NCBI GenBank assembly: GCA_963422465.1
Contig: OY730172.1
Span: 3,534,001 to 3,598,000, forward strand
Length of the DNA: 64,000 nt
Source: Lichina pygmaea
Taxonomy: Eukaryota; Ascomycota; Lichinomycetes; Lichinales; Lichinaceae
Direction: 5' to 3'
Of this stretch, positions 1 to 64,000 are shown piece after piece (positions within the stretch are counted from its first letter, which is position 1; each line of letters opens with the position of its first letter). The notes beneath the pieces were generated by a model. The model had not been told where the DNA came from. It made no database searches and saw only the letters and a program-made list of their open reading frames with translations. A program made the position numbers and the translations under genes.

Positions 1-2162
1 ACATACCGAACATGTGAAGGATGTTCTACGATGCCTACAACAGGCAGGGCTCAAGCTTAACCCAAAGAAATACAAGTTCAACAAACCAGAAGTTGAATTC
101 CTCAGATATGTCATAGGGATTGAAGGGATCAAGATTGACCCTGAGAAAATCAAAGTGATTCAGCAATAGCCAACACTGATGTCAGTTAAGGAAGTACAAG
201 CCTTCCTAGGATTTGCCAACTTCAACTGACAGTTCATAAAAAACTACTCACAGATGGCAACACCACTGACAGAACTCACAAAGAAGAACATGGAGTACTG
301 GTGGACAGAGAGACAACAAAAAGTATTCCAACAGCTCAAGGACACTTGCGCCAAGGAACCAGTTCTCCTCAACTTCAAGACAGGCCAACCAACACAAATC
401 AAGACAGACACTTCAGATCAGGCAGTAGGAGCATGTCTATGCCAACAGGCAGACAGCAAGTGGCACCCAGTTGCCTACTACTCACAAAAAATAACACAAG
501 CAGAACAAAACTATAATATCCACGACAAAGAGCTATTGGCAGTTGTCAACACACTCGAACACTGGAGAGTGTACACAGAAAGCAGTTCTGAACTCACCGT
601 TCTCACAGACTACAAGAATCTGACAACGTTCACGACAACCAAGAAGCTGAACAGACAGCAAGTCAGATAGGCTGAACTCCTAGGGCAACACAAGTTCAAG
701 ATCTTGTACACCCCTGGACAAGACAACAGGAGAGCAGACACACTAAGCTGATAAAAAGACCACATGGAAGATGATGAACACCAAGGAACAATCTTACAGC
801 AGGACCAGCAAGGAAACCTGGTGCCTCAGCCACAGATCAACAAGCTCACAGCAGAAGACACTGAAGAACTAATAAGGAACTACCACGATAATCCAGCACA
901 TGGTCACCCAGGAATCTCCAAGACCACAGACCTTATCCAACAGGCAGGGAACAATGTCATTAACCTCTGACAACATGTCACAAACTACATCAGCAAGTGT
1001 CTACTATGCCAGAAAAACAAACATGGAAGACACAAGCCATACAGAGAAGGACACCCAAACACAATACCGAGAGACCTGTGGGAAGACGTGTCAATAGACT
1101 TCATCACAAAGCTACCCAAGTCCAAAGACCCAGTCACAGGAATCACCTACAACTTGATTATGGTGATAGTGGACAGATTCACAAAATATCTAATAGTGGT
1201 ACTATTCAAGGAGACCCACACAGCAGAACAGTTGGGACACCTTTTACTGGACAGATTAGTCAGAGACCACAGAGTTCTGATCACGATCATTACAGACAGA
1301 GACAAACTCTTCACATCCAACTACTGGAAGACAATCAGTGCAGCCATGGGAACAAAACTCAAAATGTCTACAGCCTATCACTCACAAACTGACAGCCAGA
1401 CAGAGTGAGCAAACCAAGTTCTGGAGACTTACTTACGGCATTACATCAACCAGACCCACAGCAATTGGGTACAGTTATTACCGGTGGCACAGCTGGCAAT
1501 CAACCAGCACAGATCAGACTCAACAAAGGAATCGCTATTTTTTGCCAATTTTGGACAACATGTGAACATTGGGATGCCAAGCAGAGCTTCACCAAACACA
1601 GAGAAAGCACTCCAACATGACAAGCTCCTACGACAAACACACACGATGATGAGGCACTACCTTCAAGAGACCTCAGAAAGAATGCAACATCAAATAGACA
1701 AGAAATTGAAAATGGCACCTCAGCTAAAGAAGGGGGATAAAGTCTACCTTCTTACAAGAAATTGGAAAACAAAGAAACCAAAGACAAAGAAACTTGACAA
1801 CATCAAGGTCAGACTATTTTCAGTCGAAGAAAAAACAGGACCAGTCAACATCAAGATACAACTACCAAGGGATGCCAGAGTCTATCCAAACTTTCATATA
1901 TCAATGATTGAACCAGCCGACCAGAGCACACCCTTGCAGGAAACATTCTATTACCAACCTGAAGAAGAACAAGAGTTTGAGGTTGAACAGATCCTGGCTA
2001 GAAAAGATCAGCAATACCTTGTCAAGTGGAAAGGATACCCAGACTCGGAAAATACCTGGGAACCACTCAAGAACCTCGCGAACTGCTGGCTTCTTCTGCG
2101 ACAGTTTTGGCAGGAGCAGGACTGAACAGCTCAGCCTGCAGGAGGGACACGTCAATAACTGA

Positions 2163-2567
2163 TCAAGTCAAATCCTTGCCATCCGACTCCATCTCTTTCA
2201 CCAAGCACTGAAGCTTCTGCCTCGCACAGACCTCAGCACCCTCCAACACCTTTCGCTTCCGAGACAGACAAGCCTGCACTGTGGCAAGTTGTTCAAAGAG
2301 TGCATCACATGTTGCCTCGTCAGCGGTAACATCCTCATGGAGGTTGTCCCAGGACATGTTCAAAGATTCCCAGGACACAGAGACACAAGACTTTTCGTGC
2401 TGAGTGCACACAGCATATTTCAACTTATTATCTTCTCCCAGCATCTGGAAGCACGGACGACCACAGAGAACACAAAAGTCGCAGGGTGTACACAAAACAA
2501 AACTCTGATCGTGGATTTGAGCAGCCAGCTGAGTTCGGCTAACAGTCGCACGTGACTTTGGAGGCAT
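2163..2567 (-). CDS. Antisense cysteine-cluster ORF inside gypsy G1
   Basis: An open frame of 134 codons on the strand opposite to gag-pol, lying between the chromodomain and the 3' LTR. It has a cysteine cluster (CTPCDFCVLCGRPC, then CTQHEKSC about 15 residues later), followed by SWESLN and a Lys/Glu-rich, probably coiled-coil, C-terminal half. A related frame occupies the same place in G4 (33573-33881), which argues against chance. Function is unknown. The cysteine spacing suggests metal binding (inference). I recall similar cysteine-cluster proteins annotated as hypothetical in fungal repeats, but could not check this. Confidence 0.55.
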   Translation of the reverse strand: MPPKSRATVSRTQLAAQIHDQSFVLCTPCDFCVLCGRPCFQMLGEDNKLKYAVCTQHEKSCVSVSWESLNMSWDNLHEDVTADEATCDALFEQLATVQACLSRKRKVLEGAEVCARQKLQCLVKEMESDGKDLT

Positions 2568-2610
2568 GACCAGATTTCATCAAGATGATGAAAGATAGAG
2601 AGGAGGATAG

Positions 2611-3154
2611 TGTTACAACCCAGGAGGAACACAGTCTTTATATACTCACAGAAAGCAGCAGACAGGATACTGGACAGAAGTACCAGACAGCGTGACACAG
2701 GAACCAGTTATGTGACCGGTGAGATAAACCAGGGGGTGCTCGCCGCAGCATGCATATGCACGAACAAGTGAGCAAAGTGAGCAGAGCTCACCCAGCTCAC
2801 CGCAGCGTGCATGAAAAGTGAGCAAAGTGAGCAGAGCTCACCCAGCTCACCGCAGCGTGCATGAAAAGTGAGCAAAGTGAGCAGAGCTCACTCTGCTCAC
2901 GAACTGGGCACTATATAGCCAGGCGATAGTTCCCCTATGGAATGATCATCTTCAACTCATGTTGTGATCCAGACAACTAGATCTACTTCAATACAATCCT
3001 TTTGTACAAAGCCGTTGATCAGGTGTCACCACCACCACATTCCACCAAACCCCTTCGCACTCCTTGACACTCCTCTCCTGTGAGAACCAACCCACCTTCC
3101 ACCTCTCGCCCTAATCCTATACTCGGATAGGACAGTACAGTACAGACCGCAACA
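2611..3154 (+). repeat. 3' LTR of gypsy G1 (544 bp)
   Basis: Starts TGTTACAACC and ends CCGCAACA, giving TG..CA termini. The second half (from the TATA box TATATAG at 2912-2918 onward) matches the LTRs of G3 and G4 closely. The U3 part instead holds a 50-bp tandem repeat (2767-2816, 2817-2866, and a partial third unit to about 2900) built of GTGAGC/GCTCAC inverted words. No second LTR is in the window, so age cannot be read from an LTR pair. Confidence 0.88.
2767..2900 (+). repeat. 50-bp tandem repeat in U3 of the G1 LTR
   Basis: Two full units and one partial unit with period 50, each containing AGTGAGCAAAGTGAGC, AGAGCTCAC and a GCAGCGTGCATGAAA segment. The unit is upstream of the TATA box, where LTR enhancers lie. 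It differs from the 42-bp units found at the same position in G3 and G4. Confidence 0.9.
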
Positions 3155-3630
3155 AAAGTACTTTTCCCACTGTCAAGCCTGTTGGAGTAAGTTCTTGTCA
3201 TACTTTAATTTCAAGATTAGCTACTATCCAGGCAGTCAGTGCAAGGCCAACACCCTTACTTAATGTTCCCAAGACCTCCTGTCAGACAGTGATCTCTGTC
3301 AAGACTTCATGGAGTAAGTTATCCTCAAGCCCAAGAATCTTGTATATTCAGAGGTTCAAGTCAAGTCCATCCAGATCCTGAGATGTTCAGAAGCTGTACC
3401 AGTTGACACTGAACCTGATGCTGCACCTTTTTCAGACATCATCCAAGCTGCCTATAATAACCTTGCTGAAGGTGATCTAGTGGTAACAGTGTCACAGATG
3501 CTAAGGGATAGTGTCAGGTATAGTTGAGAAGTGTCTCTCTCAGACTGCAGCTTGGAAAATAACTATCTCTTCTACAAGAACTGACTCTGGATCCCTGAGA
3601 ACAATAAGCTATGCCTATACCTGTTCCAAG

Positions 3631-4067
3631 AGGGGTGGCATGGTGTAGTGGGAAGCTGGTGAGAGTTTCCCACTACGTGGCACCCATGACCCGGAACTAG
3701 TGGTGTCAGGCCTGGAGAACCTGACTAAACTAGTCGTCAGTTCGAATCTGACCCACCCCACATTCTGCCACAAAAAACCCCTGAGATTCATAGAACTTGT
3801 CTAAGATGTACTCCTCGCAAGATGTATGAAAGCCCTCAAGAAATAGCTCACCCAATATCTGTCAAGATCCACAAACTCTTACTACTGTGGTTTTCCTATT
3901 TTCCCTACGGGGTTTGGGGTTTTCCCACAGTACGTACACTACAAACCACGGGGTGTACGGTAAATATGTGAGGTTCCTGAGTCAAGTCTACCAGAGACAA
4001 AAATTCCTTCAAGAAGTTCTGCATAGCTTAACAGCTGAATCAGTGTAAGAATCAAATCAAAAAAAAA
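3631..4067 (+). mobile_element. tRNA-derived SINE with LINE-type 3' tail
   Basis: A 437-bp insertion flanked by a perfect 12-bp duplication (ACCTGTTCCAAG at 3619-3630 and 4068-4079). Its head (3632-3760) has a tRNA-like frame: GGGGTGG at 3632-3638 pairs with CCACCCC at 3753-3759, and a perfect T arm precedes it (GTCAG, loop TTCGAAT, CTGAC, 3736-3752), giving a Pol III box B. A box-A-like segment follows position 3638. The middle about 230 bp is unrelated to anything else in the window. The last about 60 bp match the 3' ends of the local Tad1-like LINEs (TCTGCATAGCTTAACAGCTG, then CAGTGTAAGAATCAAATC and an A-run). This is the structure of a SINE mobilised by a LINE reverse transcriptase. No second copy is present in the window. 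Confidence 0.85.
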
Positions 4068-5419
4068 ACCTGTTCCAAGAAGTCCATGACCAAGTAATAG
4101 CTGGCTACACTGGGATTGCCAAGACCCATAATCTTCTGTCTTGTTAGTACTATTGGCTAAAGATAGTGAACATCATACAGTAGTACATCAGGAATTATTA
4201 TGTCTGCTCTTAAGCAAAACCTGCCTGTGATCACCAAGGAGAGCTGCTGTCTCTTCCTGTACCTCAGCAACATTGGCAGGATCTGGCTATAGATTTCATT
4301 ACTGACTTACCCAAGTCAAGAGATACCTGCTTCCCTGGTGCCAAGCATATCTAGGTTATCACTGACTGTCTCACCAAAGAACACCACTTTATGCTATGTG
4401 CTGAGATAACAACTTCACATCTTGTCTAGATGTTCATCCAGTTTGTTGTCTATACCCATGGCTTGCGCAGGAGTATTGTCTCAGACAGAGGAGGTCAGTT
4501 TGTCAGCTTATTCTGGAAAGCACTCTGTGCCCATCTTGACATCATGCTACAACTATCCTCAGGACACTACCCAGAGATAGATGGTCAGACAGAACAAGAG
4601 AATTAGGAGCTTGAACACTACCTGAAATTCTATATCAACTATCTCCAAGATGACTAGGTCCAATGGCTTCCTCTGGCAGAGTTCACGTAGAACAACTCCC
4701 AGTCTGATTCCTCTGGCATGTCACTGTTCTTTGCCAACAAAGAGTTCTATCCACAGCTCAGTATCACACCCATGAGTGAAGCCTGCAATCAAGATGCTAT
4801 GGAAATCTCTGGAGAAATAACGCAGATTCTGGAACAGTTGCAAGCTGAACTCTGACTATCCCAGGAAGCTCAAGCTCATACCACCAATTTGCATCAAGTC
4901 CTATCACTATCCTATCAAACTGGAGATCTTGTTTGGCTGAATACCAAGAACATCAGAACATGCCGCCCATGCAAAAAGCTTGACAATAAGTGGATTGGAC
5001 TATTCAAGGTGTTGAAGACAGTCGGAAGCTATGCCTGCTATCTGGAGCTTCCACACACCCTCAAGATCCACCCTGTCTTTCATGTTTCCCTTCTACGTCT
5101 GACACCTGCTAATCCTATCCCTGGCCAATCAAATGAACACTCTGGCCGTGTCATTAGTCAAGACGCAGATGAAGAGTTCCAGGTTGAAGAAATCCTTGAC
5201 TCCAAGCCAGCAACATCTTGACAGAGGTTCAAGTACCTGGTCAAATAGTCTGGATGGCCAATTGAAGATACTACTGAAGAGTCTATTGAGTATCTTGACA
5301 ACGCCAAAGACACCATCTACAACTTCCATGAGAAATACCCAAGGAAACCACAGCCACGGAACTACACCCACAAGTGGCCTGAGGCTCACAGGAGTTTGCC
5401 ATGTGAAGGAGGGGGGTAA

Positions 5420-5684
5420 TGTCACAGTTCTGGCCCAGTTGCATATCTGGCACAAGTCACACACCTTGCCGGGAAGTCCTATCTGCACTGTTGCCTACTT
5501 GCTCCGCTCTTACCTGATCCTCTGCCTATAAGAACTTCTCCTGCTCCCCCAGCTTCCTCTTCTTTTCTTTCTTTCCTTGTCTTTCGTCTTGTACATCAAT
5601 CCAAGTCTCAAGTCTCAAGCCAAGTCAAGTCAAGGTCACTGAATCAGTTAGGCTTGAGTTCTGCTCTGCTATTGCCTTGTCACA
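5420..5684 (+). repeat. 3' LTR of gypsy G2 (about 265 bp)
   Basis: Begins TGTCACAGTT straight after a purine-rich tract and ends CTTGTCACA, so the ends are TG..CA. The right edge is defined by the start of LINE 3' sequence at 5685-5686. It is unlike the G1/G3/G4 LTRs. It holds a possible promoter segment (CCTATAAGAAC near 5524). Boundaries come from one LTR only and could be a few bases off. Confidence 0.7.
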
Positions 5685-5685
5685 G

Positions 5686-5868
5686 TTTTCTTTCTACCAG
5701 TCACTACAAGATTTCCTTTTGCTATATTCCCTAGTCACTCCCTGTCTTCAGTTTTTATTCTTTTAAAGGTTTTCTGAAGAAACTCACTCTTAGCTAGAAG
5801 ATCTGCATGGCTGAAAAGCTACTATCAGTGTAAGAATCAAATCAAATCAAAATCAAAAATTCCACTGT
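5686..5868 (+). mobile_element. 5'-truncated Tad1-like LINE fragment (3' end only)
   Basis: About 183 bp matching the 3' untranslated end of LINEs L2 and L4 (CTGTCTTCAGTTTTTATTC, AGATCTGCATGGCTG, CAGTGTAAGAATCAAATC) and ending in a (TCAAA)n/A-rich tail. It carries no coding sequence. It begins exactly at the end of the G2 LTR, which may have been its insertion point. No clear flanking duplication was found. Confidence 0.85.
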
Positions 5869-6892
5869 GCTGATGCTCTCGCAATTTCAGAATGAGCCAC
5901 CACCGTGCAGCCCTCCCTTATTTATTTGGCGAGTGGTGCTCACGGTCAACTTAAGGCCCCAATGATAATCACTACGAAGAAGCAATGCACTGGGCTCTCC
6001 CCACGGGTGAAGCCTTGATGGCGTGGTCACATACTGCACGTGCAAGCATCGTCTTTGCTGTTGCTACACTGGATACAAATTTTCCTTTAGTTGTTTCAAA
6101 CTACAACGCTACAGATCCTAGCTCTTGGGGATTGAGCGATTCTTCGAAAAGCATATCCTGATCGGTGAAAATACATTCAGGGATTCTGCTTGGCTCATAA
6201 TCTTTCCTCACCAAGGGTCTTGAAAAGGGGGCCATCTCGAGATCTGCTGACTAATATCTGCTGACTATCATAAGCGAAAGGCTTGTGCCGACGATGCTGA
6301 CATAATGTACGGCATACTCTGGTACGTATCGGAGCTGAGACAGCCCCTCGATTGCTTGCTTGCTCGCTCGATGGCGAGCGCGCTGGCTAAGGTAACGGTT
6401 AAATCGTGCATGCTCAGCTGAATGCATGGAGGACTATCTTGGACTGGCGAGGAGAGACATTCCCCAAGTAGACATCTACGTCAAGGTCCGTAAATATTCG
6501 CTGCAGATCTGCCGCCAGGACGGATGAGGCACAACGGCAAGCCCTCTTCCTTCTCCGGAGAGGAATGTCTCTCTTCTACTGAGTGAGACGGCCTCGAACC
6601 AGGCCTGCTTGGCACTCCAGCTAGCGCGAACGTGGTGATTCTGGAATCTTACGGGTAGAAAGCTTGATAGACGTCGCCGTGGAACGCACGTACCTCCGCA
6701 ACGTCGTCCTGCTATGCCTGCGGGGACGCGGCAAGGCTGACCGACCTGCGAAACAACGAGCTCCAACCCGGATCTACTCGGATTGACTGCAGCGACATCC
6801 GGCGTGGGAGGCGGTAAAGGAAGAGCCGCGTCGCTGCTCCACTTGACTGTGCCATCTTTGGGCCCGGAAACTTATCTGGAGAAGCTGCGGTC
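5869..6892. other. Gene-free stretch upstream of the kinase gene
   Basis: No ORF with recognisable protein features. It marks the change from AT-rich repeats to the GC-richer gene island and presumably contains the promoter and 5' UTR of the kinase gene. The open frames here on the minus strand (such as 6476-6766) look like chance. Confidence 0.6.
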
Positions 6893-9211
6893 ATGACGCA
6901 GTTCTTCCGGTCAACGTCAAATCCGACGGCGCTTCCGCCCGAGAAGCGTGGCGCCGCTACGTTCCCCGCGCAGGCCGGGAAGAATGCCACCGGCTCCAAT
7001 CGTGATTTTCCAAGGAAGGTCAAGAACTTCTTTCGCATCAACAGTCTGAGCAGCAGCGGTGGCGGCCACAACAACAGCGGTGGCGGCGCTGCTGGTGGTG
7101 GCGGCGGTGGTGGCAGCGGCGGCGATGGAACGGCCACCTCAAAACCCGAGACGAGGTCCACCTTCCGGCAGTCACGATTTCTCCCATCCCTTGGGCGACA
7201 CCGGTCGACGACCGTGGCCAGCGAGGGTAATCCCCTGGACGAGACCCTCTCCCCGACGGCCTTGGCGAACCCGTACTTTGCCCACCAGGGACCGCCGGCG
7301 CTACGACACCACAATGCCGGTAGTGTGCCGCCGTCGCCGCCAGGCTCGCCCGAGGCTCATGGAGCGAACGGCGATGACGCGTCCCTATCTGCGGAGAAGA
7401 AGCTGGGGATCAACAAGAAGGATGAGATGGCGAGAAAGCTGCGGAGGGTCGCATCGGCTCCGAATGCGCAAGGCTTGTTCGCCAATGGAGACGCGAGCGA
7501 CAGACCAGCGACAGCCAGCGTTGGGCAGGATGGCGGCGATTCGGGCGAGGAAACGGCCGCGCCCGGCATGCCAGATCAGCCGGGCGGCCAGCCCAAGCCG
7601 ATGCCTGCTGCCGACGCGCTTTCGCCGCCGGGCATGCCCAGGACCCACCTGGCGTTCCGAAGGACGTACAGCTCGAACTCGATCAAGGTGCGCAACGTCG
7701 AGGTCGGACCGAGCAGCTTTGACAAGATCAAGCTCATCGGCAAGGGCGACGTCGGGAAGGTGTATCTGGTGCGCGAGAAGAAATCGGGGCGGCTGTACGC
7801 CATGAAGGGTCGGTGTGCCGTTCTACTGGACCAGCTCGGGACACCTGGCCTCGACTTGCTGACTCGTACGGCGTTTAGTTCTCAGCAAGAAAGAGATGAT
7901 CAAGCGCAACAAGATCAAGCGAGCGTTGGCCGAACAGGAGATCCTGGCCACCAGCAACCATCCGTTCATCGTCACGCTGTATCACTCCTTCCAGTCGGAA
8001 GATCATCTTTACCTGTGCATGGAATACTGCAGCGGCGGGGAGTTTTTTCGAGGTCGGTTGCCTCATGCGCTGTGGACTCTCTGCTCTCTTTGCTCTCTTT
8101 GCTCTCTTCCATCCCTTGAAACCCTTGCGATGCTGACAGCCTGCAGCCCTGCAGACGCGGCCCGGGAAGTGCATCTCGGAAGACGACGCTCGGTTCTACG
8201 CGGGCGAGGTGACTGCCGCACTCGAGTACCTTCACCTCATGGGCTTCATCTACCGCGATCTCAAGCCCGAAAGTGAGCGCGCCGCGTCGACTTCCGAGGC
8301 GAGGGACACGGCTGACGTTCTTGCAGACATTCTCCTTCATCAGTCCGGCCACATCATGCTGTCAGACTTTGACCTTTCGAAACAGTCGGATTCCGGCGGC
8401 CAGCCGACCATGATCGTCGGCCGAGGTGGTGCGTCACAGACTTCGCTACCCGCCATTGATACCAAGTCCTGCATCGCCAACTTCCGGACGAACTCCTTCG
8501 TCGGGACCGAGGAGTACATCGCGCCCGAGGTCATCAAGGGCAACGGCCACACGAGCGCGGTCGACTGGTGGACGCTGGGCATCCTCATCTACGAAATGCT
8601 CTACGGTACGACGCCATTCAAGGGGAAGAACCGCAACGCCACCTTTGCAAAGATCCTCCGTGATGAGGTGCCGTTCGCAGAGCATCCCGGGGCGCCACAG
8701 ATATCCAAGTATGGCCCCTTTTATGCGAGTCTTGCCCCGTTCGTCTGCGACCCAGGCTGACTCGCCCCACCATAGCCTGTGCAAGTCCCTCATCCGAAAA
8801 CTTCTGATCAAGGACGAGAGCCGTCGACTCGGGTCGCGTGCAGGCGCATCGGACGTCAAAGGCCATCCGTTCTTCCGCCCGACCCAATGGGCCTTGCTGC
8901 GACACATGAAGCCCCCGATCGTCCCGCACCAAGGACGCGGGCTCGAGACGCCGAACTTCCGAAACGTCAAGGAGAGCGAGAGCGTCGACATCAGCGCGTC
9001 GCGGGTCAAGGGCGTGCCTCTCGACTCGGGGCTCGCAACGCCGGGCAACGAACTCGTCGATCCGTTTGAGGAGTTCAACAGCGTCACGCTCCACCATGAC
9101 GGAGACGACCAAGATCAGCAGCACCAACAGCAGCAGCAGCATCAACGCAATCAGCACCAACATCATCATCTCCTTCAGCTTCAGCATCGTCTGCAGAAAA
9201 CGTCGAAATGA
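6893..9211 (+). CDS. nrc-2: AGC-family protein kinase, NRC-2/Fpk1 type
   Basis: Serine/threonine kinase related to Neurospora NRC-2 and yeast Fpk1/Kin82, which act in polarised growth and phospholipid flippase control (family knowledge). Five exons: 6893-7808, 7879-8052, 8147-8272, 8327-8708 and 8776-9211, all GT..AG, summing to 677 residues in frame. The first about 270 residues are low-complexity, with a Gly/Ser run near 56-80 and many Ser/Pro. The catalytic domain follows: Gly loop GKGDVG at 283-288, Lys305 in YAMK, YRDLKPEN with the catalytic Asp at 401, then DFD at 419-421 in place of DFG (usual for this subfamily), an extended activation loop ending [14 protein letters not shown], and an HPFF region. 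The last about 35 residues are Gln/His-rich. The start is the first ATG of the open frame; an upstream exon cannot be excluded. Confidence 0.93.
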
Positions 9212-9759
9212 AAATTTTCATTCTTGGCTGGAGACGGGCTTTGAATGATACTACCGGTAGTATTGCTTAGGGCCCTAAAATTAGTATCATTTTCTCCATC
9301 TCTACGTACTGTACCCGTTCATTCGTCTAGACCTGACCAGTCGCGGAGCGCGGGGCGGGAAAAGGGTTCCACCGCTTTTTTCATCTCTTCATGCCCTCAC
9401 GTTCTTCCAACCTCTCATCTCGCTCCCTCTCTTTTCATCTCTCTTCTCTCTCTCTACTCTCTTCCTGCTCTCTCGTCACGCCTTTCTGCCAGCAAGACGT
9501 GGCTGAAACGACCAGTCGCAACGACAATCAGTTCTCCAATCTCGCTTTTCCCCCCCTTCCCTCCGCTCGCTTCTCTTGTCTCTCCCTTCTCTCTTTTTTG
9601 TCATGGCTCTCTGCCAGCAAGACATGGGTGAATGGTGAATCAGGTGTGACGTCACAAGGCACGTGCTTTCCTCTCTCCTCTCTTCTGCGCCTCCTTTCCC
9701 ATGTCAATCAGTTCGTTCTCGCTCTCATTCGTTTGTTTCTGTGACATCAGTCGCCATCG

Positions 9760-9910
9760 TTTTCATCATCGTCACCACATCACAGGACCTTTTACATTGA
9801 CACCATCATCGCCATTGACTAACATCACCACCATCACCATCATCACAATCACCGCCGTCATCGCCATCACCGCCATCGCTGTTGCCATCGTCATCAGCAG
9901 CTGCAGCAGC
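9760..9910 (+). repeat. Degenerate CAT/ATC trinucleotide repeat
   Basis: About 150 bp of imperfect CATCAT, CACCAT and CATCGC units ending in a short GCAGCAG run. It is a microsatellite and its translations are not credible as proteins. Confidence 0.85.
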
Positions 9911-10737
9911 AGTCACCATTGATGCAGAATGTTTCTCCATAGTAGCTAGGGCCAGTCACTCGTCTGTGTCTGCACAACTACTTGTACAACAAGAGCAGGG
10001 ACAGGAAGAAATGGGAAGAAAATGAAACTCGGAGTGAAATTTCTATCGTTCGTGAAAACTGTTTTCAGCAGATAATATCAGAACGCGTGTGTTATGGTAC
10101 GTTGGACGGTCAGGGCTGACAGTCAAGTTCAAGCTCCACATGTCTTCTTTGAAGACTCTGGGCCGAGAAATTTCCAGAAAGAGATGCTTCAACCTGCACC
10201 ACGGAGCAGTAGATAGCCTCTTCTTGGTTCAGCCCGTGACAGTTTGCTTTTGACTTCAGATAGAATAGGAAGAGCAGCTCTTTTTGAGGGGTGCGGCCGC
10301 TCAAAAGGATGCGGTAGACCAGTTATACCTCCAGTTTAAGAGAATGACGGAATGTAGGAAGGTTCTTCTCTAGCGTGCATGCTTGGGAGCACACGGGGAG
10401 CTATCTCGAACGTGCGAGAGGGATAGAACTACAATGTTCAGTCTGCTTCAGGGGTTCGAAGCTTGAAATTGCTTGGTGATGGTGGTGGGTCTGAATTCAG
10501 CAAGGCAGTATGAAGGTATGGAAGTGACTATGGAAGTATCGAGGTAACGCAAAGATACAAGTATCGAAGCAGGAAGGCGTCAGAGGGCGTGCTGTGAGAG
10601 GTGCTGGATGGGGAGAGTACCAGTAGGATAGGAAGGCGAAGCTGTGGCGGAGAATGTGGGTGGTATAAGGAGGATAGGAGAAGTCGTGGAGATGTATGTA
10701 GGAGGAAGGAAAGAAGAAAGGAAGGATTTTGACTATG

Positions 10738-10840
10738 TCAAACGAAAATAACCCCACCGAGATGTCCAACAAAATTTCGACCCAGTCACTTGACCTGGTC
10801 AAGTCATCGTGGGACGTCTGGGTTTGGTTTTTTCGTTTGA
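10738..10840. repeat. Imperfect inverted repeat with a central palindrome
   Basis: The left arm (10738-10767, starting TCAAACGAAAATAACCCC) is the imperfect reverse complement of the right arm (10812-10840, ending TTTTTTCGTTTGA), at about 24 of 29 positions. Between them is an exact palindrome, ACTTGACC T GGTCAAGT, at 10788-10804. Could fold as a cruciform or long hairpin, or be a remnant of a small inverted-repeat element. No target duplication was seen. Confidence 0.6.
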
Positions 10841-11268
10841 TCTAGGCAGAATTTTCTTCCTCCCTTCTTCGTCTACACATCTAGTCGACCTCTCTTCCGT
10901 GCTGTGGCGTTCCCACGACGCTCGACGAATGCCTAGACTACGCAGTGTTATCAGAGTCAAGCTACTTGGTGCTCTCTTTCTGTTGTTCTTCTACAGACGT
11001 ACCAGAGTTTTATGAGTGGGGGTTGACGGTACGATAGCTGACCTCTACGCCAGGCTTGCCCAAAGTTTGGAGCATTCGCACGTGAGACTGCGTCAGGTGA
11101 CTTGGTCTCATCAGCATGTCAACGACCTCTCGCGGCTTGCCCAAACGTCTGGATTTCACCTTACGATACGTATCAGCAGCAGGAACCGCCCCATACAGCA
11201 CAAACCTCGTATGACATAGCTCCAAGTTGCCCACTCGTGCTACTCACGCTAATTGAAAGACAGCAGCC

Positions 11269-12360
11269 ATGGCTACGCATCAAAGCACCACCGATGCCAA
11301 TGACAAGATCGCCTGTATGGAACGAGACGTGCTGGATGAGTATACGCGGCTGTTGGGAAACCTGAATCGGGTGAGTCGTTCATATTTATCTGAGGAGTGA
11401 ACCATGTTTCGATTTGCACTTCCGATTTCTGGTTGCTCTGCCGTTGGTATTGTTCACCCGCCAGTAGCTCTACGGTAGCGCTAGAGCCAACCTGCAAGGA
11501 CTCTGAGGATTGACAGGGCGGAAGATCATTCGTGATGATGAGAACTGCAGACGCCCTGGTAGCTGTTCTTGTCCTTTCATGTGCCTGGTCATATTACTGG
11601 CATGAGGGAATGAGCCAGCATGTCTGGATTGTATCCTGGGCGCAGTCACTGCGGACTGTCTTCTTTCTTTCAGTGCTGTCTGCTTTTCATATGGTTCTGT
11701 ACAGAGACGTCTGTGCTTCGTCGCTACACGCTCTCCGGAGGTTCGTCCGTTGACATGACGTGTCTTCATGTTTCTTGAATGTTTTTCTAGCACATGGTTG
11801 CATTTAGTCTTCGATATCTTCAAGGGTTGGAGTCATGGAGACTCTGGACCCAACATTCTTCTTCTTTTCATCAAATTTTGCCCCTGATTGATGGCGACTC
11901 TAGATGGATCATTCAGTATGATCCGCTTTCTGAGAGAGATTTCCTACACTGGCAGGGTATTCACTCCCCATGACATCATCAGCAACTAACAACCCCATCT
12001 CCGAGTGTGTAGCTCAACGAAACAATCGTCTCTCTAACCAGCCACACTGAACCGCCCAACTCAACCGCCACCTCAACAAACCTGTCCTCGACAGCCGCAT
12101 CTTCGAATGCCGCCCTACCCTCGCAACTGCCAACGGCACCAGCACAACCATCAGGCGCACCCGGAACAACGACGACGACGGCCCCAATGATAACAACCAC
12201 AACAGCAGCAGGCGTGCTCGAATCCTTACGAGCTCTCGAGCGCAAGACTACAGTCGTCTGCACCCTCCTAAAGGCCAGCGTCTACTCGATAGTCCTGCAG
12301 CAGGAAGTCTATTCCGGCAGCATGGGCACCGCCGGAGAGGAAGGAGACGGGGATGGGTAG
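11269..12360 (+). CDS. DAD3: DASH/Dam1 complex subunit DAD3
   Basis: Small subunit of the DASH (Dam1) ring that couples kinetochores to spindle microtubules (family knowledge). Two exons: 11269-11370 and 12013-12360, giving 149 residues. Exon 1 encodes the conserved helix ERDVLDEYTRLLGNLNR, and exon 2 starts LNETIVSL, so the join keeps the family pattern. The second conserved block, SLRALERKTTVVCTLLKASV followed by YSIVLQQEVY, is near the C-terminus. Between the blocks is a Thr/Ser/Pro/Ala-rich linker of about 60 residues, which makes the protein longer than most Dad3 proteins I know (about 90-110). The intron is 642 bp, far longer than others here. The ATG context (GCAGCCATGG) is good. Confidence 0.85.
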
Positions 12361-13052
12361 CTTTCCACCAAAGCAACCGGACACGATCGATACTCGTGTG
12401 GTGGAACACTATTGCCGAACGACCGCTCTCCATCATCTTGACCAGAGCGGTTTTGTGCTTGAGACAACAGTGCCAGTAAGTCCTCTCCATGGTGATTCCT
12501 CTACCACGTCAAAAGTTCTGTGGTACCCTTCAGGACGAAGAGTAACGCTCTTACACAAATGATTATGTACAACCAGAGCAACCCATCATTGTTCTACACC
12601 AGACCTCTGGAAGGCCTTTCATGACCTGATCCAGGACATGTACTTTTGACTGTACAAGAGCGCCTCCATCTCCCACCATATCTCGTCGTCCTTCCACATA
12701 GATGACATCTCATCTCCGCCTCCTCCTCCACCGTCCGCATCTCCTGCCTCCGGGCCCCGGCAGAAGAAGGATAACACGGGCAAGCCGCTCTTCTCTAAAG
12801 AATTGAACCCCGATCGTTCGAACGAAGGGGACTTCGCCGAGTGGTCCGCGACCACGGAAGAAAAAGGGAACGAGGAGGGTGTATAGATCGAGTCTGATCA
12901 ATTCCGTGCATGGGCCCCGGCATAGTACACTTTCCTGACGTCCACGAGCTTCTTTCCTCGGCCGCGTGCGATTTCCTCTGTTTTCCATCGGTGCCCCCGA
13001 GAAAGAGAGCCAGGGGTCAGCGCGACAAATAATCAAACAGCATTGATGGCAT
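12361..13052. other. Convergent intergenic stretch between DAD3 and the uS5m gene
   Basis: About 690 bp between two convergently transcribed genes, presumably 3' UTRs. Open frames exist on both strands around 12620-13036, including a Ser/Pro-rich stretch on the + strand, but none shows a recognisable domain. Confidence 0.5.
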
Positions 13053-14594
13053 TTAGTATCCGGGATTCAACGAGACAGCTTCTATCTTCTTCTTTGGGTT
13101 CCTCTTGCGATGCAGGAATATATCTGCAAAAAAAAAGGGAGGTGGGTTTTGATTGAAGAGGGTAGGGGAGGGGAGAAAGGAACAAAAATGACAGAAGGAA
13201 CAAGAAGATAAAACGTACCAGGAAGTCTCTGCTTCCCCAGAGCCGCCACCGTAGCTTTTATGACATTCATCGGGTTCCGCGACCGCGTCACTCGCGCCGC
13301 GAGGTCGCTGATGCCGACGCATCGGCAGATCTCAAAGATGTACTGCTGACAGCGGAGGCCAAAACCTGATGAAGCGAGAGGTCAGTCAGAGGCACAGAAA
13401 GGGGCGCGGGCGGATGAGGGTATATATGTGAGATCGAGAAGGCTGTGGACGGATAGGGCGGAGGCGAGGAAGCATAGAGTTGCGGCCAAGCATGGTCATG
13501 CCATGTTACATACCAGGAGGCCTAGAAGACATTGTCACCACGGCCGCGCCCACCTTCGCCTGAACCTCGCCGTAGATGGTCCGTCTCTCGTACCGGACAA
13601 AGGGCTGCATATTCCTGATCGCGGCCCGGCGCGCCTGGTCTCTGGAGGCGTCCATCTCGAGCGCCTTTCCCTCGCCGATGCCGAGCAGGCCTCGACCGTT
13701 GCCGGCCACGACGAGGGAGTACTCGGACTGGATCTTGCCCATGCGGGTCTGGTTGACGACACGATGCTGGACCAGGGTCTTGATCCGGAACCGGGACACC
13801 TCCTCCGGCGTGAAGCCGGTCTGCTTGTAGACGCGGTCCATGAGCGGGTCCTTCTCGGACTCGTCCTCGTCGTTGACGAACCGGACGCCGGGATCCTCGA
13901 TCCTGGGCAGTTCCGCCGCCAGGTAGCTCGCCGGCGCCCGCTCGGCCGCTTCCAAGCCCACCGTGAGCCGGTTCTCGTCCTCGAACTTGCGGTAGGCGAG
14001 CCGCGCATCCTCTTCCGTAATTTCCTCTGGCAGCGAGTCGTAGAAGCGCGCGTAGTCTTCCGCCAGCTCATCCTCGGTCTTGGACCGGAGCCGTGGGTCG
14101 TAATTCGACTCCGGGTTCCGGATAGGCTTGTCGACCACCGGCTCTATCGTGGCGAAGTCGTCGAGGTACCATGGCCGCAGCCCGTCCCTACGAATCATGC
14201 CCTGCGTGGCCAGATCCATTGGGTCGACGGCTTCCTCGCCGGCCTCGATCGCTTTCATCTGCTCGGGCGTGTACTTCTTGGCGAGCTCGGCCATCTGTTC
14301 GGCCGTGAACCGTGGGAGCGCCTCGGCGACATCTTCGGGGGAGTAGTCTTCTTTGTTGTAGCGAGGCAGATCTCGAGTGGCCATCTCGAGAGCGCGTCTC
14401 TGCTGGTCGTCGTTGCCGGATGTCCCTGGTTTAAGCTTTTCCACAAGACTCCTCGCCAGTCTGTCCGATGAGCTCGGCGGAGAGCCATTCTTGCTCGAGG
14501 AATCGCTGTAAGGCCGTCGAGCCCGATGCGGCAGCACTCGAGCCAGTGTCCTCGTCCGGCAGAAGAGGCATTGCGCCGGCCTCGAGACACTCAT
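13053..14594 (-). CDS. mrps5: Mitochondrial small-subunit ribosomal protein uS5m
   Basis: Component of the mitochondrial 37S/28S ribosomal subunit, imported from the cytosol. Three exons on the minus strand: 13514-14594, 13219-13365 and 13053-13123, with introns of 148 and 95 bp, giving 432 residues in frame. The first about 35 residues are Arg/Ser-rich without acids (RTRTLARVLPHRARRPYSD), as in a mitochondrial presequence. A long acidic linker region follows. The S5 N-terminal RNA-binding domain lies near 275-350 (KTLVQHRVVNQTRMGKI, YSLVVAGNGRGLLGIGEGKA). The C-terminal S5 domain continues in exon 2 (GISDLAARVTRSRNPMNVIK). The gene is divergent from TRM2, with a transposon derivative 125 bp upstream of its start codon. 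Confidence 0.93.
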
Positions 14595-14718
14595 ACCTGG
14601 CGAGGTTGTGGGCTGGAAGCTATCCCAGGTGGACGTTCAATTTTTGACTGTGCTCGGAGATTTCCGCTGGAGGATCTTTTCTCGCGAACCTACCGGTACG
14701 TAGCAGTACGGTACGGTA

Positions 14719-14827
14719 CCCGTGCCTTGGAGGTACTTCGTACCTCCCCTCCCCTCGCTAGCTTGGTCGGGACACCCTTACGGAGTAAGGGTGTCCGACA
14801 GCGCAACAGTGTGGACAGCGCAACAGT
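14719..14827 (+). repeat. Left terminal inverted repeat of the pogo-like element
   Basis: Begins CCCGTGCCTTGGAGGTAC. It contains two hairpins, GGAGGTAC-TTC-GTACCTCC and a 12-bp stem (GGACACCCTTAC with GTAAGGGTGTCC, 3-nt loop), and two direct copies of GACAGCGCAACAGT. The same architecture is mirrored on the right. Confidence 0.88.
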
Positions 14828-15641
14828 CATCTTCCAGAAAATCAGCTTTGCAGTTCTATAACTTCACAACGTAACAACTAAATTGAAATCTGATTTGCTT
14901 ATCTGGTTCCCCTACTTCTCTAGTATAATCCCTGAAGTTTTAGAACTCTCGTAAATTTTATAGTATTGCTGAGAAACTATAGTAGCTACTAGACCAATAA
15001 CAGATCCTTGACAGATCAAATTTACAACAGTAATAACTTTACAACAGAGTGATAAAACTGTAGATTTTATGGGCCTATCTGATTCTACATCAGATATTCT
15101 ATCAGTACCCAAGGTGTTGCCTTGTCCGGAGATTCGTGGTGTTATTGAAAGGCTGTGGTGATTGCTGGCTCCACCATCACCGGCTCCGCTGTCACTCACT
15201 CCTCTATCACCGGCTCCACCAATGTTGCCCCACCGTGTCCCACCATCATCATCTGCGTTGCTTTCTTTACTGTCTTTGCTATCTCTTTTGCTATTTTTGC
15301 ATCTTCCTTCACTTTAGCTACTGCTGCTTTCTCTGCTTCTTTCACTGCCTTTGCTTCCTCCTTTGCTCTAGCTACTACTACCTTGTCAGCTGGACAGAGC
15401 TTCCTGTTGGCTGGAATCTTGCCACTTCAAGAAGGAGTTCCCTTGAGGTGACTTTCAAGACATCGTGCAGGAACATTGAATCTGCTAGCTATTATGGGAT
15501 TGAGAACTCTGTGTCAGGAAGAATGGAACCAAGAGCTTCCTGGATATGATCCTTGGCCTCAGTGTATGATTTGACCATGTTGTTGAGAAGTTATGGTGGT
15601 TTGAAGATGGTCGACACCAATTCAGCTTAATTTTGTGTGGG

Positions 15642-15750
15642 ACTGTTGCGCTGTCCACACTGTTGCGCTGTCGGACACCCTTACTCCGTAAGGGTGTCCC
15701 GACCTCGCTTGCGAGGGAGTGGGAGGTACGAAGTACCTCCAAGGCACGGG
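15642..15750 (-). repeat. Right terminal inverted repeat of the pogo-like element
   Basis: Reverse complement of the left TIR with only a few differences, the main ones around CCTCGCTTGCGAGG, which here forms a palindrome. It ends at 15750 next to the TA. It lies about 210 bp upstream of the TRM2 start codon. Confidence 0.88.
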
Positions 15751-15960
15751 TACAGTCTCGGCAGCCTACCACGATGTACTTCCAGAGCACGTACAGTACG
15801 TCCCGTACGGATCAACACAAAACCAACGTCCATGAGTCGAGTAGGTATCTGGCTTACCTATCTACGGCCTTTGGGTGGCATTGTCTTTCGTCGCCAGGAG
15901 CTCCCATTTAATCTTCTTCGCAGGACACGCTGGTTCGTTCCCAACGATCGTCGCTCAGTC

Positions 15961-17874
15961 ATGTCCGCATCTACGAAGAAAGACCCGGGCTCAAAGCGAC
16001 CTACCAAGAAACAGAAAATAAAGGCCAAGAAAGTCCAATCAGGGTCGCACGAGGAAGTCCTCTTGGTGGATGTCAGAGAAATTCTGCAGACAAAGTCAAC
16101 ACTCGACGGACCCAAAGAAGACGCAGGCACCGGAAGTCAAGATGGCCCGCGGATGGTCAATCCAGCTCCACAGCTCCCAGAGAAATGGCATGAAGTTGAA
16201 TTGGATATCGACAAGCTCTCTTCCACCGGCGATGGGCTTGCATATCACCCTTCGTCCGGACACGTCTTCGTTGTTCCTTTCTCACTACCCGGTGATCGAG
16301 TCATAGCCAAAGTCGTCCAGCATTTCCCGGCTGAACGATACACGAATACCGATTTTGTCAGGGCTCTCAAACCATCGGCGCAACGTGATGATGCGCTGGT
16401 CAGATGCCCGTACTTTGGAGCATGTTCCGGCTGTCAGTTTCAGATGTTGGACTATGAACAGCAACTCGAGCACAAGAAGAAAGTCGTCGAAAAGGCATAT
16501 GTGAACTTTGCCAACCTCAGTCCCAATGCGGTTCCCGGTGTCCAAGAAACCTTTGCATCGCCACTGCAATATGGCTATCGGACGAAGTTGACACCGCACT
16601 TCAGTGCCCCTCGCTCGTGGAGCAAGCCTGGACCAGTTGGGGCAAAGGCTGCAGCGAGAGATGTGCCGGCCATAGGATACACCCGCAAAGGCTCGCGCCA
16701 GATGCTGGACATTGAAGACTGCCCCATCGGTACCGAAACGCTTCGCATCGGTCTCAAACGTGAAAGGCAGAGAGTGGCCAAGGAGATAGACCAGTACAGG
16801 CGTGGCGCTACGATCTTGCTGCGAGAAAGCACGGAGAAGGTGTTCCACTCCAGCGGCGACCAAGAAAGTACTAGCCCACCCGGGGACGCTCCGACGGACG
16901 CGACTCCATCTACCTCAGGCACCATTCGCCAAGAAGGACAGGAAGGCGTGGACTATGTCCTGAAAAGGTCTTGCATCACGGATCACAAAGCAATCGCGAC
17001 GGAGTACGTCGGTCCGTTTACTTTTCAGAACACGGCCAACTCGTTCTTCCAGAACAACAACTCCATTCTGGAGGACTTCACCAGCTACATCCGTTCTCAC
17101 GCGCTCCTTCCTGCCCCTTCTTCTCGGGCAGCGAACGCTTCGGAGCGTTCATCCTCGCTCGCGCCTGAGAGAGACGTTCAGCAACGTCATGAAGAAGCAG
17201 CCCAGATCAAGTACCTCGTTGATGCCTACTGTGGCTCGGGCCTGTTCAGCGTGACGCTTTCATCGATCTTCAAGGCCAGCATCGGGGTGGATATCGATCA
17301 GCGGTCGATCGAGGCTGCCGCGACGAACGTGCGATTGAACAAGATCGAGGACACCAAGTTCCAGACGGCGGACGCGCCGCACATCTTCGCGTCGATTGAG
17401 TTTCCGCCTGATGAGACCGTGGTCATCATCGACCCGCCCAGGAAAGGCTGCGACGAGTCCTTCCTGGGCCAACTGCTCGCCTACGGTCCCAAGCGGATAG
17501 TATACGTCAGCTGCAACGTGCACACCCAGGCGAGAGACGTCGGCGTCCTGGTCAGGGGCATGGAAGAAAACCAGCTACAGGCCTTTCGGCAGGACTCGTA
17601 CGGTAGACGTACAGCGGCAGCTTCGACACCTTTGCAATCGCCAGACCGGGAGGTTAAGCACGATGCCGCCGCCGCCGCCGAAAACGACGGGGACCACACA
17701 CCATATGCTGGTGCGGGGGGGCGTATCCCAACCGGACAGCAGCCGAAAGGACAAGAGCCTGCCACCGATACTGGTGCTAGGACGTCATACACCATCGAGA
17801 GCATCAAACCGTTCGATTTCTTTCCACAGACGGCGCACGTCGAGGGCGTAGCAGTGCTGAACCGGAGAGGTTGA
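15961..17874 (+). CDS. TRM2: tRNA (uracil-5-)-methyltransferase TRM2
   Basis: SAM-dependent enzyme of the TrmA/RumA/Trm2 family that makes m5U54 in the T loop of tRNAs. Intronless, 637 residues from the ATG at 15961. Order: basic N-terminus with a likely nuclear signal (KRPTKKQKIKAKK), a TRAM-like region about 70-140, a four-cysteine set that in this family binds an Fe-S cluster (Cys149, Cys155, Cys158, Cys254), the SAM-binding motif DAYCGSGLFSVTL, the NPPR-like motif IIDPPRKGCD, and the catalytic motif VSCN with Cys518 as the probable nucleophile. A low-complexity insert lies between the catalytic motif and the C-terminal FDFFPQTAHVEGV block. The frame is open upstream to 15637, inside the transposon TIR; an in-frame ATG at 15832 could give a longer form. 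Confidence 0.94.
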   Translation: MSASTKKDPGSKRPTKKQKIKAKKVQSGSHEEVLLVDVREILQTKSTLDGPKEDAGTGSQDGPRMVNPAPQLPEKWHEVELDIDKLSSTGDGLAYHPSSGHVFVVPFSLPGDRVIAKVVQHFPAERYTNTDFVRALKPSAQRDDALVRCPYFGACSGCQFQMLDYEQQLEHKKKVVEKAYVNFANLSPNAVPGVQETFASPLQYGYRTKLTPHFSAPRSWSKPGPVGAKAAARDVPAIGYTRKGSRQMLDIEDCPIGTETLRIGLKRERQRVAKEIDQYRRGATILLRESTEKVFHSSGDQESTSPPGDAPTDATPSTSGTIRQEGQEGVDYVLKRSCITDHKAIATEYVGPFTFQNTANSFFQNNNSILEDFTSYIRSHALLPAPSSRAANASERSSSLAPERDVQQRHEEAAQIKYLVDAYCGSGLFSVTLSSIFKASIGVDIDQRSIEAAATNVRLNKIEDTKFQTADAPHIFASIEFPPDETVVIIDPPRKGCDESFLGQLLAYGPKRIVYVSCNVHTQARDVGVLVRGMEENQLQAFRQDSYGRRTAAASTPLQSPDREVKHDAAAAAENDGDHTPYAGAGGRIPTGQQPKGQEPATDTGARTSYTIESIKPFDFFPQTAHVEGVAVLNRRG

Positions 17875-18596
17875 GCGTGAAATTGCTTCCTTTGCATTAT
17901 GTTGTCGGCAGTGTGGTTGATGGGGAAGTAGAACGAGTGGGAAGTAGAGTCCGCTTTGTCTGCACAGCTGCCGTGCGTGATCTACCCGGCTCCTCTTAAG
18001 ACATCTAGTTTGATGCCAGCAGCAGCAGCAGCAGCAGCAGCAGTGCGAGTTTGTCTGATCTTAAGAGAAATCCTTTGTCACGCGCTAGGTTGTGTCATCT
18101 CGCCATCGGGCTCCTGTCTTCTCCTTGACATTACTCCTGTTGACGTCATCATCGTCATCATTATCATCATCATAACCATCAGCAGCAGCATATTCACAAA
18201 CATCGATACAGTCATGGTGACGATGGTCATTGTAGTGGTGATGATGATCATCCCATCAACGACAATGAAGAATGGGCTTATCTACCCTAAGCTCTAGGCT
18301 AAGATAACGTAGCCTGAACGTGCTTCGTTCTCGTGTTTTGCCTACGCCCGAGACAAGAGCCGAGAAGTGGAAATGATAGTAGTACAACAATGATGAGCAT
18401 GGTCTTGTTCATCATCTCAGACTCCCTACTTTGGTTGATGTCGTGCTTCGTGATGGTCTCTTCGCCGTCGCACTTCTCTCGTCAATAATGTTCACATCCC
18501 GCTCTCCTTGTGGCCTATCGGCGCCTGACCGTCACTTCTTTTCCCCGCCGTAGCCTGACAACCCCCTCTCCCCTGGCGGCAACAGATTCGGCACCT
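17875..18596. other. Convergent intergenic stretch between TRM2 and ARP3
   Basis: Presumed 3' UTRs of two convergent genes. Contains a perfect (CAG)9 at 18017-18043 and a degenerate ATC/CAT repeat at about 18143-18260. No protein-like frame is supported. Confidence 0.6.
18017..18043 (+). repeat. (CAG)9 microsatellite
   Basis: Nine uninterrupted CAG units in the presumed 3' untranslated region between TRM2 and ARP3. Confidence 0.95.
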
Positions 18597-20221
18597 CTAT
18601 TGACCACCCGGTCCACCCAACAGCGCAAAGCGTCTGACGATGCTCGGGCCAATCTCATCGTACTCAGCTTTGGTATGGCAATAGTTCCGGAACTCGGGCG
18701 TCTGGCCGAGCAGGCTCCCTCCAAACCAGGGGCCGTGTCGCTGTCGTTTGTGCGTGACGACCTGGACCTCTAGGCCGCCGGACTTGACCTTGCCGCCGCT
18801 CTGCACCTCCGAGGTCCGGATGCGGGCGTCGACCAGGTGTCGGATGTCCCGTTGAAGCCGTCGGCCAAAGTCCTTGTACAACGTGCTGCCGCCTGAGAGC
18901 ACGATGTTCTTGTACAGCCCCCGCCGCACGTCAATCGGTGACGACTGGATCACCGAGTCCACCACAACCGGCAACGGCGTCAGGAAGTCCGACGAGTAGA
19001 TTTCCGGGTTGAAGAAGATCTCCGGCGCGAGGAACCGCTCATAACCGACGTCAATAGTCACGGACCGGCCGTTCGGGTGCTGTACTGTGTGCTTCCCGAA
19101 CTTTTCTGGTTCGCGGTCGAACCGACTGAACTCCTTCACCATGTCTGGGCAGACGTAGCAGAACTCTTCCTTCACTCGCTCGGCCGTCTTGAGGCTGCTG
19201 TCGGGCTCGCCTCGGTCTCGCAGGAGGGACTGGACAAAGTAGGTAATGTCTCGTCCCGCGATGGGGATTGACTTGATGGAGGACCCAATGACGTAGCCTT
19301 CTGCCACGGGGATCACGTGCGTCACACCGTCGCCCGAGTCGACGACGATGCCAGTAAGGGAGCGGTCTGAAACTTTTGACGATGTCCACGACGCGGCGAG
19401 TGCGAGCACTGCCTGTACAGCTATGTATAGACCTGCACAGTTGAAGGACTCGAACATGATTTCTGCCGTGTTCTCGCGGTTTTCAGGGGGGTTTAATGGC
19501 TGTAACGACCGAATCAATCTCATATAGCACGTGGCCATCTATGGACATATGCAAAGGCACTTACGGGCTCGGTGAGAAGAAAATAGTGATCTTCTGGCTC
19601 GACGCGGAGGTATTTGAAGATTGAGTTCGACCAAAAACGTTCCATATGATCCTGGATAAGCACCCATCAATGACCATCTCTAAGCCACTCATTCGCAGAG
19701 AAGATATTTCCTACCCAATTCTCGATCTGGCCATGTCTGATGGGATAGTGCATACCATAACCTTCAGAATACATCAGCACATGTTACCCAATCAGCCCAT
19801 ATTCAGATGAGAAATCCCACCGGGCCCCGCAGCGGCAACCAACGCTTCATCTCCAACAAAGAAATCCAAATCTTCCGTGCCCCGTTTCGCCGACAGGTGT
19901 CCACCAGGACCAGTACCACCGGTCAAATAAGATGGTTTGTTCGCAACTGCTGGTCTACCAGAGCCAGACCCGCCCGTTCCGCCGCCAGTGCCTTTGACTG
20001 CGATTGCTGTGGGGAACACGAACGACGGAGAGTCATTGCCGGCAAAGCCTTTCATTGGCCTCCATCAGTGCTTGGTAGCAATTAGGGGAGTAGCGAAAGT
20101 CCATCGGACTCACCAAGCTTGGAGAAGCCGGTGCCGCTACAATATCGTAAGCAGCTTTTCGTTGAATGAGGTTGTATGCTACTCACTTGTCCATGACAAC
20201 GGCCGGCGTCTGGGAAGCCAT
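18597..20221 (-). CDS. ARP3: Actin-related protein 3 (Arp2/3 complex)
   Basis: Core subunit of the Arp2/3 complex that nucleates branched actin in cortical patches and endocytosis. Six exons on the minus strand: 20187-20221, 20114-20136, 19821-20048, 19715-19761, 19565-19651 and 18597-19499, totalling 440 residues, the usual Arp3 length. The protein starts [15 protein letters not shown], the actin phosphate-1 motif. [66 protein letters not shown]-like sequence (here VVDSGDG) and the C-terminal [17 protein letters not shown] all match the family. Five introns cluster in the first 150 codons, including exons of only 35, 23 and 47 nt. The donor of intron 3 (GTGGGA) is weaker than the others. The internal Gly-rich insert ([14 protein letters not shown]) is common in fungal Arp3. 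Confidence 0.95.
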
Positions 20222-21626
20222 GACCTCTAAGCCTGCTAGATGGGTGATCAATGCGTGCCCTGGTAAAGAGAAATGATCAAAAGGACAGCCACATGCGCTC
20301 ACATAGAATCCTAGAATCCAGCCGTTCAGCCTCTGGATGTGCGAAGTACGGCGATGAGTGGCGTCCTAAAACGCAGGGGCAGAATCGTGGTGGGCGGTGA
20401 GGTAGTACTGTACTCCGTACCTCCGTACAAGTGCACGGGATACAGTAACAATAGCGCAGTAACTTAGGGTCAGCTTAGGGCTACAGTGGGCTAGCGTACC
20501 GAGCTTACGTACCGTGTGTACAGTAGCCTAATTCAAAGCACAAAGCGGGGCAGAAACTCACTAAGTTTAGGCGTCCTGCGGGGCTATAGGGATCACCCAC
20601 CTCGTTTCGTTCCGAGTACATCTACACATCCTCCCAACTTCCGATATATGGAAGGTGCGATCTCTCCATGGTGCTTCCTACTTGGTACTTGGTTCTCGGA
20701 AGTTATCGTCCGTTGTAGTTCTTAAGCTACAACATCAGATAGAATAGACTCTATCGCACCACCCGGGCACATTCTCCTGGCCATTCTCTACAATACCGGA
20801 CCACCATCCTCTATAGACTGCCAGTCCGGCCGATCCACAATCACTGATCCACTTCCTCTACCGGGCTTTATCCTTACCGGGCTTCCATTCATATTATGCC
20901 CCAGTTTTGTCCAGGGTTAGATCTCAGAAAGCCATTATTGGAGCAGACGTCTGCTCTTTTCCTGTTCCCGGCACTCGTGCGTCGTTCTTCCTCAGGTTGA
21001 GTTCCCGCCGTCGTCCGTCCCTCTACTATTGGTGGTCGGTAGACTCGGTGGTTCATGATCAAGCGCTCAATTTCTGATCTGATCTAGCCTCAGGCGTCAG
21101 TCAACTCTCGTTCATAATCATCATCACATCCGGCGAGTTCCGGCCGACGGCGTGCGCATTCGAGTTGAGATTCACTCGCTTCTAGCCCTTGGCCAAAGAG
21201 ACCGGAGAAGGGTCTTGCCGGAGCTGTTTCATCGTATCCCGTCTGGTATGGGGTGATATCGAGTGCAACATTGACGAAGCCGGATATCAGCAGAAGGTTC
21301 TCACATGGTGCGGACGTCTGGCTTCTGTTCGCACGTGGATTACGTAAAGCGTGAGACATGAACAGTCACATCTGCTTCCCCATTGAAGTCAGACCCTCTC
21401 GCTGGCCATTTGGACTTTCTCTCATTTCTTGCACCAAGAACACCACCACCGCTGCCATTGCCGCCACCGCCGTCGCCGCTGCTCTTCTCAGAAGTCAGGG
21501 TCTCTGAAAGCGGTCGGCTCGAATCCCGCACATCCTACCAATATCCTCCTCGTTATCTTGAGGAATCCTACTTATTCGGAGCGCGACCAAGAGGAACTAG
21601 AGAGCTTCGTTCGCTTTTGAACAGGC
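20222..21626. other. Divergent intergenic stretch between ARP3 and the taspase gene
   Basis: About 1.4 kb that should hold promoters for both genes. Rich in GTAC words near 20400-20520. A CCGCC-rich segment lies around 21440-21480. An acceptor-like TTTTGAACAG directly before the taspase ATG leaves room for an upstream non-coding exon. No supported gene. Confidence 0.5.
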
Positions 21627-23782
21627 ATGTTCTCTCGTCCCTGGGGCCGAAAAGGCGGAGACGTCTGCGCCATTGTCTTGCACGCCGGAGCTGGCTTTCA
21701 CAGTCGTGAGAACCAGATGCGCCATTTACAGTCCTGCAGCGAGTAAGTCATCTATCTTTCAGCCATGTCTCCGAGTGCCAGTGGCCGCTACAGAGCTCGA
21801 AGATCTGCTTAAAATTTTCCTTATACAAAAGCATGTGGTGGCTGTTGACGTGGACCTAGTGCTGCGAGCTTGGCCATGTCAGTGCTCAAGGCTGGCGGTA
21901 GTGCAGTGGATGCGGTCGAGGTGGCTGTCAAGGTGCTAGAAGATCGCGAGATCACCAATGCTGGCTATGGAAGCAACCTAACCATCGACGGCACTGTGGA
22001 ATGTGATGCGTCAATCTTAGATGAATATGGACGAAGCGGGGCCGTGGGTGCTGTGGCGCGTGAGTAATGGCCAAGTCGGTGGGACGAAACTAAAGTCTCA
22101 GAACGACGCTAATCATCAGTGACGTCAGATATCCGCAACCCGATTTCACTAGCTCGAGTTGTCCTCGTACGCTCCCTGCAGCCGCTGAGCCTTCGGCGGA
22201 TTCCTCCGAATCTGCTCGTTGGTGACGGGGCCACAGACTTCGCCTTTTCTAACGGCATTCCTGTTCTTCCCCATGACGCGCTGGTATCCCCAGCTGCCAG
22301 AGAACGCTGGCAAAAATGGAGAAAGGAGTTACGGGATGTTTCTCCTCGGAGCTTCGAAAGCCTCGACGCCGACGCCGAAGATGCGAACGAATCTTCGCTC
22401 GACTACGAAGAACAGGTACGGAGACGACAACGGCTGCAGCACCGTGACTTGATGGACGACCCCAGCGCAACTCTACTGCTGACACCAGTTATCAAGCATT
22501 GGAACTCAGTCAGTGCCGCTTCTCCGCCACCGTCCTTGGCTCTGTCCGATGCCGATTCCGCAAGAACCTCTGGGACACCGCGACATGAGATAGATGTCTT
22601 TGGCGAATCACCGCCTGTCAACGGATCTCCTATCATCGCGGGAAACAATATACTGACAGCCGATACGCTTGGCTCCCTTCAAGCGTCGCCCCAAGCTGTG
22701 GAAGATCTCGGACAAGTCCGTGCCTTGCGGGATGTTACGACTAGAGACGGCGGTGGCCGTCGTATCAACGGGCCTGGTTCTAACGGTGTCAATTCGGCAG
22801 GGCGGCGACTCAATGGCTATGGCCCGCATGATGGTTCAGAAGAGTCAACGGACGATGGAGGGGATACGCCATATATGTCGCGGAGCCACAGCGGCTCCCC
22901 ATTGGCTTCCCACCCCATCCGTACCGGTCATGGATCTGCCGAGCTGCCGGGCCTGTCGACAAGCGCTCATACACGTCATGGTACCACCGTCTCTGCATGG
23001 AGAGAGTTTGCGGAGAACTGCGGCCGCACCAAGAGCCAGCGGCGCTCCAATGACAGGTCGGAAGACCTGATCACCGATACGGTGGGTGCTATCGCCATCG
23101 ATGCGTACGGTAGGATCGCCGCGGGCTCTTCCTCTGGTGGTATTGGAATGAAGCATCGTGGGCGAGTTGGTCCCGCTGCTTTAGTCGGGGTCGGGACCGC
23201 AGTCATCCCGCAGGACCCTCAGGACAAGGAGAAAATCAGCGTGGCCACGGTTGCAAGCGGCACGGGGGAACATATTGCCACCACCACGGCTGCTTCGACC
23301 TGTGCGGACCGCCTGTATCACTCCACTCGAAATTGTGGCGCCGGGCGTATGGAGTTCGCTACGGAGGATTTTGTGATGCAGGGCGTTATCGACCGAGACT
23401 TCATGGGTAAGCTCCTGGAAAGCCACCCTCCCTAACAGGAATGTCTTCCAGTGAAGTAAGCTTAGCCATTTCATGTCCTCATCATAGGTCATCCAAGCGT
23501 CCGTCACAGTCCTGCCTCGGGCGCTATCGGACTGCTGGCAGCGAAGAAGACGGTCGATGGGATCTATATCTACTTCGCCCACAACACAGAATCATTCGTG
23601 AGTAAATAACTCAGACACGTCAGCATGCCACCCAATGACAAGGATCAAGCCTAACGAGGCGCTTTATAAAGGCCGTGGCGTCCATGCACTCTGACGAGCG
23701 CTCACCCACCTGCACTATGTCTCGGAACAAGGGTAACGGCTCCATTGCGCAGGGAGCTCGAGCAATCCGCTACCGACGCTAG
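21627..23782 (+). CDS. Threonine aspartase (taspase-like Ntn-hydrolase)
   Basis: Member of the asparaginase-2/taspase N-terminal nucleophile hydrolases, which are made as one chain and cleave themselves before a threonine. Five exons: 21627-21742, 21860-22059, 22129-23406, 23488-23597 and 23672-23782, giving 604 residues in frame. The alpha part has VLHAGAGFHS, SVLKAGGSAVDAVEVAV, NAGYGSNLTIDG and IRNPISLARVVL. The beta part starts at the probable nucleophile Thr423 (DTVGAIAIDAYGR), followed by SSSGGIGMKHRGRVGPAALVG and GSGTGEHI-like sequence (here ASGTGEHI). Between PNLLVGDGATDF (about 130) and Thr423 is a long Ser/Gly/Asp-rich, probably disordered region, so the alpha part is nearly twice that of human taspase 1 (Thr234, family knowledge). 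Whether the fungal enzyme has taspase or asparaginase specificity cannot be told. Confidence 0.88.
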
Positions 23783-24544
23783 CCCAGCCCGTTATTCGAG
23801 GACTCGCGTTCCTCGCATTTGATCTTCAAGCCGAGCTTGGCTTTGGACGTGCGACGTCTTCTATCCTTAGCTATCAAGAGTACTCCGTCATAGATGTGCT
23901 TAGATAGGGTAGGGGGGAAGTAGATGCCCTCCTCAATAGCCTGCTCAAGCAAGTGATACCTTCTCTACACTGTCCATCTCACCCACGCGCATGGGTCGAA
24001 TTCCAACACTGCTGCTCTTCGTGCCCTGGTTAAAAGGGTAATAGTTTCGTGAAAGAGACAGCGCTTTGCGAAGAACGCCGATCTCCGCCGTCCCATTCCA
24101 TACTCTTACTACGCATCGGTACGAAGTCGGTGTTCGGTAGAGACTGAGCCATTCGATACTACTTGGTAGGTGACTTCGAGTAAAGGAAGATCTGACGGGA
24201 GCACCATAACGGGTTGGCGTGGTAGGTCTGGTAAGCACTGTAGGCCTTGCGTACTGGTCGTAGAAAATGGTATCCATCTCGTTCACGATGTTACGGATCA
24301 GCGAGCCACGCGCCCGCTGGATAGAGGTCTCTCTACGACAGGGTATAGCTCTTCAACGGCCAGATGCGTCGTTAATTGACACCCCGTTGGCTATGAGGTG
24401 TCGAACAGCTCTGCTCCCAGCTTTCGCTCCTGCTCCCGGCCCCTTTCACAGAATTTTCGTCGACGCTCAATCAACCTCCCGCGTCCCAATCTCAAGAGTT
24501 CCAAAGGGATTCACTAGTCCGAGTTCTCGTCCTCCTGCGCCTCT
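23783..24544. other. Convergent intergenic stretch between the taspase gene and TFB4
   Basis: About 760 bp with only short, non-conserved-looking frames on both strands. Presumed 3' UTRs of two convergent genes. Nothing else recognised. Confidence 0.5.
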
Positions 24545-26093
24545 TCAAGCACTTGGTTTTTTCGGGTCCTTCTTCTTCTTCTTCTTGTTTGCGTTGGCGC
24601 CGCCGCGCGAAAGGACGGCCGGCTTGGCGCCGTAGTCACCCAGGTGAAGATGCGTGCCGCAGGTCAAACAATCGGCGTTTGGCGGAGGCTCACAGAAGAC
24701 TATCACGTTTTGGTGGAGTTGTGTTGGTAAGTGCTAGGTTTCGAAGTACGTTCGTAGGACGGTAGGGAAGGGAGGTATAGACGGGCGAGAATGATGCGAA
24801 GTGCAGCAGGTTCATGATGGATTTTTCGGGTGTAGGCGTATCGCTTGGTCACCTTCTGATAGGAAGAAGCTGACAAGAGCATCGGGACGTACTACTGAGG
24901 CATATCGAGCACACAAAGCCAATGTCAACAACTCTTTTGTGGCAGAAGCACGCCGCGCGAAAGTCGACGTCTACCTGGGTTGGAAGAATCAGGTGACGGC
25001 GAGCCGTCTGGTCTGGCAGAAAGGCCATCATGAGGTACTGCAGGATGCCGAGGGGCGAGTCGAGACGCATGAAAATCCCACGGGTGGCGTCGGATCCTTG
25101 TTGTAGAAAGGTCGTGGTCGAGGAGAGCTTCAAAACGTCGATTGGTATGCGCTATAATCCATAGATGGCATCAGCCAAATCTTGAACCTACACAGATAAT
25201 TGGACTGTAGAGTGACTCTTTGAGATGGGGCATGTTGAGCATGATTAAGGGGTATACCTTTCGTTGAGCGGCAAATATGCAATTCATAATGGGTATATAC
25301 TGCGATGCAACATCTCTTGAAACGCTGACGACAAGAATTCTGCTCCGGAGGCCTTGAGAGCCGCCGTTTGCCGCGTCCTTGGAATCACTCATATCGCCAG
25401 CCGTGGCGGAGTTGGTGGCTGCTCCACCGTTGCTCTCGGCATAGTCTAGGGCCTGTCGATTAATATATGCCAGAGCCATCGTCAGCGCACCAGCCATCAT
25501 CGTCGTGCCTATGCCAGGCTGCATATGCTTGGTGTTAGTAGAGTCGATCAGATCTTGCAAGTTGGCAAGGACGGCCTCTTCCACCTGCCGGAACGGGCGG
25601 TACTTGTTTGCCTCATCTTTGGTGTTGAGCTTCTTTCCCCTGCCCGTATCGTGCGTTCTCCTCAAAGAAGATGAAGACTGCTCTACGTCCTCCATCTCGA
25701 CGTCGTTGTTCTTGTGCCTTCGGTCACGTGACCCTTTTGCTCTGCCAAGCGCATCTCCTGGTGGGTATAGCCATTGTGCTTCATTACAGTGACTGGCGAT
25801 AACGGCAACTTGATTGGCATAGTTGAACGCTAGATGAGCGTTGATGAAGACTAGAATGTTGGCCACGGCCTTGGATAATGGGAGGGTGTCTGCTAGAGAT
25901 GCCCATGCCGCAGGATTTGTGTCCAGGACGATGGCCAGCACTGACGGGGGTGGCTCTATTTGACCATTGTTAGCATTAGAACCAGAAAGTCCAGTTTGCA
26001 GGTGATCGTAGTGTTCCTTGATGAGTATCATAACAGTAGCCACTCACCATCGGAGTAATGCTCGTAATGTTCTGAGCCGTCAACGGCATTCAT
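24545..26093 (-). CDS. TFB4: TFIIH core subunit TFB4 (p34)
   Basis: Core TFIIH subunit used in RNA polymerase II initiation and nucleotide excision repair, partner of Ssl1/p44. Four exons on the minus strand: 26048-26093, 25258-25955, 24893-25151 and 24545-24699, giving 385 residues. A von Willebrand A-like domain starts PSVLAIVLDTNPAAW and includes NILVFINAHLAFNYANQVAV and RILVVSVSRD. Then come FLQQGSDATRGI, YLMMAFLPDQ and the C-terminal zinc-binding module: FRAACFCHKRVVDIGFVCS, IFCEPPPNADCLTCG. The chain ends in a Lys-rich tail (NKKKKKKDPKK). All introns are GT..AG and 92-193 bp. It is head to head with the CRO1-like gene, 393 bp apart. A poorly conserved, charged insert lies between the two halves of the vWA domain. 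Confidence 0.93.
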
Positions 26094-26486
26094 TCTGACT
26101 TCGGAGACGAGGTGGGCATTGAGATGAAGCGCATTGAGTTGAAACTCAGATATGGTAACTACTTTACACAGCTAGTGGAGACGTGCTAGACTGAGTAGTG
26201 AAATATGTGACTACTACTTTCAACAGGACCCCGCATATGTCGCTCCCTCCAGAGATCATCAATTCTGACTCTGATACTGACAGAGAGCTGGGCGCTTACA
26301 AATCACCACACGTGGCCGTGTTTTCCACGCGGATCGGCTTACTAAGGGCTGATAAGAGGTGCGTGGTGGCTTTCGAATTGTCGATTGGCCCGATAAGCCG
26401 TAGGGCTGAACTGGAATATACCGTCGTGCCAAACCCCCAAGATGTGACGTCCAAAGTCCCTCCACTCTGAGACCGTGACGGTCACA
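26094..26486. promoter_or_regulatory. Bidirectional promoter between TFB4 and the UCS chaperone gene
   Basis: The 393 bp separating two divergent start codons must hold both promoters and 5' UTRs. No TATA box stands out. The segment just before the + strand start (GACCGTGACGGTCACAATGG) contains the palindrome-like word GTGACGGTCAC. Confidence 0.55.
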
Positions 26487-29216
26487 ATGGCCATTTCAGA
26501 GTTGGAGGCAAGAGCAACACTGCTAGCTGATCGAGCCTTCCAGTTGGTCAAAAATGGTCAGCGAGAGGTTAGTCAACGGTCCCATCACTTTGCTAGTACC
26601 CCTTTGTTGACTGCCCCTACTCAGGACGGAGCCCGCGTCGTACGCGAAGCAGCTTCCCTTGCACCAGACAATCCACGGGTTCGAAAGGCGTTCGACGAAT
26701 TTCAGAGCGCAGGCAGTACCCAATCCGTCGTGGATCTTTGTCAAAGATATGCCGTTCAGCCGAGCGAGGCCACCGCCCATGAGCTGCTTCAGACGTTACG
26801 AGATCCTGGGACACGACTCTCATCCGATGCTGCAGACCAGTGCACGAAGATCCTGTTCGACGCGTGTACCAGCAATGGCAGCCTTGGGGATGAGATATTC
26901 TCGTCGTATCTTGAGAAGGGCTCGGCGGCACGGCAGGTCTTCACTACACAGCTTGAGGAGGCGACGACCGATGCAATGTTCGAGCAAGCTTGGGATACAG
27001 GAGGTGGCGTCACCCGCGGATTGGTCTCCATTCTACTCGATCCGTCCTTGTGGCAGCGGGAAGAAGCTCGGTCTCGCAGCGAACAGGATATCTTCATGCT
27101 CCTCATCGCGAAGCTCATGGAAGCTGGGCAAGACCACATGGATCGTGCCTTAAAAGAGCTTGGAAGGCTCCTCGCGGTAGACGCCGAGCGTCTGCACTCT
27201 CTGGTCGACGCTGATGGGCTCAACGCGATTCTCTCGTGCCTTGACGTTCGGGGTCCAGCGGATTTGCGGAGCCGAGCTACATTCGTTCTAGCCCGATACC
27301 TAGCAGCATCGAAAGATGAAGGAGAGCAGATGCTGTCAACATTCATACGATCCCGGGTGACCGAAGCCACCAATGACAATCTCATCGTCGCATTCTCTGC
27401 GGCGTCCGCAGTCTTCCCGATCATCCCATCTACAGCGTCCCACCTTTTTCTCACCGAGGGCTTCGCACAGTCTCTCGTGGCCATGTTGAACCGGAAGTCG
27501 AAGAACACGCGCATTCGCCAAACCGCCTTGGAGATGCTCAGCGCTGCCTGCATGGACAGACCCTGTCGAGAGAACATCGACAAGTATTGTGCTACCTGGG
27601 TTGAAGGACAGATGGAGTCGGGCCAAGAGCCCATTGCGGGAATCGCAGCCGTCGTGCTTGCGAAACTGCGGGATATCAAGAAGGCTACTGCAGCAGGACC
27701 GCGAGATCAGGTGCGGAACGCAGCTGCAGACATCGATCAGCTAGTCGACAAGTTCAAAGGTCTGATGAAGGCTACCAACGACAATAGTCGAGAACATGCA
27801 ATGGAAGGATTGGCGTTCGCATCACTGCAACCGAGCGTCAAGGATCAGCTCACCTGTGATGAGGGCTTTGTCAAACAGATGATCAACGTCCTCTGCAACG
27901 CTTCTCCGACTGAAAATTCCGCGATCATATTCGGGGCTCTGACGGTGTTGATGAACTTGACCCAATACCCACCAGTGATGTCCGAGGAGCAGAAGAAGAT
28001 GGCGCAGTTGAGGGCTTATGCAAACCTGTCCAGATCTAAGACGGATGCTGAGCCTGCAGAAGGGAACGAGGCTGTTACAAGACGTTGCGGCATCCTGCTC
28101 GGCGCAAATATTGTCTTCATGCTTGTGTCGATTCACAACAAGCTATCCCAGCCATCTCAGGTACTCATCTTGAGTATTCTATCTGCCCTTTCAAAGGAGC
28201 CAAGGCATCGCGGCGTTTTGGCACAGCAAGGTGCCGTCAAACTCCTGTTGCAAAGGTGCACGACTCTATCTGGCGTCGGAAAGCTGGACAAAAACGCACA
28301 TCACGGTGCGGCCCATGCTCTAGCCCGCATCCTTATATCTGTCGATCCCAACCTGCTCTTCAGGTCATCCGGACTTCCACCCACAAGCTCTGCGGTCCGC
28401 CCCCTCGTCTCCCTTCTGACAGACGGGAACATCGCCGATGGTGACGACAAGGGCGACCATGATATTGGCGGATCGGGCGAACGCGATCTTCTTCCGGTGT
28501 TCGAGGCTCTCTTGGCCATCACCAACCTAGCATCGACGGATGACGACTCGACTCGTGCTCTCATCGTTCAGCTGGCTTGGCCACCTATCGAGGATCTGCT
28601 GCTGTCGCACAACGCTCTAATCCAGCGAGCCGCTGTCGAGGTCATCTGCAACCTCGTGGTGTCCCCCGAAGGATTTGCCAAATTCATGGTCAGCGACGAA
28701 TGCCTCGCTGGAGATGATCCGCACAAAAGCAAAAGTTTGGGCAAGGAGGAGGCAGAAGTCAAGCGGGCCCGCGCTCGCAAAAGACTTTACATCCTGCTTG
28801 CTCTCGCGGACGCTGAAGACGACGCCACCCGTCGTGCAGCGGCGGGGGCCTTGGCCATGCTCACCGATGGCTCGGACGAGACGGACAATCCTGCGGCATC
28901 AATTGTTCAAGAGCTACTGACCCATGAAAGAGCCATTCCGATCATTCTCGCTCTGTGCCAGGACGCCAGCGAACTGGACCCCGAAGGAATCCGCCACCGA
29001 GGCACCGTCATTCTCAGGAACGCGGTATTTTGCGGCGCGCCCAGCTCATCCGACGCTACGCCAAGCAAGTCCCCGACGACAAGACCCAAGAATCGACCGG
29101 TGATCGAACAGATCAAGGTACACGACGGGCTCGACCTTCTCAAGGGCGTCTTGCTCAAGACTAAAGACCAACAGGTCGCCAGGGGGATCGTCGAAGTGCT
29201 GCAAGCGCTTGTCTAG
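26487..29216 (+). CDS. cro1: UCS-domain myosin chaperone (UNC-45/CRO1/She4 family)
   Basis: Folds and stabilises myosin motor domains; needed for actomyosin rings and polarised growth in fungi (family knowledge). The ATG at 26487 (context GTCACAATGG) begins MAISELEARATLLADRAF; a likely intron at 26568-26624 (GTTAGT..CTCAG, 57 bp) leaves 890 residues. Without removing it the frame stays open. The body is an all-helical armadillo-like array, with alternating Leu/Ala-rich helices such as LNAILSCLDVRGPADLRSRA and FVKQMINVLCNASPTENSAI. The C-terminal UCS portion has helices like PPIEDLLLSHNALIQRAAVE and VICNLVVSPEG. No TPR domain is evident, as usual for fungal members. There are acidic, low-complexity loops near residues 640-660 and 700-720. 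Confidence 0.9.
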   Translation: MAISELEARATLLADRAFQLVKNGQREVSQRSHHFASTPLLTAPTQDGARVVREAASLAPDNPRVRKAFDEFQSAGSTQSVVDLCQRYAVQPSEATAHELLQTLRDPGTRLSSDAADQCTKILFDACTSNGSLGDEIFSSYLEKGSAARQVFTTQLEEATTDAMFEQAWDTGGGVTRGLVSILLDPSLWQREEARSRSEQDIFMLLIAKLMEAGQDHMDRALKELGRLLAVDAERLHSLVDADGLNAILSCLDVRGPADLRSRATFVLARYLAASKDEGEQMLSTFIRSRVTEATNDNLIVAFSAASAVFPIIPSTASHLFLTEGFAQSLVAMLNRKSKNTRIRQTALEMLSAACMDRPCRENIDKYCATWVEGQMESGQEPIAGIAAVVLAKLRDIKKATAAGPRDQVRNAAADIDQLVDKFKGLMKATNDNSREHAMEGLAFASLQPSVKDQLTCDEGFVKQMINVLCNASPTENSAIIFGALTVLMNLTQYPPVMSEEQKKMAQLRAYANLSRSKTDAEPAEGNEAVTRRCGILLGANIVFMLVSIHNKLSQPSQVLILSILSALSKEPRHRGVLAQQGAVKLLLQRCTTLSGVGKLDKNAHHGAAHALARILISVDPNLLFRSSGLPPTSSAVRPLVSLLTDGNIADGDDKGDHDIGGSGERDLLPVFEALLAITNLASTDDDSTRALIVQLAWPPIEDLLLSHNALIQRAAVEVICNLVVSPEGFAKFMVSDECLAGDDPHKSKSLGKEEAEVKRARARKRLYILLALADAEDDATRRAAAGALAMLTDGSDETDNPAASIVQELLTHERAIPIILALCQDASELDPEGIRHRGTVILRNAVFCGAPSSSDATPSKSPTTRPKNRPVIEQIKVHDGLDLLKGVLLKTKDQQVARGIVEVLQALV

Positions 29217-30391
29217 CGTCGTGACGGATGTCTACCGGTGCCATCAGCGCCTACCGCACTGCTATCGTAGCCACCACTCAGTGTTTTAGTCGTGCACTAT
29301 GTGCGTAGACGTCGGCTTGGCTGTTCTTCAATAATAGGATGCTCTTCCTTTACTCCTTGGCCCACCTCCTCTAGTCCACTACGTATGGGTATGATCATCA
29401 ACTCGCCCTGGCGCTACTTCTGATCCGTTCTCATTCATCCATCTTCCGCCCTCCCCCTTTCCCCACCGCCATCCCTAATATCGAACCCCCCCCCCCCCAA
29501 CATCATAATTCCTTCCAAACTACGCCGTACCGCGAGTAATATTACTCAGTAGATGACACCTGCCGCCGCCACCACTGACGCGACCCAAAACAAAGCAAAA
29601 AAGATAATCACGACTGCACTCCAGCTTCCCAAGGCAAATTCAAGGCCACCTATGCATCACCATCCTGCTGCACTGTAGTTAGCATCTGCCATTTGTCGAC
29701 CTTCCTTCCTGGGCTGAGCTGTACTCATACAGTACAGTATACCAGAACACTGATGCTCACTGTCCCACTCTGCGTCGTCGAAACCCCGACCACACATCTT
29801 TCCCTGTACTTTTCGCATGGATGTTTTTCGAACTTGATCGGCGTGTTTGGGGGGGTTTTTTTTTGCTATGATGTTCTGTACTGTGGTTTGCAGGTGCTGT
29901 ACTGTACGGTGTTGTGCAGTGCCGTGCCGGTGCTTTGTTGCGCGGAATAGCAAGGAAGGGTGGGTTTGCAGGAGTATATCGTGGATCTTCGTTGTGCTTT
30001 GAGAGGCCGTGGCATGGAATCAGGTATGCAAGTACAGACGTAGTCTGGTGGGGCTTGCTACAAAGTACAGGATGACACGTACAAGAGTACGTCTGTATGC
30101 AATGTTTGATGTTGATCCTGCTGCTGCCGCATAGCGCTGCCGCATAGTGCAGCCGATCTGGCATGGAGCCGCCCAGTGCTGTCTCTGCTGTCTCCCGTCA
30201 ACGTTGTTTCCCATCGATCCTGCATGGATCCGCCTCGTGCCTTCTAGAGCCTTCTGTTGCTCTAAGGCAAACATCAGCTTCGTGTCTGCATATAGATGAT
30301 TAGCTAGTTCCCTCTAATCAATCAATCAGTCGTGACACTCATCTTCTTCTTCCCGCTGCTTGCTGTAGCGTTCACAGTCGAACATGCCAGA
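29217..30391. other. Gene-free right edge of the gene island
   Basis: About 1.2 kb downstream of the chaperone gene. Contains a C13 run (29486-29498), pyrimidine-rich stretches and many TGTACTG/GTACAG words (about 29720-30080). No supported gene. The open frames at 29657-30274 are overlapping on both strands and carry no recognisable features. Confidence 0.5.
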
Positions 30392-30582
30392 TATTTTTTT
30401 TATTTTTATTTTTATTTGATTCTTACACTGATTGTAGCTTTACAGCCATGCAGATCTTCCAGCTAATAGTGAAATTCTTCAGAAAACCTTTAAAGGAATA
30501 AAAACTGAAGACATGGGGGTGACCAGAGAGTGTAGCAAAGGAAATCTTGTAGTCTGGTAGAAAAAAGCTTCTAGATGTTGGG
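30392..30582 (-). mobile_element. Tad1-like LINE 3' end fragment, cut by a gypsy LTR
   Basis: About 190 bp on the minus strand matching the 3' end of L4 (the complement contains CAGTGTAAGAATCAAATAAA and CTTCAGTTTTTATTCCTTTA). The A-rich tail is on the left. It stops at the first base of the G3 LTR in the middle of sequence that continues in L4, so G3 appears to have inserted in it or recombined with it. Confidence 0.88.
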
Positions 30583-31182
30583 TGTTACGACCCAGGGATG
30601 GGAGCCACTCATTTATAAGCAATCAGGCCGCGAGTCAGGCAAGAGGACACCATGGAAGTCAAGTGACCAACCAACAAGGGGTCACGTGACTGTCGAGACA
30701 CACACAGGAGTCTCGACGCAGCATGCATGAAGCATCGAGACAATCTCACCAGTCTCGACACAGCATGCATGAAGCATCGAGACAATCTCACTGGTCTCGA
30801 CGCAGCATGCATGAAGCATCAAGACAATCTCACCTGTCTCGATGCAGGATGCATAACATGGTGGGACTGTCAAGACAATCTCACCTGTCTTGACGTCAAG
30901 ACTGTCAAGATAATCTTGATTGTCTTGACAGGCCAGCACTATATAGTCCAGCGATAGTTCCCTTATGGAATGATTGTCTTCAACTCATGTTGTGATCCAG
31001 ACAACTAGATCTACTTCAATACAATCCCTTTGTACGAAGCCATTGATCAGGTGTCACCACCACCACGTTCCACCAAACCCCTTCGCACTCCTTGACACTC
31101 CTCTCCTGCGAGAACCAACCTGCCTTCCACCTCTCACCCTAATCCTATACTTGGATAGGACAGTACGGTACAGACCGCAACA
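30583..31182 (+). repeat. 5' LTR of gypsy G3 (600 bp)
   Basis: TGTTACGACC..CCGCAACA, exactly 600 bp as in G4. U3 has three 42-bp units (about 30710-30835) with GCATGCATGAAGCATC and GAGACAATCTCACC words. The TATA box TATATAG lies at 30940-30946. Confidence 0.92.
30710..30835 (+). repeat. 42-bp tandem repeat in U3 of the G3 LTR
   Basis: Three 42-bp units starting GTCTCGACGCAGCATGCATG, about 100-230 bp upstream of the TATA box. The same units are present, in reverse, in both G4 LTRs (for example 33265-33390). They produce short repetitive peptides in translation that are not genes. Confidence 0.9.
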
Positions 31183-31194
31183 CTTTGAAGACCC
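30976..31194 (+). promoter_or_regulatory. Putative self-priming pair in G3 (R start and primer-binding site)
   Basis: The bases just after the LTR (CTTTGAAGAC at 31183-31192) do not look like a tRNA-primer site but contain the reverse complement of GTCTTCAA at 30976-30983, which lies about 30 bp after the TATA box, where transcripts should start. Tf1/sushi chromoviruses prime reverse transcription from their own 5' RNA end in this way. An eight-base match is suggestive only. Confidence 0.45.
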
Positions 31195-32928
31195 TCAAGG
31201 ATGAGTACCTCAGGAGCAACCAACCCCAACTTCCCAGATGGAAAGATTAGCGTCGCCAAGCCAGACCTGTTCTACGGTGAAAGGAACAAGGTCAATGACT
31301 GGCTCATGCAACTCCAAGTCTACTTTCAATTCCAACCAGAGACAAAGCTGCCTAAGGAAAAGTGGCCCCTCTTCGCAACCACTTACATGAGAGGTAATAC
31401 TTATTGATAGATCAAGCCCTACGTCAACAAACATCTCTCAGGAAACAGAGACCACAACAGCACAACAGAATGGATGACGAAATGGACACAATTCAAGGAC
31501 AAGATCAAAAGGATCCTTGGACCATCTAACAACGACAAAGTGGCTATACGAATGATCCAGCACATCAAACAACAACGCTCAGCCGCAGAGTACACCACGC
31601 AGTTCAAACAATACTCAGTACTGACTGACTGGGACAATGACGCCCTGATAGTCATGTACCAACGTGGACTCAAGGAAAACATGAAGGACAAAATCACCTT
31701 TGATGGATGAGCGGTCAACACACTGGACAAACTCATCACACAAGCAATCAACATCAATGACAAACTATTCAAGTGAGCGATGGAGAAATACCACGACAGA
31801 GGATACAGCCACCCCGCATGGCATGTGAGCAACCACTACAAGCTGCCTAACAAGGTACCGCCACATGACCCATATGGCTATGCACCCATGGAACTGGATG
31901 CAGTCCACCACAAGGGAAGGTTCACGAAGGGAAGGAACAACAAAAAGGAGAAAACACTGAAGTGCTATACCTGTGGCAAGCTAGGCCACATGGTGAAAGA
32001 CTGTCATTCAAAGAACAAGGTGCACTGACAGCAACTTAATACGCTTGACAGAGACTGGAATATCATCAAGCCAGAGGACCCACCAGGAGAGGCTCAGCTA
32101 TCCCTCGAACAATAGGACAACTACGATCAGACATTGGAAGCAGCCCACCAACTGGCAACATCAGGAGGCAAGGACCTACCAGAACAGACAGGTCAGGATA
32201 AGAGACAGGAGCCCTTAACCACCTCTGATGAGGACTAAGACAAACCTGTGTCTATCAAAGAAGAAATACTACAAGGAAGCTATGCTTACAGCATGGACCC
32301 ACGAAATCTACGGCACAGCGAACTACAGTGGAGGTTTTGCATGAAGCACTACTGCACCTACCATGAACAACTACGAAGGTACGGAGGATATTCACCCTAC
32401 CACGCCACCTGCCACAAGCATTGGGTCAATTGTGAGAAGGATGTGTGTGAGATCCATCTTTGGGACAAATGTCAACACACCACATTCCCCGGGCACACAC
32501 ATGATTAGCACAAACACCTCATGTTCCTACAGCAAGGCAACAACTATAACTGCTACGTTGACAATTGGCAGTACTACCTCAAGCCTGGATATAACAAGCA
32601 TCAGCAAGACAAATTCATGAACAGATTCCTCAGGACTGATGGGAATAGCTAGATCTATTGCCCAGTCAGTGGAAAGACACTTCAATCAGGAAAAAACTGA
32701 ACTCCCTTGTCAAGGGGTGACATCGGGAGCTTAACAACATGACCCCTAGCAACACAAAGCACCTGTGATTACCTGTGTCACTACACGCCAACACGCCAGT
32801 ACAGACATACGCACTTGTCGACTCTGGAGCCAGTGGAAACTACATCTCAAGACAACTTTACGACACCCTCAGCACTGGAAGGAGACGCAAGCAGCAGCCC
32901 TATCAGCTCGCGATGGCAAATAGACAGA

Positions 32929-33528
32929 TGTTGCGGTCTGTACTGTACCGTCCTATCCGAGTATAGGATTAGGGCGAGAGGTGGAAGGCAGGTTGGTTCT
33001 CGCAGGAGAGGAGTGTCAAGGAGTGCGAAGGGGTTTGGTGGAATGTGGTGGTGGTGACACCTGATCAACAGCTTTGTACAAAAGGATTGTATTGAAGTAG
33101 ATCTAGTTGTCTGGATCACAACATGAGTTGAAGACGATTGTTCCATAAGGGAACTATCGCCAGACTATATAGTGCTGGCCTGTCGAGACGATCAAGATTG
33201 TCTTGACAGTCTCGACGTCAAGACGGGTGAGATTGTCTCGACAGTCCCACCATGTTATGCACCCTGCGTCAAGACTGGTGAGATTGTCTTGATGCTTCAT
33301 GCATCATGCGTCAAGACTGGTGAGATTGTCTTGATGCTTCATGCATCATGTGTCAAGACTGGTGAGATTGTCTTGATGCTTCATGCATCATGTGTCGAGA
33401 CTCCTGTGTGTGTCTCGACAGTCACGTGACCCCTTGTTGGTTGGTCACTTGACTTCCATGGTGTCCTCTTGCCTGGCCCGCGGCCTGATTGCCTATAAAT
33501 AAGTGGCTCCCATCCCTGGGTCGTAACA
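32929..33528 (-). repeat. 3' LTR of gypsy G4 (600 bp)
   Basis: Runs TGTTGCGGTC..TCGTAACA on the + strand, the reverse complement of the G3 LTR. It includes three 42-bp U3 units at 33265-33306, 33307-33348 and 33349-33390. Confidence 0.95.
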
Positions 33529-33572
33529 CTACCCTCCTCTCCTTCATTCATCGTCCTGATGAATTCTTGAGT

Positions 33573-33881
33573 ATGTCTGCAAAATCACGTGCCTCTGCTT
33601 ACCGAAACCAACTGGCAGCCCAGATCTGTGATCATAACTTCGTGTTGCTTGCTCCGTGTGACTTCTGTGTTTTGAACCACAAGCCCTGCTTCCGAATGTC
33701 TGACAACAACAATAAGTTGAAGTGCGCTGAGTGCACTCATCAGGGAAAGTCCTGTGTGTCACTTTCTTGGGAGTCGCTGAACATGACTCGGGATAACCTT
33801 CGCGAGGATTTGGCTGTCGATGAGGCCAAGCAGGATGCTCTTGTCAAGCAGCTTGCCGAGCTGCAGGCTCGTGTGTCCTGA
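33573..33881 (+). CDS. Antisense cysteine-cluster ORF inside gypsy G4
   Basis: Opposite in direction to G4 gag-pol, between the chromodomain and the 3' LTR. Starts MSAKSRASAYRNQLAAQI and has FVLLAPCDFCVLNHKPCF, then CTHQGKSCVSLSWESLNM, matching the cysteine spacing and flanking residues of the frame at 2163-2567 in G1. The ATG used here is the one aligned with MPPKSRA of G1. Translation beyond the conserved part overlaps the complement of the chromodomain region. Function unknown. Confidence 0.55.
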   Translation: MSAKSRASAYRNQLAAQICDHNFVLLAPCDFCVLNHKPCFRMSDNNNKLKCAECTHQGKSCVSLSWESLNMTRDNLREDLAVDEAKQDALVKQLAELQARVS

Positions 33882-36800
33882 AAGTGAAAGGTTCTTGAGG
33901 GTGCTGAGGGTCGAGCAAAGAAGAAGCTCCAGTGCCTTGTTGCTGAAATGGAGGCGGATGGTGAAGACTTGTCGGCGACAGTCATTGATGTGTCTGCGCT
34001 GCAGGCTGAGCTGTTCAGTCCTGCTCCTGCCGGAACTGCTGCAGGAGGAGCTGGCAGTTCGCGAGGTTCCTGAGTGGCTCCCAGGTATTTTCCGAGTCTG
34101 GGTAGTCTTTCCACTTGACAAGGTATCGCTGACCTTTTCTCTTCAGGATCTGTTCAGCCTCAAATTCCTGTTCTTCCTCTGGTTGGTAATGAAATGTTTC
34201 CTGCAAGGGTGTGCTCTGGTCAGCTAATTCAATCATTGAGATGTGAAAGTTTGGGTGTACCCGAGCGTCTCTCGGTAGTCACAGTCTGACGTTGACTGGT
34301 CCGGTTTTTTCTTCGACTGAAAATGGTCTGACCTTGACATAGTCCAGTTTCTTTGTTCTTGGTTTCTTTGTTTTCCAATTTCTTGTGAGGAGGTAGACTT
34401 TATCCCCCTTCTTTAGCTGAGGTGCCATTTTCGATTTCTTGTTCATTTGACATTGTATTCTTTCTGAGGTGTCTTGAAGATAGTGCCTTATCATCGTGTG
34501 TGTTTGTCGTAGGAGCTTGTCGTGTTGGAGTGCTTTCTCCATGTTTGGTGAAGCTCTGCTTGGCATCCTGATGTTCGCATGTTGTCCAAAATTGGCAAAA
34601 AATAGCGATTCCTTTGTTGAGTCTGATCTGTGCTGGTTGATTGCCAGCTGTGCCACCAGTAATAACTGTACCCAATTGCTGTGGGTCTTGTTGATGTAAT
34701 GCCGTAAGTAAGTCTCCAGAACTTGGTTCGCTCGCTCTGTCTGGCTGTCAGTTCGTGGGTGATAGGCCGTAGACATTTTGGGTTTTGTTCCCATAGCTGC
34801 ACTGATTGTCTTCCAGTAGTTGGATGTGAAGAGTTTGTCTCTGTCTGTAATGATCGTGATCGGAACTCCGTGGTCTCTGACCAATCTGTCCAGTAAAAGG
34901 TGTCCCAACTGTTCTGCTGTGTGGGTTTCCTTGAATGGTACCGCTATTAGATATTTTGTGAATCTGTCCACTATCACCATAATCAAGTCGTAGGTGATTC
35001 CTGTGACTGGGTCTTTGGACTTGGGTAGCTTTGTGATGAAGTCTATTGACATGTCTTCCCACAGGCCTTTCGGTATCGTGTTCGGGTGTCCTTCTCCGTA
35101 TGGCTTATGTCTTCCAAGTTTGTTTTTCTGGCATAGTAGACACTTGCTGATGTAGTTTGTGACATGTTGTCGGAGGTTAATGATATTGTTCCCTGCCCGT
35201 TGGATAAGGTCTGTGGTCTTGGAGATTCCTGGGTGACCGTGTGCTGGGTTATCATGGTAGTTCCTTATTAGTTCTTCAGTGTCTTCTGCCGTGAGCTTGT
35301 TGATCTGTGGTTGAGGCACCAGGTTTCCTTGCTGGTCCTGCTGTAAGATCATTCCTTGGCGTTCATCATCTTCCATGTGGTCTTTTCGTCAGCTTAGTGC
35401 GTCTGCTCTCCCATTGTCTTGTCCAGGGGTGTACAAGATCTTGAACTTGTGTTGCCCTAGGAGTTCAGCCCATCTGACTTGCCGTCTGTTCAGCTTCTTG
35501 GTTGTCGTGAATGTTGTCAGATTCTTGTGGTCTGTGAGAATGGTGAGTTCAGAACTGCTTTCCGCGTACACTCTCCAGTGTTCAAGTGCGTTGACAACTG
35601 CCAGTAGCTCTTTATCATGGATATCATAGTTTTGTTCCGCTTGTGTCATTTTTCGTGAGTAGTAGGCAACTGGGTGCCACTTGCCGTCTGCCTGTTAGCA
35701 TAGACATGCTCCCACTGCCTGATCTGAAGCGTCTGTCTTGATTCGTGTCGGTTGGCCTGTCTTGAAGTTGAGGAGAACTGGTTCCTTGGCGCAAGCGTCC
35801 TTGAGCTGTTGGAATACTTTTTGTTGTCTCTCCGTCCACCGGTACTCCATGTCCTTCTTTGTGAGTTCCGTCAGTGGTGTTGCCATCTGTGAGTAGTTCT
35901 TGATAAACTGTCAGTTGAAGTTGGCAAATCCCAGGAAGGCTTGTACTTCCTTAACTGATGTTGGTGTTGGCTATTGCTGAATCGCTTTGATTTTCTCAGG
36001 GTCAATCTTGATCCCTTCAATCCCTATGATGTATCCGAGGAATTCAACTTCCGGTTTGTTGAACTCGCATTTCTTCGGGTTGAGCTTGAGCCCTGCCTCT
36101 TGTAGGTATTGTAGAACATCCTTCACATGTTTGGTATGTTCTTGTTGCGTGTTTGAGTAGACAAGAATGTTGTCCAGGTAGGTGATAGCTGTTTGGTCCA
36201 GGTGTGCTCTGATGACGTTGTTGATCAATGCTTGACATGTTGCTGGTGTGTTCGTGAGTCTGAATGGCATAACCAGATACTTGTAGTGTCCGTATCAGGT
36301 TCTGAAGGCTGTCTTCCATTCTTCTCCTTTTTTCATGCGTATCAGGTTGTATACTCCTTTCAAGTCCAGCTTGGTAAAGGTTGTAGCTTGACTGATCCTG
36401 TCTCGCAATTCGTTCGCATTTGGCAACAGATATCAGTTCTTGATGGTAATGTCGTTGAGTTTCCTGTAATCCACACAAAGTTGAAGACTTCCGTCTTTCT
36501 TTGGTGCAAATAGTATCGGGTATCCTGCTGGTGATTGAGATTCTCGAATGAAACCCTTTTTCAGGTTTTCCTCCAGGTACTCGTGAAGTACTTGGAGCTC
36601 TTTCTCTGATAACTGGTAAATTGGTCCAAATTCTGGCTCCATCCCTGGTTGCAACTTGATCTCATGATCCCAAGGTTGGTGCTTAGGCAACGCTGCTATT
36701 GTTGTCTCTTCCTGAAAGAGGTTATCATACCCAGGTCAGTACTCTTCAGGGATCTCCAGAGGGTTAACAACTTCCTCTCTCTTCATCTCTGACTGTTTGG

Positions 36801-38870
36801 CCACCTGGTTCCGGGGTGTGCCTGTCGAGGCAGACCTCTTCTTTTGAGAGTCGTCCTTTCTGTTGGTGAGGTTCCACTGAGGACTCCTTCCCTCATCTGT
36901 CCACACCTTCTGCGGCTGGTAACAGGTCCAAGCTGCGTTGTTAGTGCAGTTCCTAAACGTGAGTACTCCTGTCTTCCAGTTAACAACGGGGTTGTGCTTC
37001 TTTAGCCAAGGCATCCCCAAATAGATATCCTGAGTGGCCAACTCGACAATATCAAGGTGGATCCTTTCAGCATAGTGTCCGGTAACCATTTCCATTGGCT
37101 GCGTCTTATGGCAGACTAGCTCTGTCTGTCTATTTGCTATCGCAAGCTGATAGGGCTGCTGCTTGCGTCTCCTTCCAGTGCCGAGGGTATCGTAAAGTTG
37201 TCTTGAAATGTAGTTTCCACTGGCTCCAGAGTCAACAAGTGCGTATGTCCGTACTGGCGTGTTGGTGTGTAGTGACACAGGCAATCGCAGGTGCTTTGCG
37301 TTGCTAGGGGTCATGTTGTTGAGCTCCCGATGTCACCCCTTGACAAGGGAGTTCAGTCTTTTCCTGATCAAAGTGTCTTACCACTGACTGGGCAATGGGT
37401 CCAGCCATTCCCATCAGTTCTGAGGAATCTGTTCATGAATTTGTCTTGCTGATGCTTGTCACATCCAGGCTTGAGGCAGTACTGCCAATTGTCGACGTAG
37501 CAGTTGTAGTTATTGCCTTGCTGTAGGAACATGAGGTGTTCGTGCCAATCATGTGTGTGCCCGGGGAATGCAGTGTGTTGGCGTTTGTCCCAAAGGTGGA
37601 TCTCACACGCATCCTTCTCGCAATTGACCCAATGCTTGTGGCAGGTGGCGTGGTAGGGTGAATGTCCTCCATACCTTTGTAGTTGTTCGTGGTAGGTGCA
37701 GTAGTGCCTCGTGCAAAACCTCCACTGTAGTTCGCCGTGCCGTAGATTTCGTGGGTCCATGCTGTAAGCATAGCTTCCTCGTGGTATTTCTTCTTTGATA
37801 GACGCGGGTTCGTCTCGGTCCCCATCAGAGGTGGTTAAGGGCTCCTGTCCCTTGTCCTGACCTGTTAGTTCTGGTAGGTCCTTGCCTCCTGATGTTGCCA
37901 GTTGGTGGGCTGCTTCCAATGTCTGATCGTAGTTGTCCCATTGTTTGAGGGATAGCTGAGCCTCTCCTGGTGGGTCCTCTGGCTTGATGACATTCCAGTC
38001 TCTGTCGAGCGTATTAAGTTGCTGTCGGTGCACCTTGTTCTTTGAATGACAGTCTTTCGCCATGTGGCCTAGCTTGCCACAGGCATAGCACTTCAGTGCT
38101 TTCCCCTTTTTGTTGTTCCTTCCCTTCGTGAACCTTCCCTTGTGGTGGACTGCATCCAGTTCCATGGGTGCATAGCCATATAGATCATGTGGCGGTGCCT
38201 TGTTAGGCGGCTTGTAGTGGTTGCTCACATGCCATGCGGGGTGGCTGTATCCTCCGTCGTGGTGTTTCTCCATCACTCGCTCGAATAGTTTGTCATCACT
38301 GTTGATTGCTTGTGCGATGAGTTCGTCCAGTGTGTTGACTGCTCGTCCATCAAAGTTGATTTCATCCTTCACGTTTTCCTTGAGTCCATGTCGGTACATG
38401 ACCATCAGGGTGTTGTTGTCCCAGTCAGTCAGTACTGAGTATTGTTTGAACTGCGTGGTGTACTCTGCGGCTGAGCGTTGTTGTTTGATGTGCTGGATCA
38501 TTTGTATAGCCACTTTGTCTTTGTTAGATGGTCCAAGGATCCTTTTGATCTCGTCCTTGAATCACGTCCATTTCGTCATCTATTCCGTTGTGCCGTTGTG
38601 GTCTCTGTTTCCTGAGAGATGTTTGTTGACGTAGAGTTTGATCCATCAATGAGTATTACCTCTCATGTAAGTGGTTGCAAAGAGGGGCCACTTTTCCTTA
38701 GGCAGCTTTGTCTCTGGTTGGAATTGAAAGTAGACTTGGAGTTGCATGAGCCAGTCGTCAACCTTGTTTCTTTCACTGTAGAACAGGTCTGGCTTGGCGA
38801 CGCTAATCTTTCCATCTGGGAAGTTGGGGTTGGTTGCTCCTGAGGTACTTATCCTTGAGAGTCTTCAAAG

Positions 38871-39470
38871 TGTTGCAGTCTGTACTGTACTGTCCTATCT
38901 GAGTATAGGATTAGGGCAAGAGGTGGAAGGCGGGTTGGTTCTCGCAGGAGAGGAGTGTCAAGGAGCACGAAGGGGTTTGGTGGAACGTGGTGGTGGTGAC
39001 ACCTGATCAACGGCTTCGTACAAAAGGATTGTATTGAAGTAGATCTAGTTGTCTGGATCACAACATGAGTTGAAGACGATTGTTCCATAAGAGAACTATT
39101 GCCAGACTATATAGTGCTGGCCTGTCAAGATGATCAAGATTGTCTTGACAGTCTTGACGTCAAGACAGGTGAGATTGTCTCGACAGTCCCACCATGTTAT
39201 GCACCCTGCGTCAAGACTGGTGAGATTGTCTTGATGCTTCATGCATCATGCGTCAAGACTGGTGAGATTGTCTTGATGCTTCATGCATCATGCGTCAAGA
39301 CTGGTGAGATTGTCTTGATGCTTCATGCATCATGTGTCGAGACTCCCGTGTGTGTCTCGACAGTCACGTGACCCCTTGTTGGTTGGTCACTTGACTTCCA
39401 TGGTGTCCTCTTGCCTGGCCCACGGCCTGATTGCCTATAAATAAGTGGCTCCCATCCCTGGGTCGTAACA
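38871..39470 (-). repeat. 5' LTR of gypsy G4 (600 bp)
   Basis: Same length and order as the 3' LTR, with the same three 42-bp U3 units. Followed on its inner side by the same CTTTGAAGAC segment as in G3 (reverse complement at about 38861-38870). Confidence 0.95.
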
Positions 39471-40973
39471 ACAGACAGAGCTAGTCTGCCATGAGACGCA
39501 GCCAATGGAAATGGTTACCGGACACCATGCTGAAAGGATCCACCTTGATATTGTCGAGTTGGCCACTCAGGATATCTATTTGGGGATGCCTTGGCTAAAG
39601 AAGCACAACCCAGTTGTTAACTGGAGAACAGGAGTACTCACGTTTAGGAACTGCACTAACAACAGCTCAGACCTGTTACCAGCCGCAGAAGGCGTGGACA
39701 GATAAGGGAAGAAGTCCTCAGTGGAACCTCACTGACAGAAAGAACAACTCTCAAGAGAAGAGGTCCGCCTTGACAGGCACACCCCGGAACCAGGTGGTCA
39801 AACAGTCAGAGATGAAGAGAGAGGAAGTTGTTAACCCTCTGGAGATCCCTGAAGAGTACTGACCTGGGTATGATAACCTCTTTCAGGAAGAGACAACAAC
39901 AGCAGTATTACCTAAGCACCAACCTTGGGATCATGAGATCAAGTTGCAACCAGGGACGGAGCCAGGATTTGGACCAATTTACCAGTTATCAGAGAAAGAG
40001 CTCCAAGTACTTCGCGAGTACCTGGAGGAAAACCTGAAAAAGAGTTTCATTCAAGAATCTCAATCACCAGCAGGATACCCAATACTATTTGCACTAAAGA
40101 AAGATGGAAGTCTTCAACTTTGTGTGGATTACAGGAAACTCAACAACACTACCATCAAGAACTGATATCTGTTACCAAATGTGAACAAATTGCAAGACAG
40201 GATCAGCCAAGCTATAATCTTTACCAAGCTGGACTTGAAAGGAGTATACAACCTGATACACATGAAAGAAGGAGAAGAATGGAAGACAGCCTTCAGAACC
40301 TGATACAGACACTACGAGTATCTGGTTATGCTATTCGGACTCACGAACACACCAGCAACATGTCAAGCATTGATCAACAACATCATCAGAGCACACCTGG
40401 ACTAAACAGCTATCACCTACCTGGACAACATTCTTGTCTACTTGAACACGCAACAGGAACATACCAAACATGTGAAGGATGTTCTACGATGTCTACAACA
40501 GGCAGGGCTCAAGCTCAACCCAAAGAAATGCAAGTTCAACAAACCAGAAGTTAAATTCCTCAGATACATCATAGGAATCAAAGGGATCAAGATTGACCCT
40601 GAGAAAATCAAAGTGATTCAGCAATGGCCAACACTGACATCAGTTAAGAAAGTACAAGTCTTCCTAGGATTTGCCAACTTCAACTGACAGTTCATAAAGA
40701 ACTACTCACAGATGGCAACACCACTGACAGAACTCACAAAGAAGGATGTGGAGTACCAGTTTTTATTTTATTTTATTTTATTTTATTCTTACACTGATTT
40801 AGCTGTAGAGCCATGCAGAACTTCTAGGTACATGTTTGTTTCTCCAGAAAACCTTTGGAGGAATAAAAACTGGAGCTTGGGAGAGACTAGAGAAAATCTT
40901 GTGGAATATGCAGTAGCTAAGGAAATTTGTACATGTAGCTATTTGTTAAAACAAACAGTTGACTTGGTAGAGC

Positions 40974-43900
40974 TTAGAAAGAGAGTTGGTGGGCTAGGTT
41001 GAACTGGTCAAGTCTTTTCAAAGACATAAACCAGAAAAGAAGTTTAGGAAGTAGCTTGGAGGAGAATAAGATAGATGGGAAATCTTGTAGAGGGAATTGG
41101 ACTTGTTGTCTTTGGTTTGAAAATTTGGTACAGAAAAAAGTGATGTGTTGGGCTGTTTCTTCTCCAAAACCACATGTGCATAGAGGGGAGTTAAAGTCTA
41201 GAACATTTGCTCTGAAAAGAAAACTGGCCAGTCCTATTCTTGCTGACAGAATTTGAAGAAATAGACTAGACTCAGCTTTTCTCAAATCTTTGAAGATATT
41301 GAGGTTTTTCTTCTGTGGCCTTCTGGTGAACATGTCCCAAATAGCAGAACAATTTCCTCTACTTTCCTGCCATCTGGCTTCCTATTCTTTATGGAAAAGC
41401 TCCTGTAGACTTTTCTTTGAGAAGTCTTGGTTAGTAGTTAGTTGTTCCAGCCAGACTGTTCTCCAGTTTAGAGAAATAGTTGTCAGAGACTTTGGTGTAG
41501 TTCTGAGAGAAGAAACATAGAGAGAAATTTGACTGTGTAGTTTGTGGAGAAGTGTAGAAGAAGAGTTTGGTAGTGTGTTTGAATAGAAAGATAAAAGAAA
41601 ACATGCTGTTCTCAGCTTGAAGTATAAGTCTAGAGGGGGTAGAAATAGTTCTGATTCAAGTAGGAAAATAGGAGTGGCTTTAAAGACACCTTCTATAGTT
41701 CTTAAACATTTATTTTGGAAAGTAGATAATGAAATAATATTAGAGAGTTTCTTTTGGGGATTGAACCAGACTCCTACTGCATAACTAAGAAGAGATCTTA
41801 GTATAGCAGTGTAGACATGACGTGCTGTTAGGACTGGTAGTCCCCAAGTAGAGTAGGTTGTTCTGGATAAAGCTGAGAAATATTTGGAGGCTTTCTGTGA
41901 CATGATTTTTTGGTGTTTTTTCCAGACAAGTTTTGAGTCAAAGTAAAGTCCCAAGATGCGCACTTCTTCTTTTGGTTGAAGTACCACTTCTCCAAGTCTT
42001 AGACTGAGCTGAAGATTGTCTCTTCTTCTTCTAGAAAAATAGAGAAGTTTATACTTTTCAGGTGCAAACTTCATACCATGTTTTCTTGCCCAGTCCTGAC
42101 ATTTGGAATGTGTAGACTTCAACTTGAGAAGGTTGCTTTTCAAGGAGGAGGAGAATGCAAGAAGATTAGTGTCATCTGCAAAACCAAGTGCTGAAACTCC
42201 TTTCTCGGGGGTGTGTACAGTATTGTGCAGTTCTGAGATATAGAAAAGAAATAGAATAGGAGAGAAAGGTGATCCTTGAGGGACTCCACAGTATATAGGG
42301 AACTGGGGGGATTCTGAGTCATCAAACACCAGAGAGGTAGTGCGTGAAGTAGTGAAGGAAAAGATCCAGGATACAAACCACTTAGGAATCATTCTCTTAA
42401 TCAGGATCTTTCTGAGAACTTCTGGCAAGACTCTGTCATAGGCTCCAGAGATGTCTAGAGGGAGAGGACTAGCAACCATTCCTTCTTTCCAGATCTTTTC
42501 TACCTGGGAGGTCAGAAGAAAAAGTGCTGATTCTGTTGATCTTCCTTTTCTGAATCCCATCTGGATTTCTGGCAAGAGATTTTCTTTCTCAGCTAGTTCA
42601 CTTAGTCTTGCAGCTGCAATAGCTTCCATTAGCTTCCCAATTGTATTCAGGAGAGCTATAGGGCGCCATGCTTTTGCTTGACAGTAGGATCCCTTGCCAG
42701 GTTTCCTTAGGCAGATTGTCTTGGCTGACTTGTACCTGTCTGGAAAGTATTCCAGTCTCCAGCAAGCCTCCAAAACCTTAGCAATTCTTTTGTTGAAAGA
42801 GTCTCCCAGTGCTCTTAGAAATCCATTTGGTAGAGTATCTTGGCCTGGTGCTGAGAGAGGTTTTTTCTTCTTTAGAACCTCTTGTACTTCTTCCTTGGAG
42901 ACTTCTTGGGATAGTTGCCATTCCTGGGTTTCTTCTGGCAGGTCCTGTTCCTCTGGCTCTGGCTGTAGGGGAAGAGGGAAGAATTGAGTCCTGAAAGCTT
43001 CTGTTTTCTCTTCAAAAGACTTTGCCAGCTGTCCTTGTTGTCCTATAAGTTCTGGGACTATTGGTAGGTCAGGAACTTTGCCGGCTTTTTCTTTTCCCCA
43101 TTTGGCAATTCTCCAGTAGTCCTGGGTTTCTGCTAGCTGGTGGAGATGTGTTCTGAATGTCTTTCTTTTGGCTTGTCTGATCAGACTCTTTTTCTTTTTA
43201 GTTATCTCCTCTAGTCTGGTGGTTTCCTCTTGGCCTTGGAGTACTTTTCTTCTTACTTTTCTTTCCTCCTGGATTATTTCTTTGATTTCCTGGTTCTACC
43301 ATGGTACTGCATACCTGGACTCTTTGCAAGTTTGGGTTGTCTTGTTTGCAATTTCTTGGAGAGTTTTGTCCAGTCTTTCCAGGTAATCATCCACTTCTTT
43401 CTTGCTAGTAAGAGATGGAATAGGTGGTAGGTTATCAGCTTCTTGTCTTGCTTGACTAGCATCCAGAGTTCTCCAGTTCTTTTTGTCTGTTCTGGTTTTT
43501 CTTGGAGTCTCCAGACTGAGAATTGTGTGCACTGGTCTGTGGTCTGACTCTGTGTGGAATCTCATGTTAATTTGTGAGTAAATAAGAGAATTAAGTAAAG
43601 AACTTGAAATAAAAGAAAGATCAATTGCTGATGAAGGTGGTTCTAGAAGAGTTCTTGCTCTTGTTGGTGTGTAGGGAGCTATTGCCAGCTCTAGTCCCTA
43701 TTTGTCTGTTAGGTTCTTGAAGGATAAGGCCAGTTCTGAGTATAGCTGGCTTGACTTTGACCAACTTGGGTGGTGGAGATTTGAGTCTGTCAGGAGAATA
43801 TGTTCACCCTCTTTTTGGATAGCTTGTTCCAGTAGGTCTAGAAGAGTCTGAGCTGACTCTCTATAGTTCCTTTGGCTTGTGGGTGTGAAATAGAGGTTGT

Positions 43901-44213
43901 GGATCCAGAATGACTTTGTTTGAACTCTTATCTCCAAGGAGACTAGATCTTTACTCCAGAAAATTGGGCTTATAGATGACCGCAAAATTCTTCTGTTAAC
44001 AAGAACAAGTGTTCTCCCTAGCTCCTGGCTTTGTAAAGGGTAGAAGGCTGAGAATGTTGTAGAGATGCTTGATTCTTGGTGGGGGTTTTTCCAGGGTTCT
44101 TGCAGAGTGATGATGTCCACTTCCTGTAGTCTAGAGTTTGCCAGTAGAAGTTCTTGGCATGTCTGGCTTTTCTGGACATTGTACTGGAGAAGGTTAAGTG
44201 TGGAGTAACTCAT
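40974..44213 (-). pseudogene. LINE L1 ORF2, endonuclease-reverse transcriptase with three stops
   Basis: One frame of 1,080 codons. An APE-type endonuclease opens it (LLQYNVQKSQ, LQEPWKNP, LLTDSNLHHPSWS, then ESDHRPV). The reverse transcriptase follows, with APGQDTLPNGF, WRPIALLNTIGKLMEAI, QMGFRKGRSTESAL, SGAYDRV, GVPQGSPFSPILF and the catalytic GFADDTN. The C-terminus has a CTCGFGEETAQHITFFC motif. Three in-frame stops are visible: near 43696 (TAG where L3 has Gln), near 43293 (TAG for Trp) and near 41380 (TAG for Trp). There are no frameshifts, so decay is recent. No RNase H domain is seen. Confidence 0.88.
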
Positions 44214-45616
44214 TAATCCTCTTGGCTAGAGTCTTCCAAGATCTCAGTAGCTTTTTTTCTGGGTATGTTGATTTGGAACTCTGAGTTCTGTGCAAGTGGG
44301 AAAGTGGGGAGCTGAGTGTTCAGTCTTGAGCTTGAGCATGCTCTTAGTACTTCCCCTTGTTTTCTTTTCTTAGCTTCTTGTCTGTCTTGTAGACTTGGCT
44401 CTTTTTCTTGTGTTGAGGGAGTCTGAGGTAGAGCTAGTCTGGGAGCTATTGTGTACCTCCCTGGTCTTGCTAGCCATACCTCTCTTGCTTTCTGGATTGC
44501 TTCCTGTTTTTTCTGGCAGGACTTTGACCAGGCTGGGTGGTTTCCCTTGCAGTTTGCACATTTTGGTGTTAGAGTTTCTGGAGAAGTCTGGCAGTCTCTT
44601 CTGGCATGCTTTCCTCCACAGGCTGTGCACTGGGCTTGGGCTTGGCAAGTGCGTGCTTGGTGTCCAAACCTAGCACATTTGTAGCACTGGGTGACTGATG
44701 TTGCTAGCAGGGCTGGTTCTACTTCATGTAGAGTGTATCCTAGAACTACTCCTTTCTCAATTAGGAGGTTTGCTTGCTCTGGGGTGGCTAGATCCAGATG
44801 TAGAGATGTGACTGGCTTCTGGAGGAGTTTGGCTTTTCTGGACCAGTAGGTTCTTAGGATGTTGACCTTACTTTCCATCCCAGAGTTTTGGGAGAAGATT
44901 GTCTTTTTTGTTTCCTCCAGGTTTTCTGGCTTGAAGTCTTTTGTCTGCACCCCATGGACTAGCACTGGAAAGATTCTGGGTGATATCTTGGCCTCTGCTG
45001 TAAAGACAGCTGGGATCCAGTCCTTGTTTTCCTCTAGCTGAGTCTTGGCTTGAGGAGTTTCCAGAGAGATTATAATATCTCCTGAGGGTAGTTTTCTGGC
45101 TGCTCTTATTTCTTTTTGGCAGGAGAGTGGTGTTTTCTTCTTGAGAGCTTCCATGAGCTGGGCTGGTGTTCTGTTTGCTAACTGGCCAGTCTGAGTTCCA
45201 GGTCTGATAGTGATTTCACTGTGGATTCTGGTTGGAACAGGGATTTCCTGTCCTACTGTTTTCTGGGCTGCCTGGGTATATGTTGGCTTGGTGTTTTGTT
45301 TTTGGACTTGTTTCTCAATGCTGTCCAGTCTCTCAAGTATCTTCTGGAGACTCTGGGAGTTAGGTGAGTGAGTAGAGACATCTTTGTCCAGAGCTTCTAC
45401 CACTTTGGACAGAATACTATCCCATGCTTTTTTGATGTGTTGGGGAGCTTTTGTGTGGATAAGCCATTCTTCCACTAGCTGGGGAGGTGTCAGCCCCTTC
45501 TTTTCTTCTTTTTCTTGAGTCTGGGATTGGTCTGTCAGGGAGTTAGCCACTGGGGGTTGCTGGGAGCTTGGAGAAGACTGGTTTTCTTTCTCTTTCTCTG
45601 GTTTTTTCTTTGACAT
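44213..45616 (-). CDS. LINE L1 ORF1, nucleic-acid-binding protein
   Basis: Open for 467 residues from the ATG at 45616 (MSKKKPEKEKENQSSPSSQQ). A central region of about 250 residues resembles the RNA-binding part of Tad1-type ORF1 (LHLDLATPEQANLLIEKGVV). The C-terminal part has three CCHC/CCHC-like knuckles: CYKCARFGHQARTC, CTACGGKHARRDC and CANCKGNHPAWSKSC. It should bind LINE RNA in the ribonucleoprotein particle. The stop TAA shares one base with the ATG of ORF2 (TAATG at 44211-44215), suggesting re-initiation. The frame reads open further upstream, but without another ATG. Confidence 0.88.
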   Translation of the reverse strand: MSKKKPEKEKENQSSPSSQQPPVANSLTDQSQTQEKEEKKGLTPPQLVEEWLIHTKAPQHIKKAWDSILSKVVEALDKDVSTHSPNSQSLQKILERLDSIEKQVQKQNTKPTYTQAAQKTVGQEIPVPTRIHSEITIRPGTQTGQLANRTPAQLMEALKKKTPLSCQKEIRAARKLPSGDIIISLETPQAKTQLEENKDWIPAVFTAEAKISPRIFPVLVHGVQTKDFKPENLEETKKTIFSQNSGMESKVNILRTYWSRKAKLLQKPVTSLHLDLATPEQANLLIEKGVVLGYTLHEVEPALLATSVTQCYKCARFGHQARTCQAQAQCTACGGKHARRDCQTSPETLTPKCANCKGNHPAWSKSCQKKQEAIQKAREVWLARPGRYTIAPRLALPQTPSTQEKEPSLQDRQEAKKRKQGEVLRACSSSRLNTQLPTFPLAQNSEFQINIPRKKATEILEDSSQED

Positions 45617-46236
45617 TATGTGATTTTGGGTGTCTTCCAGCAGTTCTTTTTGGCTGGGATTGGTGAGGCTCTTTTGGAGACTTCTTCCAGTTGTTCGCAA
45701 AGGGTCACCTGGTTCCTAGCAGTAGTTGCACAATCCTGGGACCACTCCCCAAGACTGTACTTTTCTGGGCAGTCTTTTCCAACTAGACTCTAGGGAAATC
45801 TGGTTGTATTAACTCAAGCTAGGGACCACACCCCCTGCCTGAGCTTTCCTAGAGTTTTTCAACTCTACCAGCACTAGAGGCAAGCTCTAAACTATTCCTC
45901 TTATCCTGGGAGCTCTGATCTCCTTGTTGGTGGGTGTTTCTCACTTTTAGGAGAGGTTTCGTGTTTTATCTCTGATAGACTGGGAGTGCTGGCTCAATCC
46001 TCTGGTCCCTCTCACTCTTGTTGTGGCTGGGTGGTTGGTAGTTGAAGCAAGAAGACATGAGTTCTGGGATCACAACTTTTGACCAATAGGCCTGATTCAG
46101 AAAAGTGATGGGTTTTCACTCTTGGGAAGTGGGTGGTTTCAGCAAGCTTCACGACTGGTTTCCAGGACTTATGACCAAATGCGCTGATTGTCAAAAGTGA
46201 TGGTCCTTTGACGATCTGGTACTGGGAAGAGTTTTG

Positions 46237-46342
46237 TAGTGTGTTCATATGTCTGAATAGTATAACCAGATACTTGTAGTGTCTATATCAAGTTCTGAAG
46301 ACTGTTTTCCATTCTTCTCTTTTTTTTATGTATATCAGGTTG
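46237..46342 (-). mobile_element. Gypsy sliver (reverse transcriptase part) between LINEs
   Basis: About 106 bp on the minus strand matching 36249-36350 of G4 (for example ACCAGATACTTGTAGTGTC). It continues for a few bases at 47883-47886 after LINE L2. It is wedged between the 5' ends of L1 and L3 and is a remnant of another copy of the same chromovirus family. Confidence 0.85.
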
Positions 46343-47867
46343 ATTCTGAGTCTTGTTCAATTCCTATTTATTGTGGAGTTTCTCAAGATTCTCCATTATC
46401 CCCTATTCTTTTTCTATTCTACATTTCTGAATTGCATGAGACTGTGCATACTTCCTCTTCTGGTGTATCTGCCCTGGGGTTTGCAGATGATACAAATCTG
46501 CTTGCTTTTGGTCACTCCTTGAAAAGTAACCTTCTGAAGTTAAAGAACACACACCTCAAATGTCTATCATGGGCTGTAAGACATGGAATAGTCTTCTCTT
46601 CTGAGAAATATGAAATACTTCATTTTTCCAGAAGAAGATCAAACAATCTTCAGCTCAAGCTCAGACTGGGGAATGTGATTCTCAAACCAAAAGAAGAAGT
46701 GCGAGTACTTGGAGTGTACCTAGATGCAAAGCTCCACTGGCACAAACACCACAGGATTATTCTTCAAAAAGCACAGAAAGCACTCTCTTCTCTTTCTAGA
46801 ACTTCCTATTCTACTTGGGGCTTTCCAGTTCACACATCATGTCTGGTGTACACTGCTATACTGAGATCTCTACTGAGCTATGCAGTGGGGATCTGGTTTA
46901 ACCCTCTAAGAAAATCCTCCAATATCTCTTCTCTTGTTTCATTTCAAAACAGATGCCTAAGACTTATTGGGGGTGCCTTCAAAGCCACTCCTTCTTTTCT
47001 ATTAGAGAGTGAGCTTTTTCTTCTACCTCTAGACCTATACTTTAAATTTCACACTGCCTGTTTTCTTTCTTCTATTCAAAACTCCTCTCTCAAATACTTT
47101 CTTGACAGTATCTTTTCCACTATTTCCAGCTATGCCTCTCTCTTGAAGAAACCTTTAAAGGAATCCTCAACTATCTCTCCTAAGTGGAAATTCACTTGGT
47201 TAAGTCAAATAACTACTAACCAGGCTAGTTTGAAGAAAGAACTACAAAAGCTCTTTACTAAAGAGTGGGAAGACTAATAGGAAGAGAAGAAAAGAAGAAG
47301 CTATCCAGGCTGGCAGACTTTCTGTCAAAAGCCACACAAAAACAATCTGAAGCTCTACAAAGAGTTACAGAAAGCTGAGGCAAGTCTGCTACTGCAAATC
47401 AGGACTGGAAGAATTGGTCTGGCAAGTTTTCTTTTCAGAGCTGGAGTTCCTGACTTCCCTACCCCACTATGTGTGTGTGGCCAAGCAGAAGAAACTGCAA
47501 AACATATCACCTCTTCATGCTCTCTTTATTCAAGACAAAGACAACAAGTCTCTTTTAATCCCCAAGACTTCACCACTATTATTTCAAACCCAGAGCTACT
47601 ACAGAAGTTCTTGTACTGGTTTATGTTTTTGAAACAACTAAACCAGTTTAATCTAGCTTTCAAACTCCACTATTCCCAATCCAATACCTAGATTCTCTTC
47701 TCTTACCAGAAACTTCAAGATTCCTTTTGTTACATTCCCTAGTCACACCCTGCCTTCAGTTTTTATCCCTTCAAAGGTTTTCTGAAGGAGTTCACTATTA
47801 GCTAGAAGATCTGCATGGCTGTAAAACTACTACCAGTGTAAGAATCAAATAAAAAAAATATAAAAAA
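46343..47867 (+). mobile_element. Tad1-like LINE L2, 5'-truncated
   Basis: A 1,525-bp LINE on the + strand with a perfect 15-bp target duplication (ATGTATATCAGGTTG at 46328-46342 and 47868-47882), the hallmark of target-primed reverse transcription. It starts inside the reverse transcriptase (IPIYCGVSQDSPLSPILF, GFADDTNLLAFGHSLKSNL) and includes the C-terminal CMCG/CVCG..H..C motif and the 3' UTR with CAGTGTAAGAATCAAATAA and an A-rich tail. One stop splits the frame at about 47275. It belongs to the same subfamily as L4 by both protein and 3' end. Confidence 0.93.
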
Positions 47868-47886
47868 ATGTATATCAGGTTGTATC

Positions 47887-50800
47887 CAACTCTTCCCAGT
47901 ACTACATTATCAAAGGACCATCACTCTTGACAATCAGTGGATTTTGTCATAAGTCCTGGAAACCAGTCATGAAGCTTGCTGAAACCACCCACTTCCCAAG
48001 AGTGAAAACCCATCACTTTTCTGAATCAGGCCCATTGGTCAAAAGTTGTGATCCCAGAACTTATATCTTCTTGCTTTAACTACCAACTACTCAGCCACAA
48101 CAAGAGTGAGAGAGACCAGAGATATCCTGAAGGACTGGGCAAAGCTGTACCTAACTTGGAACACAACAGAGAGAGAAGCCAGTAGTTTTCTGGAGAACTG
48201 GAGACAGGCTCCAATTACCAAGAAACACTCAGTCTTGGGGTGTAGTCCCAGGATTGAGTAAGTACTCCCAGTTCAAGAGGAAAACAGAGAGTGGAAAAGT
48301 GGAATAACTTGAGCTCTACTCTTGGCTGGCAGAATCTAAGAATTCAAGAAAAGTCTAGATAGGGGGTCTGGTCTCTAGTCTAGGTGAATACTCCCAGACC
48401 TAACCCAGAGCTTAGAAGGAAGAAGCTGCCCAGGAAAGTCTAGCTCTGAGGTCTGGACTCAGAGCTAGATCACTACTGCTGGGAAGTCAGAGTACTCTTC
48501 TCTTTCCCTCAACTCTCTCAACTCTCTAAAGGTATTACTACTGGAAACTCAGAGCTATAGTCTCAAAAAAGAAAAACCCAGTCCTCCCCAATACAACTCT
48601 AGAGCACCAATCTCTATACTGGCTCCCAGATCCCCCAATATATAATCTAGCTCTTCTTCTTTATCTATTCCCCCAGAGCCAAGCCAACAAGATATCTCTC
48701 TGGCAACACCAGATCAACAAGCTGGAGAAAACACACTGCCAGTATCCCAGATTGTTGAAGTCTGGCTAAACTAGTCTAAAGCTCCCCTAAAGGTACAGGC
48801 AGCATAGAAAAAAATCACCACCCAGCTAGCAAGCCACATAGCCACACCTTCCACCACTGGACAAGAGATCTAGAAAGTTCTCCAGAGACTGGACAGAATT
48901 GAGAAAAATATGCAAACACCAGCATCTAATCTCTTCTATACTTAAGCAGTCCAGAAAGCTACAGTTCAGGAAATTCCAGTTCCCCAGAGAATCTTCAGTG
49001 AGATTACTATCAGACCTGGAGTCCAAACAGCACAGACAGGAAACAGAACACTCTCCCAGCTTGTGCAGGCTATCAAGAACAAAGTCTCTACATCTTGCCA
49101 GAAAGATATCAGAGCAGTCAGAAAGCTCTCTTCTGGTGATATTATTATCTCTCTGGAATCTCCCTTAGCCAAGACCCAACTAGAACAGAACAAAGACTGG
49201 ATCTCTGTAGTGTTCTCTGAAGAAGCTAAGATCTCTTCCAGAATCTTCCCAGTCATGGTTCATGGAGTTCAAACAAAGAACTTTAACTCAGATAACCTGG
49301 AAGAAATAACTAAAACTATCTTCAGACAAAACCCTGGTATAGAAAACCAGATCAAAATCCTGAGAACCTACTGGACCAGAAAGTCTAAACTTCTTAAGAA
49401 ATCTGTGATATCTCTGCACATAGATCTTGCAATACCTGAGCAAGCTGATCTACTAATCAAGAGAGAAGTTGTACTTGGCCACATGATCTATAAAGTAGAG
49501 CCAGCACTTCTGGATACATCAGTGGTCTAATACTACAAATGCTCAAAGTTTGGACACCAGGCAAGAACCTGCCAAGCTCAAGCACAGTGCCTGGCATGTA
49601 GAGAAAAATATACCAGAAAAGATTGCCTAATTCCTCAAGAAAAGCTAGTTCCCAAATATGCTAACTGTGGAGGGAAGCACTCTGCTTGGGAAAAAGTCTG
49701 CCCTAAAAAGTGGGAAGCTACACAGAAAGCTAGAGAATCCTGGCTCACCAGACCTGGAAGATACACCACTCCAGAAAACATCCTTTCCACTTTTATCTTC
49801 TCTCCAAGCCAGACCACTAATACTGGAAGTGGCTCTAATCTATCTGATAGAAAGGATAGGAAGAAAAGAAAACAGGGAGAGCTAGTGAGAACCAGATCAA
49901 GTACAAGATTTAGCTTTTAAGCAACCTTTCTGCAAAACCTGAAGACTACTACTAATCTTCCAAAACAAAACTCTTTTGAGATACTTGTGGATTCTAAGCC
50001 AGAAGTTTGATAAGTACACCAACTCTCAACCTTCTCCAGTATAATGTGCAGAAAAGCCAGACATGTCAAGATCTTCTACTAGCTAACCCCAGACTCCAGG
50101 AAGTAGATCTGATTGTACTTCAAGAATCTTGGAGAAATCTATACCGGGAAACAAGTACCTTAACAGTCTTCTCAGTCTTCTACCCTCTTCAAGACCAAGT
50201 GTTAGGGAGAACTCTGGTTCTAATCAACAGAAGAATACAGAGGTCAGCTATAACCCCTGTGTTCTGGAACAAGAATTTAACATCACTGGAGATAAGAGTG
50301 CAAGGAAAAGTGTTCTGGGTACATAACCTGTACTTCACACCTACAAGTCAGGAAAACTACAGAGTATCAGCAGAAGCTCTACTGGATGTACTAGCCCAGG
50401 CACTGGAGAAAGAAAGAGAGCATATTCTTCTGACTGACTCAAACCTCCACTATCTATCCTGGTCAAAGTCCTCCCAACTCTACTCTGAACTAGCTACTAA
50501 GTTCAAAGAACTCACAGATGATCAAGGACTAGAGCTGGCACTAGCACCTTTCACACCAACAAGAGCAAGAACACTGGCAGAGCCTCCCTCCTCTACTATT
50601 AACTTATCTTTTATTTCTATATCACTTCTTAATTCCTTTATTTCTTCCCAGATTAACCTAGACCTCCACACAGGTTCAGACCACAGACCAGTTTAGACAA
50701 TCCTAAGTCTGGAAACACCAAAGAAAGCCAGAACCCACTAAAGAAACTGGAGAACACTAGATCTGGACCAAGTCAAGAAAGAAGCTAAGAATCTTCCCTC

Positions 50801-53435
50801 TATTCTACTACTACTTAACAGAGAGGAAGTGGACAACTATCTGGAGAACCTGGACAAAGTTCTTCAAGAACTGGCTGACAAGATAACAAGACCTCTGAGA
50901 AACTTAAAGCACACTGTTCCCTGGTGGAACCAAGAGATTAAAGAGAAAATTAAAGAGGAAAGAAAACTAAGAAGAAAAGTCTTCCAAAACCAAGAACCAG
51001 TCTACAAACTTAAAAAAGTAATAAAGGAAAAGAAACACCTGATCAAGAATACTAAAAGAAAAACATTCAGAAAATAACTCCAGAACCTGGCTGAAATACA
51101 AAAGCACTGGAAAATAGCTAAGTGGGGTAAACAAAAAGCTGGCAAACTACCAGAACTTCCAATTGTTCTAGAGCTCACAAAGCAAGATAGAGAAACTGCC
51201 AGAACTTTCACAGAAAAAGTAGAAGTATTCAAAACCCAGTTCTTCCCTCTACCTCTCCAGCCAGTACCAGAATCCTAGGACTAGCCAGCCAACCACCAAC
51301 AACACCAGCTATCTCAGGAAATCTCCAAAGAAGATATTCACAATATTCTGAAAAAGAAAAAATCTTTTACAGCTCCTGGGAAAGATACTCTACCTAATAG
51401 ATTTCTAAAAGTATTAGAAGACTTTTTTAACAAAAAGATAACCAAAGTTCTGGAGGTCTACTGGAAGCTACAATATTTCCCTGATAGATACAAAGCAGCC
51501 AGAACAATATACTTGAGAAAGTCTAGCAAAGAATCCTATTGCTATGCCAAAGCTTGGAGGCCAATAGCACTTCTTAACATAATTGGGAAGCTGATGGAAG
51601 CTCTGGCAGCCACAAAGCTAAGTGAACTAGCTGAGAAAGAAAACCTACTACCAGAAATCCAGATAGACTTCAGAAAAGGAAGATCAACTAAGTCTGCACT
51701 ATTTCTACTCACTTCCCAAGTTGAAAAAGTCTGGAAGGAAGGAATAGTAGCCAGTCTTCTTTCTCTGGATATCTCAGAAGCTTATGATAGAGTTCTGCCA
51801 GAAATTCTCAAGAAAATCCTGGAGAGAAAAAAAATCCCCAGCTGGTTTGTTAACTGGATTTTTTCTTTCACTACCCAAAGAAAAACCTCTCTTGTTTTTG
51901 ATGATTTAGAGTCTTCTTTTTTTCCAGTATACTGTGGAGTCTCTCAAGGTTCACCTCTCTCTCCTATTTTATTTCTTTTCTATTTTGTAGATCTTCATAA
52001 TATTGTTCATACACCAGAGAAAGATGTATCAGCTCTGGGCTTTGCAGATGATACAAACCTTCTGGTATTTTTCTCTTCTCTTAAAAGTAATCTCCTGAAG
52101 CTAAAGTCTACTCACTCCAAGTGTTTTGATTGGGCAAGAAAACATAGAATAAAGTTTACACCTGAAAAGTATAAACTTCTCTATTTTTCTAGAAGAAGAA
52201 TAGATAATCTTCAGCTTAGTCTAAGACTTGGAGAAGTGATACTACAGTCTAAGGAAGAAGTGTGTATTCTGGGACTACACTATGATTCCAAGCTTTTTTG
52301 GAAAAAACACCAGAAAATCATGTTACAGAAAGCTTCCAAGTTTTTCTCAGCACTTTCCAGAACTACTTTTTCTACATAGGGTCTACCTGTTCTCTCTGCT
52401 AGACTTGTCTACACTGCAATACTGAGATCACTTCTCAGCTATGCAGCAGGAGTCTGGTTTAATCACCACAAAAAACTTTCTAATATTTCTTCTTTAAATC
52501 TTTTCCAGACTAAGTGTCTAAAAACTATAGGAGGCGTCTTCAAAGCTACTCCTACATTTCTTATTAAAGGAGAACTATTCCCACTACCTCTTAATCTTTA
52601 TTTTAAATTCAGAACAGCAACTTTCCTACAATCTTTCTATTTTTCTAATACTTCTTCTAATCCTCTCTTCTCACTTCTCTATAAGCTTTTTTCCCAGATC
52701 ATTGTTTTTGTTTCCACTCTGAGAACACCTGTAAAGTCTCTGTCTACTGTCACACCTAACTGGAAAGCAAGATAGCTAGAAGAACTAACCACTAACCAAG
52801 ATTACTCTAAGAAATAATTTTAAGAAGTGTTTCAGAAAGAGTGGGAAGCCAGATAGCAGACAAACAGACAGAAGTGTTCTCCAGTCTGGGAGCTATTTTG
52901 CAGACTCCCCCAAAGGAAAAATCTCAAAGTTTTCAAAGACTTGAGAAAAGCTGAAGCTAGTCTTTACTTGCAGATTCTATCACCAAGAATAGGACTAGCC
53001 AGCTTTCTTTTCAGAGCAAATGTTCCAGACTTCTAATCCCCTCTATGTTTCTGTGGTTTTGGAGAAAAGATTACTCAATATATCACTTTCTCTTGTAACA
53101 AGTTTCTTACTCAAAGATAGTAAGCTATTTTTCTTTTCTACAATTTCTCTACTTTACTTCAAAAGTCTAAAGTACTTAAAGAATTTCTTCTCTGGTTTAT
53201 GTCTTTGAAAAGACTAGACCAGTTTAACTTAGCACACTAACTCTTACCAGAAAACCTATCATCTCTGTGATTTTATTTTCTCCAGACACTGTATATTCTT
53301 CCAGATAATTCTCTAGTCTTACCCAAGTCTTAGTTTTTATTTCTTCAAAGGTTTTCTGGGAAAAAAAGCATGTATCTAGAAGTTCTGCATAGCTCACCAG
53401 CCAAATCAGAGTAAGGATAAAATAAAAAAATAAAT
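47887..53435 (+). mobile_element. Tad1-like LINE L3, full length but heavily decayed
   Basis: About 5.5 kb on the + strand. The 5' UTR starts CCAACTCTTCCCAGTAC, as in L1 and L4. ORF1 remains at about 48650-49919, with a long open part at 49063-49530 and degraded zinc knuckles to about 49690. ORF2 remains from about 50007 (ISTPTLNLLQYNVQKSQTC, the start ATG changed to ATA) through endonuclease (LLTDSNLHYLSWS, GSDHRPV) and reverse transcriptase (51513-52379, SEAYDRV, GVSQGSPLSPILF, GFADDTN) to about 53240. It then has a 3' UTR and A-rich tail. Several premature stops are present (for example 50694, 51075, 52377), nearly all TAG/TAA from Gln or Trp codons. L1 and L5 are its nearest relatives. 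The flanks do not form a target duplication. Confidence 0.9.
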
Positions 53436-54199
53436 AACACACCAAAATGCCATTATAGACACACACACTTGTTGATTCAGAAGCTAACAGAAACTACATC
53501 TCAAGACAATTCCACAACACTCTCAGCACCAAACAAAAACACAAAACATAATCTTACCAGCTTGTGATAGTAAATAGACAGACAGAGCTAGTCTGCCATA
53601 AGACACAGCTAATGGAAATAGTTACCAGACACTATACTGAAATAATCCACTTTGATATTATCAAGTTGGCCACTCAGAATATCTACTTGGGGATGCCTTG
53701 GCTAAAGAAGCACAACCCAGTTGTTAACTGGAGGACAGAAGTACTCACATTTAGGAACTGCACTAACAACACAGCTTGGACCTGTTACCAGCTGCAGAAG
53801 GTGTGGACAGATAAGAGAAGAAGTTCTTAGTGGAACCTCACCACCAGAAAGAATAACTCTTAAGAGAAGAGGTCTGCCTTGACAGGCGTACCCCAGAACC
53901 AGGTGGCTAAACAGTCAGAGATGAAGAGAGAAGAAGTTGTTACCTTTCTGGAGTTGTCTGAAAAGTACTGATCTGGGTATAATAACTTTTTTCAGGACGA
54001 GATAACAATAGCAGTATTACCTAAGCACTAACCTTGAGATTATAAGATCAAGTTGCAACCAGGGACAGAGCCAGGATTTAGGCCAATCTATCAGTTATCA
54101 GAAAAAAAACTCTGAGTACTTTGCGAGTACCTGGAGAAAAACCTGAAAAAGAGTTTTATTCAAGAATCTCAATCACCAGCAGAATACCCAATACTATTT
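53436..54199 (+). mobile_element. Gypsy copy G5, protease to early reverse transcriptase
   Basis: A + strand fragment of the G1/G3/G4 chromovirus family: protease region (about 53450-53830) and the start of reverse transcriptase (to 54199), where LINE L4 interrupts it. It resumes at 59668. It is strongly decayed and broken in many places, more than G3. No LTR of this copy is in the window. Confidence 0.88.
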
Positions 54200-54377
54200 T
54201 TGATTTTGATTTGATTTGATTTGATTCTTACACTGTTTGTAGCTTTACAGCCATGCAGATCTTCCAGCTAATAGTGAACTTCTTCAGAAAACCTTTAAAG
54301 GAATAAAAACTGAAGACAGGGAGGTGACTAGAAAGTGTAGCAAAAGAAAATCTTGTAGTGTTTGGTAGGAAAAGCTT

Positions 54378-57300
54378 CTAGATGTTGGAGTGTGAATAGT
54401 GAAGTTTGAAAGCCAGATTAAATTGGTTTAGTCTTTTCAAAAACATAAACCAGTACAGAAACTTCTGTAGAAGCTCTGGGTTTGAAATAATAGTAGTGAA
54501 ATCTTGAGGGTTAAAGAGAGCATGTTGTCTTTGACTTGAGTAGAGAGAGCATGAAGAGGTGATATGCTTTACTGTCTCTTCTGCTTGACCACACATGCAT
54601 AGAGGGGTAGGAAAGTCAGGGACTCCAGCTCTGAAAAGAAAACTTGCTAGACCAATTCTCCCAGTTCTGGTTTGCAGTAGTAGACTTGCCTCAGCTTTCT
54701 GTAGCTCTTTGTAGAGCTTTAGGTTGTTGTAGTGAGGTTTTTGGCAAAACACCTGCCATCCAGCATAGCCTTTTCTTTTCTTCTCCTCCCATTGGTTTTC
54801 CCACTCTTTAGTAAAGAGTATTTGTAGTTCTTTCTTTGAACTAGCCTGGTTAGTAGTTATTTGACTTAACCAAGTAAAATTCCAATTAGGAGAGATAGTT
54901 GAGGATTTCTTTAAAGGTTTCCTCAGTGAAGAAGCATAGGAAGAAATAGTAGAAAAGGTACTGTCAAGAAAGTCTTTCAGAGAGAAGGTTTGGATAGAAG
55001 ATAGAAAACAAGCTGTGTGAAATTTAAAATAGAGATCTAGAGGTAAAAGAAAAAGCTCACTCTCTAATAGAAAAGAAGGAGTGGCTTTGAAAGCACCCCC
55101 AATAAGTCTCAGATATTTGTTTTGGAATATGATAAGAGAGGAAATATTAGAGGATTTTCTGAGTGGGTTGAACCAAATTCCCACTGCATAGCTCAGTACA
55201 GATCTGAGTATTGCAGTGTACACAAGGCGTGCTGTGAGAACTGGAAAGCCCCAGGTGGAGTAAGAGGTTCTAGAAAGAGAAGATAGTGCTTTTTGTACTT
55301 TTTGAAGAATAATTCTCTGGTGTTTGTGCCAGTGGAGTTTGGCATCCAGGTACACTCCCAATACTCGCACTTCTTCTTTTGGTTTTAGAATCACATTCCC
55401 AAGTCTAAGCTTGAGCTGCAGATTGTCTGATCTTCTTCTGGAAAAATGAAGTATTTCATATTTCTCAGGAGAGAAGACTATTCCATGTCTTGCAGCTCAA
55501 GATAGACATTTAAGATGTGTATTCTTCAACTTCAGAAGGTTGCTTTTAAGAGAGTGTCCAAATGCAAGCAGATTTGTATCATCTGCAAATCCCAGAGCAG
55601 AAACACCAGTAGTAGGAGAATGTACACTCTCATGAAGTTCAGAAATATAAAATAGAAAAAGAATAGGAGACAAAGGGGAACCTTGGGGAACTCCACAGTG
55701 AATAGGAATAGAAGAGGACTCAGAGTCATCAAAAACTAGGGTGGTGGTACGTCTGGTACAGAAAGAGAAGATCCAAGAAGTTAGCCAGACAGGGATTCCT
55801 TTTCTCTCCAGAATCTTTTGAAGAATCTCTGGGAGAACTCTGTCATATGCTCCTGAGATGTCCAGAGAAAGTAGAGATACAACCATGCCTTCTTTCCAGA
55901 CTTTTTCCACTTGGGAAGTTAGAAGGAAAAGTGCTGATTCAGTTGATCTGCCTTTCCTGAACTCCATCTGGATTTCTGGCAAGAGTTTAGCCTCTTCTGC
56001 TACCTTGCTTAGTCTGGCTGCTGTAATAGCTTCCATCAGCTTGCCAGTTGTGTTTAGCAGAGCTATAGGGCTCCAGGCTTTAGCTTGGTTATAGATTCCC
56101 TTGCCAGGTTTTCTTAGACAGACTGTTTTTGCATTCTTGAATTTCTCTGGAAAGTATTCCAGTCTCCAGTATGTTGATGTGAGAACAGCTATAGCTTGGC
56201 AGAACTTGGGACCCAGAGCTTTCAGAAATCCATTTGGCAGCTTGTCTTTTCCTCCTGCTGTAAAAGGTTTCTTCTTGTTCAGAATTTGCTCCACTTCTTC
56301 AGTGGTAACCTCCTGAGAAAGCTGGATCTCTGGGGTACTCTGGTGACTTTCTGTACTTGGTTCTGGAACACATGCTTCTGGAAAGAATTGAGCTGAGAAA
56401 GATTTTGTCTTCTCCTCAAAGCTTTTGGCTAGTCCTTCTTGAGTCTCCAGATCAGAGACCAGAGGAAGATCAGGGGTCTTGTTAGCTTTTGATTTTCCTC
56501 ACTTTGCAAGCTTCCAGAATTTTGAGGAACTGGCTAGCTCATGAACTTGTTTTCTGAAGGTGTTCTGTTTGCCTTCTCTGACAGCTTTCTTCTTGAGCTT
56601 AGTTGCTTCTTCTAGCTCTTCTTGGCTTGCCTGTCCTCTGAGAACTTTTGTTCTTATTCTTCTTTCCTGCTTAACTTTAGTTTGGATCTCTTGGTTCCAC
56701 CAGGGGACTGAGTGGCTAGATTGCTTCTGGAGTTCTGTGCATCTCTCTGCTATTTCTTGGAGAAAGTGGTTAAGATATTCCAAGTACTCATCCACTTCAT
56801 GTTTATCTTGAAAGTGGAAGGGCAGCTGCAAATTATTACACTCTTGTTTTGCCAGGTTTGTGTCCAGTGTTTTCCAGTTCCTTTCTGGCTTCCAGGTTTT
56901 TCTTGGTGAGTCCAGGTCCAGGCTAGTTAGCACAGGTCTGTGGTCAGACCCATGAAAGAACTGCAAAGCAATTTTAGAAAAGATTAGAGAGTTAGAAAGA
57001 GAAGAAGATATAAAGGAAAGATCAATAGGTGAACAGGGTTTGTGGGAAAGAGATCTAGCTCTTGTGGGTGTAAAAGGTGCAATAGCTAACTCCAGATTTG
57101 AGTTTTTCATTAGAGTTTGGAACTTGTGTGCAGTGTCAGAATATAGTCTTCTTTTCTTTGACCAGTCAGGGTGGTGAAGATTTGAGTCTGTAAGAAGAAT
57201 ATACTGCCCTTTTGCTTGTAAAGTATTTTGGAGTAGACAGAGAAGAGCTTCTGATGCTTGTAGGTAGTTCTCTTGACTTGAGGGAGTGAAGTATAGATTA

Positions 57301-57620
57301 TGCACCCACAGAGAAGTAGAGGTGTTTTCCAGATGAATTTCAAGAGAAACAAAGTCTTTACTTCAGAAAGTAGGGTGGAGAGATGACAGATTCAGGTTTT
57401 TGTTAATAAGAAAAAGAGTTCTACCAATCTCTGGAGAATATAAAGGAAGAAAAGAAGAAAAAACAGTTGAGGTGCTGGTTTGAAGGTGAGGATTCTTCCA
57501 GAGTTCTTGAAGTGCAATAATATCTACTTCTTGAAGAGTTGGGGTTGCTAGAAGTACCTCTTGGACTGATTGGCTTTTCTGCACATTGTATTGAAGAAGT
57601 GTGAACTTTGTATTCTTCAT
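54378..57620 (-). pseudogene. LINE L4 ORF2, endonuclease-reverse transcriptase with three stops
   Basis: One frame of 1,081 codons starting MKNTKFTLLQYNVQKSQSVQ. Endonuclease motifs: LQELWKNP, LLTDSNLHHPDWS, GSDHRPV. Reverse transcriptase: GKDKLPNGFLKALG, IALLNTTGKLMEAI, EFRKGRSTESAL, SGAYDRV, GVPQGSPLSPILF, GFADDTN. C-terminal CMCGQAEETVKHITSSC. Three in-frame stops occur, near 57360, 56496 and 55494; each is TGA where a relative has Trp (TGG). No frameshifts are visible. By comparison with L1 the length is complete. Confidence 0.9.
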
Positions 57621-59017
57621 ATAGACATTTCATCTTCAAAGATCTTGAAGGGGTTGACTGACTGCTTTCCCCTTGTGTTTGTTGATCTTGTAGACAGAAT
57701 TTGCACTTCTGGAGACCCTCCTCTGAGTCTCTCTGAGCTTCTAGTTGGCTCTGTGGTTTTCTGTCTTTTTCCCCCTGGAAGAGTCTGTATGAAGGGGAAA
57801 GTAACTGGAGACTGTGTGACTGGGACAGTGGTAGCAGTGGAGATCTCATACTTCCCTGGGCAGGAAATCCATGCCTCTCTTGCCTTCTTGACTGCTTCTT
57901 GGTGTACTGGGCATGTGCTAGCCCAGGCTGGGTGAGCTCCTTTGCAGTTGCTGCATTTTGGCTTTAGCACTTGCTCAGGGATTTGGCAGGTTCTTCTTTC
58001 ATGCTGGCCTCCACAGGCACCACATACAGCTTGATTCCTGCACAGGCGAGCTTGGTGTCCATACCCAAAGCACTTGAAGCATTGTGCCACCACTGTGTTA
58101 GCCAGAAAAGACTCTGCCTCATGCAATCTGTGGCCCAGCACTACTCCACTCTCAATTAGAAGATTGGCCTGTTCCGGGGTGGCCAGATCCAGGTGGAGTG
58201 AAGTAACTGGTTTCTTTTGAGCTATAGCCTTCTTTGACCAGTAGGCTCTTAGAATAGTGATTTGCTTGCTCAGGGATGGGTTGCTGTTCTGGATAGTCTG
58301 GCAAGTTTTTTCCAGGTTTTCTGGCTGGATGTCTGTGGTTCTGACTCCATGAATCAACACTGGGAATCTCTTGGGTTGGATAGTTGCTTCCTTGGTGAAA
58401 ATAGCTGATATCCAGGCAGAGTCTTTCTCCAGACAACTCTTAGTCTCTTGGGTTTCAGTGTTAATAGGAATATTCTCTGAGGGAAGTTTTCTCACTGCTC
58501 TGACTTGTTTATTATAGGGGCTGGGGAGTCTGTCTTGGAGAGCTTGAAAAAGCTGGATGTGAGTCCTGTTGGCCATATCAGGTGTCTGGTTACCAGGGTG
58601 GACAAGAACTTCCTTCAGAATCCTTGGAGCTAGAGGGATTTGAGCTGGGATATGTTTCTGAACAGCCTGGGCATATGATGGCTTAGATTCTTGCTTGTCT
58701 AGCTGCTTGTTAATATTCTCCAGCTTCTGGAAAATCTTATTGGTCAGACCAGTGGGGAGAGACTGGGTTTTGGTGGACTGGGCTTCATTAGTACAAGAGT
58801 GTTTCTTAATATTCTCCCAGCTTTTCAGTACAGATTCTGGGGTAGCTTGAGTCTTGAGCCATGAGTCCAGTAGGTTGTAGTCATTCTGGAGAGATGGATA
58901 GGGGGTAGAAGAACTAGGCTGAGTACCAGCAGAACTGGGAGCTGGCATTGTTGGACAAGGTGTTGTTTTTCTGGTAGTGTTCTGGGAGGAGTCCAGTTTC
59001 TTCTTTTTGACAGGCAT
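57617..59017 (-). CDS. LINE L4 ORF1, nucleic-acid-binding protein
   Basis: Open for 466 residues from the ATG at 59017 (MPVKKKKLDSSQNTTRK), one residue shorter than L1 ORF1. It has the same layout: basic Ser/Thr-rich start, a central domain with SLHLDLATPEQANLLIESGV, and three knuckles, CFKCFGYGHQARLC, CGACGGQHERRTC and CSNCKGAHPAWASTC. The stop TGA overlaps the ORF2 start as ATGA at 57617-57620. It appears undamaged. Confidence 0.9.
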   Translation of the reverse strand: MPVKKKKLDSSQNTTRKTTPCPTMPAPSSAGTQPSSSTPYPSLQNDYNLLDSWLKTQATPESVLKSWENIKKHSCTNEAQSTKTQSLPTGLTNKIFQKLENINKQLDKQESKPSYAQAVQKHIPAQIPLAPRILKEVLVHPGNQTPDMANRTHIQLFQALQDRLPSPYNKQVRAVRKLPSENIPINTETQETKSCLEKDSAWISAIFTKEATIQPKRFPVLIHGVRTTDIQPENLEKTCQTIQNSNPSLSKQITILRAYWSKKAIAQKKPVTSLHLDLATPEQANLLIESGVVLGHRLHEAESFLANTVVAQCFKCFGYGHQARLCRNQAVCGACGGQHERRTCQIPEQVLKPKCSNCKGAHPAWASTCPVHQEAVKKAREAWISCPGKYEISTATTVPVTQSPVTFPFIQTLPGGKRQKTTEPTRSSERLRGGSPEVQILSTRSTNTRGKQSVNPFKIFEDEMSI

Positions 59018-59667
59018 AGGGTAGGTAACCTGCACAGTGGGTTGTTCACAAAGAGTCACCTGGTTCCTAGCAGTAATTGCACAATCCTGGGACCACTCCC
59101 CAAGACTGTACTTTCCTGGGCAGTCTTTTCCAACTAGACTCTAGGGAAATCTGGCTGTATTAACTCAAGCTGGAGACCACACCCCCTGCCTGAGCTTTCC
59201 TAGAGTTTTTCAACTCTACCAGCACTAGAGGCAAGCTCTAAACTATTTCTCTTATCCTGGGAGCTCTGATCTCCTTGACGCTAGATGTTTCTCTTGAGAG
59301 AAGTTCAAGCTGTTATCTCTGTCTGACTGGGAGTACTTGCTCAATCCTGGGACCACACTCCAAGACTGAGTGTTCCTAGGTAATTGGGGCCTGTCCCCAG
59401 TCTTTCAGAATCCCACTGGCCACTCTCTGCCTTGTTATAGATAGTCTGTTGGTTGTTGAAGTTGAAGATCAAAGATTCAGAGATCACAACTTTTGACAAA
59501 CAGGCTGGGTTGCCCAAAGTGATGGGTTTTCATCTTAAGGTTTTGGTGGTTCCCAACAGATACTCGCTTGGTGTCCAGAACTTCTGACAAAGTCCGGTGA
59601 TTATCAAAAGTGATGGTCCTTGAACGTGGTGGTACTGGGAAGAGTTTTTGATGACCCAATACTATTT

Positions 59668-59834
59668 GCACTAAAGAAAGATGGAAGCCTTCAACTTTGT
59701 GTAGACTACAGGAAACTCAACAATATTACCATCAAGAACTGATACCTGTTGCCAAATGTGAACAAACTGCAAGACAGGATCAGCCAAGCTATAATCTTCA
59801 CCAAGCTGGACTTGAAAGAAGTATACAACCTGAT
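59668..59834 (+). mobile_element. Gypsy copy G5, reverse transcriptase continuation
   Basis: Continues G5 after L4 (reverse transcriptase part, for example GGAAGCCTTCAACTTTGTGT), and is interrupted again at about 59834 by LINE L5, at the sequence TATACAACCTGAT. Fossil and broken. Confidence 0.88.
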
Positions 59835-62800
59835 TTTTATTTTATTTTATTTTATTCTTACACTGATTTAGCTGTAGAGCTATGCAGAACTTCTAGGTAC
59901 ATGTTTGTTCCTCCAGAAAACTTTTGGAGGAATAAAAACTAGAGCTTGGGAGAGACTAGAGAAAATCTTGCGGAATATACAGTAGCTAAGGAAATTTGTA
60001 CATGTAGCTATTTGTTAAAACAAACAGTTGACTTGGTAGAGCTTAGAAAAAAAGTTGGTGGACTAGGTTGAACTGGTCAAGTCTTTTTAAAAACATAAAC
60101 CAGAAAAGAAGTTTAGGAAGTAGCTTGGAGAAGAATAAGATAGATAGGAAATCTTGTAGAGAGAATTGGACTTGTTGTTTTAGTTTGAAAATTTGTTACA
60201 GAAAAAAGTGATGTGTTGGGCTGTTTCTTCTCCAAAACCACAGATGCATAGAGAGAAGTTAAAGTCTAGAACATTTGCTCTGAAAAGAAAACTGGCCAGT
60301 CCTATTCTTGCTGACAGAATTTGAAGAAATAGACTAGACTCAGCTTTTCTCAAATCTTTGAAGATATTGAGGTTTTTCTTCTGTGGCCTTCTGGTGAACA
60401 TGTCCCAAATAGCAGAACAATTTCCTCTACTTTCCTGCCATCTGGCTTCCTATTCTTTATGGAAAAGCTTCTGTAGACTTTTCTTTGAGAAGTCTTGGTT
60501 AGTAGTTAGTTGTTCCAGCCAGACTGTTCTCCAGTTTAGAGAAATAGTTGTCAGAGACTTTGGTGTAGTTCTGAGAGAAGAAACATAGAGAGAAATTTGA
60601 CTGTGTAGTTTGTGGAGAAGTGTAGAAGAAGAGTTTGGTAGTGTGTTTGAATAGAAAGATGAAAGAAAACATGCTGTTCTCAGCTTGAAGTATAAGTCTA
60701 GAGGGGGTAGAAATAGTTCTGATTCAAGTAGGAAAATAGGAGTGGCTTTAAAGACACCTTCTATAGTTCTTAAACATTTATTTTGGAAAGTAGATAATGA
60801 AATAATATTAGAGAGTTTCTTTTGGGGATTGAACCAGACTCCTACTGCATAACTAAGAAGAGATCTTAGTATAGCAGTGTAGACATAACATGCTGTTAGG
60901 ACTGGTAGTCCCCAAGTAGAGTAGGTTGTTCTGGATAAAGCTGAGAAATATTTGGAAACTTTCTGTAACATGATTTTTTGGTGTTTTTTCCAGACAAGTT
61001 TTGAGTTAAAGTAAAGTCCCAAGATACACACTTCTTCTTTTGGTTGAAGTACCACTTCTCCAAGTCTTAGACTGAGCTGAAGATTGTCTCTTCTTCTTCT
61101 AGAAAAATGGAGAAGTTCATACTTTTCAGGTGCAAACTTCATACCATGTTTTCTTGCCCAGTCCTGACATTTGGAATGTGTAGACTTCAACTTGAGAAGG
61201 TTGCTTTTCAAGGAGGAGGAGAATGCAAGAAGATTAGTGTCATCTGCAAAACCAAGTGCTGAAACTCCTTTCTCAGGGGTGTGTACAGTATTGTGCAGTT
61301 CTGAGATATAGAAAAGAAATAGAATAGGAGAGAAAGGTGATCCTTGAGGGACTCCACAGTATATAGGGAACTGGGGGGATTCTGAGTCATCAAATACCAG
61401 AGAGGTAGTACGTGAAGTAGTGAAAGAAAAGATCCAGGATACAAACCACTTAGGAATCTTTCTCTTAATCAAGATCTTTCTGAGAACTTCTGGCAAGACT
61501 CTGTTATAGGCTCCAGAGATGTCTAGAGAGAGAAGACTAGCAACTATTTCTTCTTTCCAGATCTTTTCTACCTGGGAGGTCAGAAGAAAAAGTGCTGATT
61601 CTGTTGATCTTCCTTTTCTGAATTCTATCTGGATTTCTGGTAAGAGATTTTCTTTCTCAGCTAGTTCACTTAGTCTTACAGCTGCAATAGCTTCTATTAG
61701 CTTCCTAATTGTATTCAGGAGAGCTATAGAGTGCTATACTTTTGCTTGACAGTAGGATCTCTTGCCAGGTTTTCTTAGGCAGATTGTCTTAGCTGACTTG
61801 TACCTGTCTGGAAAGTATTCCAGTCTCTAGCAAGTCTCCAAAACCTTAGCAATTCTTTTGTTGAAAGAGTCTTCCAGTGCTCTTAGAAATCCATTTGGTA
61901 GAGTATCTTGGTCTGGTGCTGAGAGAGGTTTTTTCTTCTTTAGAACCTCTTGTACTTCTTTCTTGGAGACTTCTTGAGATAGTTGCTATTCCTGGGTTTC
62001 TTCTGGCAGGTCCTGTTCCTCTGGCTCTGGCTGTAGAGGAAGAGAGAAGAATTAAGTCCTGAAAGCTTCTGTTTTCTCTTCAAAAGACTTTGCCAGCTGT
62101 CCTTGTTGTTCTATAAGTTCTGGGACTATTGGTAGGTCAGAAACTTTGCCAGTTTTTTTTTTCTCTATTTGGCAATTCTCCAGTAGTCCTAGGTTTCTGC
62201 TAGCTGGTGGAGATGTGTTCTGAATATCTTTCTTTTGGTTTGTCTGATCAGACTTTTTTTCTTTTTAGTTATCTTCTCTAGTCTGGTGGTTTCCTTTTGG
62301 CCTTGAAGTACTTTTCTTCTTACTTTTCTTTCCTCCTGGATTATTTCTTTGATTTCCTGGTTCCACTATAGTACTGCATACCTGGACTTTTTGCAAGATT
62401 GAGTTGTCTTGTTTGCAATTTCTTGGAGAGTTTTGTCCAGTCTTTCCAGGTAATCATCCACTTCTTTCTTGCTAGTTAGAGGTGGAATAGGTGGTATGTT
62501 ATCAGCTTCTTGTCTTGCTTGACTAGCATCCAGAGTTCTCCAGTTCTTTTTGTCTGTTCTGGTTTTTCTTGGAGTCTCCAGACTGAGAATTTTGTGCACT
62601 GGTCTGTGGTCTGACTCTGTGTGGAATCTTATGTTAATTTGTGAGTAAATAAGAGAATTAAGTAAAGAACTTGAAATAAAAAAAAGATTAATTGCTGATG
62701 AAGGTGGTTCTAGAAAAGTTCTTGCTCTTGTTGGTGTGTAGGGAGCTATTGCCAGCTCTAGTCTCTATTTGTCTGTTAGATCCTTGAAGGATAAGGCCAG

Positions 62801-64000
62801 TTCTGAGTATAGCTGGCTTGACTTTGACCAACTTGGGTGGTGGAGATTTGAGTTTGTCAGGAGAATATATTCACCCTCTTTTTGGATAGCTTGTTCCAGT
62901 AGGTCTAGAAGAGTCTGAGCCGACTCTCTATAGTTCCTTTAGCTTGTGGGTGTGAAATAGAGATTGTGGATCCAGAATAACTTTGTTTGAACTCTTATCT
63001 CCAAGAAGACTAGATCTTTACTCCAGAAAATTAAGCTTATAGATAACTACAAATTTCTTCTGTTAACAAGAACAAGTGTTCTCCCTAGCTTCTGGCTTTG
63101 TAAAGGGTAGAAGACTGAGAATATTGTAGAGATGCTTGATTCTTGGTGGGGGTTTTTCCAGAGTTCTTGCAGAGTGATGATGTCCACTTCCTGTAGTCTA
63201 GAGTTTGCCAGTAGAAGTTCTTGACATGTCTGGCTTTTCTGGACATTGTACTGGAGAAGGTTAAGTGTGGAGTAACTTATTAATTCTCTTGGCTAGAGTT
63301 TTCCAAGATCTCAGTAGCTTTTTTTCTGGGTATGTTGATTTAGAACTCTGAGTTCTGTGCAAGTGCGAAAGTGGGGAGCTGAGTGTTCAGTCTTGAGATT
63401 GAGTATACTCTTAGTACTTCCCCTTGTTTTCTTTTCTTAGCTTCTTGTCTGTCTTGTAGACTTGGCCCTTTTTCTTGTGTTGAGGGAGTCTGAGGTAGAG
63501 CTAGTCTGGGAGCTGTTGTGTACCTTCCTGGTCTTGCTAGCTATACCTCTCTTACTTTCTGGATTGCTTCCTGTTTTTTCTGGCAGGACTTTGACTAGGC
63601 TGGGTGGTTTCTCTTGCAGTTTGCACATTTTGGTGTTAGAGTTTCTGGAGAAGTCTGGCAGTCTCTTCTGGCATACTTTTCTCCACAGGCTGTGCACTGG
63701 GCTTGGGCTTGGCAAGTGTGTGCTTGGTGTCCAAACCTAGTACATTTGTAGCACTGGGTGACTGATGTTGCTAGCAGGGCTGGTTCTACTTTATGTAGAG
63801 TGTATCCTAGAACTACTCCTTTGTTAATTAGAAGGTTTGCTTACTCTGGGGTGGCTAGATCTAGATGTAGAGATGTGACTGGCTTCTGGAGGAGTTTGGC
63901 TTTTCTGGACCAGTGGGTTCTTAGGATGTTGACCTTACTTTCTATCCCAGAGTTTTGGGAGAAGATTACCTTTTTCATTTTCTCCAGATTCTCTGGCTTG
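59835..64000 (-). mobile_element. Tad1-like LINE L5, 5' end beyond the window
   Basis: Minus-strand LINE of the L1 subfamily, very close to L1 along its whole visible length. Tail (AAAAT)n at 59835-59857 (seen as TTTTATTTTA); ORF2 from about 63280 to 60060 with the reverse transcriptase open at 61496-60450 (GVPQGSPFSPILF, GFADDTN) and the C-terminal CICGFGEETAQHITFFC; ORF1 partial from about 63283 to the window end. It is more decayed than L1: the ORF2 start codon reads ATA and several stops interrupt endonuclease and reverse transcriptase. The insertion site is the reverse transcriptase region of G5. Confidence 0.93.

Follow-up and report, generated by a model that had tools for sequence, protein, structure and literature searches.

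Pairs of a SINE and a LINE of the Tad1 clade are stated in passages of PMC4176376 (citing Okada 1997) and PMC5135761, and a tabulated section of PMC3747384 gives Mg-SINE with MGL (MGR583) and SINE2-1_BG with Tad1-24_BG as pairs. Mg-SINE of Magnaporthe, 472 bp long according to a passage of PMC5063351, mimics the 3′ end of MGL, which is termed "molecular mimicry" in the relevant passage of PMC2104539. As described in these passages, it resembles the SINE reported here in being fungal, of tRNA type, similar in length and provided with a 3′ end like that of a resident LINE. It belongs, however, to another organism and the likeness is one of description, whereas sharing of the nick site is shown by position for the present SINE. 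The likeness to SINE2-1_BG of Blumeria is also by description, this element being of tRNA type with a Tad1 LINE, Tad1-24_BG, as its listed partner (PMC3747384, same section). In Aspergillus fumigatus, AfuSINE2-1a has a tRNA-type head, a Tad1-like 3′ end and a short simple repeat, but differs from the present SINE in its approximately four copies and its (ACT)n end (both from passages of PMC5063351). A relation between the two was rejected, with a similarity score of 13 against a shuffle maximum of 15. The motif ACATT directly follows the tRNA-like head of the present SINE (3760-3764) and also the tRNA part of AfuSINE2-1a, with no wider similarity. Outside fungi, the LINE UnaL2 of eel, which is of the L2 clade, is an example of the stringent-type LINE/SINE pairs of fish. 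In these pairs the LINE protein acts via the common 3′ tail, as experimentally tested (PMC4176376, passages on such pairs), while we infer the fungal pair described below. The initial annotation had considered SINEs tied to Tad1 LINEs to be little described, but the pairing is less novel than this suggests, given the pairs already published for Magnaporthe, Blumeria and Aspergillus. The present SINE is a new, well-supported case of a kind of fungal SINE/LINE pairing already known.

The window analyzed is a stretch of 64,000 nucleotides (contig C4, 3534001-3598000) from the genome of Lichina pygmaea, which comprises 32.47 Mb in 8 contigs; its features are collected in Table 1. The SINE insert (3632-4067) sits inside a decayed Ty3-like element, of which one open frame (1409-2122) carries SH3 and chromodomain matches and another (4856-5218), downstream from the SINE, a Tf2-1-type SH3 domain. 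The unoccupied form of the target was found at 192 places in the genome (up to 3 mismatches), compared to 0 for the reversed-pattern control. The longest stop-to-stop frames across the SINE are 80 and 72 amino acids. An insert at 3631 to 4067 with a perfect 12-bp target duplication had been annotated; both the insert and the duplication are there, but the start moves by one base. Base 3631 is part of the duplication (12 to 13 bp) and lies outside the SINE. The start is set at the GGGG at 3632 because the first consensus base is variable among the 77 full copies described below (36 T, 22 A, 12 G and 7 C). Elsewhere in the window, a gene at 26448-29216 encodes a protein with an UNC-45/Cro1/She4-type domain; among the 120 matches listed, a metagenome protein reaches 98% and no named fungus exceeds 51%.

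Table 1. Features of the 64,000-nt window (positions counted from its first base)
Feature	Position	Strand	Basis
Target-site duplication, 5′ copy, ACCTGTTCCAAGA	3619..3631	+	read in sequence
SINE copy (head, body, LINE-like tail, terminal repeat)	3632..4067	+	genome matches, head motif, consensus
tRNA-like head with acceptor-like ends, T arm and two hairpins, one of them holding box A	3632..3760	+	fold; no ARAGORN or Rfam tRNA
Box A, TGGTGTAGTGG in window copy, TGGTGTAGCGG in consensus	3641..3651	+	pattern in 77/77 copies
Box B, GTTCGAATC, 99 nt after box A	3740..3748	+	pattern in 75/77 copies (most chosen by a motif overlapping it)
Body, no relation to LINE A or C detected	3761..4011	+	scores like shuffles
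LINE-matched 3′ tail	4012..4057	+	BLAST to seven window LINE 3′ ends; consensus comparison
Terminal TCAAA/A-rich repeat, LINE C-like	4051..4067	+	repeat-unit counts
Target-site duplication, 3′ copy, ACCTGTTCCAAGA	4068..4080	+	read in sequence
Empty copy of shared SINE/LINE site, Ty3-like Tf2-1-type SH3 region	4913..4931	+	pattern, domain match
LINE family C-like 3′ end, 5′-truncated	5691..5858	+	BLAST tail match
LINE family C-like 3′ end, 5′-truncated	30396..30585	-	BLAST tail match
LINE family A copy 1, endonuclease and RT	40766..45715	-	BLAST, Pfam
LINE family C, 5′-truncated	46341..47868	+	BLAST tail match, terminal repeat
LINE family B, RT	48884..53437	+	BLAST, Pfam
LINE family C, long broken copy, endonuclease and RT	54200..59140	-	PF14529 and PF00078, separate open frames
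LINE family A copy 2, cut by window end, RT	59835..64000	-	BLAST, Pfam

The insert belongs to a SINE family of high copy number. In a genome search with 40 of 722 candidates scored, 41 matches came back: the window copy itself (100% identity) and 40 more at 95 to 97%. A 19-base head motif occurred at 217 places with up to 2 mismatches (81 of them exact) and its reversed-pattern control at 1. Reading of 78 loci gave 77 full copies, with 10 incomplete rows, either LINE tails or SINE pieces that were truncated or cut, left out of the set; 5′-truncated copies are under-counted here, since most loci were chosen by the head motif. The 5′ end is fixed across all 77 copies. Target duplications of 11 to 18 bp, most commonly 13, flank 71 of them, and the remaining 6 have none; in a control that joined the 5′ flank of one copy to the 3′ flank of another, a duplication appeared in 1 of 231 combinations. 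The annotation of this insert as a SINE is borne out by the number of copies, the variety of their flanking duplications, the constant 5′ end, the retained tail and empty insertion sites. The family is apparently young, the median identity of the copies to the 426-nt consensus being 98.2%; the window copy equals the consensus at 409 of 428 aligned positions. C-to-T changes among the 77 copies fell mostly at CpG (241/2464, 9.8%), as against 59/4543 (1.3%) at CpA, 66/5082 (1.3%) at CpC and 11/3927 (0.3%) at CpT. Classical repeat-induced mutation is of CpA type, and with changes so strongly biased to CpG it was rejected as the main form of decay.

We recognized boxes A and B in the head by the usual definitions of the Pol III boxes. 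The head of the window copy (3631-3764) folds with a z-score of -5.1, and none of 200 shuffles was equally stable. It is framed by a T arm and an acceptor-like stem; a normal D arm is absent, and in its place there is a long hairpin that carries box A. The perfect acceptor pairing annotated for this copy was confirmed, but it is not a property of the family: only 12 of the 69 parsable copies, the window copy included, pair at 7 of 7 positions, whereas 52 of 69, as well as the consensus, have one C-A mismatch. ARAGORN found no tRNA without introns across the window and none with introns of up to 200 nt in 3601-3800, and no Rfam tRNA matched the head up to an E value of 1; the reading of the head as a tRNA gene, normal or with introns, was rejected. 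Introns occur in many of the tRNA genes found here (loci L039-L068), reaching 84 nt by ARAGORN. When the head was compared to a partial set of 37 genome tRNAs (62 of 631 candidates scored, 30 loci), the best match was tRNA-Tyr with a score of 16. This exceeds the maximum of 13 among 50 shuffles but falls below the median of 17 among these tRNAs across different isotypes, and tRNA-Tyr was therefore rejected as a proven parent. A derivation of the SINE from a tRNA is suggested by its boxes, T arm and acceptor-like stem; among the 37 tRNAs, none could be named as its parent.

The LINEs of the window fall into three families, A, B and C, which may belong to the Tad1 clade. Pfam matches to PF14529 (APE-type endonuclease) and PF00078 (RT) were found in LINEs A and C and to PF00078 alone in one scanned LINE B frame. 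Among the 120 matches listed, the two species-named relatives are from Lachnellula and Histoplasma. No RNase H was detected (Pfam, up to E = 0.1) in six relatives, the longest of 1080 amino acids; the scan covered relatives, and the 3′ stretch of the window LINE itself is interrupted by stops. RNase H is reported for the Tad-clade element I-1_AF in a passage of PMC5063351. The 3′ end of the long LINE C copy (54200-59140) has genome matches at 98 to 100% (best 40 of 1149 candidates). Target duplications were found for two of the seven window LINEs, both of family C. Large inverted repeats formed by LTR-type elements with gag and integrase domains adjoin the LINEs, at 30583-32928 with 37125-39470 (93% identity) and 1-2624 with 33515-36139 (88%).

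The SINE tail gave a best BLAST match of E = 2e-15 to the LINE 3′ ends in the window. Its last 46 nt agree with the LINE consensus sequences at 41/46 (A), 40/48 aligned (C) and 39/46 (B) positions (83 to 89%), and matching ends sharply upstream, at AGAAG. A LINE-like tail is therefore present as annotated, but with a length of approximately 46 nt plus a simple repeat instead of about 60. The repeat itself starts with ATCAAAT in 24/24 LINE C ends and 0/22 LINE A ends, the latter having ATAAAAT in 21 of 22 cases and ATGAAAT in one; a further 9 LINE ends, from SINE loci and without a reliable A or C label, stand outside these counts. In two window copies among the 24 LINE C ends, the sequence continues A-rich without a second TCAAA. 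TCAAATC, the LINE C-type repeat, is found in 72 of 77 SINE copies. A pattern for the A-type tail matched 101 genome places, while one pattern search for a LINE with the exact hairpin of the SINE matched 0; by another pattern, the hairpin was seen at one place, C2:1125990.

SINE and LINEs were also compared by their insertion sites. The SINE target follows the logo CT^A(T/C), with T at position -1 in 0.90 and A at position 0 in 0.82 of 71 sites. Comparison of the 71 SINE targets with 56 LINE 3′ flanks gave 12 pairs with common local sequence; by our reading, 6 of these agree in the nick position once the A's of the tail are allowed for, at three distinct sites in all, and the other 6 do not. 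A shared site within a Ty3-like element, YT^ATCAAACTGGAGRTCTTGTT, is present in 182 empty and 12 occupied places. The site search yielded 11 of the occupied ones, assigned by position and strand to the SINE (4), LINE C (6) and LINE A (1); the twelfth (L137) is a LINE C from a LINE C-specific search, bringing that family to 7. Occupied copies with other junction letters would be missed for the SINE and LINE A, and the occupancy is a biased estimate because the site was chosen for an existing SINE/LINE C coincidence. One of the SINE-occupied copies (L093) has no detectable duplication and another (L073, C3:2353000-2355500) holds a tandem pair of SINEs, the second apparently inserted in the target sequence duplicated by the first at this shared hot site. 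With 12 occupied and 182 empty places, SINE and LINEs therefore have a target base in common, a result that does not depend on the tail match. The shared recurrent site indicates common target use at single-base resolution and provides evidence of partnership beyond tail similarity. The annotated borrowing of a resident LINE 3′ end is accordingly supported on three sides, by the tail sequence, the terminal repeat unit and the common insertion site.

As judged from these sequence comparisons, the SINE is probably mobilized in trans. The enzymes most likely come from LINE C or from a near relation carrying the C-type repeat, because LINE C has both the repeat and the recurrent site in common with the SINE. 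A-type enzymes may also serve, since LINE A is closest in the hairpin portion of the tail. The partner is not fixed, as sequence favors A (41/46 versus 40/48 for C) and the repeat favors C, and occupancy of YT^ATCAAACTGGAGRTCTTGTT alone does not separate LINE C from LINE A in this respect. A partner LINE that has died out or escaped sampling, and that joined an A-like hairpin to a C-like repeat, would account for a tail that is nearest A in one part and nearest C in the other; the present A and C would then be its relatives. It would also account for the result of the one pattern search, in which no LINE with the exact hairpin of the SINE appeared. We regard such a partner as unlikely, though it is the most serious of the alternatives: LINE C inserts at the exact site of the SINE, and both look young, the SINE with its median of 98.2% to consensus and LINE C with ends at 98 to 100% (best 40 of 1149).

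Given its LINE-like 3′ end, the element could alternatively have arisen from a LINE by deletion, as a short nonautonomous fragment lacking the Pol III head of a SINE. This is very improbable in view of what lies upstream from the tail. In comparisons of the 250 nt preceding it, 157 of 200 shuffles scored as well against LINE A and 42 of 200 against LINE C, and the similarity to these families is thus that of shuffles. A weak 37-nt match to LINE B (0/200 shuffles, then 10/2000) is not collinear with the tail and came from one of three comparisons, and a LINE B origin for the body was rejected. The annotation of an unrelated body is upheld by these comparisons. The fixed 5′ end and the constant positions of box A (77/77 copies) and box B (75/77, a count biased by the choice of most copies through a motif overlapping box B) also argue against a LINE fragment.

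The SINE and LINE A have a similar predicted fold of the tail, which does not stand out clearly from shuffled sequence: of 200 shuffles, 27 folded as well as the SINE consensus, 50 as well as the window copy and 31 as well as LINE A. Values were worse for LINE C (122 and 83 for two C-type ends) and LINE B (99). Although this lack of significant stability in the 3′ stem-loop would suit a chance or convergent tail match, with copying via the A-rich end alone as in relaxed-type LINEs, that explanation is the least probable of all given the E value of 2e-15 for the window tail, its conservation among LINE families only 65 to 72% alike elsewhere, and the terminal repeat and nick site common to SINE and LINE.

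We put at roughly 85% the probability that the insert is a SINE that combines a tRNA-like head with a LINE-matched tail, likely transcribed by Pol III and copied by the reverse transcriptase and endonuclease of a resident LINE. From this anatomy and the known LINE/SINE mechanism (passages of PMC4176376 and PMC5135761), the head would drive Pol III transcription and the LINE protein would bind the tail of the transcript. The LINE endonuclease would then nick the bottom strand at CT^A(T/C), the freed 3′ end would prime on the UCAAA repeats, and repair of the second strand would leave the target duplication.

More tentatively, the TCAAA end might be a targeting device that anneals to nicked ATCAAA, in a mosaic tail whose A-type hairpin and C-type repeat would open it to more than one enzyme; this is a possibility that we rate well below the mobilization itself. 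If targeting by TCAAA is true, the SINE and its host LINE would enter the same base of a Ty3-like element independently. A well-documented, apparently young and high-copy SINE is added to the three fungal SINE/LINE pairs found in print. The parts of most interest are the site shared at the nucleotide level and the possible mosaic tail, and the rest fits established understanding. Since hairpin and repeat point to different LINE families, this SINE represents a natural test of the two requirements.
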